Below, one piece after another: positions 1-64,000 of a stretch of DNA of 64,000 nucleotides. The notes beneath the pieces were generated by a model. It was given only the letters and a program-made list of their open reading frames with translations, had not been told where the DNA came from and ran no database searches. Each line of letters starts with the position of its first letter. The stretch's first letter is position 1. The stretch comes from Isoetes taiwanensis. Taxonomy: Eukaryota > Streptophyta > Lycopodiopsida > Isoetales > Isoetaceae. Position numbers and translations under genes: made by a program. The DNA lies in NCBI GenBank assembly GCA_021234155.1, contig JAJEKV010000014.1:16154872-16218871 (forward strand). The letters run 5' to 3'.

Positions 1-2143
1 CTGCATGGAAAAAACCATGGTGTAATATTTGCTCCAGGTATGGTTCCACGGCATAAAACTTCATAATATAGTTAACTAAGATTATCTCTTTCCATTTTGC
101 TGTAAAAATAATATTCCCAAAAAATAATCCTCTCTGCAATTGTGGTCAAGCAGGCAAGATCCAGAATATACCTATCAGAATTGATCAAAATCTGAATGCC
201 CTCATATAAGTATTTTGTTAACTCTAAAAGCTGCATTTAAGTATTATCCACAAAATATTTGTAGTTGATCATAACGTATTGCAGCAGCAAAAGCTAAGAA
301 TTTGTCCAACGTTTAACTCACATCATTTCCCAATTTCCCAGGCAATATTATTAGTAGGCTGACCATATATGCTAGTAAGGAAATAATAAGTCATATGATC
401 TCATTACAATCTCACATGTATATGTGATCTTTCTATCCAATTACAAGAAAAATGTGACTTTTGAATAACATAAGTCCTTTTCTTAAGAACCTCCAGCAAC
501 CTGATGCACTGAGCTTGGCCTTCAACACTCACAGGCACATGATGAAGCACATGATGAATTCCTGCATCCTTAAAGAGGTCTCGAAATGGTGCTAACATAT
601 TGGGGAGCTATCAACTAAACTTTTGTTTAGAGGACACTGTCAATTCCTGTTTGTGAATTGGGCTACAGAGCAATAAGATCAATATTTTATTCTTTGACTA
701 AAGTGACTGACAGGTCCTAAAGCATGTGTTCTATACAGATAATCATGATAAATTGTTGAAGTGATAGACAAACAGAGGACTGGATAACAAGATCAACGCG
801 CCTGTATTGAACAGAAGATTGTCGAGGTGATAGCTGGAAAAGGAAAGAGGACTGCTGTAGTGGTACAAGTATAGATCAAGCATAACTAGCTAGTGTGATG
901 AAGCTGATGCAAGGAAAAAACAAGGATATATATATATAACCAGTCTGATGGAGGAGGTTTTGAAGTACAAAACTAAACGAATGTGATGGAGTTAGAAAAG
1001 AAAAAACAGACCTGATGGCAGCCTTGCCAAAGCTCCCTTTTTTTTTTTAGAAAGAATGAGATAACTTTTCCGCTAATTATAGCAAGAAAAGTACATGTAG
1101 GGCAAGCACATGATTCTAGAAGGAATCAATATGCAAGGCCCATGCAAATATTTAAAAATTAAGGAGATAACCCTTAATATACTAGCAATAGATAAAGTAG
1201 TAGAGAAGTTATGATTTTCCATCATGGGGAAAACTCCCAAATTCTCTCTTGAAAATGAAGCATTCAAAAATTAGGGCTAGACTCCAAAAGTTTTCCTTGT
1301 TTTTGTCTCTAAAGAGTAAAAGTATTCATTATGTCGATTTGAACAACAGAAAATCTACAATAGGTCTTCACCTTATGATTGTCTTCACAGATAACTGTGC
1401 AAGCAGTAAACATTGCTACTACGTTCAATTATATTTGATCAAGACGCTTATAAGCTCCTTATCCCATGTTTTGGAACATGAAAAGTCATTTCTGTACAAT
1501 GTATAGGTGCCCGACCAATATAGATTCACTAGTTGAGCATGTGAAATCAAATGGTTACCATAGTACTTGAATCAAAACAATCATATAATGTATCCATGGA
1601 CTGGTTTAGCAGTAGATCATGAAATAGGCTGAAAGATAGAGAAATTAGTGGTATTTATGCACCTAAGTGAAGAAAGCAGGCTTTATGCTTTTTTTTCTTG
1701 GCTTCGTCTTCCTTTCAGTTATAATGCCTGACCAACAGCTGGAAGCCTGCTTCTGACCCTGGTATTACCTCCCAAATTACGACTTGAACATGCTTCCACT
1801 GGATGAAATATAGCTTAGAATGCCTCAGAGAATGCAATGATGTAATTTCAAGACAGAAAAGGTCCCTCTTTTAGGACATAAAAATTCTCGAATGTTTATT
1901 TTTGAGCATTCCCATTATTTCTCGGCTGAACTTCTGGCTTTTTAACATGGATGGATAAAACCAGGAAAAATAATTTTGCATACTTGAGAAATGTCTTTCA
2001 ATAAATTCGAGTCTTAAGACATTCTCAAGACTGGTGCTTGGGTTGGCACTTCGAAAATCTAAACAAACAAGTCCTTGCACTCCAATGCTTTCTAGATGCA
2101 GTGAGCTATGTTACAGTCAAATTACGGAGTAACAGAATGAATT
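1..2143. other. AT-rich intergenic / 3' flank of PPR gene
   Basis: No gene is recognised here. The stretch lies downstream of the minus-strand PPR gene and may hold its 3' UTR. A minus-strand open frame at 404-598 (containing DLFKDAGIHHVLHHVPVSVE) has a natural-looking composition and could be an isolated exon or relic, but I cannot assign it. A short TA dinucleotide run lies near 928-940 and a T run near 1039-1049. Confidence 0.4.
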
Positions 2144-3862
2144 TTACACATCACAATTTCTTACTTCAGGGGAATTATTTCCATAAATACTGAGAACAAG
2201 GACATAGGCAGAGGCACAAAGGGGGTCCATGGAAACAATGGCATCGAAACATATCTTACCTAGTTCCATATTGTAATGCAGTTTGCAGGCATCAAGTAGA
2301 GACATCCATATGCGTCTACTGAATTGTATATTGGAATTCATGAGTTTCTCCACCTCTGCAAAGCATCCCGCATGACCCAAAAGATCAATCATGCATGCAA
2401 TGTGAAATATGTCTACCTTTATGCTATAGCAAAGTCTCAAACTTTGTAAATACCAGAACCCTTCCTCCACCAAACCAACATGGCCAAACACAGTCAATAT
2501 ACCAACTAATGAGATGTTGTCTGGATCAATGCCATTGTTCTGCATGTCCGTAAAACACCTTAGAACTGAAACGGCCTCTCCAAGTTGGGCATATCCTGTA
2601 ATCATAGCATTCCAAGATGCTACATCTCTGTTCAGTGTGCTATCAAAGACTTTCTGTGCCTCCTTCACATTTCCACATTTAGCGTACATATAGACAAGGA
2701 CATTTGTTATCGCAACACCCATCTGCTGCTTATTCTCAAAAATTTGCTCATGCATGTGCCTGCCATGTTCAAATGCTCCAGCAAGTGCACATGCTTTCAG
2801 AGCAGTTATAAAGGTCACTTCATCTGGCTTTATGCTTTCATCTTGCTGCATGTCTCTAAAGCAATCTAAGGCGACTCTTCCATCGCCATGCTCGACATAG
2901 CCTGCAATCATCGCATTCCATGACACATTGTCTCGGTTCACCAGTCGATCAAATATTCCGTATGCCTCTTCCAAGCTCCCACACTTTGCATATGTATCAA
3001 CTAAAGTATTTCCCATCATAATATTCATTCCAAACCCTTGCTTAATAATATACTCATGGTAGAACCTCGACAGCTCAATGGATCCCATGTTACTACATGC
3101 CTTTAAAATGCTCAGAAATGTCACTACATCTGGTCCTAGGCCATTCAATTGCATGGCTTCAAAGCATTCTAAGGCAAGCAGACCTTGAACATTTTGGGCA
3201 CACCCTGCGATAATTGCATTCCATGTAACCACGTTCGGCTCTATATTGTCTTGATGCATCCTCTCAAGACATGCTATGGCAAGATGGCTTTCGCCATGCT
3301 GGGCATATCCTGCAACCATAGCATTCCAGGATATGACATTTCGATTTGATAATCTATTGAGAATCTTATGCGCCTCTGCTAAGGCCCCACATTTAGCATA
3401 CATATGAATAAGAGCACTTCCCACAATGACATCGCCTTCTATACCTAACTCTGTAATTTGCTCGTGAATCTCTCTACCCTTCTCTATAGTACATCTTGCA
3501 CCGCATACTTTCAAAAGGCTGAGAAATGTAAACTTATCTGGCCTTCTGCCTTCGAGCTGCATCATATCATACAGCTCAAAAGCAACTTTATTGTTATAAA
3601 ACCATGTATGAGTGTCAATAATTGCATTCCATGTATACTGAGTCGTTTTTGCAACCGTAACGAATGCTTGGTTTGCTTCAACCAAACTTCCAGCAGAGGC
3701 AAACAAACGAATGAGATGGTCAATTAAGACAGAAACACTATCGAGTCCACTTTGGATGATTAACGAGCTTGCTCGCCTACTCAACTCTAAATTTTGTTGT
3801 TTCGAGCACTCAAGAACCAAGCTATATGCAAGGTCTCTGGATATAGGGATGGATATAGGCAT
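2144..3862 (-). CDS. PLS-class pentatricopeptide repeat (PPR) protein
   Basis: A single uninterrupted 572-codon frame, intronless as is usual for plant PPR genes. It contains about a dozen PPR units in PLS style. Recurrent signatures are visible: WNAMIAGYxxHG, HMYAKCG/YMYAKCG, PDxxTFxSxLKAC and GRxxHEQI. The C-terminus (ACMIDLLGHAG, IWMSLLDACKLHYNMELG, AYVLVLSIYGNN) matches the start of the E1 extension, then stops. No E2 or DYW deaminase domain is present. Family knowledge: such proteins bind organellar RNA sequence-specifically in mitochondria or chloroplasts, and those lacking DYW may recruit an editing enzyme in trans. No clear transit peptide is visible at the chosen start (MPISIPISRDLAYSL); an upstream exon could supply one. 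One unit (around NVVTWNAIIAGCAQN) follows its neighbour without the full L-S spacing, suggesting loss of a repeat. This is the best candidate host gene in the window. Confidence 0.9.
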   Translation of the reverse strand: MPISIPISRDLAYSLVLECSKQQNLELSRRASSLIIQSGLDSVSVLIDHLIRLFASAGSLVEANQAFVTVAKTTQYTWNAIIDTHTWFYNNKVAFELYDMMQLEGRRPDKFTFLSLLKVCGARCTIEKGREIHEQITELGIEGDVIVGSALIHMYAKCGALAEAHKILNRLSNRNVISWNAMVAGYAQHGESHLAIACLERMHQDNIEPNVVTWNAIIAGCAQNVQGLLALECFEAMQLNGLGPDVVTFLSILKACSNMGSIELSRFYHEYIIKQGFGMNIMMGNTLVDTYAKCGSLEEAYGIFDRLVNRDNVSWNAMIAGYVEHGDGRVALDCFRDMQQDESIKPDEVTFITALKACALAGAFEHGRHMHEQIFENKQQMGVAITNVLVYMYAKCGNVKEAQKVFDSTLNRDVASWNAMITGYAQLGEAVSVLRCFTDMQNNGIDPDNISLVGILTVFGHVGLVEEGFWYLQSLRLCYSIKVDIFHIACMIDLLGHAGCFAEVEKLMNSNIQFSRRIWMSLLDACKLHYNMELGKICFDAIVSMDPLCASAYVLVLSIYGNNSPEVRNCDV

Positions 3863-4340
3863 TTGCTGGTTGTTAGCCTAATTCTAGAAAATTTAACGCC
3901 ATTGCAATTCATTGGCAATGAGCTGAAGAGAGGAAGGATTTGGAACTCGTACCTGATCGGATCGGTCTGTTGAAGCTAAATTTGTTACCCCCACAATCAT
4001 TTGCCGCGTTATCTTAATCCTGAAAAAGGCTCGGCGAAAGCTCCAATTGTGAGTGAGAACCTCCGAGCAGATAAATGTATCCAAAATTCAAAAGCCGGAA
4101 AGGGCTTGTCCCAGTTTGACATTCTCTGTCCCGTTCTCTGCACCTGTCAGTCTTAACTGCTCGAAAAGCATCATAGCCACGAGATCTGCCATTGTCCAAA
4201 TGAAATGCTTCATCCGAATCTGATCCGACACCCCCTTCTTCCCCTTGTATGGATTTCTGGCCAAAAAGAAAATCCTAACATCATGTTTTTGCAACATAAA
4301 ACCCTCGTCGCAAAAACAGGAAACGGAAATCCTAGAACTC
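3863..4340 (-). promoter_or_regulatory. Probable 5' flank / leader of the PPR gene
   Basis: This sequence lies immediately upstream of the PPR start on the minus strand. Short open frames here overlap in several frames and show no domain, so I treat it as leader and promoter. No TATA box can be singled out confidently. Confidence 0.35.
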
Positions 4341-5499
4341 TAAATTGTTCACTTTTTGTTTAGTTTGGATCATCGGATGCCAGTTATTCATAGAAATATG
4401 CCAGATCTAGGGTCAAGAAATATACACCTGAGACCCAAGTATATAAAAGTGCTCCCCATACGTCAAGGAAAGTTGATCTATATTCATGTTTTCAGTCCAA
4501 TGGTATCACGCCACGTGGCAACCATTTTATTCAAGAATGGAGAATCCACAAGGCATTCTGGTCTGTTACCTGTGCAATCAAAAGCTTCTCTTGTGGAAAT
4601 ACTTTGCTTCTTCCACCTTCGTTACAATTTCGGCAAAACTCTATACTCAATTAGGACTCTGGCAGAAAACTATGTACTTCTACACCTTCGACCTTCGTTA
4701 CAATTCTGCCAGAACTCCATAGCCATAGCCGAAATGGCTTTCCTTTGGTCCAACTCTGGCAGAACTCCATAGCTTCCTTCGGTGCTTTCCTTGATGCCAT
4801 GGAATGCAAGAGGTCGTGCATCCGGCCATGGCAGGACACCTTGGATCACTGCATAAAATCCGCATCGGAAAAAAAATCCAAAGCAGAGCTTTCTGGCGGC
4901 CTCCAAAGGAATTTGTGCAAGCAACCGAACGGGCTTCTCCAGGGCAAAAAACTTGACGCATGGCGTTTCGACTGCTCAAAGGTAAAGCTTGCTTTCTAGT
5001 AACTCAAAGCAAGCAGGGGCTTGTGCAAATAGGCCAGATTGTGCTCCTACAGTCCGCATGAAATTTGGTACTAAATTTGGTACCCCTAACGAATTTTGCA
5101 AAGCTCTAACAAATTCCACAACCGAACCCACTTGATCAATTCGGTATTGCCCTCACTACGAACTATCGCCTTCCACAACTGTATGATTATACAGAGGGCC
5201 ATTTGCATGAGCTTCGAAGAGGAAAGGCATGTGCAAATTCAATTCTAAATGGAAACTATTAAACACAAACAAAAATAAAAGGCAAACCCCCTTTTCACGA
5301 AAGCATTACCATAATCTTACTCCTGGAATAATTTGGCTATCTTATTGTTCAGTCACCTTTTTCAAATTCGACCATTGCCTCTCTCTAGTATTTAATTCCC
5401 CCCCTCGTACTCAATCTAACCTCGCTGAGATGACGCATTACCTAGGAGGGGTCAAACCCATATCTTCCTACACACAGTGACAGGGTATTACGCCTAGAT
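4341..5499. other. Unassigned intergenic sequence with a degenerate short repeat
   Basis: No recognisable coding domain. Between about 4610 and 4790 the phrases ccttcgttacaattctg and ctctggcagaactccatag recur two or three times with variation, giving a degenerate local repeat that accounts for several overlapping open frames. Confidence 0.4.
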
Positions 5500-6200
5500 T
5501 GCTATGGATCCCTGGCAGACAAGCACACCTCTAAAATTCGAACAAGTCCTCTATTCTAAGCCAGTCAAGGCCCTAGGCCTCCTGAAAAGAGTCAACAATC
5601 TTCAGAAGTTATTTATTGTAAATAGAATAGTTGATTTCATCAATCTGGAACTTTTGGAAATCATAGGCGATTGGGTGCAGCTCATGGTCATCCTTCCCCT
5701 TTGATAAGATGCTGTCAAAAGCAAAATCTGACGCGTTAGCTTCGAGAACATAAGGATATAATAGTCCTTGATGAGGTGGCGACAAAAATTGGTAAACCTC
5801 AAGAAGTAATGTAGATCCTTAACTGAGGAGGTGTTTTTCAATCAAAAACTATGTCGTCCTTCTCCGAATCCATAGAGATACCTTGAGGTTAATAGCCAAG
5901 GAACTTGATATTATCCTACTCGAATTGACCCTTCTCCAGCTTGGCATAAAATCCATGTTGTTGCAGCTTCTAAAGGACCTTCTGGACATGTTCTTCATCT
6001 CTTTTAGATTCTTCCAATAGATTCAGAATATCATTCTGTAGATAATAATAAAGAGATCCAAAAATTCATGAAAGACATTGTTAATCGTGTGTTGAAAGAT
6101 CGTTGGAGCATTGATAAAGCTACAGGGCAAGGCATTGCACTCAAAATAACCGTACCGAATTTGAAGGTTGTCTTTCACTTTTCACCTTCCTTGATCCGAA
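5500..6200 (-). pseudogene. Degraded Ty3/gypsy reverse transcriptase / RNase H fragment
   Basis: Read on the minus strand across several frames, the order is that of Ty3/gypsy pol. First comes HVQKVL.KLQQHGFYAKLEK (RT thumb, about 5925-6000). Then comes FLGY.PQGISMD, then VKDLHYFLRFTNFCRHLIKDY (linker, 5602-5841). Last comes HPIAYDFQKFQIDEINYSIY with LLKIVDSFQE (RNase H start, about 5580-5690). Frames are broken by stops and indels and there are no recognisable LTRs nearby, so this is an old, truncated relic. The motif order is characteristic of the family; the exact lineage is not assigned. Confidence 0.75.
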
Positions 6201-6399
6201 TAAGATTATAATAATATTATTGTTATTTTTAAATCACGCCCTTATGGGACCTTGAAGGTCATGGAGCGAAAAAGTTACATCATGATTTAAACTTTGCATA
6301 GCAAGTTTCTTTGAAGTTCAACTTGCCTCGTATAGTTACCAAGTAACCTAGGCTTTGTGTTCAACAATGAAATGAGATCAATTAGGTTTATGTCAAATT

Positions 6400-7150
6400 T
6401 TGTCCTAATGTGTTCATATTCTGTACAAGACAAGAAAACATGTCTTCCATCTTCCACTTCTTCTGGATCACAGAAAATACAAATCCTATGTTAGCGAGAA
6501 ACTTTGGCCCATCTGCCAGTTTCGATATTCAGCCTGTAGGAGCACATCTATATTTGAAAGTGGTACGTTTTAAATACTGCGGGATAGGAGCTTTTAAGTA
6601 GTCTTGCTCACCATAGATTAACATAGGGTGAACTTCCATGATATAAAACCGCATTTTTGTCCCTGGAGTCTCCCATATTTTTTGCACTACTTTGGCTTGG
6701 ACTAGTTCCGTGACTGGCCACGCATCTCTTTCAATCCCCCATCTCTCAGCCCATTTCAAAAAAATCTTCGTACTATCATGTTACTAACTCAGACATTGCA
6801 ATAATGGAAAGTCTCATATCATCCTGTCTCTTCAATGACAAAGGTAATTGTTTGACATAAGGCCTTTGCTTCCAACGGGAGGAGTCCTGCTTCCGCTAGC
6901 ATGATGACGTAGGGGGGCTGCTTCTTCACTTCCAATTCCTCGTATAAAAAGAGCTTAAGAACGATTTCTACCTGTTTCCACAATTTCGCTGAGATGGAAG
7001 CCCCCTAGATAACGACTGTCTGTACAAGAGTCTTGAAGAGTAACTTTTTTAGGTTCCAATATGTGAGTCTGACCCTATAACATTTGCTTAGCATATCATA
7101 TAGTGCCGCTTTCCCATCCGTGACTCTTTTCCTGCAACATTCAGCGCTGA
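6400..7150 (-). pseudogene. 3' part of a non-LTR retrotransposon (LINE), old fragment
   Basis: The minus-strand translation gives RKRVTDGKAALYDMLSKCYR, LLFKTLVQTVVI, KLWKQVEIVLKLFLYEELEV and PPYVIMLAEAGLLPLEAKGL, then a C-terminal RLNIETGRWAKVSR motif near 6500. This is the post-RT region typical of plant and animal LINEs, with a zinc-binding tail. Stops and frameshifts interrupt it. It is collinear with the minus-strand RT fragment at 41183-41800, suggesting the two were one element before the copia/LINE nest inserted between them (inference). Confidence 0.65.
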
Positions 7151-7199
7151 TAAAGTGTTGCCTTCTGTACAATTCAACACCTTCTCAGCACCTGCATGC

Positions 7200-8108
7200 T
7201 AAGTGCTGAACTACTGCAGTTCGAACACATTATGCTTATCAATATATTTATATTCCAACTTTCTTAAATCTTGCTGATTAAGCAGAAGAAAATCAGCTGA
7301 AACCAAGCTAATCCTTCTCTCCCTTCAATTGCAATTTCTTCATGCCCAAACTCTCCTTCACATTGAAGAACTTAGATCCAACTAATGGTTTGCTAAAGCC
7401 ATCAACCTAATTCTGTGAGGAGCAATGAACAACTTAAGAAAATCCTATTTGGATCTGCTTACGGAGAAAACACAAGTGGGTGTCAAGATGATTTGTCTTT
7501 GGGTGGTACTTAGCCTCCATGGCAAGATGAATGGTACTTGTGTTGCCATACAACATAATAGCCAAGGATGGAAGTACCTGCAGATCTGTCAACAAATGTT
7601 TAAATCACAACAATTCCTGCATCCCAAACACTGAGTGCTTTGAGTTCTGCCTTCGTGGTGCTGATTGACACTCTTTTGGACAATCAGGTCAGCACATTAG
7701 GCCCTATGAACGTGACCATCCCTGTCGTGGATTTCCTGCTATCATGACAATTAGCATGATTTGCATCAATTGCAAATACTTTCAGCTGGAAATCAGAGGA
7801 CCTCTGATAAAAGAGGCCTTCCTGTGAAGTCCCCTTCAGATATGTTAGCAGTCTTTTAGCAGCCTCCCAATGCAACTGCTTGGGATTGCTCATAAATCTG
7901 CTCAGCACTCCCACATCAGGTCTAGTGACTGTGAGATACATTAGCATCCCTACCAAGCTTCGATAGAGTGTGGGATCACACTCCTCACCATCGAAATCAA
8001 GCCCAAGTCTTGTGCTGAATCAAAGGGACTTGCCATAGCCTTACAATCTTGCATACGATACTATTGTAATATTTTCTTGATATATTTCTGCTGAGAAAGA
8101 TAGATGCC
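7200..8108 (-). pseudogene. Ty1/copia RNase H and 3' end (downstream half of split element)
   Basis: The minus strand reads YLSQQKYIKKILQ up to the LINE junction at 8108. It continues with DPTLYRSLVGMLMYLTVTRP (one frame change), SRFMSNPKQLHWEAAKRLLT, YLKGTSQEGLFYQ and DSRKSTTGMV. It ends with DGFSKPLVGSKFFNVKESLG near 7330-7420. These are the end of RT and the RNase H domain of copia pol, followed by the usual C-terminal HNQVAD-type region. Frames are broken. The upstream half of the same element resumes after the LINE at 38550, joined by a 14-bp target-site duplication. No 3' LTR boundary can be drawn confidently around 7200-7320. Confidence 0.8.
8095..8108. repeat. LINE target-site duplication, left copy
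   Basis: GAAAGATAGATGCC at 8095-8108 recurs exactly at 38550-38563, directly after the LINE poly(A). This 14-bp direct repeat fits target-primed reverse transcription and fixes both ends of the LINE. Confidence 0.9.
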
Positions 8109-8178
8109 GGTTTTTAGGGGCGGGGATGGATCTTGGCGTGAACGGGAGTGCCTAGCGCCTACAATCTTGGCTTGAGGT

Positions 8179-10074
8179 ATGGGGACAGGACAGGCCCCAC
8201 AGGGGTACGGACTACCAAGCACAGGGAACAGGAAAGGACTCTGTCCTCTGGGGAAGGGACAGGAAAAAGCAGAGGATGTTGATGGGCTCAAGGAAAACAC
8301 AAGGATTATTGAACAGTACCTGGGAAATTTGTCGCCTCGTGGACAAGAACAGGTTATTGATCTAGTGAAAGGGGCTTTTGGGGAAAAAGACTCTTCTGAA
8401 CGGGCGAAGGTTATTCAAGTGGGCAATTTTCTTGTCCACCTTGAATCGGAGAAAATGGTCGGAACCAGAAGGCAGGCTGGATACACTGTGGTGGAGATGC
8501 AGTCTCAGATCGCGGAACCTATTCTGGAACATGCGAATGGCATACAAAGGCAAATACTGGAAGAGATCAACAACGATGGAAAGAAAGAACTCTGAGGTAA
8601 AAAAACCTGTTCTGAATCATGTTTCTGTTAAGGATAGACTTGGTATTTTCGGATCCAAGGCCCTTATAGGATGTGTGAGGCATGAAGGGGTAAGACTTGC
8701 ACAAATGAAAATGGAGCTGGAAAATATGAATAGGGAAATCAGAATCAGCAAGATTTACTGGCTTGAATTCCCTTACTTTATGGTCGAATGTGCACATGAA
8801 AAAGCTGCAAATCTCCTCCTCAGACAAGGAACAATAGCCAAAGTAAACACCCAATTCTTCTTCCAAAAATGGAGCCATGTTTTTGACTCACAGAATCCGG
8901 TCCAGCTGCATCATCCAGCTTGGACTTCAATGCAGGGGCTGAACCCAGTTTATTGGAGTGAAGAAATCTTTAAAAATCTCTTTAAAGATGTTGGGGAGTA
9001 CATTGGAGTTGAGAATGTACCTGAAAAAGCCCCACGGGTTTGGGTTCAATTGGACTTACATAAAGAAATTCCAAGCTGCATCAATTATGTGGATTTCTTT
9101 GGGACAAGCAAACAGCTCAAAGTACAATGGTCAGGGCTTCCAATACCATGTAGTATCTGTGGGTTAAGGCTGCATGGTGGGGGTGTCTGCATGGGTACAG
9201 ACAGGCCCAAACAGTCAATTTCTGCAGCAATAAAGGAGCCAATTGGTGGAGAATGGATTACTCCAAGTCTGAAGAAGAAAGATAAAAAAAAATAAAGAGC
9301 AACACCAATGGAAGTGTGAAAAGGAAGAGGAAGCAGCAAAAGAAACGTGAAATGGAGATGGACAAGAAAAAAGAAAACAAAGAATGGGTCAAAAGAGTTT
9401 ATGGGGAGGTGAGAAATGAAGTTTCTCAGGAAGTGAGGGTTCTCAATAAACCCCCAATTCAGAAAATGAAGAAGCCAATGGACGAGAAATCTCGAAGTCC
9501 AAAGGCTGATGCAACCCCTGCTCAGTTACTCAGGAAAAAGAAAGCGATCATTGTGGAACCCCAAGAACCGGTCCCAGTTTCAGATTCTGACTCTGATGAA
9601 GATTTGCCTAGCAATGGCATTTATGTAGGTGAGTGTTCGAAATTTTTTGAAGTCTCACCTCTGCTGGGTCAGAAGCTATTCCATTCACAGAAGGTAGATG
9701 ATAAGGAACCAGTTTTTAAGCGAGAAACTCAGGAAGGTTCAGGTCCAGAGGAGCCGAGGCGAGAAACTCAGCAAGGTTCAGTTCCAGAGGATCTGATGAT
9801 AGAAGACTCAATATTTCAGTCCACTCCAACTCGGAATGAGGCACTCAATGCTCAGTCCCTAACATTGGGGCTGAATGAAAAGGAATTGGGAGAACTCCCA
9901 ACTCAGATTCTGCCTACTCCAGGCAAAGAGTTGGGCCTTTTCTCTCCATCACAGGAGTCCAATGAAATCTTTCATACTCCAGCACCAGGTACGGGCACAA
10001 AACTGAAGAACAGAAGACAATTCAGCTTTTTTGAAGACGGTCCGGCCACTCATACTCGAAGAAGATCCCAATGA
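8179..10074 (+). pseudogene. LINE ORF1: DUF4283-like / CCHC RNA-binding protein, two compensating frameshifts
   Basis: The frame opens at 8179, shifts near 8590, and returns to the original frame near 9290 in an A run, then reads to 10074 (about 630 codons if the shifts are ignored). The central part (VKDRLGIFGSKALIG through LQVQWSGLP-like sequence) resembles the DUF4283 domain of plant L1 ORF1 proteins. It ends in a zinc knuckle CSICGLRLHGGGVC (C-X2-C-X4-H-X4-C) near 9155-9190. The C-terminal third is a basic then acidic linker with two copies of RETQxGSxPE. Family role: binds LINE RNA to form the ribonucleoprotein. The stop overlaps the ORF2 start as ATGA at 10071-10074. Confidence 0.8.
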
Positions 10075-11241
10075 AGGTCATCACCTGGAATTTAAGAGGA
10101 ATCAAGGGCCCTCTGAAGAGGAGGAGGGCTATAATTGCCTTAAGAGAGATGAAGGCAGATATTATACTTATTCAAGAGCATAGACTTCCTGCTTTTGAAG
10201 CCTCTAACCTTGGAAAATGGATCTACCCGGACAACGACTCAATTTGGTCAGCAGCAAATGGGACCAAAGGAGGGATAGCTACAATTTGGAAGGGCTTGAG
10301 TTCAAATGGCTGCTTCTGTGACCCAAGTGGAAGATGGTCTTGTGTGTTTCTTAACACTGTTGATGGGAAACTCGGGTTAATAAACATCTATGCCTCTACT
10401 GAACCAAAGGAGAGGGAAATACAGTGGCAGGATATGAGAATATGGCAGCAAACCCAACAAGCTGACAACTGGTTGATAGCAGGGGATTTTAATAATACCC
10501 CTTCTTGGAAACAGAAAATGGGAAAAAAACTAAACATGTCAAAAGGAGAAAGAGAAAAATGGGATAATTTCATCTCCCCTTTTGTGTATCAGTCCCCATC
10601 TTCTTCTCAAGTGTTTTCCTGGAGCAATAAGAGAAGAGGGGATGACCGGGTTTTCTGCCTCCTCGACAGATTCTACATTCAGAAGCCTTTCTCTAAGATG
10701 TGGACAGGAGCTACAATCACCTCAGATTTAGGGAATTCAATCTCTGATCATTTCCCTCATGTTTTGGAAACCAGGAATGGAATGAACATGAAAAAAGCAA
10801 ATGATACCTCCTTCAAGATGAACACTTCTTTGCTGGCAGTTGAAGGCTTCAATGAGGATTTTAAATCCTACTTTTACACTATTCCTCCTTTAGGAAATAG
10901 TGGATGCATGAAGAACTTTACAGCAAAGTATAAACAGATAAAAGGATGGATTAAAGAATGGGGAAAGAAATGGTTTCAAGGAAAGAAAGCAGAAAAACAT
11001 GAAATCTACAAACAGATAAAAGAGGTCAGAGAGAAATTATTTGAAGACAAGAGCAATGCTGGCTTACAACAGTCCGAGGAAGTTCTGTCCCTGGCCATCA
11101 AATCCAAATGCCTGCTAACCAGCTGCATGGATAAGGGGAACAATTCCTTTTTCTTTAGGGTGGCCAAAAATAGGATATCTAACAATGGGATTTCAAAAGT
11201 ACAAAATGAAGATGGAGTCATTTTTGAAAAAGAGAAGGATA
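10071..11241 (+). CDS. LINE ORF2, endonuclease part (5' segment)
   Basis: This is the N-terminal part of ORF2. It is an exonuclease-endonuclease-phosphatase domain with the full motif set: VITWNLRGI (N), LIQEHRL (E), NIYAST, IAGDFNNTP (D and N), FCLLDRFYI and SISDHFPH (SDH catalytic end). Such enzymes nick the target DNA to prime reverse transcription. The frame runs without a stop from 10071 to the transposon insertion at 11241. Joined to 23650, codons pass from EKEK directly to DIQNFF in frame. The start codon overlaps the ORF1 stop, suggesting termination-reinitiation for its translation (inference). Confidence 0.9.
11238..11241. repeat. GATA target-site duplication, left copy (DNA transposon)
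   Basis: GATA at 11238-11241 is repeated at 23646-23649. Keeping one copy restores the LINE ORF2 frame, which supports the assignment. Confidence 0.8.
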
Positions 11242-11272
11242 AACCATCATCCAATTAAATTGGGATTATGTC
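11242..11272. repeat. Left terminal inverted repeat
   Basis: Starts AACCATCATC and matches the reverse complement of 23615-23645 over about 31 positions with two mismatches. Just inside lie the half-palindrome aatcacgcc (11281-11289) and a T-rich stretch (11318-11340). Confidence 0.8.
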
Positions 11273-11659
11273 AACTCCAAAATCACGCCAACCTGCTATT
11301 GTCTTCTAGGGGGTTTTTGTTTTTTTTAATCTTTTTTTTTGGACTTCAAAAATAACATAAGGTTGCGATTCACGTGTGACTTTTCATATGCGAATTGAAA
11401 TATGCAGAAATGAAGAGCAAGTTGCTAACATAGATGAGACAAATATTGCTTGCTCGATAGATGATAATATTAGGTTTGATAATAACAAATTGCATTATTT
11501 GCGAGGCAATTCCAGACTCGAAATTATCGATACATGGCACAAATATCATACAAAAATATCATATATTCCAATAAAACATTAAGGGATCAATCCATGTTTT
11601 TCCACGTATTTAACAAGGTGTGGTTCCATGTCAGCCGTTCTATCCAGTTCTGGGTACGA

Positions 11660-12230
11660 ATCTAACACTTCACCCACCGGTCATCCCCATAGCCAAATTA
11701 TGCATAATAGACACAAACTTCACCGTAAAATCATCGTCCCAAAGTTTTTGGATCGTAAGATGGTGGATTCAGGGCCTGTGTTTGATTGTAGAAGCATTTG
11801 AGAGCATCATCATCCACTATGATTATATCATCCTTATTCTCGATACCAAGTTCGTCCATCATGTTACTCAAGTGTTTGATGAAGATAGGCTTGCCTGTTG
11901 GATCCTTGGGATTAGTGAACTTCACACATTTGTTCTCGATCCCAAAGGGTCAACCAATTTCTACGCATTTCCCCCAGTGCCTCCAAAGTATCCTTGATGT
12001 TCCTTAGTTCCATGGATGACCAAATACCAACTCGAAATAACCTGAATGCCTCGTCTAGCATCTCCTTCAAGTGCGGCCAGGATAGATCCACTTGGTGTTT
12101 GATTCTACCGGTGTCCGATGAAACCGTTCTCTAGCCACTTTATTTTTCGAAAAAGTCTTGCAAAGGACTCCGTTTTAGGTCGAACACCACAACCTTCTTA
12201 GAAACGCAATGGAAGCCGAAACATCAAACA
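11660..12230 (-). pseudogene. FCP1/NIF-like HAD phosphatase segment
   Basis: From upstream to downstream the segment reads KKVVVFDL then (one frame on) NGVLCKTFSKNKVARE. Together these resemble the HAD nucleophile box hhDxNGxL of plant NIF-type phosphatases (12145-12200). It continues HLKEMLDEAFRLFRVGIWSS (about 12015-12075), then NIKDTLEALG, KPIFIKHLSNMMDELGIENK and DDIIIVDDDALKCFYN (11731-11925). The last matches the IVDDSP-type motif of CTD phosphatases, followed by PPSYDP. Family role: dephosphorylation of serines such as those of the RNA polymerase II tail. At least three frame changes occur, so this copy is broken. It lies only about 400 bp from the element's left end. Confidence 0.55.
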
Positions 12231-12899
12231 TGTATCCGTTCGCAAGAAGATACGATAACACAAACAATACAAACGCCAAGCGTGATTTGAAATAGTCATA
12301 ACCAAATCGCGCCGGGCGTGATTTAGTTTGACAACGAAAAATAATCAAAGCACGCTTTGGCGCGATTTAATTCAAAGGTAATACAAATTAAATCACGCTG
12401 TGGCGCTTATTTCGTGGGCAAGGCCATACCTATCATCTTCGGCCATTTGCATCATCGGCGTCATTCTCCCCTCCGCCACCCTTAATCTTCGGTCTTCTTC
12501 CGACTGTTAGAATTGTTATTTTCTATTAGTTCATTTGCGTCCTTCTAACCGACATTATTTTACTATTGATTTGGCAAACCTGCGGAATCACTAGAGCCAG
12601 CCGTTGCCTTCATTTTCGGGTTTCCTCATCAATTATTTCATTGTTAACCCGTGAATCTACTCTATTGTTGCTTGCATCACCCGCAATGTGGGCAAATATA
12701 TTCCCTAAGTTCGCCGCCATCCAAATTACTTTGAGCAAACCGGTTTAGCGACTATTTGTTCATTCTTGCTTTCCTTATCAGTCGCTAGATTACTAGTTCC
12801 TCTCCGGGAGCAACGCCCACTTTCGAATTGGACAAGTCTACGAGACTTTTGATTGTTGATGATTTCAGGTTGCCATAAGGGCCTTTAGGAGACTTGGCA

Positions 12900-13780
12900 A
12901 GCACATGCATGAGGAATGGTTCAAGAAAGTCTTTGGCCCTGCTCATCACTCACAAAGCGGTGACATCTTCTTGCACCCATAAGAGCCTCTCGGGCAATAT
13001 AACCTCCAACATGAAGCTCCAAGCAGGTTGTATCAATTGGAGCAAATGCCTCGACGAGGTAAGCAGCCATAGACGGGGAAATCCATTTCTATTTAAGGGG
13101 CCCTTCTCCTTAGTTTGTAGCTCGTGACTTGATTTCCCCACTTAGGAGGGGGTCCCGATCCTCATCCTCTTGACTCATCCTGTTTCGGACCGATCCCGAT
13201 CCGTATGAAAGAATATAGTTCTTAAGTCCGGATCATCTAGAAGAAAACATTCCCATGCACCGCTATTGTCACCCCTTGGCCTTAGCAATATCATATTCCT
13301 CGCGTCGACAAAGATGGATATCATAATAAAGATCACATGTGCCATCTTAGTTACGTTCGCTGACTCATTATCCTTAACATCATATATTAGGCATCCCTCC
13401 CTAATAACTTTGAGGCACTCGGATCATGAGCAAAGCAGATAGTGCATGCAGATGTGACTCACCGAAGGACAAACGATGACAATAGTGAAGGACCTCTCGG
13501 TTGTCAATCCTATACACCTGGTAAAGAAGCTATCGTAGTCCTTCCCGGTTCATGCCCATATCTCCTCTCCCACCCCCGCTTTGTCCAACACAAAGAGTGA
13601 TATATTTTTAAGGCCGAAGTTGATTCCGGCAAGAGACCTTTGTACCCAATGGAGACCGAATAATGGCCGGTCGCCTTCTCCAAGAATCTTCTTCACAAGG
13701 GCCACTTTTCTTCTCAACTCAGCCAAGTACCTTAGGGGTAGAGTCTCCTTATGTTTTGTATTTTAGCCTTCCAATTCTTT
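12900..13780 (-). pseudogene. Divergent beta-class (permuted) DNA-methyltransferase-like segment
   Basis: About 215 codons from 13740 to 13140 stay in one frame with only two TGA codons: DRPLFGLHWVQRSLAGINFG, ISLFVLDKAGVGEEIW, DYDSFFTRCIGLTTERSFTI and VIVCPSVSHI. Then, in another frame near 12950-13085, comes AAYLVEAFAPIDTTCLELHV followed by GGYIAREALMGARRCHRFVS and DEQ. The second block has the shape of SAM-binding motif I plus the acidic residue of motif II, placed C-terminally as in beta-class N4/N6 methylases. The first block would then be the motif IV region, but it reads VLDKAG where DPPY/SPPY is expected. So this is either a catalytically dead or a badly broken methylase, or a look-alike fold. 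Confidence 0.4.
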
Positions 13781-14759
13781 AGGAAGTCCTTTGACCAGAA
13801 TACAAACTTCTTGATGTCATCATTCTTGACCTTGTATTTGTCCAGAATCCAATTTCAGATAATGCCACATCCCCCGATAGCCTTTGTAACTCAGCTCCTA
13901 CAGCTGACTTCATTGTACGTACATCCTTTACATGACTGCAGCACTCAACGAAGGACATCCTATCCTTGGTGAAAGCACCCTTCTTGTATAAGACTTCCTT
14001 CTTTAAGCACCGGTCTAAAACCCAAATGGTCTCGGGCCGGCCGTCTAGCCCCCGAAGTCTTTCTCATCTCTGTCACATTCAAGTCAAAGATGCTTACATC
14101 AACAGAGGCACCCTACCCATAGTATCCGGCAGCTTCCCTTGTGCATAAGCGTCCTGCATTCATTCCACTTGAGCCATACCGCCTCCTTACAAAACACAAT
14201 CTTATACGAGTCTGTTGGTCCTGACCTGCTGGATGAGCTTTCAGAAGGATCTGCAATGTCATCACCACCTTTTTTCTTTGATTTTCTTGCAGTCTTCTTC
14301 TTCTCCTGTATAATTGTTCATGATGAGTCCGCTCAGCGAGCTTGAATGCCTCGGACTTTGACCCGCCTCGCGGTGGGCAATGGGCAGCCATATTCCACCC
14401 ACCGTTGGGCGTGGCGCAGCTTGTTCAACGTATGGACCGCAATAGTACGCACATTGAATCAAGATCATAGAATAGAAACACGGCGCCGATTTGAATAGAA
14501 TTGATGAAGAGAAAATCACGCCTGGCGTGAAATGAATAAAGTTACTAATGCAATTCCGCCCAGGCGTGCTTTCAAATCAAACAATTCCGCGCCCGGTGTT
14601 TTGAAATCAATCGAATTCAGCGGCGTGTTTTCAAATCAATTGGTTGACTTGAAAACACGCGGGCGTGAATTGATTGATTTCAAAACACGCCTGGCGTGAA
14701 TTGGTTTGATTTGAAAGCACGCCTGGCGTGAATACAATTTATGAAACCAGGTTGATTAC

Positions 14760-15906
14760 CTTTTGTATAGAAATGTCTTCCCCATTTCATTCAAAGTTGC
14801 ACTAATCTCAGCCAAATCTGCAGGTGAAGTATTGGCATCCAAGATCGACACCTCCTATACGCATAGTGATTGTAGAACACTTTTGGCCTCGTTTGTTTGC
14901 ACTGCCGATGATGGCCTTTTTGTGCCTCAACGGAATGTTGCCCGCCGATGATGACATATTTAATATCATCACTTGATAATAGCTCCCGGACGTTCGGCCC
15001 ACACAAAGCAGCTTGTTCGAGATCATATCCCAAGGTAGCACATCCGCGGGCATAGGCATTTGACCTCGATTACTAATCATGCTCAACGATCTCCATGGCA
15101 TGTGCTGGATCATATCTCCCGCTAACATAAATGGAGCTTGGTGAACGGATGAGGGACTTCACATGGATCGCGTAAAAGTTTCCTTAAGACCCAATGGATA
15201 ATGGTCGATGCACTTATTCAAACTTGTTCATGGCCTCTAGTAAATTTTGCGGCCCCGCTTCATTCTCAAAAACGAAGCCTCCATGCCTTCGACAACCGCG
15301 GGTTGAACATTCTTCCCTAGATCTAGGACCCTTTTAGAAGCTTTCAAGTCAGCTAATTCCCTAGCTTGCCGCAAATAGTGACTTGGTGTCGGTTTAGTGA
15401 ACATGCCTCTACGCATACCGTAACCCCTTGGCAAATAGATATTGGCGTAATCGCTACATTGGTTGGCCAACCATACTTAAAACATGTCTCACCAGTTCAC
15501 ATCGTCTTCATGAACGTATCCTTGTATGCAATAGCTCTACATTGAGTAAGTCTGCGCAGATCTTTCTTCTGCTTCTGTGTAATCTCCAAGAGCAATTTGC
15601 AGTTGGTGTCATCCTCTTCCTCACAAGAGATTAGGATCCCTTGTTTGGCCATCTTGTCTGCTTCCTTTTTCCTCGAGAAGAGAGTTAAGTCGAGCTTGCC
15701 ATTTGTCTTGGCAAGGTCAACGCATCACACCGCACCCTCGCCCATTTCCTCTTTCGAGGCAGGCAGGGGCCGGTAGCGGTTGCTATAAGAATCGGCCCTT
15801 CATCATCTAAGGTGAGCTCATATGGTACCGTGATCCGGGTCGTGCGCCCTTGCTTTCTTGGCAGGATTAGAACCCGAATTAGTAGGGGTTTTCTTCCTCT
15901 TGAGCA
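14760..15906 (-). pseudogene. ParB-like segment of the cargo gene
   Basis: Coherent blocks in alternating frames read LFSRKKEADKMAKQGILISC, DTNCKLLLEITQKQKKDLRR and CFKYGWPTNVAITPISICQG. Then comes RYDPAHAMEIVEHD, followed by GYDLEQAALCGPNVRELLSS and KYVIIGGQHSVEAQKG (the last at 14912-14961). The phrase 'decide location, then GGQHSxEA' resembles the G(E/H)xRxxA box of ParB/sulfiredoxin-type domains, which bind or cleave nucleotides and DNA. The block ends ADLAEISATLNEMGKTFLYK at a good splice donor. The assignment rests on one motif and context, so confidence is modest. Confidence 0.4.
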
Positions 15907-16360
15907 CTGCAAATGAAGATGAGCACTTTTTAGAGTACTTTTCAGAACAAGAGATCACGCTTGGCGTGCATTTAAACCTAAATTAGTACAAATCACGCTT
16001 GGCGTGTTGGTATCTCCTATTATTGACCATGCTATGCGTTAATTTGAAACTAAATTATTTTGCATCCACATTTTAAGCTACATACCCTTCATGAATCCAT
16101 ATTTCACACTATTTAACCTCATTGAACATTGCTATCTCCAACTGTCTAACACCGCTATATTCTATATATAAAAAGAAAGCAAAATTATGTTCTACAGAAC
16201 GGACAATCAGAGCATTAACTGATGTTAATACTTAAAATTCATGCAAAGCATAATAACTCAAACTCATGCAAAGCATATTATCTGAAGGCAAGGAAATATC
16301 TCAAATTCATGCAAGCATAATACTCTCCACACAGTGTGTATTCTGTGGCAAATTAAATAC

Positions 16361-16490
16361 CTTGAATAGGGTTCTCGTGTATTTCGATCAACGCCCCTCC
16401 CAAGCTTGAGAAGTGCCGGGTTTTGGGATTCCTCTTCCACCGCTTCCTCGCCGGCCCCGTCCTTCGACCTCGATTCGCTTTAGAAGACAT
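16361..16490 (-). CDS. First exon of the minus-strand cargo gene
   Basis: ATG at 16490-16488 opens a frame of 43 codons rich in Lys and Arg (RGRRTGPARKRWKRNPKTRH), then ALIEIHENPIQ. It stops at a consensus donor. Spliced to 15906 it continues VLKRKKTPTNSGSNPAKKAR, a second basic patch. The intron (15907-16360, 454 nt) contains two perfect CACGCTTGGCGTG palindromes. Nuclear localisation is inferred from composition. Confidence 0.6.
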
Positions 16491-17199
16491 CTCCCGAGTC
16501 GCCTAGTAACAGGGAAGGTCGCCGGATACGCGCCGAAGCTGCCAAGAAATAGCTTTTTCTAATTGCAGACGAAATAGAGAAATTTGAATTTCAAGAAAAC
16601 ACAAAATGCAAGTTTCAAATATTCTTGACACATACAAATAATAATGACGAAGACCCGTCCACGACTTCTTTCATTAAGTTTTTAAAACCAATCTACCCAA
16701 AAAGTATCCCGCCAAATTTATCCCGCCTAAACGTAGTTAACCTAATCTTTCTTCTAATTCAATTTTCCGACCGCCAGAGTTTCCATAAGCCTTACCTTCT
16801 CAAATCAGCTTCAGAGACTCAAATCAGCTTCTCAAGAATGGCTACTGCACTCTGGTACTCATCTCATTCCAATAGCTTGAACATTAATTTCCAATAGTAG
16901 GTGTCGAGAATAGCAATTTTCTCAAGGTCAAGATGAATGTTTCATGTTAACTACAAATCGTAAATAGAAAGTAGGATTATGCAAGATCGACTCCATCGAT
17001 CCGATCAGAACTTGTCATGGAATTCGCTCGGGGATAAGTATGTCCGAAGTTACTGATGATTAATCGGCGCTATGGATGAAGCTTTACTCGCAGACACCCC
17101 GGTGGGGATACGGTTGGAGAAAGTGTTGGAACATTTGTTGCATGGCCAAGAAACCGCTTAAAAAGGTATGTAACATGTATTACATTGTAGAAATATAGA

Positions 17200-18000
17200 A
17201 GTAGACAAAATTTGTTGTATTCATTGGAAAAAGATTACAATTGTATATAATCGGATAAACGGATAAACCGCACAAAATCCCGTGACTCATTGTTTCAAGC
17301 CCGCCCCATCGAGTAGCCGGGCTATCGATACTCCCATTTCCATTGGGGCATAGTGAATTCTTCCGTAAAACCCCAAAGAAAAAATACTGTGCTCTAGCTC
17401 CACCACCCCCGCCGCCCACCTCCACCTCCACCTCGCCGCTCCCGCCCGCTTTCCTTTGCTCTGTTGAACCTCCAATGCATCGTGATAGCTGCATGTAGTG
17501 GTTCCATTGGTTGAGCCATCTCCATTGCATCAGATCTGCTTTGTGGTAGTGGTTCCATTGGTTGAGCCATCTCCATTGCATCGTGATACCACCGTGGTAG
17601 TGGTTCGTGTTGGGGCATCCGGGCATAGAGGCTAACCACTAAGAAACGCAGCTCCTCATTTTGAATCTCGAAGCCGACGGATGTAGATTCACTCTCGATC
17701 AATGCATGTACCTTGATTCTCGGCGATTAGATAAGAGGGCGAGCCTCCGCGGCGATTGCAAGGGCCCCGAGCCCGGATCTATCATTGCCCTCGCTCTGCC
17801 GCCATCATCATTACTTGATCCAAGTACTCCGGGGGTTGCAAGATCGGTGCTCCAAATTTAACCGGTGCTCGGCCGCGGTTCAACCGGATGGAGATTGGAG
17901 CCAAACCGAGTCGGGTCAGGTGTGATTGCTGGCCCAAATGTAATTCCAATCCATCTTCGCCACCAACCGGGTGATTAATGTAACCCGCATCTATCAATAG
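17200..18000 (-). pseudogene. Hypothetical minus-strand gene with short amino-acid repeats
   Basis: Coherent reading starts near 17997: IDAGYINHPVGGEDGLELHL, then GQQSHLTRLGLAPISIRLNR, then APILQPPEYLDQVMMMAAER. After frame changes it continues ESTSVGFEIQNEELRFLVVS and LYARMPQHEPLPRW, with two copies of DAMEMAQPMEPL (17502-17600 region). A Gly/Arg-rich tail near 17400-17450 follows. I do not recognise the family. Two 50-bp direct repeats encode the MEMAQPMEPL units. It lies upstream of the ParB-like gene on the same strand and may be its own unit or further exons. Confidence 0.35.
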
Positions 18001-18163
18001 GAAGTGAGCTGAGTACGATTCACCGGGCGTGTTATATTTCTTTTATTTATAAACGTAGAAACTAAGAGACACGCCCGCCGTGTTTAGCGTAAAAGTTGAA
18101 AGTAGGGATACAATTGTTTGCACGCCGTGTAAAAACCGCTATATAGGAAATACTATACGCGCG

Positions 18164-18302
18164 TGCATTCAATGAGGAGGGAGAAAAAATTGCATGCAGA
18201 TAGATAAGTAAATAGATAAAGGCCGGCGGTAAATAATTGCCCGGCCTTTATCTATTTACTTATCTATCTGCATGTTTTTTTTTCTCCCCTCGCTGAATGC
18301 AC
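18164..18302. repeat. Long inverted repeat (hairpin, arms about 60 nt)
   Basis: The left arm (about 18164-18227) and right arm (about 18241-18302) are reverse complements with few mismatches: ATGCAGATAGATAAGTAAAT pairs with its complement, followed by AGATAAAGGCCGG. The loop is about 12-14 nt. The foldback could give a miRNA-like or siRNA precursor, or mark a small foldback insertion. A CACGCC half-site lies just outside. Confidence 0.7.
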
Positions 18303-18456
18303 GAGCCGCAGTATTCATGTTGAAGGCTAAGGTTACCATAAAACACGCTTTAGCGTGTTTCAAATATTATCTTTCAGATTTTTCTAATGCTTTCTACTAC
18401 ACTTATTCATAATAGAAACTTGCATGCAATAGCATGATTAATTCAGGAAGAGAAAC

Positions 18457-18645
18457 TCAAGAATTTTCGAAACAAAAGAAGCGGATGAAGTTTATAAAAA
18501 CTATTCGGTTTTCATAAACATCATCCGCTTCCCTCGCCGAAAGCAAATGCAAAAGCTTGTCTTCTTGGATTAAACCCGCCATTGAGATGCAACTTAAAAC
18601 TAAAATGAAAACTAACCTTGAGTTCGAGAGTTTGGAAGGATTCAA
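18457..18645 (-). other. Small open frame below the second promoter
   Basis: Sixty-two codons from ATG at 18645 with a hydrophobic N-terminal segment (LVFILVLSCISMAGLI). It lies about 260 bp downstream of the promoter-like repeat at 18910-19010. There is no family match. It could be a first exon or chance. Confidence 0.2.
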
Positions 18646-18909
18646 GAACGGAGGACTATGCTTGTGGTTTTAATTAGAGGTTTTTTCGATTCATGCAGAC
18701 CTTAGTCCTCCGCTTTTGGTTTTAATTTTGAGTCTCCGATTTCCCTCCTTCACGATGCTCTGAACGAAGGCGGAGTCTTTTTAGTAAGTTAGGAATTGCA
18801 AAACCAAACATCTAATGAATATAAATCTGCTCACCAAGACCTGGGGACGCTACGGATCCAAACACGGCAGGTTTAAACCGCAAATCGTATGAAGGAAGGA
18901 AGAAAATGT

Positions 18910-19010
18910 AGGAACTTTGAGAGCGTAAAATGGATTTATATAGGCACAATTAGAAAAAAGTTAGCGTGAATAATTGATTGCTTGAATTAACACGCTGGCG
19001 TCACGGTCTT
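18910..19010 (-). promoter_or_regulatory. TATA promoter, copy 2 (near-duplicate of 20145-20225)
   Basis: On the minus strand this reads CACGC...GCGTG half-sites, TTATTCACGCTAA, then CCTATATAAATCC and ACGCTCTCAA. The same order and much of the sequence recur at 20145-20225. TATATAA at the right distance from a downstream open frame supports a core promoter. Function is inferred. Confidence 0.45.
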
Positions 19011-19586
19011 CGCCCGGACATGACATGTATATGGTATATATGGAGAATATTGCATTTCATGCAATAAATTCTCACGGCATAATTTTATTCCATTTATTGC
19101 ATTAAAAAAATAGAATTTAGAAATTTTATATAGGCTACATTAAAAATGATTTTAAAGGCAAAATTATGAAGGCTAAAAAATGACTTGTAAGGTTGGGGAA
19201 TTGTTTTAGGTCGTATAGGAAAATTTCCTATGGTTCTTGGATTTAATCAGAGATTTCTCATGTGGTTGATTTATAGTGTTCGAGAGACTTTGTTGAGACA
19301 AAATTTTGCTGAGATACAAAATTTTAGAGATAACAGACTTGGAGACAAAATAATTGGAGAAAACAGTTGGATTTAATTCAAATAATTTTATGTCTGAGAA
19401 AAAGTCGTTCAAGAACACTTGTTTGAAGAAAATTTTATGATCTAAAAACTGTTTGATTTCATTCATAAGAGGAGAATGTACAGATGATGCCAAGGCTTTT
19501 CACAAAATTACAGGGAAAAAAATGCCGGGAGGCGTGTCCAAAGCTTCGTGAAGCAACAAAAAAAAAAAAAAGGGGCCGCCCAGGGA

Positions 19587-20105
19587 TCACGCATCATTGA
19601 TCTTCCATGTCCGCAACAAAGAAGGAAGAAAGGTGTTAGAAAAGAAAGAAAGGTGAAAAAAAAAAAAAAGATCGGACATGCAAACTGGCTCATCTCTCGA
19701 CCATTCTAAAAAACCGGTCAATTCTCGACCTTCCTCCTCATCCTCTTCCTCCCCCTCCTCCTCCTCTTCCTCCTCCTCCTCTTCTTCAGAGATTTCATTC
19801 TCTGTTTCAGGGTCAAGCCAACCCTGAAGCAGAGCGGTTTCATGCTCTTGGGAGGACATCTCCTCCTCTTCCTCCAACTCCTCCTCTTCCTCCTCTTCCT
19901 CCTCTTCAGAATCAGAGGAATCAGAGTGAGAGGAGCTCAACTCCTCCTCTTCCATCTCGAAATCAGAATCATCCTCTGAATCGGAATCAGAGGAGAATTG
20001 GGCAAGGAAATCGATGAGCGGGGGGAAGAGAGGAGGTTCTTCAACCCGACGTCTCTTTGACGAGACCTCGGGTTCTTCATGAAGCGCTGAGGCTGAACGC
20101 TTCAT
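19587..20105 (-). CDS. Acidic, Glu/Ser/Asp-rich nuclear-type protein
   Basis: One open frame of 172 codons. The N-terminus MKRSASALHEEPEVSSKRRR carries a bipartite-like basic signal, then PLFPPLIDFLAQF, then long Asp/Ser and Glu tracts encoded by a (GAGGAA)-like repeat. It resembles acidic histone-chaperone or transcription-factor tails only in composition, so no function is assigned. A TATA box (20158-20168) and a short leader precede the ATG. The C-terminal part past about residue 140 (FFFFHLSFF) is low-complexity and may lie beyond a splice site: the text RELTGFLEW is followed by less protein-like sequence. Confidence 0.5.
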   Translation of the reverse strand: MKRSASALHEEPEVSSKRRRVEEPPLFPPLIDFLAQFSSDSDSEDDSDFEMEEEELSSSHSDSSDSEEEEEEEEEELEEEEEMSSQEHETALLQGWLDPETENEISEEEEEEEEEEEGEEEDEEEGRELTGFLEWSRDEPVCMSDLFFFFHLSFFSNTFLPSLLRTWKINDA

Positions 20106-20144
20106 GGCGGGCAGAAAAAAAAAATTGGGACAGAATGGTCTTGA

Positions 20145-20225
20145 GAGCGTGAACCGGATTTATATAGGGTTAATTAGCTCTTAGCGTGAATAATTTATTG
20201 CCTCAAATAACACGCCAGCGCATTT
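20145..20225 (-). promoter_or_regulatory. TATA promoter of the acidic protein gene, copy 1
   Basis: Minus-strand order: AACACGCCAGCG-type palindrome (20210-20222), TTATTCACGCTAAGAGC (20185-20200), CCTATATAAATCC (about 20156-20168), then GTTCACGCTCTCAAG and the ATG at 20105. Spacing fits a plant TATA promoter with a start site some 25-30 bp below the TATA box. The near copy at 18910-19010 argues that this block is a functional or mobile unit of the element. Confidence 0.5.
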
Positions 20226-20569
20226 CAAATTTCCCTTGACTATATTATCTAGGGTATATTATTATGGATAATAAATTCTCACGTCTATTAGTTATATGTC
20301 TTTTCGTAATCATATATCCAAATTTTCGATAATTAAAATTTGGATATATTTATATAAATGTCATTTCCTTGTTGTTGCCATGAAAATTCTTGTTTTAAAT
20401 GATTTCGTTTACGCCCATTGTTATTATTATATTAAACCTATTTCCAAGGAATTTCTTGCTTTTAAAAAAATTTGATTTACCTCTACATATTCCATAAATG
20501 TAATGCACTTTTTTTTATCTTATGGTGTAATAATTTTTTCTTACTCATTGACTAAAAAGGGTGCAATTT
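20226..20569. other. AT-rich spacer before the transposase exon
   Basis: AT-rich, with no domain. It ends in a pyrimidine-rich tract and TTTGCCTAG, a plausible splice acceptor at 20572 for the transposase exon, so part of it may be an intron of the plus-strand gene. An earlier exon is not identified. Confidence 0.35.
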
Positions 20570-23446
20570 GCCTAGGTCAATGGTGCCCCTCCAACTCAAG
20601 ATGGTGAAAAGAGCAATATCAATGAAAAACCAACTCCTAGCAAGAATGTTGAAGAAAAACAATTAGTCCTCTATAGTAGGGTGCAATGGAGGAACAAGAA
20701 GGTGAGAATCATGCACAAGTGCAACAAAGGAAATAGTAGGCCAAGGAGTCATTGTGCTAGCGAGATCCCCGGTCAAGCTGTTAATGATGAAAGGCTAGGG
20801 GAAGACAATATTGGTATTGCAATTTCGATGTTGGAAGACAACTGGAAAGGTAAAGGTTTGGGTGACAAGGAATGTTTTGGTTGTGTCAAGCAATTGGAGG
20901 TTCCTTGCATCATGGCATGGCCTATAAGTAGTGTTCAATTTGTGGAGGATTATATTTTTCCAGAGCTTGAGGTTGTTGGGGACAATGATTGTCTTGATAT
21001 TGATCCATTGGCAGTTGGAACTCTAAACCTAGGCAAAAGGGGAGAAGTATCGGTTGCCGACATTATCCTAGCAAAAGAGCCAAGTTGATCGCTGACACCA
21101 AACGTGAGACAATGGTGAAGGTTAGGGGCTCAGATTGTTGTTGGAGTGATTGTATGCAATTCTTCACAATAGAACAATTGGTGGAAGCAAGAGCCACTTT
21201 TCAAGAGTACACTGTTGATGAGAGGAGGACCTACATGTACACAATCTTCGAGCATGCACTTCAAGATGAAAGAAACCCAAACAGAAAAAGATACCCTTTG
21301 CTAGGCAAATGGATATGTGCAAAAGCATGGCAGAGTATCCATGCAATTCCAACTTCTTCATGGCATAATTGGCAAAAAAAACAGGCAGAGGGGAGCAGGA
21401 TTGCTTTACATGGAAATAATGGTTTGTTGAGACCAACAGGCTAGGGACCGTGGCGCGCGGGGAGATATTTGAAAAATATATTGATTTCAATGCAGAGTCT
21501 ATGCCACACAAAAGCAGAAGGGATGAAAAGGGAAGAGCAGTTGTTGAGAAAAGGTTGCCATCACATTGTACTCAAAAGAGTATTTTGGAAGAAGTGAATT
21601 CCCTACTTCGAGAATTGGGAATTCTTCCAATATCCCAACCTAGCTTTAGTAGGTTATGGAAGAAGCATTTCAATCATGTCACCATAGCAACTTCAAACAA
21701 CTTTGCAAAGTGCAATTTATGTGCTAAGTTGAAGGAGACTCTTGATAAGACTGTGCAACCTAGTCAAAGGGCTAGGATAAGGGAGCATATGAAGGACCAT
21801 ATGGTGACCAACTATCATGTAGATCATGTTATTGGATGTGGAGGACTTTATCCGCATTGGAACCCAATAACTATTTATGTATTATACATGACAAGATGGA
21901 CCAGCAAAAGACTTGTCTTCCACAATTCAAGTACATACCAAAGTCATGTGGAAGATCATACCCTTTACAGATCTCAATGACTGGGGCAATCTTGCATGGG
22001 CAGAATCAAACCTACTATGGCCATTTTAGTTTGGAGTTGTGGAGTGATGGTCCAGATTTTCATATTGGGAGTATCATGAGGTGTTTGAGAAACTATGAAA
22101 ATGGATACAATGGTCACCTCCAGGACCTTCATGACTAGCCGGGCACTACATAGAGCATTGTTAGATGGAAACCCTAACAATATTGAAAAGTTCAGCAAGG
22201 CAAGGTTTAGGAAGCATGGGTCTAATGAACATGTTGGAGCTTCAACTTCACGTGCTAAACCTCAAGATCTACCCAAAAGGTTTCTCTTGCAACTTGATAA
22301 TTGTCTTTGGCCAAAATAAGAACAGTGGATGTTTTCTTTCCTATCCTACTTAACATTTGGGAATATTTGAAAGAGTTAATTTAGGGTTTCTTATGCCCGG
22401 GCATACCCATGAGGATGTGGATGCATTATTTGGCAAATATAGTTGTATACTGAAGCAGCAAACAGTGACCAACTTTCCTAGGCTAATGGAAATCTTGCAT
22501 GAATGCACTACTCCAAACCCTATAGCTTCTCTCATAGAAGAAGTGCCCGATTGGAAGAGCTTTGTGGATGGTTATACATTGGATCTTGAAGGTCATTCCA
22601 GCCTCTGCAGTTCACTTTTTGGGTGAGAGATGGGATTCCAATCTTCCAATGGAAGATGAGACCTTCAGAGGATGAGTGGAGAGGAGGGGAGGAAATATGG
22701 CGTAGAGATGAGAATGGCAAGCCTATGATACCTCTAGGTCAACCAAAAGCTAAGCAATTGGGATTGACTAAGGAAGGAATCCAAGACTATATAAAGCATT
22801 GGCAAACCAATCCAGATGACACCAACCGTGCCTTGGTGGCTTACTGGAAGAAGGTGATTAACCTGTTGGGGGAGATAGACACATCCTCAGATGAATTGAA
22901 AGAAGGGTGGTTGCCTAAGACTAGGTGGAAGACCTTAGCAGTGCCGAGGATTTTGATGACACTTTGTAAGTAGCATTCGCAAGCAATATGCTCCTCCTCC
23001 TTCCCGACAAACACTATGTTGGTCCTAAGAACAATAGGCCAAAGTTTCTAGGCATGGATGCTTATGAACCTTCCACTGACTTGGAATGCCACCAATTTGT
23101 GGTAGTAAAGCCATCAGATTTAGATACATATCCAGTGTGGTTGGGGTTCACTATCTCTCGATATTTGCAAAGAAGAAGGTAATATTAACTTCAACCATAA
23201 TGCGGGTGGAATGGTGGTGTCCAAAGGCATCGGTTGACCAACGATCGGATAAAGAAAGGTACTCAGATTGTTGGACAAAGAGATGGAGGAGAAATCCGAG
23301 TGATCCTGATCTTTGGCTAGACTATGAAAGTGTTTTGTACTCATGGACTCCAAACACTATTCCAGCTAGAAATGCGAGAATTACAATACCTCAGGATGTC
23401 AGGAAGAAGGCTATGATATCATTGGGGGTGCTTGAAGAAAGTTGAA
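20570..23446 (+). pseudogene. DDE-type transposase of the DUF7869-like kind, frame-broken
   Basis: Open stretches in shifting frames follow a recognisable order. An N-terminal part has CCWSDC and QFFTIEQLVEARATFQEY (21085-21440). SFSRLWKKHFNHV with FAKCNLCAKLKE (Cys pair) comes next. The first acidic block is LCIIHDKMDQQKTCLPQFKY (about 21880-21940). The second is FLLQLDN followed one frame on by FGQNKN (22280-22325). The third is GFLMPGHTHEDVDALFGKY (22390-22442). A C-terminal part has FVVVKPSDLDTYPVWLG and VEWWCPK. The D...LDNxxxxNKN...GHTHxDvD layout is that of proteins annotated as DUF7869, which I read as an RNase H-fold transposase (inference). At least four frameshifts exist, so it is inactive as read. 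It would act on the element's inverted termini. Confidence 0.6.
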
Positions 23447-23614
23447 TAACTATGTAAATTTTTGTTATCACGTTTTTATGATATGGTGCTATATTGTGAA
23501 ATATTGACTATTTTGTAAATAACATGATATTACGTTTTCATAATTTTGAGGTGAAATGTGTGAATTTGAATATGCTACTAAAAACATGCAATATGAAATT
23601 TGTCCCAAAATTAA

Positions 23615-23645
23615 GACATAAACCCAATTTAATTGAATGATGGTT
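23615..23645. repeat. Right terminal inverted repeat
   Basis: The reverse complement starts AACCATCATTCAATTAAA and matches the left terminus at 11242-11272 with two mismatches. It is followed by the GATA duplication at 23646-23649. Confidence 0.8.
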
Positions 23646-24661
23646 GATATCCAAAATTTCTTCAAAGACAAGTATGTGGAGCTGTTTAAGGAAGAGCAGA
23701 TGGATGAAAAAAGAGCCCAAGAATTGTTTGAATTGGTGAAACAGTCGGACAGTATTGATGATGAGGAGTTGCTGGAAATGCCATCAGAAAATGAAATCTG
23801 GGATACTCTAAGGGGTATGAAAAGTGGAAAAAGCCCGGGGCCGGATGGACTGCCACCGGAGTTCTTCATTCACTTCTGGAAAATGCTGAAAGGAGATGTC
23901 ATTACACTGGTGCAGGGAGCCTGGTCTGCCCAGTTTCTACATCCAGCCATCAATGCAGGTTTCATTACCCTCATTCCCAAAGTTGAAAATCCTATTCTTT
24001 TTGGAGACTGGAGACCCATCTCCCTTACAAACTCCACATACAAGCTCATTGTCAAGATCATGGCAGACAGGCTAAAGATGGTTCTCATGAAGAGCATCGA
24101 TCCAGTTCAGACAGGTTTTCTCCCTAATAGAAGTATACTAGACAATTATATAGGAGCTTATGAGGGCCTACACTGGAATAAGCTATCAAAACAGGGCTGC
24201 ATCCTCTTAAAACTAGATTTTAAGAGGGCTTACGACACCATCAAATGGCCTTTTCTCTACATGGCAATGAGTAAAATGGGCTTCTCTGACAGGGTAATTC
24301 AGAAGATACATGGCTTCAACTGTGCTGCAAGCTCTGCAGTTCTCATTAATGGTTCCCCAACTCCAGCATTCCCAATCCGAAGAGGGGTGAGGCAGGGCTG
24401 CCCTCTTGCACCATACCTCTTCCTCATTGTTGCAGAAATGGTGACAAGAACTATCAAAGCCATGCTGGAAAACAAAGAAATTCAAGGTCTGAAGATGCTG
24501 AACAATCATGATACTCTAACAGCCATGCAATATGCAGATGACACATTCTGCTTCCTCAAGAATGATGGCTATAGTATCAGGAATTTTATTGACAGGCTGA
24601 GGCTCTTTGGAGATGCTTCTGGAGTGCACTTAAATATGAGCAAATGCATTGCAATCATGGA
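23646..24661 (+). CDS. LINE ORF2, reverse transcriptase part (middle segment)
   Basis: After the GATA copy the LINE frame resumes at 23650 with DIQNFFKDKYVELFKEE. RT motifs are in order: GKSPGPDGLPPEFF, FITLIPK, DWRPISLTNSTYKLI, QTGFLPNRSI, LKLDFKRAYDTIKW (catalytic D), RRGVRQGCPLAPYLF and MQYADDT (YADD catalytic pair), then LFGDASGVHLNMSKC. There are no stops until the Ty3 insertion at 24662. This is the polymerase core that copies LINE RNA at the nicked target. Confidence 0.92.
24657..24661. repeat. ATGGA target-site duplication, left copy (Ty3 element)
   Basis: ATGGA at 24657-24661 is repeated at 36368-36372, directly outside the TG...CA ends of the LTRs. Five bases is the normal Ty3/gypsy duplication. 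Confidence 0.9.
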
Positions 24662-25626
24662 TGTGACGGCCCCAGCTCATATACGATGCCCCGCCCCTCC
24701 AGAAGCACCCATGCCCTTCATAGGCGGCTAGAAGCCACTGCTCTTATTCGACTTCAACTCACTGGAAGGTGACGCATCACCCCACGAGTGTCGAGCTCAT
24801 GCCTTGCCCACACGCGGTGACAAGCCATTAAGCCTAGCCCGCAGAGACCCCCGGTAGGCTTTACACACCAGAGGGGTCAGTCTGTGTAGGGACATGTTCT
24901 TCCTTATCAGCCGGTCGGATCCCTCCACCCACACCCAGGCGGGCTCCTGTGCACGGGCCGCATTAATTGGGAATTAATGGCCTAAAACTAGGATCATCCA
25001 ACTACTTGGGCTCTGGGTCTCTACCCCCGTTCCCAATACACAAGAGTGGCGCATAGAATGTCAAAGCATCATCACAACAGAACTGAAATAATGGAATACA
25101 TCTATTCTAATCTACCTAATCATACATGGTTAGGTTCCTTTGTTAGTGTCTATCATTCTTAGGCTGTAGGGGTCGCCTATAGCTAAGAATGAATACTAAT
25201 CCTATGGAATGAGGGCTGAAAACTCGGATCTAACTATCGGATCAACCACTAACCGGCTTCCTGGCTGGCTCCCACTCCTCTGAAAGCGTCCATGCTGCTG
25301 GATCTCGAGACTGCTGGTCTTGGATCGAGCTGCAACCTAGGAATTCCGATTCCTCTGCTACTCTTCAGGCGAAATGGCGTCCAATGCTGCTACAATCCGA
25401 CCTATAGGGGCTGGAAATCGAAAGGGTTTCCCTTTTTAGGGTTTATGTCCCTTTATCCCCCACGAATTTAGGGCTAGGCCCTTTTGGTCAATGGGCTCAC
25501 AGGGTTGTACCCTAGGGTACTACCCCTTTTATGGTCGCTGTGTACATGTCGTCTGAGTCGACATGTACTAGTGACGTGTCAGTATAATATACGTATTCAT
25601 ACCGTATATTATTCTGGAACGTCACA
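24662..25626 (-). repeat. 3' LTR of the Ty3 element (965 bp, internally deleted)
   Basis: Begins TGTGACGGCC and ends ACGTCACA. Compared with the other LTR it lacks a block of about 545 bp after CATATACGATGCCCCGC and a 60-bp block before CTCACAGGG; elsewhere it is nearly identical. Confidence 0.9.
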
Positions 25627-25639
25627 TTCTCCCCACCTT
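25627..25639 (-). other. Polypurine tract
   Basis: The minus strand reads AAGGTGGGGAGAA immediately before the 3' LTR. A second PPT-like copy (AAGGTGGGGAGA, 25666-25677) is separated from it by a perfect small hairpin GATGCTG-TCCG-CAGCATC (25645-25662). The same two-PPT plus hairpin layout occurs in the plus-strand copy at 44170-44223. Confidence 0.85.
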
Positions 25640-25677
25640 GGATTGATGCTGTCCGCAGCATCAAGTCTCCCCACCTT

Positions 25678-26408
25678 GGGAAAAATACCTGCACAAAGAA
25701 TCTTGGCTGGTACATGTAATTAACACAATTATTATAAGATAATACTTAAAAGTTATAATTGCAGTCTTTACAATCAGCACGTGGTAAGGCATTTAATTTA
25801 TGCCCAACGTCAACATCAATTATAGTATCAAGATTAATCATGACAAAATTGTTTTTTAATGTTCTCGATCCTCTTGTAGCATTTATTCATTACATATGCT
25901 ACAAGTTCTTGTAGTGCAACCTCCCGCCGGTTCGTCATTCTATTGGCCTGCAGGTTCGACACTACATTAGTACCATTTTAATTATTAAAAATTTTAGTTA
26001 TATGGTGACCACCCCACCTATCTACATGAATGCGTGACTAATCTCCCGGCGTAGGAAGAGGATGCTTCTTCCATCGTGGCCGTGGAGACAGCCCCTATCA
26101 TGCCTACATGCCGCTCATGCCTACACCTTTAGTTGCCCAGCGTGGAGGATAGGGTCCTTCCCGTATATGGGGCGTGAAGGACAGATTCCTCCTATCAAAG
26201 CATATATGGGGCTAGAGGTGCTTTTCCTATCAATGCATTCCTGAATGACCTCTTTTCTCTCAAGCTGACTACTTCCGTGGCATCGGAAGTAGACTCCTAT
26301 ATTACCTCACTCCCCCATTGGTTCGGAGTCGACTACTTCGGTGACGAGGCGACCCTTGCATTGCTCCATGAATTGTGGGTACTGCTTCTCAAGATCTGAT
26401 TGTAGTAC
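25678..26408 (-). other. 3' non-coding region of the Ty3 element
   Basis: No coding signal. The sequence from about 26030 to 26340 is related to 43440-43760 in the plus-strand partial element (reverse orientation), so it is a conserved 3' UTR of the family. Confidence 0.6.
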
Positions 26409-26945
26409 CTACGTAGCGTCTTCCACTGGTAAGTGCGTCCATTTCACAAGGTACTGGAGAAATTGAGATCTTCTCGTCTTCTTATAGGATCGGTCGAGAA
26501 GAAGCTCAGGGACAATCTCAAGTTGATCGTCCGTTAATTCCAGTAAACTCGGTGTCTCCAATACTTCCTCTGGATTAGGAGTGTGTTTCTTTAGGAGACT
26601 TACGTGAAAGACTCTATGGATCTTCAGGTGTGCTGGTAAGTCCAATTTGTAGGCTTGGTTGCCCACTCTTTTGACAATTTTGAATGGACCAGCCCACCTT
26701 GGAGCAAGCTTCTTGCAATTGCCGATGCGGAGCTTTGCTTATTTGACTTTTATCTTCAGCCAAACATCGTCCCCTACTTGGAACTCCCTTACTGTTCGGT
26801 GCCGATCAGCTATGCTCTTTTGCCGGCTTCTTACTGCTGAGAGATATCCTCGCACCTCCTCAACCAATTGTTGCATCTCGGCTAACATCTGCTGGGATAC
26901 TTCTACCTTGGACACGGGTTGTGCCAAGTGTCTGGTGTCAAGCAC
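26409..26945 (-). pseudogene. Integrase C-terminus and chromodomain (frameshifted)
   Basis: Two frame pieces. The first (26945-26739) reads LVEEVRGYLSAVRSRQKSIA and FQVGDDVWLKIKVK. The second (26666-26409) reads NQAYKLDLPAHLKIHRVFHV, SLLKKHTPNPEEV and a chromodomain start RRSQFLQYLVKWTHLPVEDA. The LP..L.IH.VFHVS.LK box is the integrase GPY/F-like tail. Chromodomains on chromovirus integrases bind methylated H3 tails and steer insertion to heterochromatin (family knowledge). Confidence 0.85.
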
Positions 26946-27673
26946 TGATAGCCGTAGTTGATCATAAACGGCGACATTTGGGATGACTCTTGCTTGGTGC
27001 TATTGTATGCAAACTCAACCAAGTAGATGAAGTCATCCCACTTTGATTGCTTGTTCCAGACATAGTTCCGCAACATATCCTCAAGTATCCGATTGGTGCG
27101 CTCCGTCTGCCCATCTGTCTGAGGGTGATAAGCCGAGCTCATCGACAATTTTGTTCCGATGGTGCTGAAGAGATCCTGCCAGAATGCACTCATGAACTTC
27201 GAATCCCGATCAGAGATTATTTCTCTTGGCATCCCATGGAGTCTAAAAATCTCCTTTGTGAATAAAACAGCCGTGTCTAAAGCCGTGTCGGTGCTCCTAC
27301 AAGGCACAAAGTGCGCCATTTTTGACAATTTGTCGACTACGACCATTAAGGCGTCTTTGCCCCTTATGGTTCTAGGGAGCCCTGTAATGAAGTCCATGCT
27401 GATTATCTCCCACTTGGAGTTTGGTACTGGCAATGGCTCTAATGCTCCTGGAATTCGTAGTTGTTCTGCCTTGGTCTGCTGACATAGCTGACACTCACGT
27501 ATATACCTTGCTATCTGCTTCTTCATGCCTGGCCAATAGTAACTACTTCTTATCTTGAAGTAGGTTTTCGTAAAGCCTGCGTGGCCGGCTATTGGGCTGT
27601 TGTGGGTGTCATGGAGAATCAGCCTTCTGACTCCAGATGATTCTGGCACACACAACTTATTTTTATGGTACAA
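26903..27673 (-). CDS. Integrase (zinc finger and catalytic core)
   Basis: Starts in the frame after a shift near 27715: [51 protein letters not shown] (HHCC finger). The DDE core follows: [11 protein letters not shown] (first D), [14 protein letters not shown] (second D) and [20 protein letters not shown] (E). It breaks after TPDTWHNP. It joins element DNA into the host chromosome. Confidence 0.88.
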
Positions 27674-29928
27674 GAGGTTTCCTTCCTTCTTAAAATGTTT
27701 GAAGGCTTCTCTCTCTTTGTCCGTTCTTGCCTCTTTAGAAAGGCTTGCCCATACTTCCTGGAAGTCCTTGTCCGTTGGCAGCGTAGCGTTTCTTCTATTT
27801 TCTTGCCAAACTCACTGGTAAGTGTTGATATGGCATTGCAATGCACTCTTGTTGTTAAGGGGTGTCTTGACAGAGCATCTGCAACCACATTGAGTTTCCC
27901 TGGCTTGTACACAATCTCGAAGTCGTACTCTTCCAGGAACTCCATCCATCTTCTTTGCCTCAAATTCAACAATGGTTGCGTAAAGATGTACTGTAGACTC
28001 TGGTGGTCGGTATCTAATTGGAACTTTCTTCCCAATAGATAATGCCTCCAGATCTTTAAAGCTCTTACCACTGCCAATAGCTCCTGATCATGTGTCGGGT
28101 AGCGAGTCTCTGCGTCATTCATCTTCCGTGAATCGTATGCTACGACTCTTTCTTCTTGCATTAAGACTACTCCCGTCGCAATCTTGCTAGCATCGGTTGC
28201 AACTAGCTTGTCCTTCTCTGGATCAGGCAATGTTAAGACGGGGGCGGTTGTTAAGGCTTCCTTCAACTTCTCGAATCCTGCTTGAGCCTTCTTTTGCCAA
28301 TGTGCCACCCAGTCTTTTATCTTTTCTGCCTTGGTGAGGTCCGTCAAAGGTGCTGCTATCTTAGCAAAATTCTTGACAAACTTTCTATAATACCATGCTA
28401 AGCCCAAAAAGCTTCTCACCTCGTGTATGTTCTTTGGTGCTGGCCATTCAATCACTGCTTGGATCTTTGCGGGGTCGGTGGAGATGCCGTCTGCTGATAT
28501 GACATGCCCCAAGTATTCCACTCTTTCGGTGGCGAAATGACATTTCGACAACTTCGCATAAAGCTGGTGTCTTCTCAGCTTCTCAAGTACCCTTCTCAAA
28601 TGTTGAATATGCTCCTCTAGGGACTTGCTATACACTAAAATGTCATCGAAGAACACGATAACAAATGTGTCAAGAAATTCCCGAAAGATATCGTTCATGA
28701 GTCTCATGAACGTTGCTGGGGCATTAGATAAGCCGAATGGCATCACCGTGAATTCATAGTGGCCATATCTCGTCCGGAACGCTGTTTTGTGAATATCTTC
28801 CTCCTTGATTCTGATTTGATGATATCCAAACCTTAAGTCTATTTTGGAGAAGACTCTGGCACCTTGTAGCTGATCCATCAGGTCATCTGCTCTTGGTAAG
28901 GCATACTTGTTCTTGATGGTGTGTTTGTTTAATTGACGGTAGTCAATACACATCCTCAAGCTTCCATCCTTCTTCTTGACGAATAAGATGGGGGCTCCGA
29001 ACGGAGAGACACTAGGCCTTATGAACCCTAGGTCTAACAGCTCTTGCAATTGCTTCTTCAACTCTGATAGTTCGTGAGCCGTCATTCTATATGGTGCCTT
29101 ACTCGTGGGCTTAGTGCTTGGTTCGAGTGCAATTTCGCACTCCACTCCTCTATATGGCGGAAGCTCCTTGATTTTATCGGGGAACAAGTCATGGAACTTA
29201 TCTATTAGCTTGGCTACCTGCTTGGGTAGTTTGCTTACTGGTTTATCTTCTTTATCTTCTGGTGCCTCTTCTTCGGCAAGTTCTAATTTGAAGATGTATG
29301 CAACTTGCTCCCTTTTGATGCATCTATGTAACTTCTTACTCGACATGCATTGCATTATAGGTGTCACTTGCTTACCTGTGATTTCTATGATTTTCCCGTT
29401 GGGCGTTGTGAGCTTCACCTTCCGCTCTCCACAATCTATTTGTGCTTTTGCCGGGTAGAGGTATTCCATACCTATGATGAGGTCATATTTTCCGATGTTC
29501 ATGATCTCTGCCCCCATTTCGATATTGATGCCAGGTAAGTCTATATTGAAATTCACCCTCTTGCCGGCAGTGTGTCTGATGGCTCCGCTAGCTAACACTA
29601 CTGGCCTGGGCTTAGACTTCACTGTTTTCAACTTTAGCATTTCGGCCATCTTTGGTGATGCGAAATTGTGGGAACTGCCACAGTCTATGAGGACTATAAA
29701 GGATTTGGCGGCTATCTTACCAATTGTGGATATTACTTGGTACTGGCTCTCTGTGCTTTCTGTATCTATGGCGGCAAAGATGTGACACTCACCATGGATA
29801 AAGTCGCGTCCTTCGTCCTCCTCTTCTTCTGTCGGGGTCTCCCAATCTCCCATCTCCGCAAGTGCTGCATTCATCACGAACGGGCAGTTGTATGTTCTAT
29901 GCCCCGGCTGGAAGCACCGGAAGCACAA
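27619..29928 (-). CDS. Pol: zinc knuckle, protease, reverse transcriptase, RNase H
   Basis: Follows gag in the same frame after one TAG. Domains in order: zinc knuckle [14 protein letters not shown] (residues 2-15); aspartic protease [18 protein letters not shown] (DCG in place of DTG/DSG); RT with [40 protein letters not shown] and [14 protein letters not shown] (FFDD catalytic box); RNase H with [36 protein letters not shown] and TDHQSLQYI. The frame drifts off after [12 protein letters not shown] near 27715. The RT makes cDNA inside virus-like particles; the lineage matches plant chromoviruses. Confidence 0.92.
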
Positions 29929-31188
29929 CTATTTTTCTATACATTCCTGCCGCTTTTCTTTCGGAATGGAGTTGAGGAACTGCTTGATTGTCTTTGAATA
30001 ATTTGAGCCTCCCCCTTGTCCTTTATCTTTGAAGCTGACCTGCTTTTTCTCTGGCTGTTTCCATTGATTTCCCGTGTATGGTGTCTTGGCCGGTGACGGA
30101 CTGGTTGCTCTCGGGCTCTGGCCTCCATACGCTTTTCCTTTGTCATACCACTGCTTGGGTTCATTTTTCTGGGGTCCTGTCCCTTGTAGGCTCACGACCT
30201 TTGCTTCTGCCTCTGATACTGAGCGCGGGTTCAGGGCTCTAACTATCTTCCGTAGATCCTCATTCAGGCCCTCCACATAGCCTTCCACCGCTCTTCTCTC
30301 GCTGAGTTTTGGCACATACAGCCTCAACCTCATGAACTCTTCCGTATATTTCTGTACGGATTTGTTCCCCTGTTGCAACCTGTGGAATGCTTGCATCTGA
30401 TGGCACTTGTGCTCTCTTGGGACATAGTGTCGTTTGAAGGCCCTTGCGAACTTTGTGAACCTACACTTGTCCCTGCTCATACCATGGGCTTTGGCATAGC
30501 CCCTCCACCAAATACGGGCTGCCCCTTTCAAGTTAGCGGTGGCTACTCTGCCCTTGTCTTTGTCTTTCATGCCGTAAGCATTTCCGTACTCGCTCATCTC
30601 GTCTAGCCATGCTTCAGCTTCCATCCCTGATCTATTTTCGCCGAAAAACTGTTCCAGCTTGCGGGCTTTCCACACGTTACTCAAGGCCGAGTCGACCTTC
30701 TTCTGGTATTCGGATTGACCTGGCTGTTTTGCCGTTATTCTTTCTTCCCTTCGGGCGGTTCTTCCTGTTTCATCCTCAGACTCAGAGCTTGAGTCCGAGC
30801 TGTCTGAAGAGCTGGAGCTAGAAGATCTGCGCCGACTCCTCTTTTTCTCTTTTCCCTTGTGCTGAGAACAGGCCTCTGGGGGCTGCACATTCTGGTCCTG
30901 CCTGTTTCTTCTCCTGCCCGCCAACATGGCTTTTATTTCTTGCAGATCTGACCTCATCTGCGGAATTTCTTCCTCCGGCGTCGGTGCGTAATACTCTTCG
31001 AATAGATTCCGAGGCTGGAATTGTCCCAGTGGTGTCTGATCGCCTTGGGCTTGGAATTCAAGGTCGACATTCCTGGCTGTTCTAACTGCACATATTACAT
31101 TAGCACCATTTATCATGAGTTCTTTTGTTGGTTGCATTAAGTGTTTGAATGATATGATTGTTAAGACAAAGATACATTTAAAATGCAA
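29929..31188 (-). CDS. Gag (capsid) polyprotein
   Basis: The start at 31188 may lie upstream of the true exon: a good acceptor (ATATGTGCAG) precedes VRTARNVDLEFQAQGD near 31085. After an SR/acidic linker (KKRSRRRSSSSSSSD) comes the retrotransposon gag domain: WLDEMSEYGNAYGMKDKDKG, ARIWWRGYAKAHG, FARAFKRHYVPREHKCHQMQ, FHRLQQGNKSVQKYTEEFMR and AVEGYVEGLNEDLR. It ends at an amber codon 29931-29929 directly before the zinc knuckle. It packages the RNA. Confidence 0.88.
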   Translation of the reverse strand: MHFKCIFVLTIISFKHLMQPTKELMINGANVICAVRTARNVDLEFQAQGDQTPLGQFQPRNLFEEYYAPTPEEEIPQMRSDLQEIKAMLAGRRRNRQDQNVQPPEACSQHKGKEKKRSRRRSSSSSSSDSSDSSSESEDETGRTARREERITAKQPGQSEYQKKVDSALSNVWKARKLEQFFGENRSGMEAEAWLDEMSEYGNAYGMKDKDKGRVATANLKGAARIWWRGYAKAHGMSRDKCRFTKFARAFKRHYVPREHKCHQMQAFHRLQQGNKSVQKYTEEFMRLRLYVPKLSERRAVEGYVEGLNEDLRKIVRALNPRSVSEAEAKVVSLQGTGPQKNEPKQWYDKGKAYGGQSPRATSPSPAKTPYTGNQWKQPEKKQVSFKDKGQGGGSNYSKTIKQFLNSIPKEKRQECIEK

Positions 31189-31270
31189 TTCAAAAGATCT
31201 TATATTTTTATTAATATATAGCCGATATATATTAACTTAATACAATAGTCATGATTTTCATTACATAATT

Positions 31271-32788
31271 TTACTGATGGGATGGGTGATCCTCAAGGAA
31301 TTTCTTCACTTGGGCTGTACCCACTGTACGTCCCAAGTTCCAGAGTATATCCCTGGATGATCCCCCTCGGATAGCTAATGCTAGCTCTTCGACTCGTCTA
31401 TCGGAGGTATGAGCTGCTGTTACTGCCAACCGACCTTGTCGAAGGTGAGGTACCGCGAAGTCGAAAATGCTCAAAGCTGTCCTTCGCTTCACTAGAATTA
31501 CATGGTCGACTTTTTCCGATAGGCGGGCGTGCATACCAAAACCAGATAGTGCTATCAGCATCTGGATGGCTTCCTCTCCACGTGGACTGAAAAGCTTATG
31601 AAATACTATTATTCTGCCATCAGTAAGGAGCGGAAGATAGTATTTCAGTGCTGCTCCGGGTATTCCTCCCCGTGCTCCCGAGGTAGACCTGTGCCTTGAT
31701 GCATGCTGATCGACCGGTACTTGAACTAGTTCTTCGTAATCATGGAAGAGCGTTCGTACACTTGTTAAGTTCGTGGCTCTCCCTTGGAACGTTGGTAATG
31801 GTTCTTGTGAAGAAGATTCTGGTAATAGTACTCTTGTTGTCTTCCCCCTTATTCCCATCTGCTCTTGGAGTGCCACAAACTCCTCCTCTGTAGGGAGTTC
31901 TTCCGTCATCATGCCTCTGATAGAGCTATAGGCTTCGATGTCTGACATGTTGTGTCTTGTGTATGTGGCTGCTTCTCTTACTTGGACTGGAAAGTCATCT
32001 GTTTCTTGGTCGATGAAATCTTCTAAGTCCCGCTGTTGCCGTAGAAGGTGAAGGAGTTCGTCGACGCGATAGCCTCTGTCCCTGCATTCGGGAAGGTTTT
32101 TGATGTCGTTTAGTAACAAATATTCCTGACCTTCGACTATGATCGGCGCTAAACTTGTTATTCCCAGCCCGATTGGTTGTGCAATCCTTGGAGTGGTCCT
32201 GTCAGCTTCGAAGTGGGTAATATCTTGTTCTGCTTGACGGCGTTCTTCATCCGGATCCACTTCCATCTCATCTTCACTTTCCCCCTCTGAGTCCTCACTT
32301 TCTTCGGATGATTTCGCTATGGCCTCTTCGTACTCAAGCAGTAGTTGTTCGTCTGCTCCTGCGTCCAAGGGTGTGACCTCTAGTGGCTGGATTGATGGTT
32401 CACCTACCACGGTTTGGGCCCTATAGAATAAATATAGTGCTAAGGCTGTGTTGTAGGAGAAAAATCTCTTTCTATTACTACTCAGGGTCATGTAATTGGG
32501 CAGGCGCTCGGTTCTATTCTGCAGCAATTTCGCTATGTTGGGTATATGGCTAAGGGTTGTTTGCAATACAGTCTTTGGTACAAAGTACCCTATGCATGGG
32601 GGTACTTCTTGCAAGCTAGGAGCTAGTTTCTCTTGGAATTCTTGCAGAACTTGCTGGTAGAAGGGGTTGGAGTTCAAGGTTGCCGACAAGTCAAATTCTT
32701 TCTGGAAAACTTGAAATACTAGGTTAACATCTACCTCAGCAACGTGGGGAGAGGCGATGTACCAGCTGATGAAGGATGAAGTAGCCAT
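31271..32788 (-). CDS. Conserved accessory ORF of the H3-bearing Ty3 elements
   Basis: An intact 505-codon frame. I do not recognise a domain. An acidic Ser/Glu stretch (about residues 155-190) is followed by PIIVEGQEYLLLNDIKNLPE. The C-terminal half has GAALKYYLPLLTDGRIIVFH, KLFSPRGEEAIQMLIALSGF and VDHVILVKRRTALSIFDFAV. Aligned parts occur in the 410-codon ORF at 58566-59798 (VIYHQGQEYLLLDDI; HLTRFFLSAFRHGQVLFMAR; YVLVRRDLAMM), so the protein is conserved between two element lineages. It lies between the H3-like ORF and gag, with AT-rich spacers on both sides that look like introns or UTRs. Role unknown; position and conservation suggest a structural or chromatin-related accessory protein (inference). 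Confidence 0.75.
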   Translation of the reverse strand: MATSSFISWYIASPHVAEVDVNLVFQVFQKEFDLSATLNSNPFYQQVLQEFQEKLAPSLQEVPPCIGYFVPKTVLQTTLSHIPNIAKLLQNRTERLPNYMTLSSNRKRFFSYNTALALYLFYRAQTVVGEPSIQPLEVTPLDAGADEQLLLEYEEAIAKSSEESEDSEGESEDEMEVDPDEERRQAEQDITHFEADRTTPRIAQPIGLGITSLAPIIVEGQEYLLLNDIKNLPECRDRGYRVDELLHLLRQQRDLEDFIDQETDDFPVQVREAATYTRHNMSDIEAYSSIRGMMTEELPTEEEFVALQEQMGIRGKTTRVLLPESSSQEPLPTFQGRATNLTSVRTLFHDYEELVQVPVDQHASRHRSTSGARGGIPGAALKYYLPLLTDGRIIVFHKLFSPRGEEAIQMLIALSGFGMHARLSEKVDHVILVKRRTALSIFDFAVPHLRQGRLAVTAAHTSDRRVEELALAIRGGSSRDILWNLGRTVGTAQVKKFLEDHPSHQ

Positions 32789-33196
32789 GAGGAGGAGCGT
32801 GCTGCCGATATCAAACAGAACTGGAAGCGCTTGAGGAGGCTGGAAGATCGCCTTGGGCGCAGGAGCAACTTTGTAGGTGTGGTTGAGAGGTTATGGGGAT
32901 ATTTATAGGGATCTTGTACCCTAAAAAATTTAGGGTTTCTAAAACTTTTGGCATTTGGAGATGAAGTTGAATGTTTCTAGGTTAATTTGGGGCTAGAAAT
33001 GGCTTGTATACAATTTTAGGGTTCTAATGCAACAAATTTCGACCGAATTGGATAGGTCTATCACAAGTTATGGACCTTGAAAGGTCGGACCCCTCTAAGA
33101 GTGCGCGAGGAGGGTGTTAGGTTGGGACCTAAGTGGCCTCTGGCGCAGTCTTGGAGGTGTTGGCCTACCTATGCCCAATGGGTGCCAAGAACAAGT

Positions 33197-34219
33197 TTAA
33201 AAAGGTGAATTCCTCCACAAAATTTCTCGGACGAACCTCTGGAATGGAGCTCTGGGAATCAGAAATCCATAGCTCCGTTGGAAGTGGCGGATTTCTCGCA
33301 GGGCCCTCGCAAAAGGGGAGTCTTGGGATCTCTTCATAGGTTTCTTCGGGGGCTCCGGGAGCTCTGGTGGAGGTATCAGCTGGAATGCCTCTCGTGTTGG
33401 CCGCCCTCCTTCGACATACCTTACCCTGTGTGCCTCGTAGTATGCAGTGTGCTCGGCGTGCATCTTTTTGTATATAGTGTAGTCTGCTAGCTCCTTCTTG
33501 TATCTCCTCTCGGGCCCTAGAGTGTAAGAGTCCCTGGCCGTCTTGTTTGCCTTCTTTGCGGTTGTTTTCTCCTCACCTAGCTTCTTTGCCTCTTGCCATT
33601 CTGAAAACGGTGGAGGTAGCGGCGGGGGTAGCTCAACTTGCGTCTCTGCCTGGTCTTGGGCTGGGAGTGGGTCCTCCTCTTGGGGTTCATCTGTATCAGG
33701 AAGAGGGTTCTGCTGCTTCTGGGAGGATTCTCCAGTTCCTAGAAGTACTTCTTCCAAAAAGTCCTGCAGATTACCGGATTCCTCAGACGAGGATGGAGGT
33801 TGGTCGCCTTCGGTTCGTTCGCCGATGACGACGCCGACTGAGGTCCTCCTTTTCTTGGGCCGGGGTTCTTCTGTCATTACCCTTTTTCCTTTCCTGTCAG
33901 GTTCCTCCCTATTCTTTGTCCTCTGCTCTCGCCATTGGTCGTCTTCCCCTTCTGCAGCTTCTTCTTCCGCTTTCCTTCTCGCCTTCTCCTCATTTCTCTT
34001 GGCCTTTTCTTCCCTTTTCCTTGCCTTTTCTTCTTTCTTCCTGGCTTTTTCTTCTTTCCTGCGCCTCTTTTCCAAGTTCCGATAGTACCTAGGTCACCTC
34101 TCCATGTCGGCCTTCAGTTTCTCATCCGCATCTTTGAGCTTCTGTTCGGCGGCGAGGACTTGGGCGCTGGGCTTATCATCCTTCTTGGGCTTACGGGCGG
34201 TCTGTTTTGTTCTAGCCAT
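33197..34219 (-). CDS. Histone H3-like protein (H3 tail + coiled linker + H3 alphaN/alpha1), one in-frame TGA
   Basis: ATG at 34219-34217 opens MARTKQTARKPKKDDKPSAQ: the first ten residues are the canonical H3 tail with K4, R8 and K9, while S10 is Pro. After 41 codons an in-frame TGA (34096-34094) occurs, and the same frame continues as a Lys/Glu-rich coiled segment (KEEKARKKEEKARKREEKAK), an acidic/Pro linker and YKKELADYTIYKKMHAEHTA. It ends SPFARALREIRHFQRS then YGFLIPRAPFQRFVREI (33210-33312). The end matches H3 alphaN and alpha1 (ALREIRxxQxSxxxLIxxxPFQRxVREI). The frame stops before alpha2/alpha3, so no full histone fold is present. Upstream, the same frame is open to 34447. It sits where no Ty3 element normally has a gene. 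I infer capture of host H3; the function may be chromatin mimicry. Confidence 0.85.
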
Positions 34220-34447
34220 TGTGTGACAGCGTTCAATTCGGAGCAGGGCGCCAGAAGATCGGCTATCGGAAGGAGCTCGCAGAATCACGTGAGAAACCCT
34301 AAAAAATGAGCCTACGTCCCGTAATTTATAGGGTTTAATTTTTAGGGTTCGGTCGAATTGGTCATCTTGTTGTTTTGCTGGCGAAACTCTCCCCACCTTG
34401 AACCCAAGTGGAGTCTTCTTCAACCATCTTCCCTCAAACCCCTCCAA

Positions 34448-34781
34448 GAGTGCGCGAGAAGGGGGTTAGGTCCGGACCTAACTGGCCCCTGGCGCACCCT
34501 TAGAGGTGTGGTCCTGTTCTGCCCTAAACATATCCAATTTACACTAATGAACATGCGTTTCCCACTAATGTAAGTATTCTAACTCGATTCTACTATTTAT
34601 TTCACACTTTGAGTTTGTGTTGAGTAATTTCTAAGGTCATTTTTAGGGGACCCCTCCAAGAGTGCGCGAAAAGGGTGTTAGGTCGTGACCTAACTATGCT
34701 CTGGCGCACTCTTAGGGGTGTTGCTCTAAGTTGACTTTTATTTAGTGTTTTTCTGTGTTTTTCTGGTCTGCCAAGATCAAA
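34448..34781 (-). other. Leader of the Ty3 element
   Basis: Non-coding sequence between the primer binding site and the H3-like ORF. Three copies of a 'cccctccaagagtgcgcga(g/a)aaggg(t/g)gttaggt' block (near 33090, 34438 and 34650) recur in this leader and in the spacer below the H3 ORF. They could be structured RNA or packaging elements (inference). Confidence 0.5.
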
Positions 34782-34793
34782 GCTCTGATACCA
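34782..34793 (-). other. Primer binding site (tRNA-Met type)
   Basis: The minus strand reads TGGTATCAGAGC, one base from the 5' LTR end. This is the common initiator-methionine tRNA primer site of plant LTR retrotransposons and it fixes the element's orientation. Confidence 0.92.
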
Positions 34794-34794
34794 T

Positions 34795-36367
34795 TGTGAC
34801 GGCCCCAGCTCATATACGATGCCCCGCTCGTATACAAACTGGAGATCATCCCTCAAACCAGCATCTGACCGCTGATGTGAGGCCGTCCACCTAACATCGG
34901 GCCCTCGATGGTGGCCAAGAACCCGACGGGGAGGAATGGACGTGTCATTCATCCCGTCTCCCTCGGGATCGACCTAGCAACGGAAGCGTAAACACACATG
35001 AGCACATGACATAAATCAATAATAGCATACCCACCTCGAAGGGCGGTCCACCATATCACAGTAGCTGCAACAACACATCAGTACATCAACATAACATGGG
35101 GAAATCCTACCCAGGCCTAGACTCATGGGGAAAGACTGACGGCTTGGGCTCCCAGATAGCAATGCAGACAGAATTCATGGCAAGTGGATTTGGCTGGCAT
35201 AGGAACATGGTCGTTGGGTAGTCCACTCTATCCGCCCCTCCCGTGCACACTTTGCAGAATAGGTTGAAAAGCTTTGGGACCTAACCGTAGCCTGCCGGGT
35301 GAATAGCCAGAGGGGCTACTACTACTGGGTTGCATCTCCCCAGCCCCGATGAGGCAGGAGGGAAGTCACCTCCCCTCCAGAAGCACCCATGCCCTTCATA
35401 GGCGGCTAGAGAGCCACTGCTCTTATTCGACTTCAACTCACTGGAAGGTGACGCATCACCCCACGAGTGTCGAGCTCATGCCTTGCCCACACGCGGTGAC
35501 AAGCCATTAAGCCTAGCCCGCAGGGACCCCCGGTGGGCTTTACACACCAGAGGGGTCAGTCTGTGTAGGGACATGTTCTTCCTTATCAGCCAGTCGGATC
35601 CCTCCACCCACACCCAGGCGGGCTCCTGTGCACGGGCCGCATTAATTGGGAATTAATGGCCTAAAACTAGGATCATCCAACTACTTGGGCTCTGGGTCTC
35701 TACCCCCCTTCCCAATACACAAGAGTGGCGCATAGAATGTCAAAGCATCATCACAACAGAACTGAAATAATGGAATACATCTATTCTAATCTACCTAATC
35801 ATACATGGTTAGGTTCCTTTGTTAGTGTCTATCATTCTTAGGCTGTAGGGGTCGCCTATAGCTAAGAATGAATACTAATCCTATGGAATGAGGGCTGAAA
35901 ACTCGGATCTAACTATCGGATCAACCACTAACCGGCTTCCTGGCTGGCTCCCACTCCTCTGAAAGCGTCCATGCTGCTGGATCTCGTGACTGCTGTTCTT
36001 GGATCGAGCTGCAACCTAGGAATTCCGATTCCTCTGCTACTCTTCAGGCGAAATGGCGTCCAATGCTGCTGCAATCCGACCTATAGGGGCTGGAAATCGA
36101 AAGGGTTTCCCTTTTTAGGGTTTATGTCCCTTTATCCCCCACGAATTTAGGGCTAGGCCCTTTTGGTCAATGGGCTATTGCCACATGGCAAAAGATATTA
36201 TATTCACATGTTGCCTTAACATGTGCAATATAATAGCTCACAGGGTTGTACCCTAGGGTACTACCCCTTTTATGGTCGCTGTGTACATGTCGTCTGAGTC
36301 GACATGTACTAGTGACGTGTCAGTATAATATACGTATTCATACCGTATATTATTCTGGAACGTCACA
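34795..36367 (-). repeat. 5' LTR of the Ty3 element (1573 bp)
   Basis: TGTGACGG...CGTCACA ends. It retains the 545-bp and 60-bp blocks missing from the other LTR. The 60-bp block (36177-36236) is itself an imperfect inverted repeat around ACATG/CATGT with TATTATAT arms. It should hold the element's promoter; a TATATTATT/ATATAA region lies near 36326-36355. Confidence 0.9.
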
Positions 36368-38335
36368 ATGGAGACAGAAGACAAGACCATTGAAGGTGGC
36401 TAAAGGGACTGCTACCAAGCTTTTGGGACCCCCTCTTGCAATTGATATGAATATGCACGGGCTTTGGGCAGGCATTGTAAACAGGATTAAAAAGAAGCTA
36501 ACTCAATATCCAGCTACCCTTTCATTGGCTGGCAGAATTGAAATTGCCAACACTGTCATCATGGCCACTCATGTCTACTTCTCGTCTGCCATAATTGCTG
36601 ATAAAGGTTCATACAAGGAAATTGAAGCAGCAGTTAGAAATTTCATCTGGAATAAACATCACAAGGTGGCTTGGCATAATCTGGTCAGATCCAAGAAGGA
36701 AGGAGGATTAGGTTGCAAGGACCTCTTCCAATAGGCTCAAGCTCTAGCAGCTAAGTTAGTTTGGCGGGCAATTAATGGATCTAAATCACCAGCAATGGTT
36801 CTTATAAGATACTGGCTTGAACAGTCCCTACCAGCAGGTAAGAAGATACCCCATCAGCTCCCTGAATCAGCATTCACATACAATTTCAAGTGGCCCCGAA
36901 CACCTCACAGGTGATAAGAAGAATTTTCAATGCATGGAGTCAGGTGTCTCTTGTTTTCAGGGAAAGTGAGAACAATATGCAATATCCAGATCTTCACTTC
37001 TTCTGGCATATGGGCTTCACCAACACTCAAGACGACTGTCTTGCTCTCAAACACCCTCAGAGATACAAAAAATGGGTTTTGGCAGGGGTACAAACTCTAG
37101 AAGACCTAAGGATTGATAGCAGGTGGAAAACTTGGGATGAAATCTGCACAACATTGGGAAATAGTGGGACAGATAAGAAGATTTTCAAAAAAGTCATGGA
37201 GAAAGTAGAGGAGATAACTGAGCTAAGGGAGCTCCAAACGAAATGGACAGTAAAAGGAAAGGAGGGCTATAAGGTTGCAAGAATTTACCCATTGCTCCTT
37301 AAAAGCTCCAATCTGAAAATTTCTGACAAATGGCAATGTGAGGAAAAATTGGCTATCAGGATGGCTAGGTCTGGCTGGAAACAGTATTGTGCAAGGAAGA
37401 TAATTATTTTTAGGTGGCTTATCCTCAATCAAAGCCTTACTTGCAATGTAGCAGCTTCAAAATATAATTCTGTTATAGATGCAGCATGTGGGGCGGGCTG
37501 TGGGCAGGAAGAGAATCCATTACACATATTCCAGTGCCCGTGGTTGTTGCCTTTCTGGAAATGGGTGCAGAATCTAACCATCTTAACCCCGGGCACTACA
37601 AGTGGCAGCTTTCTATGTTTCCTGGATGAAAATAATCCATTCACATCCACTATCAGATCCATATAGCCTTATGGAGCATCTGGCTTCACAGAAATGGGGT
37701 TACCATGCAGAATCTGCCTCTAAACATGAACTGGTTAAAAGGACAATTTATTGCAAAGCTGATTGAGACTGCAATTGCCCATAGGAGAGAAAGAGGACTA
37801 GAATATGACAGAATGTGGGATAAAATTGGTGCTTTCAAGGGTCTGTTTAACCTTTTCAAGTTAGTCTTGCAGGATGGGGATGATAGTCTGGAATCATTGG
37901 CATCCAAAACATCACCTTGGCCTCTTATCTAATCATTTATTTTTCTGTTATTTTATTGCAGCACAATTCAACAAATTGAGAGCTCAAGGTTCTTTCAGGA
38001 TGTTCAATCCGGATGCAGAAATGAGTCGGGTAGACGTTGGAGACACATTGGTTTCACTCAAGATGTACATTGTCAGGGCAAAAGCTTTACGAAGAATTCT
38101 GAAGCAGGATGACCTGTGGCAGCATAACTCTCTCAAGCCTATCTTCAAAAAATTGTTCCAGGAGCAGCAAAGACAGAGAGAGGCAATTTCTGTTAGCCTG
38201 CTGGACAACACCATGCTTACTATACATGATTTGGATGAATCGCTTCAGATTTTGGGCAGGAACAAAATAGAGGAATTTGATCTTGGAGATCTGATCCAGG
38301 CTGAAGCAGAAGTATTCGGACCAGGAGAAGACTAA
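36368..38335 (+). pseudogene. LINE ORF2, C-terminal part (3' segment)
   Basis: After the ATGGA copy, the LINE resumes RQKTRPLKVAKGTATKLLGP, then LAGRIEIANTVIMATHVYFS. A TAG interrupts at about 36732 (DLFQ*AQALAAKLVW). A frame change near 36890 leads to SQVSLVFRESENNMQYPD. The C-terminal zinc-binding region reads AACGAGCGQEENPLHIFQCP (37480-37540). A second shift near 37665 leads to ERGLEYDRMWDKIGAF and the last part, ending FGPGED at 38335. Relative to the left part, the frame is off by one at the Ty3 junction, so a LINE frameshift predates or accompanies the insertion. Confidence 0.85.
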
Positions 38336-38549
38336 GTTTATCTTTGTTTATCTTTGTTGTTTTAAGCTTTCCAGGAACTTTCCAGCTTCTATATTTTGCT
38401 TGTTATATATATTAGGACCCGAGATCTCTCCATAGTGAGAGACTATGTATGTTACTGCTAAGAAAGGGGATTTTTAAGCTCCTTTTCTATCTGTATTTCA
38501 TGTTATAATGAATACAAACTCTGCCTTTATTCCCCAAAAAAAAAAAAAG
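38336..38549 (+). other. LINE 3' UTR and poly(A)
   Basis: About 200 nt ending in an A tract (38536-38548), followed by the right copy of the 14-bp target duplication at 38550-38563. Confidence 0.85.
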
Positions 38550-41200
38550 GAAAGATAGATGCCATCTGAATGTTGTCGCATTTCTATACCTAAGCAGTAA
38601 TGCACAAGACCAAGATCAGTCATCTTCAAATCACCATTCCAAAAAGAAGACCTAATGTCCATTTAAAACACTAGCCAATCTTTCATTGCGGCAAGAGCTA
38701 TAATGGATCTGCTACAGGAGCAAAGGCTTCATCATAATCTATGCCTTTTTTCTGCACAAAGTCCTTGGTTGCAAGTCTAGCCTTGTACTTTGAAACTTTC
38801 CCATCAGCATAAAATTTACGGCCAATAATTTGCTTACTAGCTGAAATTCAACTGGTTCCATGTGCCTTGCTTCAGCAATTGAAAGTATTCTTCTTCCATT
38901 GCATGCTACCACTGCTGATCACTGGCTGCTTTATAAAAGGTTTGTGGATCTACATGATCTTGGACCTTTGGCATTAAGGCAAGGTTACATGATCCTTTAG
39001 ACGACTACTATTTTTTTCATCAAACATGTTGATCTCCTAAATTCAACAACATGTACAACAGGTATTATAACAGATTCTGCAACAATTTGTTTTTTCTTGG
39101 CACATATTGACCTTCTAGGTTCAACAACAGGAGGTATAGTAAGTGCTACAATAGATGATGTAACAGGTGCTGGATCAGGTGCTACAGTACCTTCATATGT
39201 GCTAGACTCCCCTCGAAAGGAACTATGGACCAAAGGACTAGTGGGTTTGGGATCATCCCATTTCACTACTTCAGGCAAATGTGAGGTCACTAGAGAAACC
39301 ACCAGAGAAGGAGAGAAAGGTCTACTAGCCGCTGCTATTAGATCTCCAACATCCAAGCTGTTGTCATTGTGAGTTGTAGGAGAATCATATGAAGATTTAC
39401 CATTATACACAGCATCTTCAACAAATTGGACTGACTTGCTTACAATAACCTGCTTATTGGAAGGATCATACAACTTGTAACCTTTCTGATTTTTTGGATC
39501 CCGATGAAGATAGTTTTGATAGCCTTATCATGCAACTTCCCATACTTTTTTAGCTTCTAGCAGGTATGGAAGCATAAGCCAAGCACCCAAACACCCTCAA
39601 GCAAGACACATTTGGTTTCATTCTTCAAAATGCTTCATAAGAAGTCACATTCTGGACTGCCTTAATAGGCGACTTATTTGTCAAATAAACTGCTGTCACT
39701 ATTGCCCCTTTCCAAACTCGTAGTTGCTTGTGATGCATCATAGATCTTGCTAAATCAAATAAAGATATATTCCATCATTCAGCTACACCATTTTGTGGAT
39801 GAGCAAATCTGTCTACTTTTCTATTGTTGGTTTGAAGATCTTGAACTTGCCAAGCATCAGGATCAAGAAAAACCTTTTTCCACCTAGTGAAACATCAGGT
39901 GTATGACACAAATCAGAATGCAGCAGCTCAAGAGGTTGACTTACTCGATGAGTAGCCTGCTGTGGAAAAGGTACTTGAGGTTGCTTTCTGAGATGGCATG
40001 CAACACACTCAAGCTTGACACATTTCAAAGAGAGAATACATGTAACCATCTTTATTTTCACAAAGCATGTACAACATTGCCTCCAACATGACCAAAACGA
40101 TCATGCCTCAAGTGCTCAGCAGCCAAATTAGCACATATAAGACCATGTTCAGTCTTACGGACCGAACCATCAAAGATATGCAAGCCATTCCGAAGCATCC
40201 ACTGTGCCATGAACTGTAGACTTTTCAAGTCAATTCCTTCAAGTGGATCCTTGCCCAGCAGATAGGCTTTGCCATTTTTGAGTACAACTAATGGCTTGCC
40301 TTATCAAATTCAGCAGCAGATATGATGTTAGACTATAATCCAGATCAAATATGGCATTTTTCACCTTATTAACTACATCACGTTCATGCATTTGAAAAGC
40401 TACAATTATCACTACAAAAATAGGCAGAAATGGCACAAAAGTGATATTTATGCTCTGCCTTTTTACGGAGCAGAAACGTCACTTTTGTGCCATTTATGAC
40501 GTTTGTGCTCCCCAAATGACACAAAAGTGACATTTATGCTCTGCAAATGGCGGAGCAAAAACGTCACTTTTGTGCCATTTCTAGCTATTTTTGTAGTAGT
40601 GAATCCACTTTCCTGTGATAGGAAGAGAATATCTATCATCCATCTTGACATCACCTCCAGATCGAGGTTCAAATTTAGAAAACACATCTGAATCTCCAGT
40701 TAGATGAACCGTGACTCCCGAGTCCAAAATCCAGTCCTTCTGTGGGGTGCTGGCTGCTAGTGCAAGATTCAGATATTCGGCATCAAAAGTGGCACGTGCA
40801 ACATCACTTGTCTCTCCCTTAGTGTTGACTGCTGTGATTTTCGTGTCACTATCCTTTGAGTTTTTCTTTTTCTTCTTATAATCTGAACTATAGTGACCCT
40901 TTTCACTACAATTCCAACACTTAAATTCCTTGGATTTCTTACCATCAGACTTTACAGTTTTTGACTTCCTAAAGTCTTTGCTACCAGCAAACTTCTTCTT
41001 TGTGTCATCCCAAGAAGTAGACACAAAATTAGCATGGTCCACTCTCCCATCCCCTTGCTTCTACACCAACTCCTCTTATTGTTGTAGAATGGTTACTTTG
41101 GTTGTATCAATCTTCTCCTTGTATCTGATATTCGAAGAGATAATATTACAGGAAGGAGAAAGACCAACCCAGGTATCTTGAATCAACTGTTTTTCAGACA
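38550..41200 (-). mobile_element. Ty1/copia element, upstream half (gag, protease, integrase), degraded
   Basis: Minus-strand reading from 41180 downward starts with gag remnants and a zinc knuckle CWNCSEKGHYSSD (about 40890-40920). The protease follows as DWILDSGVTVHLTGDSDVFS (40650-40745). The pre-integrase/integrase finger is CVKLECVACHLRKQ with RVSQPLELLHSDLCH (39890-40030). Integrase remnants and the integrase-RT spacer come next (39473-38997, EPRRSICAKKKQ). The RT start is near 38600-38960, including KDWIPF-type text (TFYKAASDQQW). It then meets the LINE at 38550 and continues at 8108. Many stops are present. A CACTA-like MITE interrupts it at 40410-40601. No 5' LTR is visible. Confidence 0.8.
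40410..40601. mobile_element. CACTA-like MITE / foldback
   Basis: A 192-bp inverted-repeat unit. The left end is CACTACAAAAATAGGCAGAA and the right end is its complement with a TAG insertion (reverse complement CACTACTACAAAAATAGC). Both arms continue as TGGCACAAAAGTGA(C/T). Internal copies of the arm are repeated. It interrupts the copia protease region between TGKW and VAFQMHERD. A clean 3-bp duplication is not evident (tat versus aat). Confidence 0.7.
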
Positions 41201-41810
41201 ACGCTCCATCAACAACCATGTAATCCAAGTGATGTCAAGCTTTTTCCCTTGATATATAAAATATGACCGTGCCACTGTACCAAATACTATGATCTTTGAC
41301 TTGTTCAGATTCACTTTCATACTCTTTTCCACACAAAAGTGTGCGATTATCAAAGTGTCCTTGTAGTTCTGGTGGGATGTCTGCGATAAGGCCAACATAG
41401 ATAGATAGATAGATAGATAGATTGTAATTTTTACGTCATGCCACATTGGCAGCATCCATGAAGACATATGATGGACCCCCATAGACTTGAACACAAGAAC
41501 TCAGAATTGCTAACCCAACGGACTAGCCACATTATCGGCATATAACTAAGTAGTCTCCTAGTCTGGTCCCAGCAATGCCTCTATCTCTAAGCCAATTCTC
41601 CAACTCGTCTATATATATACCAAACAAAGTCAGTGATAGAGAGCATCCTTGTCTCACTCCAATCGTACTACTGGCCTCCCTCATATCTGCTGCGACTTTG
41701 GCTATGATATCTTCATATAACCTTGAACCTGCGCCCCTAAGAGCCCCAATTTCAGAAGCCTTCAAGGTTGCTTTAACCTTGAATTTGGCAATATTTCATC
41801 CATGATTCAT
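41183..41810 (-). pseudogene. Non-LTR RT fragment (upstream half of the oldest LINE)
   Basis: The minus strand reads SEIGALRGAGSRLYEDIIAK, then STIGVRQGCSLSLTLFGIYI (RT motif 4/5), DELENWL, and, after a break containing a (TAGA)n run, FCVEKSMKVNLNKSKIIVFG and YQGKKLDIT. The YADD region is lost around the microsatellite. It is collinear with 6400-7150. Confidence 0.75.
41397..41421. repeat. (TAGA)n microsatellite
   Basis: Six tandem TAGA units within the RT relic. Confidence 0.9.
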
Positions 41811-42456
41811 ACAAGAATATTTTTTCAGTTCTAGCTGGTGGAGGGGGACTCCTGAGGGAGTTGGATATGGAGTAAATGGTCACGGACACCATATTTCTAC
41901 TCAACAAAAAGATATTGATATACATGAAACAGAGATATTACTCCATGCTATATTCTCTGAGGTGCATGCACCTTTACTCCCTTCTCAATCAAAACCCCAT
42001 GCAGAGGGAGTCCAGAGAAAATGATGAGTGAATATAATTATGCATGGATTTGGGAGGGCTTCCTTCTCCGCAATTCAAGACATAGTTCAAGGCAGATGCA
42101 CAAGTTAAGCATATGCTACATAAGCAATTGGCCCCAATAAAGCAAACAGCTTCTTTGCAATCTCAGAATACATGGAGATTCAAATGATTCTGTGAAATGA
42201 GTATCCTAACCGAGCTTTAGTGATTGGCTAAAGAAACATCTACTGTCACAGCATACCGAGAGAGTCGCAAAAGCCATCTCCTTTGCTTGAATACTAAATC
42301 CATGAGCCATATTTTCTTCTGCAGTAAGCTTAATGATTTCTGATCATGGCTCCATAATAAGTTTGATATTCCCCAAAATCAAGATCTGTTGTCTCTTCTT
42401 CAAGCAAATAATAAATTCCTGAACTCTATCATTCATACCGCTCTCTCAAACATTTG
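41811..42456. other. Unassigned sequence
   Basis: No recognised domain. The plus strand has about 60 open codons from 41835 (GYGVNGHGHHISTQQKDIDI...), possibly a gene relic. The rest has stops in all frames. Confidence 0.3.
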
Positions 42457-43381
42457 TGTGACGCTCCCTGCTAAACATACGGCGCCCGGCCGTACACTCG
42501 GCAGGAAATCCCCCGTCCGGCTCAACAACCGCACAGGCCCTTCGTAGACGGATGGGCAAACGGAGCGGACCAACAGAATATTAGAGGATATGCTACGAAA
42601 CTATGTCTGGAACAAGCAAGGTATGTGGGAAGAGTTTATTCACTTGGTGGAGTTTGCATATAATAGCACCAAGCAGGAATCATCCCAAATGTCGCCGTTC
42701 ATGATTAATTACGGCTACCAATGCCTGACTCCAGACACTTGGCACAACCCCATGTCAAAAGTGGAAATTTCGCAGCAAATATTGGGCAACATGCAGCAGC
42801 TCGTGGAAGAAGTTCGAGGATATCTTCTCGCAGCAAGGAGTCGACAAAAGAGCATCGCCGACAAACATCGAACAGTCAGAGAGTTCCAAGTTGGAGATGA
42901 TGTATGGCTCAAGATAAAAGTGAAGCAGGCGAAGCTCCGGATCGGAAATTGTAAGAAGCTTGCTCCAAGGTGGGCTGGACCCTTCAGAATAATCCAAAGT
43001 GTAGGTAACCAATCCTACAAGCTAGACTTGCCAGCACACTTAAAGATCCACAAAGTCTTCCACGTGAGTTTGCTGAAGAAGCATACTCCCAATCCAGATG
43101 AAGTCTTGGACACTCCAACGATGTTGGAAATGACAGAAGAGCAGATAGAAATAGTTCCAGAACTGATTCTTGATAAAGCGTTCAAGAAGACAAGGAGATC
43201 AGAGTTTCTCCAATACTTGGTCAAGTGGAAACACTTGCCGGTGGAAGACGCAACATGGGTACTTAAGAGAGATCTGATAAAGCAGTACCCACAGTTTATG
43301 GAGCAATGGGACGGCAAGGTCATCTCCGAAGAAATCGGCTCAGCCATGTCGATTTGTATAGATTTATGTCTTAATAGCTAA
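42457..43381 (+). pseudogene. Partial Ty3/gypsy: LTR start fused to integrase C-terminus and chromodomain
   Basis: About 90 bp of LTR start (TGTGACGCTCCCTGC..., 42457-42550), like the LTR at 50725, runs straight into integrase sequence [20 protein letters not shown]. An open frame then reads to 43381: LVEEVRGYLLAARSRQKSIA, FQVGDDVWLKIKVKQAKLRI, HLKIHKVFHVSLLKKHTPNP and a chromodomain FLQYLVKWKHLPVEDATWVL. The 264-codon frame is intact, but everything between the LTR start and the integrase end is missing. The left LTR type differs from the right LTR (44224-45727), so the structure is chimeric. Confidence 0.85.
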
Positions 43382-44210
43382 GAATAATCTACGCATGCAA
43401 CCTATGCTAGGTATGGGTTGCATGCGTTGTGACCGATGATGAGACCACTATGGTGATCTCTAGGACGTGGTGTAATGTCAATGTAGGCATGACTGCGGTT
43501 CCGCTTGGAAAGTCTACTTCTGTCCCACGGAAGTAGACGACCTCGAGAGATAAGAGGTCATTCAGGAATGCATGGATAGGGAAAGCACCTCTAGCCAATG
43601 CCTACGGGGAGGACACTATCCTTCACGCTCCATATACGAGAAGGACTCTATCCTCCATGCTGGGCAACTAAAGGTGTAGGCATGAGCACCATATAGGCAT
43701 TATAGGGCGCTGTCTCCACGGCCACGATGGAAGAAGCATCCTCTTCCTACGCCGGGAGATTAGCCATGCATTCATGTAGATAGTTGGGGTGGTTCCCTTA
43801 TAACCAAATTATAAATAATTAAAAATGGTACTAACGTAGTGTTGACCTGCAGGCCAATAGAGCGCTCCGGAGGGCAAGGAGGTCGAGCTACGAAGACTTG
43901 CAACACAAATTTTGTTGGAATGTGTTGCAAGGAATGAAGAATACCTCAGAGAATAATTGTATATATTAAAGTATTGATAAACTAAAACATTATGATAAGT
44001 AAAACTAATGGGTAACTTGTTGTAATGACATACGGATTGATAAGTTATTTGATTGAATAATAGTATAATAATATTCTAAAAATATTACCTTACGATAATC
44101 CTAATAAATGTGTAAGTATGATAATAGTATATTGTATGCATCAAGTTGATTGCAGGTTAGGAAGATCCCAAGGTGGGGAGACCCACGATGCTGCGGACAG
44201 CATCATTTTT
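43382..44210 (+). other. 3' non-coding region of the partial Ty3 element
   Basis: Related to 26030-26400 of the minus-strand element in reverse. It ends with a first PPT-like AAGGTGGGGAG (44170-44180) and the hairpin GATGCTGCGGACAGCATC (44187-44204). Confidence 0.6.
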
Positions 44211-44223
44211 AAGGTGGGGAGAA
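44211..44223 (+). other. Polypurine tract
   Basis: AAGGTGGGGAGAA directly before TGTGACG of the LTR. Confidence 0.85.
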
Positions 44224-45727
44224 TGTGACGTTCCAGTACGATATACGGTCTCAAGACGTATGCCGTACTGCACCGTCACGCGTACACGCCATTCCAACCG
44301 ACGTGTACGCCGACGTGTAACCAAGCAAGGGCGCCCTAGGGGGCAACTTGCAAGGGTGCGCACACTTAGCAATGTGCGCGCTTTAAACCTTTAACCAATT
44401 AAAGGCACGCCAAGGGTCATAGAAACCCTAAACCTAACTTATAGCCTATATAAGGCAACCAAACCCTAATTCTTCCCTTTTCCTCCACGAACCTTCCGAG
44501 CTCCAGTTCGCGCACCTCAAGAGTCAAATCCGACTTCCAAGAACTGCCCGTGCGCTCTAGCTCGTCAGATTCCCTTTCCGACTGCATCCCCAAGCAGGAC
44601 AGCGACATGGACGCATTCGGATCAAGAGGAGTGAACCAGGGATCAGGTATTTAGTCGATTTAATAGCCTAAACCATATTACAGTCATCGAATCAATAGGT
44701 TTAGCCTATTAAATTGCCCTTAGTAGCCAAGCAGATCCCCAGACTGGCCCTAACTAAAAAACCTAACTCTATGATATAGATTAGATCTTATTCTTTAGTT
44801 CTATGATGATGTGATGGATGGATGATTTCTGTGGACTCATTGTATTGGGAAGGGGGGTAGAGACCTACAGCTTAGTAGTTGATGCTCCTAGCTAGCCTCC
44901 TTAGCACACTGTAACTTCGGCCTGTGTACAAGAACCACACCTGGTTGTGGGTGAAGGGGCCAGACTGGCTCAGAAGGAGGTTCGTGTTCTGACTCTTGAC
45001 CGATCCCTCTGGTGTGTAAAGTCTACCGGGGATCATTGTGGACTAGGTCTAATGGCTTGCCACTGAGTGTGGGTAAGGCATGGGCTCGACACCCGTGGGG
45101 TGATGCGTCACTCTCCAGTGGGTTGAAGTCGAATAAGGGCAGTGGCCCTCTAGTCACCTTGAGTCAGCATGGAGATCTCTGGAGGGAGTGATCCCTACCT
45201 GCCCCATCGGAACTGGGGAGATGCAACCCAGGAATAGCCCCTTTGGCTATGCATCCGGCGGGCTACAGTCGGGTCCCAACACTCTTCAACCTACTCTGCA
45301 AAGTGTGCACAGGAGGGGCGGATGGAGTGGACAACCCTATGCCATGTTCTCATGCCAGCCAAATCCATTGTCATGAATTCTGTCTGCAATGAACTCTGGA
45401 GACCCAAGCCGTCAGTCATCCCCTGGAGTCTAAGCCTTGGGTAGGAACCCGTATGTATTGTGCTGATCTTTGTCTATGCAGATGTTGATGTACCACCCTT
45501 CGAGGTGGATATGTGATGATGTTGTATACTGACATGTATGTTTACGCTTCCGCAGCTAGGTAGGCCCTGAGGGAGACGGGGTAAAATGACCCCTTCATTC
45601 TTCCCACTGGAACTCATTACGGTTGCAGTGATATGTGGAGGGCCCTGTATCAGCATGGAACTGGTATGGGGGATGAACTCCTGTTTGTATACGGTGAGTG
45701 CACCGTATACGAATAGGGGACGTCACA
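44224..45727 (+). repeat. LTR (3') of the plus-strand Ty3 element, 1504 bp
   Basis: TGTGACGTTCCAG...GGACGTCACA. In plus orientation it matches the reverse complement of the 24662-36367 element's LTR at its start (TGTGACGTTCCAG, ATATACGGT) and middle, but is more diverged. No target duplication is visible (ATTTG left, CCAAT right). Confidence 0.85.
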
Positions 45728-45779
45728 CCAATGAGCTCCTTGATGTTACCAAATTCATCAAATATCCCCTGTGTTCCCT

Positions 45780-46137
45780 CTCTCCCCCATTTGACTCCGC
45801 TTCTTCCTCATCAGACAATTTAAACCTTGTACTAGATCTTTTGGCAGATTCAGCCTTGGTTTTCAAAGTTTTGAAGGTATTTCACACAGTTTAGAGAATC
45901 TCACAGAGACAGACACAACAAGTTTCTGTTTCTAGGCTCGACTTTTGGGCTCCCTGCATTTTTCCCTCCCCCAATTGACTCCTTTTCTTCCTCGTTGCAT
46001 AATTTCAACCTCCTAACCCGGAGCCAGATCCTTTGGCAGACTCAACTCTGTTTTTCAGAGTTTTGAAGATAACTGAGTTTAGAGAACTCAACACAACAAG
46101 TTTTCATTTCTACGCTCAACTCTTGGGCTCCTTTTGG
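45780..46137. repeat. Diverged tandem duplication, unit about 175-180 bp
   Basis: Two units (about 45780-45955 and 45963-46137) share the order tctcccccatttgactcc, gatcttttggcaga(t/c)tca, ttttgaagrta, cacaacaagtttc and ctcttgggctcc. Confidence 0.65.
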
Positions 46138-48133
46138 GATTAATTTTGTTTCACTCAGGCTGTTGCTTCTATTGGATTTCATCTGGATATATAGAGGCTC
46201 TTTATGCCCCCTCAATTTTGCTTTGTCTTGCATTGTTGTTATCTAAGATGTCATCATCTATGTATAACTTTTATTTTATGTTACCCCAAATGGTAATTTT
46301 AGAAGTCATTGGCTCTTTCTCCCTTACCGATGATTACTGTTGTATTTCCCTTTTATGGTTAATATAGAAACCTCCCTCCCTTTCAAAAAAAGGAAAAAAA
46401 AAACCTCCATGGACAGATGCAATTATTTAAAGCCACTCATACTTTATATGCTTTAATAATTGGTGTGTTCTCTTTGGTCGAAAGCTTTTCGGTTGAAAAC
46501 AACTAAGGTTACACTTTTAGATGCTATTGAACATTTGAAGGAGTAGCCATTTCAACAACTAATGTTACACTTTTAGATGCTATTGAACATTTGATTGAGT
46601 AACCATGGCGTCCACTAAAAAAGAATTGAACTTAAAAGACACAATTGTATAAGCTGGACAAGAGACCTGGCCACCATCTTCAAAATTGAATGTGTCATTT
46701 TCAAAGTTATGAAATCATCATTATGCAAAATAGTGCCAATCGCACCCAAGAAAATGGCATTTGTGATTTATGTACTAGAAATATTGCACTAAAGTATAAT
46801 TTAATAAATGGGGTTGCAAAATATGTCGGTAAAATCTATTTTTCATGATGATAATGGCGTATGTACGATGCGAAGCTAAAATGACATTTCATTCCGTCAT
46901 GGTAGAAAGATACTTAAGGACCCACACTTAATTCTTACACTTATAATTACCCATGCTTAAAGGTGGATCATATACTAGCAACAATGTGCAAGAGTGGTAA
47001 CCATTGTATGATGCCTTTCACTATGGTCAGAGAGCATTACTATAGATGATTCCTCCCCATCCTCCTTGCTCTGCATCCTAACTTAGAGCCTTACTAACTA
47101 GGTCACCCAAAGCTTGATGGACATGCCAGATTAGAATATGATACTAGCAGCTTCAAGAGATGTAACGTGGAATGGGAAGGGAGAAGGCATTCTTCCCCTG
47201 ACCTGTTGAGGCGCGACCAAATTCTACAGGTCAAGGGGCTGGCAAGAATGCTTGACCCATTTCAGTTACACGACGACAAGATAAGATTTACCTGATTCTA
47301 TAGGTTCCCGGAGGTGATTTGTAATTCTTGACAAGAACGATCCTAGAATTTGCAGGAACGCATACCCACTTACCTTGACGTGAAGGCATCCACTAAGGGC
47401 CAAGAGGGATAGCAACCAAAGTTTCATGTTTGATTCCTCTACTTCCCCCTAAGGTTGGGTGCACATGCGCAATCCCAGCCATCACCATCATGTAAAATGC
47501 CTCGCCCTTTTACGCCCATCATCACCAGCCATCCTTGCACAAGGTATAACAGGGCCCCTCTGTGGCGAGGGTAGCAAGTGAATCAGCTCAAATACGCCTC
47601 GAGGTAAGGCGGTTGTGATTGGGGAAGGGGTATTGTATTGTATTGTAACTCTTTCAAAACAAACTGGAATGTAAAGTTTTAAAACAGGATCAAAACTGAA
47701 CTGGGTGGGGTCCAGCCCTAATTTTTGTGTGCCCTAATAATGCGCTGCTAATAAGCAAGGAATATGGGATTAACGGAGAGTTGGCATATGGGGATGAATA
47801 TGGCTACCTGCCAACGGAGGACGGACCGGAACCGTATTAACAAGGCACAAGCAAGGTAAGGTCGGTCATGTCTATAATGGTAGGCCATACAATGTGCTTG
47901 CATAGGTGCATGAACCCGACCCAAAAGCCGCTCTTCTTATATTTCCGGGCATCTTTCCTCCCTTCTCCCTCGCCATGTCCCTCGATCCTCCAGCCCCTTT
48001 AGGTTTTCTTTCATTTCCAATTTCCGCCATAGCTTCTAAGCTTCTTTAGCCGCTCTGGAAGCCTCCTTTCTTGGATCTGCGTTTTTTGAATAAATATCCC
48101 TAATATTATCTTTTTACATCATGGCTATGGCGG
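46138..48133. other. Intergenic region with a 55-bp tandem repeat; leader of the next gene
   Basis: Two copies of AACAACTAAKGTTACACTTT plus 30 further bases lie at 46498-46605. No coding domains are seen up to about 47900. From 47930 the sequence is pyrimidine-rich (ctcttcttatatttccgggc) and looks like the core promoter and 5' UTR of the gene at 48134. Confidence 0.4.
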
Positions 48134-48460
48134 ATGCAAGTTTTTCAGAATGGATTGAGCTCAGAAGGATGGAAAAATGTTAGCTCATATGCAAATAATG
48201 CAAAAGCTGTGTTTTTTCTGATGTTGAAGAGGCCAGGTACTTATTTTTTGGACGTTTTAATAATGACTACATTTGAGTGTGCATCTATAGTTATGCTAGT
48301 ATGTGTGACAGTTCTGCTTCTTGTGGTGCCATTCTTCCTGCCTCCTCTGCCACCGCCCCCTCTTTTTTTACTGTTCATTCCGGTATTTATGTTCATGGTT
48401 ATTGTAGCTCTTGCATTTGTGCCGAGCAGACTTCCTCCATCCGTTTCAGTTGCCTTGTGA
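48134..48460 (+). CDS. Small membrane protein with proline-rich hydrophobic hairpin
   Basis: An open frame of 108 codons. A polar N-terminus (SYANNAKAVFFLMLKRPGTY) precedes a very hydrophobic segment, broken in the middle by PFFLPPLPPPPLFLLFIPVF, then VIVALAFVPS. The hydrophobic - proline knot - hydrophobic plan resembles lipid-droplet hairpins of the oleosin kind, but the length and exact knot differ, so this is only a shape-based suggestion. Another ATG lies at 48121 in a different frame (MAMADASFSEWIELRRMEK, then stop), so the true start, a splice or a consensus indel is uncertain. The pyrimidine-rich leader upstream supports a real transcript. Confidence 0.4.
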   Translation: MQVFQNGLSSEGWKNVSSYANNAKAVFFLMLKRPGTYFLDVLIMTTFECASIVMLVCVTVLLLVVPFFLPPLPPPPLFLLFIPVFMFMVIVALAFVPSRLPPSVSVAL

Positions 48461-50724
48461 TTCTCTGACACTGCATGCATTCTGGGCAATGCCTGAATGC
48501 CTGGCTTCTCAGAAGGGATCTCAGTTTACGCTTTCCTGATACAGGTTTTGATATGCTACATTTGGTTTTTAATATACCGATTGACACTGCAACTATTTGG
48601 AATATGACTTCCATGCAGCTGAGAATACAGAAATGATGTAATATATGCCCTTCCAAGCAGCATTTAGACTTGGAATGCAGAAATGTTGTTTTCCTTTTGA
48701 AGCTGGATCTTGGTTTTATTTTCTGATATGGGGATTGAAAGGGTGTTGCAGCATCAGAAACATCAGAAGCTTGATGCTAAAGTAGTAACATCACAAGATT
48801 TTGAAGGGGCAGCAAGTTGGCAGATGTTGAAGGCAAGTTGGATGCTAGGATCTTTTAAGGCAGGTGGCCATTATGACACATTTTACAACTTCCTGGTTGT
48901 CCCATCATCACCTCTGGTTCTTCTGAGAACTGCGTGCTTTTCTTAAACGGAACTATGATTTGTATGAGACAGGAAGGCTCTTTCAAAAAAAAAAAATTGC
49001 CCCAATGGGGAAGTCAACCATATATTAATCTGTTTCTTTACCTGAAAGGTGCGTGCACGCGACTCCCTGTATGAGTTTTCATGTCGGCAAATATTAACTC
49101 GATCCACTTGCGCAGCACTTGATTGATGTCTAATCTGTCTTCCAGCATATTCAGTGCCTAGGAATTGATAAGTGATAGCAACCGACAATGATGTAACCAT
49201 TCTTTTCTTCACAAGCACTTCCACTTTTCACACTGAATCTGAGCCTTGTGCCTTGTTATCAGGGAAGCTGACTTGATTCCTTGTAGTCTAATAAATAAAT
49301 AGTTTTATCTAGGAATTTGTCTTGATTCCTTCTTCTGGGAAATTGCTTCATCCTTAGTTTGATCAAATTTCGGTAAGTTTTATATTAGTTCAACTTAATT
49401 GGTCTATGCGAATCAGGCATTGCATAGATTAATTTCCTTTGTCTGTTCTACTTGTACTTGCCAAAAGAACGTCAAAATTCCTTTTCACGTGGTACAAATC
49501 ATATCATTAACTTTGAACACATTATTCACTAAAGACTTTAAAGTTTCCGACATTGAGTTGATCCACAACTACAATATTTGAAGCTCCCTTAATGCATTGA
49601 GCTTGAGAAAGTCTATATTTAATGAATTCTTGGAACAAACAAATTAATTTTACTTGCTTTCTTCATGAACTTATGTTTTGTAGGTTTCAAACACTTAATA
49701 AGAAACTCTAGTTCTTCTTCGGTAGAGGTCTTATCGGTGCTCGAATTTGACGGTCCGCGCTTAATTTTCGAGGGACGGGCAAAATAATTTTGCACCTTTC
49801 GCGTGACAAGAAGTTCCTAAATTCAAGCCTTTCAAATGCAATAAAAAATTTTAAGATCACAGAAACCAGTGTTTTTCCTCAAAAACAAGGCATGTTTCCA
49901 TTATAAGTTCATGAAATACATAATGAAGTCTGCATACTCAAAAACATAGATAGATACATAGAACAAGGCATGTTTCCATTATAAGTTCATGAAATACATA
50001 ATGAGCAGACGGATTGAAGAATTTCATGGTATTGAAGAATTTCATGGTATTTGGTTGGTTGGTACTTGTAATGCAAATGCAATGCTTGGAATGAAATAAT
50101 AAGAAATAAAAGATTTCTAATGTCAATGGTTCGTTGATATCTATAATGTATATTTTAAATTCGGTTAAAAAATGGGATGTATAGAGATATTATAATCAAT
50201 AATAATATAAATGTTTAAAATTTATAAAGATATATAGCAAGAAAAATGACGGGTGTTTCTCTGTTCTAGTCTTTCAAATGACAAGTATGTCTTGTAGTTG
50301 CCCTTCTCTATGATGGGCAATTGCTCAAGTGCTACCCTTCGTTTGCCATAAAAAAAAAAAAATTCACCTGTTTTGACGAGCAGAAATCCCAAAAACAGGC
50401 ATGAAAGCCGTCAAATTCGACCCCTGGCCGTCTTATCACAAAGATTAAATGATTTGGTTGTCTTATGTGTCAGGTACGAAAAGGTTGAGATATGAAAAGT
50501 ATGAATTCTATCAGTTTCTAATAGCATCAAAGGCTTGTAACTTAAAAATATTTAATGGATAATCGTTATCCCAACAGTTAAAATCACATCGCATATGGAC
50601 ATAGAAAAAGAAAAATGGATCACAATATAATGACAACAAAATAATGGACTATGATATGAATAATGAGGCTATATAGTCTTTCTCATATTATTATTTGTAT
50701 ATATAACATAATACTGACAGATCA
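48461..50724. other. Intergenic region with short direct repeats
   Basis: No confident gene. An open frame at 48710-48946 (+) has no domain. A direct repeat of about 43 bp (AACAAGGCATGTTTCCATTA...) occurs at 49884-49927 and 49964-50007. An 18-bp unit TATTGAAGAATTTCATGG is tandem at 50013-50050. A run of A lies at 50350-50361. Confidence 0.45.
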
Positions 50725-52322
50725 TGTGACGCTCCCTGAATATATACGACCCCCGGCCGTATACATACGGGGACTTTCCCCTCCCATGGCGACCATCGCG
50801 CCAGGAGCAGGGCCCTCCATCTAACCCGGGCCGTCTACGTAGAGACGCTCAGGTGAAGGACACGGAGGGGTCATTCGGCCCACGCCTTCGATGGGCGCCT
50901 ACGTCGCGGAAGCATGAATACAAGGGTTAGCACACAGCATAAATCACATATAAATAACCACCACGAAGGGTGGCACATCCATCCAAATACCAACGGCAAA
51001 GAATATGCATCTAAGACTAAGAAAACACCCAAAACCCAGGTTCTACCCCTACCGGACTCTAGTGGGGAGCGATCGATTTCTTTGGTCTCGTGGAGATCGG
51101 CAGACCGAATCTTGGCATGGTGTTGGGGCATAGAACATCGGCTAGGGTTGTCCACTCCATCCGCCCCTCCTGTGCACACTTTGCGGATGGGTCGAGTCAC
51201 GCCATGGCTTCGCTTATAGCCTTGGGAGACGTAGACTCTAGGGATCACCCTTTGAGTCTACTCCGTGTTCATGACACTGGTTCGATGAGGCGTGGTCGGG
51301 GAGGCGCCCCTTCCGGGATCACGCGGTGGTGTCGTGGGTGAGCTAGAGAATACGCGGCCGCTACAAATGACCCCCCGCGATCCGTGCAGACTTACTCACC
51401 CTAATTCTACTCAAAGTGCATGGTGCCCCATACGGGTCACACCACTACACCTGTGGAGTGTCGGACCCATACACGGCCCTCCACGTGGACCGGCCATCAG
51501 GCCTAGCCCCATTGTAGGAGTCTCGGGGAGCTTTTTATGCTCGTGCAAGACCCCACCCCTACTTCACCATCTTTGTGTCCCTTGTCCTGCGGTGCTAAGC
51601 CGCACCATAGCGTCTATGACCCGGTGGGCTCTTGTGCACAGGCCGAATCTAGTAGGGCATTTAAGGAAGTACTAGGAGCATTCTATACTTGAGCTCGTGA
51701 GGCCTCTACCCCCTTTTAACCCCTCAAGCATGGAATTTCTTGAACTAACTCATAGAGACATCGACCATTCCATATGAGCATCATTCATAATTGAACAATA
51801 TTCCTAGTTACCAAAGAAGGGTTAATCGAACCAAAGCTAGTCGACAAGAACACCAAAGTATTATTCTACAAATTGCAAATTAAACTACCAGCGACCGGTT
51901 GTTTCGGCTAGAGCCGTTGTCAAGGGTGCCTCCATAGTGTCTTTGTCTTGGGGTGGCAAAGAAGCGGTTAAAGGGTGTCTTGGCGATTAGCAGGTTCAAA
52001 GAATTGGGCCCCGAGCTTTAGTCGCTTCTCACAGCCGGTTGGGTCGAAATTGGGGTGAGATGGGGTGGGTATCGGTCACTTGGTGGCTTGGTTTAGAAAC
52101 CCCCATGCTAGCCACCCAGGTTATGCCAAATGGTGCCTTCCCACCATTAGGTGTCTTAATAGCAAGTATTTAGGTAATTATCCTTTATAATTAAGTTAGC
52201 ATAGCTAATTAAATCCATTGTGGCCAACCCCCTAGGTCAACATGCCCCATAGTGGTGTATCTATCTTGGGTGGCGTGTCAATATATTTATCATTATACCG
52301 TATAAATACTTGGAACGTCACA
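50725..52322 (-). repeat. 3' LTR of the second Ty3 element (1598 bp)
   Basis: TGTGACGCTCCCTGAATATA...GGAACGTCACA; a diverged match to 62172-63762. Confidence 0.88.
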
Positions 52323-52335
52323 TTCTCCCTCCTTA
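52323..52335 (-). other. Polypurine tract
   Basis: The minus strand reads TAAGGAGGGAGAA immediately before the LTR. Confidence 0.8.
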
Positions 52336-52840
52336 GAATTAATCTTTGTCCAAAGCATTGGGTTTAGATAGAATTATAGCAAAACACATTATGAAGGAAG
52401 GTAATTCCTTATTTTCGAAGATAATATATTAAAACTTTAAAGTTTAAAACAGTTTAAGCACCGAGGTGCATTGCACATGATTATGATAGTGAAAAAGTTC
52501 AAGGACCGAAGTCCAATATCAACACCAGAGTAGCACAAGAACAAAACATGTAGACAAAATAAAAGTAGACAAATCGGGTCATCAGCAACCCTCTATACAT
52601 GGGCAGGTCACGTACTGCTCACTGGCCTGCACATGTCAATACATGAGTACGTAGATAGTGTAAGTAGGTTGTGGTTGAAGGGACCACCCCCTATATAAAA
52701 AAAATGAAAAAAATAAAAATAAAAACTATACTACATGGTTTCCAAGCAGTTCGTGGTCATGTCCACATTGACAGTACACCACGTCCTAGGGAACACGAAG
52801 GTGATCCCATCATTGGTAACTATTATCAACTATGATGCAT
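52336..52840 (-). other. 3' non-coding region of the second Ty3 element
   Basis: AT-rich, with no coding signal, lying between the chromodomain and the polypurine tract. Confidence 0.6.
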
Positions 52841-53475
52841 CTACCCCTGTTCCGCATACTTCTTGGCGAAACAAGTCTTGCACTTACCGCCGGAAGCGGG
52901 GTTGATCGCATCGTTGATGGTGCGGCCTTGAGATTCCCGCATGAAGTCCGGATAGTGCTTGTCAAGGTCTATCTTCATCACCCACGTAGCATCCTCAACT
53001 GGTAAGTGTTTCCACTTAACCAAGTATTGCAACATTTGAGTCCTTTTGGTTTGTTTGTAAGCTCGATCAAGAAGAGCTTCAGGGACTATCTCGAGTTGCT
53101 CCTCCGTCATTTCTAGGAGGGTTGGGGTGTCCAAAACCTCCTCTGGATCAGGGGTGTGTTGCTTGAGAAGACTCACGTGAAAGACTTTATGGATCTTCAA
53201 GCGGGGCGGTAAATCCAAGCGATATGCCTGCTCTCCAACACGGTCAATAATCTTGAACGGTCCAGCCCATCTGGGTGCCAACTTCTTACAGTTACCAATC
53301 TTAAGCTTGGCTTGTTTCACCTTAATCTTAAGCCAAACTGATTCGCCCACCTGGAAATTGCGTGGGGTTCTGTGTTTGTCGGCCACACTCTTCTGACGAC
53401 TGCGTGCCGCTAATAAATAATCACGAACTTCTTCGACCAGCGCTTGCATCTCTAAGAGGAGTTGTTGAGAAACCT
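52841..53475 (-). pseudogene. Integrase C-terminus and chromodomain
   Basis: An open frame of 202 codons: RDYLLAARSRQKSVADKHRT, RLKIHKVFHVSLLKQHTPDP and a chromodomain MLQYLVKWKHLPVEDATWVM, then a short tail ending FAKKYAEQG. It is separated by a frameshift from the integrase core above. Confidence 0.85.
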
Positions 53476-54373
53476 CTAGGGGTTATGCCATGTATCTGGG
53501 GTAAGGCATTGATAACCATAATTTATCATAAAGGGGGACATCCTGGAAGATTCCTGCTTCATGCTGTTATAAGCAAACTCGACCAGATAAATATAGTCAG
53601 CCCATTGTGATTGCTTACTCCACACATAACTTCTTAGCATGTCCTCTATAATGCGATTGGTCCGCTCTGTTTGGCCATCTGTTTGAGGATGATATGCTGT
53701 GCTCATAGCAAGCTTGGTCTGAATGGTGGTAAAGAAATCTTTCCAGAATGCTCTCACAAATTTGGGATCCCGTGTAATCTGGTAAAGAAATCTTTCCAGA
53801 ATTCGACACAATTACTCGTGGCATTCCGTGTAATCTGAAGATTTCCTTGGCGAAAAGCAGAGCAGTATCAAAGGCTGTATCCGTGGTACGGCATGGCAAG
53901 AAATGAGCCATTTTGGACAATTTGTCGACCACAACCATTAAGGCATCATATCCTCGGAGAGTTCTTGGAAGGCCCACAATGAAATCCATGGTTATTACTT
54001 CCCATTTGGCGTTGGGCACCTCCAGAGGTTGTAGCTCACCTGGGATTCTTAACTGTTCTGCTTTAGTCTGCTGGCATACCTGACACTGCCTAATGTATCT
54101 GGCAATGTCCTTCTTCATAGAAGGCCAGAAATAGCTGGAACGAATCTTAAAGTAGGTTTTCATAAACCCTGCGTGTCCAGCTATAGGGCTATTGTGCGTG
54201 TCATGAAGAATGAGTTTCCGTACTCCTGAAGTCTGCGGTACACACAACTTATCCTTGTGATATAATAAGTTGCCCTCCTTCTTATAGGCACGAAAAGCGT
54301 CGCACTCTGCATCCGTGCGAGCTTCTTTAGCCAAACTATCCCAAATGTCACAGAACTCCGGATCCGTGGCCAA
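53476..54373 (-). pseudogene. Integrase core, with a small internal duplication
   Basis: [20 protein letters not shown] and [11 protein letters not shown] (HHCC finger), ITMDFIVGLPRTLRG, then [20 protein letters not shown]. Around 53740-53810 a segment (ctggtaaagaaatctttccagaat) is duplicated and disrupts the frame at the second catalytic Asp, so the enzyme is dead. Confidence 0.85.
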
Positions 54374-54385
54374 GGTCTGCTCTAT

Positions 54386-55800
54386 CTATTTGCCAAACTC
54401 ACTGGTAAGCGTAGAAATGGCATTGCAATGGGTTCGGGTCACCAAGGGATGGCGTGACAATGAATCCGCAACCACATTGTGCTTGCCAGGCTTATACATA
54501 ATCTCGAAATCATACTCCTCCAAGAATTCCATCCATCTTCTTTGACGGAGATTAAGATTTGGCTGGGTGAATAAATAACGGAGACTTTGATGATCCGTAT
54601 CCAATTGGAACCTTCTACCAAGAAGGTAGTGTCTCCATATTCGCAGGGCACGGACAACGGCTAACAATTCCTGATCATGGGTAGGATACCGTTGCTCTGT
54701 CTCGTTCATTTTCTTTGAGTCATAAGCAATAACTCTCCCCTCCTGCATTAGGACCCCACCGGTGGCAATTTTGCTAGCACCTGTTGCCACTAGCTTATCC
54801 TGATCAGGATCGGGTAACGTGAGAACTGGTGCTGATGTGAGGGCATCCTTAAGCTGCTGGAAGCTTTGCTGGACCTTCGTCTTCCAGTGCTCCATCCAAT
54901 CTTTCACCTTTTCCTGCTTGGTGAGATTTGTAAGAGGAGCTGCAATCTTTGCAAAATCCTTTACAAATTTCCGGTAATATCCCGCTAATCCCAAGAAGCT
55001 GCGGATTTCGGAAACATTCCCTGGAATAGGCCATTCCCTTACGGCCTCTATCTTTATGGGTCTCAGAGCAATTCCTTCAAGGAAATGATATGGCCTAAAT
55101 AATCAACCTTCGGAGTGGCGAACTTGCACTTAGAGAACTTGGCATAGAGTTGATGACGTCTCAGCTTTTGTAGGGCCAATCTAAGATGTTTCTCATGTTC
55201 TTCAAGGGTCTTACTGTAGATGAGAATGTCGTCGAAGAAAATAACAACAAAATCATCCAAGTATTGTCGGAAGACATCATTCATTAGTCACATAAACGTT
55301 GCTGGGGCATTAGTTAATCCAAAAGGCATAACTGTAAATTCATAATGCCCATACCTAGTGCGAAAAGTGGATTTCTGGATGTCCTCCTCCTTGATCCTTA
55401 TCTGATGGTATCCGGAGCGAAGATCAATCTTTGAGAAATACTTAGCCCCTTGTAACTGATCCATTAGGTCATCTGCCCTAGGCAAAGCATAGCGATTCTT
55501 GATGGTATGCTTGTTAAGTTGTCGGTAATCAATACACATCCTCAGTGAGCCGTCCTTTTTCTTAACAAAGAGAATAGGGGCGCCAAAAGGCGAAACACTA
55601 GGTCGGATGAAACCTAGGTTTAATAGCTCTTGAAGTTGCTTCTTAAGTTCTACCAATTCTGGAGGACTCATACGGTACGGAGCCTTGCTGGTAGGCTTGG
55701 TACCTGGTTCTAAAGCTATTTCACATTCCACCCCTCTAAAAGGAGGAAGCTTCAATCTCATCAGGAAAAAGATCACCAAATTCGCGGAGAAGATTAGCAA
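54386..55800 (-). pseudogene. Reverse transcriptase and RNase H
   Basis: [57 protein letters not shown], then [15 protein letters not shown] after a stop (ATFM*). RNase [30 protein letters not shown]. In the DAS box, the usual D reads G ([18 protein letters not shown]), a likely inactivating change. There are two frame breaks. Confidence 0.88.
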
Positions 55801-56544
55801 TCCCTACGGGAGGGCGCCGACATTTGTTTTTGCTTAGCATCCGACTCGATGGAAGCAAGCATAACGATGCAAAGGAGCTTTTCCTTGTGTATAGCTTTAT
55901 CTAACCGCCTGATGGACATAGATCGCAGGATTGGGTTGAGAGGTTCACCTTTACTTGATTCGATTACTCCGAGCTCCATTAGTCGCATTGAAGGTAACTT
56001 CTCTCTTTTCGCAGTCTATGTTCGCTTTTGCGGATGCCAGGAATTCCATACCAACAATGAGGTCATATTTGCCAATATCCATCAATTCAGCCCCTAAAGC
56101 AACCGGTGCACCTGGGAGTTGCATGTTGAGATTGATGCGACGACCATGGGTATGCCTGACTTTACCACTGGCTAGAGTGACAGGTCTCGGACGGGACCTT
56201 AATGTTTCTAGACGTAAGACATGGGCCATCCTAGGAGAAGCAAAATTATGTGTACTTCCCGTGTCCATAAGAATTACAAAAGGCTTCCTGTCTACTTGGC
56301 CTATGGTAGAAATAACAGCAGGCTGACTTTCAGCATTGCCGGTTTCTATAGCTGCAAGGATATGAGACGCACCGTGAACGTAATCGGGAGCCTCCTCCTC
56401 GACGGGTTGTGTTGTTTCGAGGTCATCCCAATCGAGGTCGGCCATGGCCAGTTGGGCAGTCTGCGTGACATAAGGGCAATTCTGCATGAAGTGTCCCGGC
56501 CTCATACACCTGTAACATGCCTTATCTCGGCGGAGCTGTTTCAC
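55801..56544 (-). pseudogene. Zinc knuckle and aspartic protease
   Basis: CYRCMRPGHFMQNC knuckle, then VILMDTGSTHNFASPRM (DTG intact), VGMEFLASAKANIDCEKREV. The frame breaks after FNATNGARSNRIK, leading into the linker before RT. Confidence 0.82.
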
Positions 56545-57404
56545 TCGCCTCTTTAGGAATAGATCAGAAGAGGTTCGAACTTCCTTACCGGCATTGTTCT
56601 GCTTATCAGGTGCACTAAAGGTGACCTTCTTTTCCTGACAGCCATAAGAGTTCTGCTGAGAGGGTCCCGGACTTGGGGAGCGGGGTTTGTAAGGTGTGGA
56701 TGGCCGTGGCTGCGAGTAAGGCGCAGGACGTGGATACCGGGTTCTTTTGGCGTGTCCTCCTCGAGGCTCAATGCTTTAGCCTCTGCCTCGCGAATCGATT
56801 TTGGGTCTATGGCCTTAACCATTCGTTTGATTGATGGTGCCAATCCCTCAATATAGCCTTCCACCGCCCTTTTCTCATTCATACCAGGTACATACAACCT
56901 CAGGCGCATAAACTCATCCGTGTAAGCCTGCACGGACATACTCTTTGCTCCAACCTTGTAGAAAGTCGGATCTGTTGGCATTTATGAAAGACGGGGCACA
57001 TAATGCGACTTGAAGGCCTTGGCAAACTTTTCTCAAGTTGTGACGCTCCTCGTCCAAATGCTTGGCTCGCATAGCCCTTCCACCAAATACCGGGCAGCCC
57101 TCGTAAGGTTGGTGGTGGCAACCTTTCCTCAGATCTTTTCTCGTCATTCCGTAAGACTTCCCAAACTCCTTCATCTCATCCAACCGTGACTCGGCGTTTA
57201 GACCGCCTTCGGGGATTTCCCATCAAACCGGGCCAATTTCCTATTCTTCCATATACTCGTTATAGTCAGATCAACCGCCTTACGGTACTCTTTGTCTCGG
57301 CGCTTTGCATGGTCACCACGATACCGATGAACCGTAAGATACGGAAGTGGTTGATCGTGAGGAAGTGGCACTATCTTTAGAGGAACGGGTAACGCTTTTA
57401 GCAT
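56545..57404 (-). pseudogene. Gag, frame-broken
   Basis: Pieces in three frames: YRKAVDLTITSIWKNRKLAR, MDEMKEFGKSYGMTRKDLRK and MSVQAYTDEFMRLRLYVPGM with AVEGYIEGLAPSIKRMVKAI. The frame leading into the zinc knuckle (LFLKRRVKQLRRDKACYRC) is open, unlike the amber codon at the same place in the other element. Confidence 0.78.
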
Positions 57405-57881
57405 GAGGCCTCCTCCTTGCGTGCAGGACTAGCTCCGTGGGGAGATGGTTGCAGTGTGGACTCGGTGGTAGCGAGGTAACTCCGGCCCATCCTCCCGGTT
57501 TGTTGCGGTGGGTTGGCATGCAATACATAGGTTCGTAATTCGCCTAACCGCCTTTTCATTAACATCGGTTCCTCGTTCAGAGTCACTTATCGGGCGTTGG
57601 AGGGTGTCCGCCAAGCGCTTTCGCACCGCCTATATCGAAAGCATTCATGGAAGCATAAGCGTACGCATAATAACATACAATTTTATTTAGATAACAATTC
57701 GACAAAGGACAAGAAAAAGTACAAATAGAAACTGATGTTTCATTTCATTCAAGTTGAGTATAACAACAAGTTGATTGGTACAAGGGTTGGCACAGAAGGA
57801 GGTATTATACAGTGGAAGTTTTAAAGTTCTACTGGCACACAACGTAACAACAACAAAAACACATAACTTGAGGGACCAAGC

Positions 57882-58335
57882 CTAGGGGTTCGCAAAGAGG
57901 TACAGGATCGAGTAGCGGACACTCTCCGCATGACCCCTAACGAGCTTGTAGCGTGCCCAGGCTTGTACAATTACTGGTTGGTATTCCCACGTTGGGCTAA
58001 CAATGAGAAGATTGAAAAGCCTTCGCAGGGCATAGAAGAGTTGCCACATATGGTCGTTGGCATCCTCGAAAGCCTCGTGCCTAGTCATGCTCCAATAGTC
58101 CCAGGTACGGCACAGCGTTTGCTTGAGGTCCTGGAAAGCTCTGTCCCTAAGGATGTTGACTATCTCCAACCCTTTGTCAGGATCATAGGGTTCTCCTGGT
58201 GGCGGGGGTTCCATCTCGTAACCTTCATCCCATTCTGGATATTCTCCATATCTTTGGCCATAGTCTTGGTCGGGCGGCCCGGGGTCATCCCTCCTTACCA
58301 TGTCGGTAATCCTCTCTTCATATTCCCAAAGGGTC
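57882..58335 (-). CDS. Hypothetical ORF between gag and the accessory ORF
   Basis: A 139-codon frame, extendable upstream to a splice-acceptor-like TTGTCTTGCAG (about 58340) with ETLWEYEERITDMVRRDDPG. It is Pro/Asp-rich first (EMEPPPPGEPYDPDKG), then a helical-looking part DRAFQDLKQTLCRTWDYWSM. No family is recognised. The other element has gag exon sequence here instead (LEFQAQGDQTPLGQFQPRNL). Confidence 0.45.
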
Positions 58336-58565
58336 TCTTCTGCAAGACAATTGAAATGAATGTAGAGGGTTGTATAGTTTTGTTATAGATCAAAGTTCAA
58401 TAACCAGCAACACATGATAGAAGGAATAATTCTCAATTGTATTCATAAAGATAGTCTTTACAATCGATGAAAAGAGAGATGTATCATATTATAAAGTGGC
58501 TAAAGAATTTGCCAACCCAAAATTCCACAATCATACGCAAGACAAAAATGCGTAGTACAATTAGT

Positions 58566-59798
58566 TTAAGAGCTAGGTCCTCCCTCTTCACTCGTAGGCC
58601 CAGGAGGTGGTGGTGGCGGTCGGTGTCGCAGCAGAGTCACCCCGGGGTCTACGGTGGCAGCCGCAATAGATGCAACCTCTGGTGGATAGGCAACGGCCAA
58701 TGGGGCTGCCGTAAGAAGCTTCATGCTCATCCAGGGCGCGATGTCCTGACCTAAGGCCATCATGGCGAGATCCCGTCGCACGAGTACATAAGTAAATGTA
58801 CGGTAGGGGAGCTTCTTGTGCCCCAGCGTAGAGAGAGCACGGAGGGCCCACCATGAAGCTTCAGCCTCCGGACCTAAATCCCGGGCCATAAAAAGGACTT
58901 GCCCATGTCGAAAGGCTGACAAAAAGAAACGGGTGAGGTGGTTGCCCGATACCTTCCCTTGCGGGGTCTCTGATGTGGCCACCTCCTTATCCAAATCCAT
59001 GGAAACCTCCTCTTCCTTAAGTTCTTGTTGCTCCTCCTTCACATGAGCAGGATTATGATATAAATCCTCTCCCTCGTCATCTGAACCCGAGGGAACCTCA
59101 ACCATATTGATGTTTGGGATGTGAGGTCCCATAGCCGTGAAGGCATCTGGTGAGGGCTGAGAGGCCGGCTCCTGCATCACGAAGTCCCGAAGCCGTAGCA
59201 ATGTCTCGGCGGGTTCGATAGTCTCCTGGCGGAACTGGAGCAGCTGCTGCACCTCCGAAGGTAACTCAATAGAAGTAAAGTCGATGAAATCATCCATGCA
59301 ATACTCTGCAAGCTCATAAAGCACGTGGTCTTTACGCTTGCGCCTAAATCCAGCCACCATGTGATAAGTCCAGATAATATCATCCAAGAGAAGATATTCT
59401 TGCCCTTGGTGATAAATAACTGGAAGGGCATCCAGCCCTGACAAGCCTACCGCTTGCTCACGGCGCGGTGGCAGCTCTTCCGCTAGCTGCTTCCAACGGG
59501 CGAAGTCGCCCATGCCTATATGTTCGTCTTCCCCTTCCTCGGAAGACTCAGGCAGTTTGCCTTTCTCTACAGGCAAGGTTTCATCCTCGACGTACTGGTC
59601 CATGAGGATAGCTAGGGCGAAGGCGACCTCAAGGTATTGCCGCCCCTGATGCTGCACAACGGGCAGGTGTTTGCCCCATCGGAGCTTCCCCTTCAGCACA
59701 TCATATGCATGGGTGTCCCCTCCTAACATCTCCCGGACTACCTCCCGCTCCAGATATAGTTGGGGAGGATCCCCAAGAGGAATACACAGAGGGAGCAT
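58566..59798 (-). CDS. Conserved accessory ORF, second copy (410 codons)
   Basis: Intact frame. It matches the 505-codon ORF at 31271-32788 in several blocks (HQGQEYLLLDDI; acidic Glu/Asp region; HLTRFFLSAFRHGQVLFMAR; GPEAEASWWALRALSTLGHK; YVLVRRDLAMMALG). The N-terminal half has two similar phrases (VVQHQGRQYLEVAFALAILM and VIYHQGQEYLLLDDIIWTYH), hinting at an internal duplicated domain. Its intact state amid frame-broken neighbours is notable. Function unknown. Confidence 0.7.
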   Translation of the reverse strand: MLPLCIPLGDPPQLYLEREVVREMLGGDTHAYDVLKGKLRWGKHLPVVQHQGRQYLEVAFALAILMDQYVEDETLPVEKGKLPESSEEGEDEHIGMGDFARWKQLAEELPPRREQAVGLSGLDALPVIYHQGQEYLLLDDIIWTYHMVAGFRRKRKDHVLYELAEYCMDDFIDFTSIELPSEVQQLLQFRQETIEPAETLLRLRDFVMQEPASQPSPDAFTAMGPHIPNINMVEVPSGSDDEGEDLYHNPAHVKEEQQELKEEEVSMDLDKEVATSETPQGKVSGNHLTRFFLSAFRHGQVLFMARDLGPEAEASWWALRALSTLGHKKLPYRTFTYVLVRRDLAMMALGQDIAPWMSMKLLTAAPLAVAYPPEVASIAAATVDPGVTLLRHRPPPPPPGPTSEEGGPSS

Positions 59799-60156
59799 CT
59801 CCTCCTCAGAAATCTAGAAATCCGCATAATCCGGATGCCTCGCATGTTGGCAAGGAGATCTAGGCGCCGGCATAGCAAAGGCCGCAGCAGTCGAACGGGA
59901 CTTCATGGATCCCATTGCTCTCGATCATGGTACCAGCGGCAAGGTCACGCCATGGCTGAAAGGGAGATGAGAGGAAGAGAAACAATCCTAACAATTGAAA
60001 TGAACTTTTAAAGTCCTTTTTAACTCCTTTTATTTTAGGCCGACGCCAGCATTTTTTTCCATTTTAATACAAAATAAATAAGTTTTTAATACAAATAAAA
60101 GTTTTTATTAAATACCAAAAAAAAATATTTACAATGTGGAGCCCAGCAAAAATATG

Positions 60157-60645
60157 CTAAGGATGCTCCCCCCGAATCCTGCGGGCGAGGGCTAAGTCCT
60201 TAGGCATTATGGTTACCCTCTTTGCGTGGATCGCGCAAAGATTGGCGTCACCAAAAAGTGCCACGAGGTAAGCCTCCGCAGCCTCCCGGGTGCCAAAATG
60301 GCAAAGGTCCGAAGCCGGAGGTCGGTCTTAAACTCCCCGTGCAATCTCCGGGACCAACCTTCGGAAGGGCACCGTGATCGTAAGTCGTGGTGGACTTCTC
60401 GAACTTGGCGGATTTCAAGAAGGCCACGCACCGGTCGGTACCGATGGGGCTTCCTTTGTGGGGCGGGTTTTGTAGGCGGCCCCTTCGGTGCTGGCACCGT
60501 CTTAGCCCCCGGTCGGCCGGGAGCTATCCACTTTGCTTTGCCCGGACGGAGCTTGCCTTCTTACCAAAGGCCCCCGGGTCCTTAGTTTGTCTTTATCTCG
60601 ACCGTTAGGCCTTCGGGCTAACCCCTTCTTCCGGTGCTTAATGGT
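60157..60645 (-). pseudogene. Histone H3-like gene, near full length, frame-broken
   Basis: In order on the minus strand: a basic tail TIKHRKKGLARRPNG, then GQSKVDSSRPTGG and (shift) KTVPAPKGPPTKPAPQ. RKPHRYRP and (shift) LEIRQ follow, then VPFRRLVPEIARG (alpha1) and [10 protein letters not shown] (loop 1/alpha2 start). Another shift leads to [20 protein letters not shown] then [20 protein letters not shown] (alpha2-alpha3) and a stop at 60159-60157. Every H3 core landmark is present, in H3 order. The tail lacks ARTKQTARK in this copy; its ...KHRKK start is more like divergent or centromeric H3 tails (tentative). It lies between the primer site and the accessory ORF, as in the other element. 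Confidence 0.85.
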
Positions 60646-62158
60646 CACATGTTATTGCCGTGGGGTTGGACCCGACCCACCGCCGATTGCCCCTCCGGCC
60701 CCGCTGGGTTCACCTGGTCCTGCCGATCCCTCTCCTCTGTTCAAGCTTCTCCCGTTCCTCCGGGACTCTCCTCGGATCTTCTTGAATCCCGAGCAAAATG
60801 TTGGGCTGCGTTTGGCGAAGAAGTTCAAGATGGTACCGGCCGAGGGGCGAGGCCCATATCTATCTGAATGGTTGTCAGATAGTCTATGCTGATGTCGGGG
60901 ATTTCCCCCCATATAAAGCTGTTGGAATCCTCGTCCCAGCGGTATGGGGAACCTCTATTGCTCTGCCATCTATGACGGCAAAGCCATCCCCCAGAGATAT
61001 TGTACTCTCTTCCCCTAGCCGCCGATTCGGCCTCAATCTCCGATGGTCATCTTCCTTGGCCAAGCCTCGATACGACGGCCGCCTCGATGTCCTCCTCCCC
61101 GGATGCCCCTCTTGTTCAGAGGATAGAACTTAATCAAACATCATGACCATGTCATGTCGCCGACAATGGTGTAGGAGAGTCGGGCGTAAGATTCACCGGA
61201 TCGGGAATGGCTCAGAAGTGATAGATAGGATAGGGAATCCTATCATTATTCTCGACCCGGTTCACCAACTCATCCGTAAAGATGTCGATGAAGGCCGGCC
61301 TCCAGAGCCATGTGCCGGGCAATCAAGGCATAGATCTGCACTATACTTAAGGTCTTTGGGTCTATGGTACTCTTGGTATTGGCCATAACTGTGGTACTAA
61401 GGTCTACGGAGTCGGGCAGTGAGGCGCTTGTGGCGAAAGAGGCGGCAAAGAGGGCGCTAGGGTTCGCAAGGCACAAGGGCGGAAGAGGAGGATCAGGTCT
61501 GGTGGCGATGGCGGCCGTCGGCTCTGGCGGTCGAAGGCGCTGAAGACAAGGCGAAATAAGACAACTAAAAGAAATTTGAACGGCCAATTAACTTTTGAAA
61601 TTTTAAGATTTTCCTTATTAACTTTTAATTTCATTATTATTAATTAATTATATGGCGAAAATACGCAGCGCATACGGTCGGGCGCCGGCTGCATTATCGC
61701 GGTTTTCTCGCCTCGACTGTGGGTCGCCGAAAAGCTTGGCGCCGAGTTGATTCGGCGGGGCCGCGTTGACTCTGCGATGGTCGGCGCCGACTGCATTTTC
61801 GGCTCTTCCACCATGACTGCAAGACGATAAAAAGCAAGCGGCGCCCGGATTGGTTTTCGGGCCTACCCTTGACCGCTTTTTCGCGAGAGACGACTATTCT
61901 AGGTAATTTGAGTACGCCCGATCCAATGGAACCACTTCCTCCCGGGTCATCCGAGCTACCCAATCGACATTTACAACTCCTCCAATCTTGGGCCCTCCAG
62001 TCGCCCTATCTTCTTTAAAACTATAACTTCCTAATTTAACCTAACACCGAACCAAACATCAAAGAGGACTGACAACACATCAACTTAGCCTCTTCCTAAC
62101 TACCGTACTACGCGTTAGTGTTTGGCCAGTGCTATGATTTCGACCACTCGAAATCAAG
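60646..62158 (-). other. Leader of the second Ty3 element
   Basis: GC-rich, with open but unrecognised frames (61270-61587: MAVQISFSCLISPCLQRL...; 60652-60912: Gly/Pro-rich). The SIVQIYALIARHMALEAG stretch (about 61290-61350) reads like real protein, but I cannot assign it. Frames break often. Confidence 0.35.
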
Positions 62159-62170
62159 GCTCTGATACCA
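62159..62170 (-). other. Primer binding site (tRNA-Met type)
   Basis: The minus strand reads TGGTATCAGAGC next to the LTR. Confidence 0.85.
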
Positions 62171-62171
62171 T

Positions 62172-63762
62172 CATCACGCCTCCCAATATATATATACACG
62201 ACCCAGGTATACATGCGGGGACTTTCCCTCCCATGGCGACCATCGCGCCAGAGCGGGGCCCTCCATCTAACCCGGCCGCCTCACGAGAGGGCGCCGGTGA
62301 AGGACACGGAGGGGTCATTCGCCCACGCCGATGAAGCCTACGCATGTGAAGCATGAATACAAGGGTTAGCACACAGCATAAATCACATATAAATAACCAC
62401 CACGAAGGGTGGCACATCCATCCAAATACCAACGGCAAAGAATATGCATCTAAGACTAAGAAAACACCCAAAACCCGGGTTCTACCCCCGCTCGGACTCT
62501 AGTGGGGAGCCATCGATCTTGGGTCTCGGGGAGATCGGCCGACCGAATCTTGGCATGGTGTTGGCTGGCATAGAACATCGGCTAGGGTTGTCCACTCCAT
62601 CCGCCCCTCACGTGCACACTTTGCGGATGGGTCGAAGTCACGCTTATGGCCCGCTTATAGCCTTGGGAGACGTAGACTCTAGGGATCACCCTTTGAGTCT
62701 ACTCGGGTTCATGACACCTGGTCCGATGAGGCGTGTGGGGGCGTCCCCTTCCGGGATCACGATGGTGTCGTGGGTGAGCTAGAGAATACGTGGCCGCCAC
62801 TGGCGACCCCGCATCCGTGCATCCTAACTTACTCACCCTAATTCTACTCAAAGTGCATGGTGCCCCATACGGGTCACACCACTACACCTGAGGGAGTGTC
62901 GGACCCATACACGCCCTCCACGTGGCCCCGGCCATCAGGCCTAGCCTTTGTAGGAGTCTCGGGGAGCCTTTTATGCTCGTGCAAGACCCCACCCCCTACT
63001 TCACCACTTGTGGTCCCTTGTGCGGTGCTAAGCCGGACCATAGCTGCCTATGACCCGGTGGGCTCTTGTGCACTGTGCCTAATCTAGTAGGGCATTTAAG
63101 GAAGTACTAGGAGCATTCTATACTTGAGCTCGAGAGGCCTCTACCCCCTTTTAACCCCCAAGTTTCTTGGAATTTCTTGAACTAACTCATAGAGACATCG
63201 ACCATTCCATATGAGCATCATTCATAATTGAACAATATTCCTAGTTACCAAAGAAGGGTTAATCCAACCAAAGCTAGTCGGACAAGAACACCAAAGTATT
63301 ATTCTACAAATTGCAAATTAAACTACCAGCGACCAAGTGTTTTCGGCTAGAGCCGTTGTCAAGGGGTGCCTCCATAGTGTCATCTTGGGGTGGCAAAGAA
63401 TCGGTTAAAGGGTGTCTTGGCGACATGGAGGTTCAAGTACTGGGCCCCGAGCTTAGTCCGCTTCCCTCGGGGCCGGGTTGGGTCGAAATTGGGGTGAGAT
63501 GGGGGGGTGTATTTGTCACTTGGTGGCTTGGTTTAGAAACCCCCATGCTAGCCACCCAGGTTATGCCAAATGGCACCTTCCCACCATTAGGTGTCTTAAT
63601 AGCAAGTATTTAGGTAATTATCCTTTATAATTAAGTTAGCATAGCTAATTAAATCCATTGTGGCCAACCCCCTAGGTCAACATGCCCCATAGTGGTGTAT
63701 CTATACTGGGTGACGTGTCAATATATTTATACGTATACCGTATAAATACTTGGAACGTCACA
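62172..63762 (-). repeat. 5' LTR of the second Ty3 element
   Basis: Diverged match to 50725-52322 over its whole length. The start reads CATCACGCCTCCC in place of TGTGACGCTCCC, so its terminal bases are damaged; the end GGAACGTCACA is intact. Confidence 0.85.
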
Positions 63763-64000
63763 GGTGTCTCATGACAATTGAATTAGCATAAAAATTAACT
63801 TACCTTAAAGTTCAAGTTATCAAACATGGACAAATTTATAAATTTTTATTTCATCAATCGATAAAGGGGCATAAGCTAATGCGATAGTTTTTTATTTATT
63901 GTATACGAAGCTAGACAGATGTAAGGAAAATTGGCCAGCTATCTTTTTCGTTTCATGTCCATCAAATTTTTAGAAGTGCCAAGGAGTTTTCCAATCTTTT
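63763..64000. other. AT-rich flank
   Basis: No gene or repeat recognised. Confidence 0.5.

Follow-up and report, generated by a model that had tools for sequence, protein, structure and literature searches.

Histone H3-derived sequence in two related Ty3/gypsy chromoviruses of Isoetes taiwanensis: a remodelled H3 in one element and a broken H3 in the same slot of the other

The window, that is the whole stretch of 64,000 nucleotides that was analysed, contains two related LTR retrotransposons that each hold sequence derived from histone H3. In element 1, a Ty3/gypsy chromovirus, an open reading frame (ORF) joins an exact H3 tail tip to the alphaN/alpha1 region of H3 through a long charged linker. 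In element 2, a near-complete but broken H3 lies in the same slot and orientation, between the primer binding site (PBS) and a gene that we call ORF2. As two related elements share the slot and the orientation, and no other H3 was detected in the window, the pair is most readily accounted for either by a capture event in their common ancestor or by a marked propensity of the lineage to hold H3. We infer common ancestry of the two H3 parts from the slot and orientation that they share; capture of H3 at the level of the lineage is very probable.

The H3-like ORF of element 1 lies on the minus strand, which the sequence-only reading had not given, and is made up of the following parts:
34219 to 33197, minus strand: the H3-like ORF
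34190..34219, minus strand: MARTKQTARK tail at the ORF start, identical to H3; start context ACAATGG
34094..34096, minus strand: in-frame TGA at codon 42, which splits the ORF in this copy
33197..34093, minus strand: the rest of the ORF, 298 codons, a Lys/Arg/Glu-rich linker leading to H3 alphaN/alpha1
33845..33859, minus strand: PKKRR stretch, seen by eye in the translation
33221..33346, minus strand: H3 alphaN/alpha1 homology (Pfam Histone PF00125, profile positions 24-65), with alpha2/alpha3 absent

The first ten residues are identical to the initiator Met and residues 1-9 of H3 (10/10). H3 S10 is replaced by proline and no copy of the tail continues past K9; in the tblastn alignment, 12 of the first 21 residues match H3, with 2 of the 11 aligned residues matching past residue 10. 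The linker (residues 11-300) consists of 13% K, 10% R and 16% E, and the PKKRR stretch resembles, by eye, a classical nuclear localisation signal. The combination of PKKRR and a K/R/E-rich linker suggests a nuclear protein. The C-terminal end of the ORF is ALREIRHFQRSYGFLIPRAPFQRFVREI followed by seven residues. This part matched the Pfam Histone family with E=2.3e-6 and 28.3 bits (cut-off 26.4) over positions 24-65 of the 122 in the profile, and its best PDB matches were H3 variants (E=1.4e-5 and weaker). A tblastn search with H3 gave 19/32 identical residues in alphaN/alpha1 at E=6e-7, while the tail alone reached E ~0.1. The fold predicted for the C-terminal piece from the single sequence has two helices at the places of alphaN and alpha1 (mean pLDDT 66.9, pTM 0.26), which gives weak support to this assignment. 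Neither tblastn with H3 nor Pfam, which matched profile positions 24-65 only, detected alpha2 or alpha3 near the ORF, and element 1 does not have the complete fold of core histone H3 (alpha1-loop-alpha2-loop-alpha3). Read from its sequence, the H3-like ORF is no complete histone. The sequence-only reading had described an ORF that opens with MARTKQTARK, ends in H3 alphaN/alpha1 in the same frame and in H3 order, carries a long charged linker between the two ends and is split by a single in-frame TGA, and all of these features were borne out.

That this likeness arose by chance, or that a host H3 fragment was placed here without the element, is scarcely credible. The Pfam match and the exact 10-residue tail stand in one frame, inside LTRs with a target site duplication (TSD), and element 2 holds a second H3. 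A frameshift-tolerant scan for H3 was run on 338 chunks of 750 nt from both strands of the 64-kb window. Four chunks scored above 64, all at the element 2 H3 (316, 188 and 130) or at the element 1 ORF (103); two chunks with the element 1 tail scored 64, the highest score away from the two H3 loci was 60, and the median was 33. Other six-frame sites in the window match ARTKQTARK at 5 of 9 residues at most. Chance resemblance was rejected on the Pfam E-value, the exact tail in one frame and the scan scores. Beyond the two element loci, neither tblastn nor the scan detected further H3 sequence in the 64-kb window. Since the exact tail stands beside a core with 19/32 identical residues, selection on the tail is hinted at: at that rate, nine matches out of nine would have a probability of ~0.009 (our own arithmetic; the sites are not independent).

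Element 1 possesses the LTRs, the PBS, gag, the order of protease (PR), reverse transcriptase (RT), RNase H (RH) and integrase (IN), and the integrase chromodomain by which a Ty3/gypsy chromovirus is recognised, and it is inserted in the reverse transcriptase gene of a LINE. Its parts, apart from the H3-like ORF, are as follows:
34795..36367, minus strand: 5' LTR, 1573 bp; TSD ATGGA at 36368-36372
34782..34793, minus strand: PBS TGGTATCAGAGC, 3' of the 5' LTR
31271..32788, minus strand: ORF2, 505 aa, without a Pfam match; homologues in element 2 and in the protein P0001
29929..31188, minus strand: gag (Retrotrans_gag, Ty3_capsid), ended by a TAG at 29931
27619..29928, minus strand: protease, reverse transcriptase and RNase H (Pfam)
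26903..27673, minus strand: integrase, in a different frame
26409..26666, minus strand: C-terminal part of the integrase with the chromodomain, cut by a stop
24662..25626, minus strand: 3' LTR of 965 bp, which is 608 bp less than the 5' LTR; TSD ATGGA at 24657-24661

The order is 5' LTR/PBS, H3-like ORF, ORF2, gag, PR-RT-RH, IN, chromodomain and 3' LTR, and the PBS TGGTATCAGAGC is presumably of the Met-initiator type. The two LTRs differ at 9 of 965 aligned positions (99.07% identity) and the 5-bp TSD is found on both sides, which confirms the earlier claim of a recent LTR element. The integrase chromodomain that had been claimed with it is present, but a stop truncates it in element 1, and pol is broken in several places. 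Element 1 is defective: besides the TAG at 29931, the frame shifts within IN and around it, and stops both precede and interrupt the chromodomain. Among these several lesions the TGA of the H3-like ORF is only one, and ORF2 is open. We observed that the lesions in gag-pol (26409-31188, minus strand) are several despite the near-identical LTRs. It may be that pol of element 1 was already dead and that this copy was mobilised in trans.

Element 2 (50.7-63.8 kb, on the same strand as element 1) was found by comparing the window with itself, and its parts are listed here:
62174..63762, minus strand: 5' LTR, inner end approximate; the PBS starts at 62170
60166..60524, minus strand: H3 sequence with four frame changes, 76/117 residues identical to H3.3 residues 16-134
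58566..59798, minus strand: ORF2 homologue, 410 aa, open
54221..57290, minus strand: gag and pol homologues, broken; against the element 1 protein, gag 40% and pol 60-68%
50725..52322, minus strand: 3' LTR, 91.5% identical to its own 5' LTR, compared from 50727

The LTRs of element 2, the older of the two elements, differ at 133 of 1569 positions (91.5% alike); no TSD was seen by eye around it. Its H3 reads in pieces from RKPHRYRP onwards, the last piece reaching E=1.6e-21 in tblastn, and the frameshift-tolerant score of 316 compares with 49 at most in 12 base shuffles. The C-terminal half of the fold is included, in broken form, and loop 1 has the length found in H3, not that of CENH3; the tail gave no confident alignment, and the sequence after the H3 stop is AT-rich. 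A further ORF of element 2, 139 aa long and without a Pfam match, lies between its ORF2 and its gag (58301-57882, minus strand). A third relative, 5'-truncated and in the opposite orientation (42551-45605, plus strand), consists of an integrase end, a chromodomain and an LTR.

A stray fragment in a single copy is unlikely because element 2, too, has H3 in this slot, in the same orientation and followed by a homologous ORF2. The sequence-only reading had proposed that the element captured H3, and had allowed that a fragment confined to one copy would speak against this. The first proposal stands in so far as H3-derived parts do lie inside a chromovirus, and the capture was probably made at the level of the lineage, since element 2 has H3 as well. 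The second is answered in part by the element 2 H3 in the same slot, but no close copy of the exact ORF was recovered in searches with its part after the TGA. It is very improbable that elements 1 and 2 each obtained an unrelated H3 retrocopy, in a lineage without an H3 gene of its own. Such separate acquisition would agree with the canonical type of the element 2 H3, with the AT-rich sequence behind its stop and with the failure of tblastn with pieces of the H3-like ORF to reach it, nothing being detectable in common beyond H3 itself. It is opposed by the common slot between PBS and ORF2 and the common orientation in two related elements, and by the lack of any other detected H3 in the 64-kb window. 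Capture by the lineage is the reading that we retain.

ORF2 of element 1 and its homologue in element 2 are 24% alike over 251 residues (BLASTP E=1e-10). P0001, a protein of 501 aa, is 49% identical to element 1 ORF2 by BLASTP and 52% by alignment; its source is a contig of 2007 bases with the label 'lgn', which we take as Logan. It was the one match of the ORF2 alignment search among the 7995 scored candidates that shared most words with the query in a set of 5.8 billion proteins. To judge by these sequence comparisons, ORF2 is a real gene family. No Pfam match was obtained for ORF2 of either element, and its predicted fold (mean pLDDT 49.9) was too poor for a structure search. Inspection by eye showed two units of the type LPVxxHQGxxYL in element 2 ORF2, one of which (GQEYLLLxDI) is also present in element 1.

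The searches for relatives of the H3-like ORF used the part after the TGA as query, and no intact or close copy was found with it. In the 5.8-billion protein set, with candidates 0.55-1.75 times as long as the query, 0/110 reached E<=0.01 when residues 160-298 after the TGA were searched. The C-terminal 141 aa gave one of 40 candidates at E<=10, namely P0002 (E=0.25), which need not be a transposon protein. No relative was found in viral contigs, for which ORF2, pol and the part of the H3-like ORF after the TGA served as queries, or in genome contigs, for which ORF2 and that same part did; all five contig scans covered viral and prokaryotic collections, and absence from these says little about plants.

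Three direct repeats of 72 nt, each able to form a hairpin, flank the H3-like ORF, two of them in the leader and one behind it:
34650..34721, minus strand: 72-nt hairpin repeat in the leader, -36.7 kcal/mol, z -7.8
34438..34509, minus strand: 72-nt hairpin repeat in the leader, -43.5 kcal/mol, z -5.5
33089..33160, minus strand: 72-nt hairpin repeat just 3' of the H3-like ORF, -29.2 kcal/mol, z -4.6

One possibility is that these repeats are small inverted-repeat insertions, another that they are RNA elements belonging to the leader. The arm pattern, with up to 3 mismatches, was found at no further site in the window, and Rfam gave a single match on 32700-36400, with E=0.83 and far under its cut-off. 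Elsewhere in the window we observed an open ORF of 572 aa with PPR repeats (2144-3862, minus strand) and LINE-like ORFs with DUF4283 and endonuclease domains (8378-11258, plus strand), which suggest that the host is a land plant.

The centromeric variant CENH3 is targeted by a region that extends from loop 1 to alpha2. Element 1 has P63 and A65, in the stretch LIPRAPF, which occur in 3/3 plant CENH3s compared and in neither of the plant H3s, and also F54, which occurs in 2/3 of these CENH3s and in neither H3. P0002, which resembles a CENP-A-type protein by eye, shares IRHFQ and IPRA with the H3-like ORF. Element 1 shares 19/28 positions with rice CENH3 and 18/28 with H3.1. The bit scores were 28.0 for rice CENH3, 26.7 for H3.3/H3.1, 25.7 for maize CENH3, 24.8 for Arabidopsis CENH3 and 15.6 for human CENP-A, with 32.6 for P0002, and they fail to separate H3 from CENH3. 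These CENH3-type residues and shared positions would suit a protein that is derived from CENH3 or convergent on it and that steers particles or integration to sites of CENH3 or of H3 chaperones. Such a tether to chromatin is highly unlikely, given that element 1 keeps Q68 and a tail of the H3 type, that neither Pfam nor tblastn detected the CENH3 targeting region in it, that loop 1 of the element 2 H3 has the canonical length and that the bit scores leave the two histones unseparated. The alphaN/alpha1 segment itself may be of the H3 or of the CENH3 type.

The captured H3 could also be a mere passenger, that is, an H3 transcript taken up at reverse transcription and now decaying, the element 1 ORF being a useless chimera of its leftovers. 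This is a real possibility, though we consider it less likely than not. The hAT-carried H3 copies of Pseudocercospora fijiensis are described as inactivated (PMC6710886), and decay of this kind would agree with the TGA in the H3-like ORF, the four frame changes that break the element 2 H3, the loss of alpha2/alpha3 from element 1 and the lack of an intact copy in the protein searches with the part after the TGA. It is harder to reconcile with first ten residues that are exact beside a diverged core, with 298 codons that stay open after the TGA, and with the presence of H3 in both elements when their pol is only 60-68% identical.

In plants, H3K9 methylation and RNA-directed DNA methylation keep retrotransposons in check, and we know of few retrotransposon-encoded answers to this silencing. 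Residues A1-K9 of H3 with a free N-terminus form a surface for the readers, writers and erasers of K4 and K9, and an initiator Met before Ala is usually removed. In the mechanism that we propose, a land-plant chromovirus lineage would have captured an H3 gene and retained it as an additional gene near the 5' end, giving the order LTR - H3 - ORF2 - gag - pol - LTR that is seen in the two elements. In element 1 this gene would have been remodelled to encode a protein of roughly 340 residues, composed of the A1-K9 tip, the charged linker and alphaN/alpha1. The protein would enter the nucleus through the likely nuclear signal in the linker, where the free tail tip could offer its K4/K9 surface to those proteins of the silencing machinery that read or write the H3 tail, while alphaN/alpha1 may hold H3 chaperones or importins; silencing of the element would then be blunted during its expression. 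Nucleosomal H3 needs the whole fold, together with H4, and since alpha2/alpha3 are absent the H3-like protein would form no nucleosome. Its action as a soluble nuclear decoy or adaptor is a serious possibility to which we give somewhat less than even weight, and silencing enzymes are possible targets of the decoy. This reading is weakened by the TGA at codon 42 in the sole copy with the H3-like ORF, by the failure of the protein and contig searches to yield a close relative of the part after the TGA, and by the dead H3 of element 2. The fuller claim, in which the lineage encodes an H3-derived protein with a selected K4/K9 tip that serves, along with ORF2, as a decoy against silencing, is unlikely, and we know of no earlier case of a histone-based counter-defence of a retrotransposon.

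Two further roles had been suggested in the sequence-only reading, namely that the tail is bait for the element's own chromodomain and that the protein packages cDNA. The chromodomains of elements 1 and 2 and of the third copy read EIVPE...VKWTHL or VKWKHL. In PMC3350952, the group I chromodomain is described as reading methylated H3 through a cage of three aromatic residues (Y24, W45 and Y48), whereas plant group II chromodomains are without the first and usually the third of these and their interacting factor was not found. By eye, only W45 is kept in elements 1 and 2 and copy 3, which do not have the three aromatic residues of group I; positions 24 and 48 are non-aromatic, in line with the description of group II. 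The cut chromodomain of element 1 scores 23.4 against the Pfam cut-off of 25.1, a threshold that the chromodomains of element 2 and copy 3 exceed. Because only W45 is kept and no factor was found for plant group II (PMC3350952), the tail as bait for its own chromodomain is a weak proposal, and in element 1 the domain is in addition cut by a stop. Histone-like packaging of cDNA by element 1 is unlikely because alpha2/alpha3 are missing.

Mimics of the H3 tail are known from viruses, and those of influenza NS1 and similar proteins are short motifs that are not N-terminal. The likeness to element 1 is that a parasite protein shows H3-tail-like sequence to host chromatin proteins; element 1, however, has its tail at the true N-terminus of the protein, with homologous H3 core sequence at the C-terminus. 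The histones of Marseilleviridae and other giant viruses are complete histone folds. They resemble the present case in that a viral genome encodes histones, and differ from it in that element 1 is without alpha2/alpha3.

Among the matches listed from the open-licence literature, none mentioned a histone gene in an LTR retrotransposon, and a review from 2026 on how plant transposons capture genes (PMC13317346) does not use the word 'histone' in its main text. Orchid Ty3/gypsy elements are described that captured an AlkB m6A demethylase, which is active in vitro and for which a role in host surveillance was proposed (PMC9289625); these share with the present elements a plant Ty3/gypsy lineage and a captured host-type domain, and differ in that the domain is another one. 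The screen in that paper covered 121 angiosperm genomes and retained 15 extra domains after filtering, non-seed plants lying outside it. Its main text contains no 'PF00125' and uses 'histone' twice, in other senses, and its section on extra domains names no histones.

The closest precedent is the fungal hAT transposon with a captured H3. In Pyrenophora tritici-repentis, a hAT element is described with an H3-like gene, H3L, which has insertions in the tail, near-identical copies, a further unknown ORF and ESTs (PMC3538342), and in Pseudocercospora fijiensis there are hundreds of inactivated H3 copies carried by hAT elements (PMC6710886). The likeness is that a mobile element carries an H3-derived gene. 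The fungal hAT is a cut-and-paste DNA transposon with the H3 gene inside its terminal inverted repeats, and its H3-like protein has the histone fold (PMC3538342, PMC6710886), whereas element 1 is a plant LTR retrotransposon that has the tail tip and alphaN/alpha1 only, on a long linker. Transposon-captured H3 is known, and the remodelled form is what is unusual here. If the proposed mechanism is true, a retrotransposon that carries the very tail targeted by silencing makes counter-defence by histone mimicry directly testable, and shows how a histone can be dismantled and reused. Even if the H3 is a passenger, the range of H3 capture would be widened from fungal DNA transposons to plant retrotransposons.
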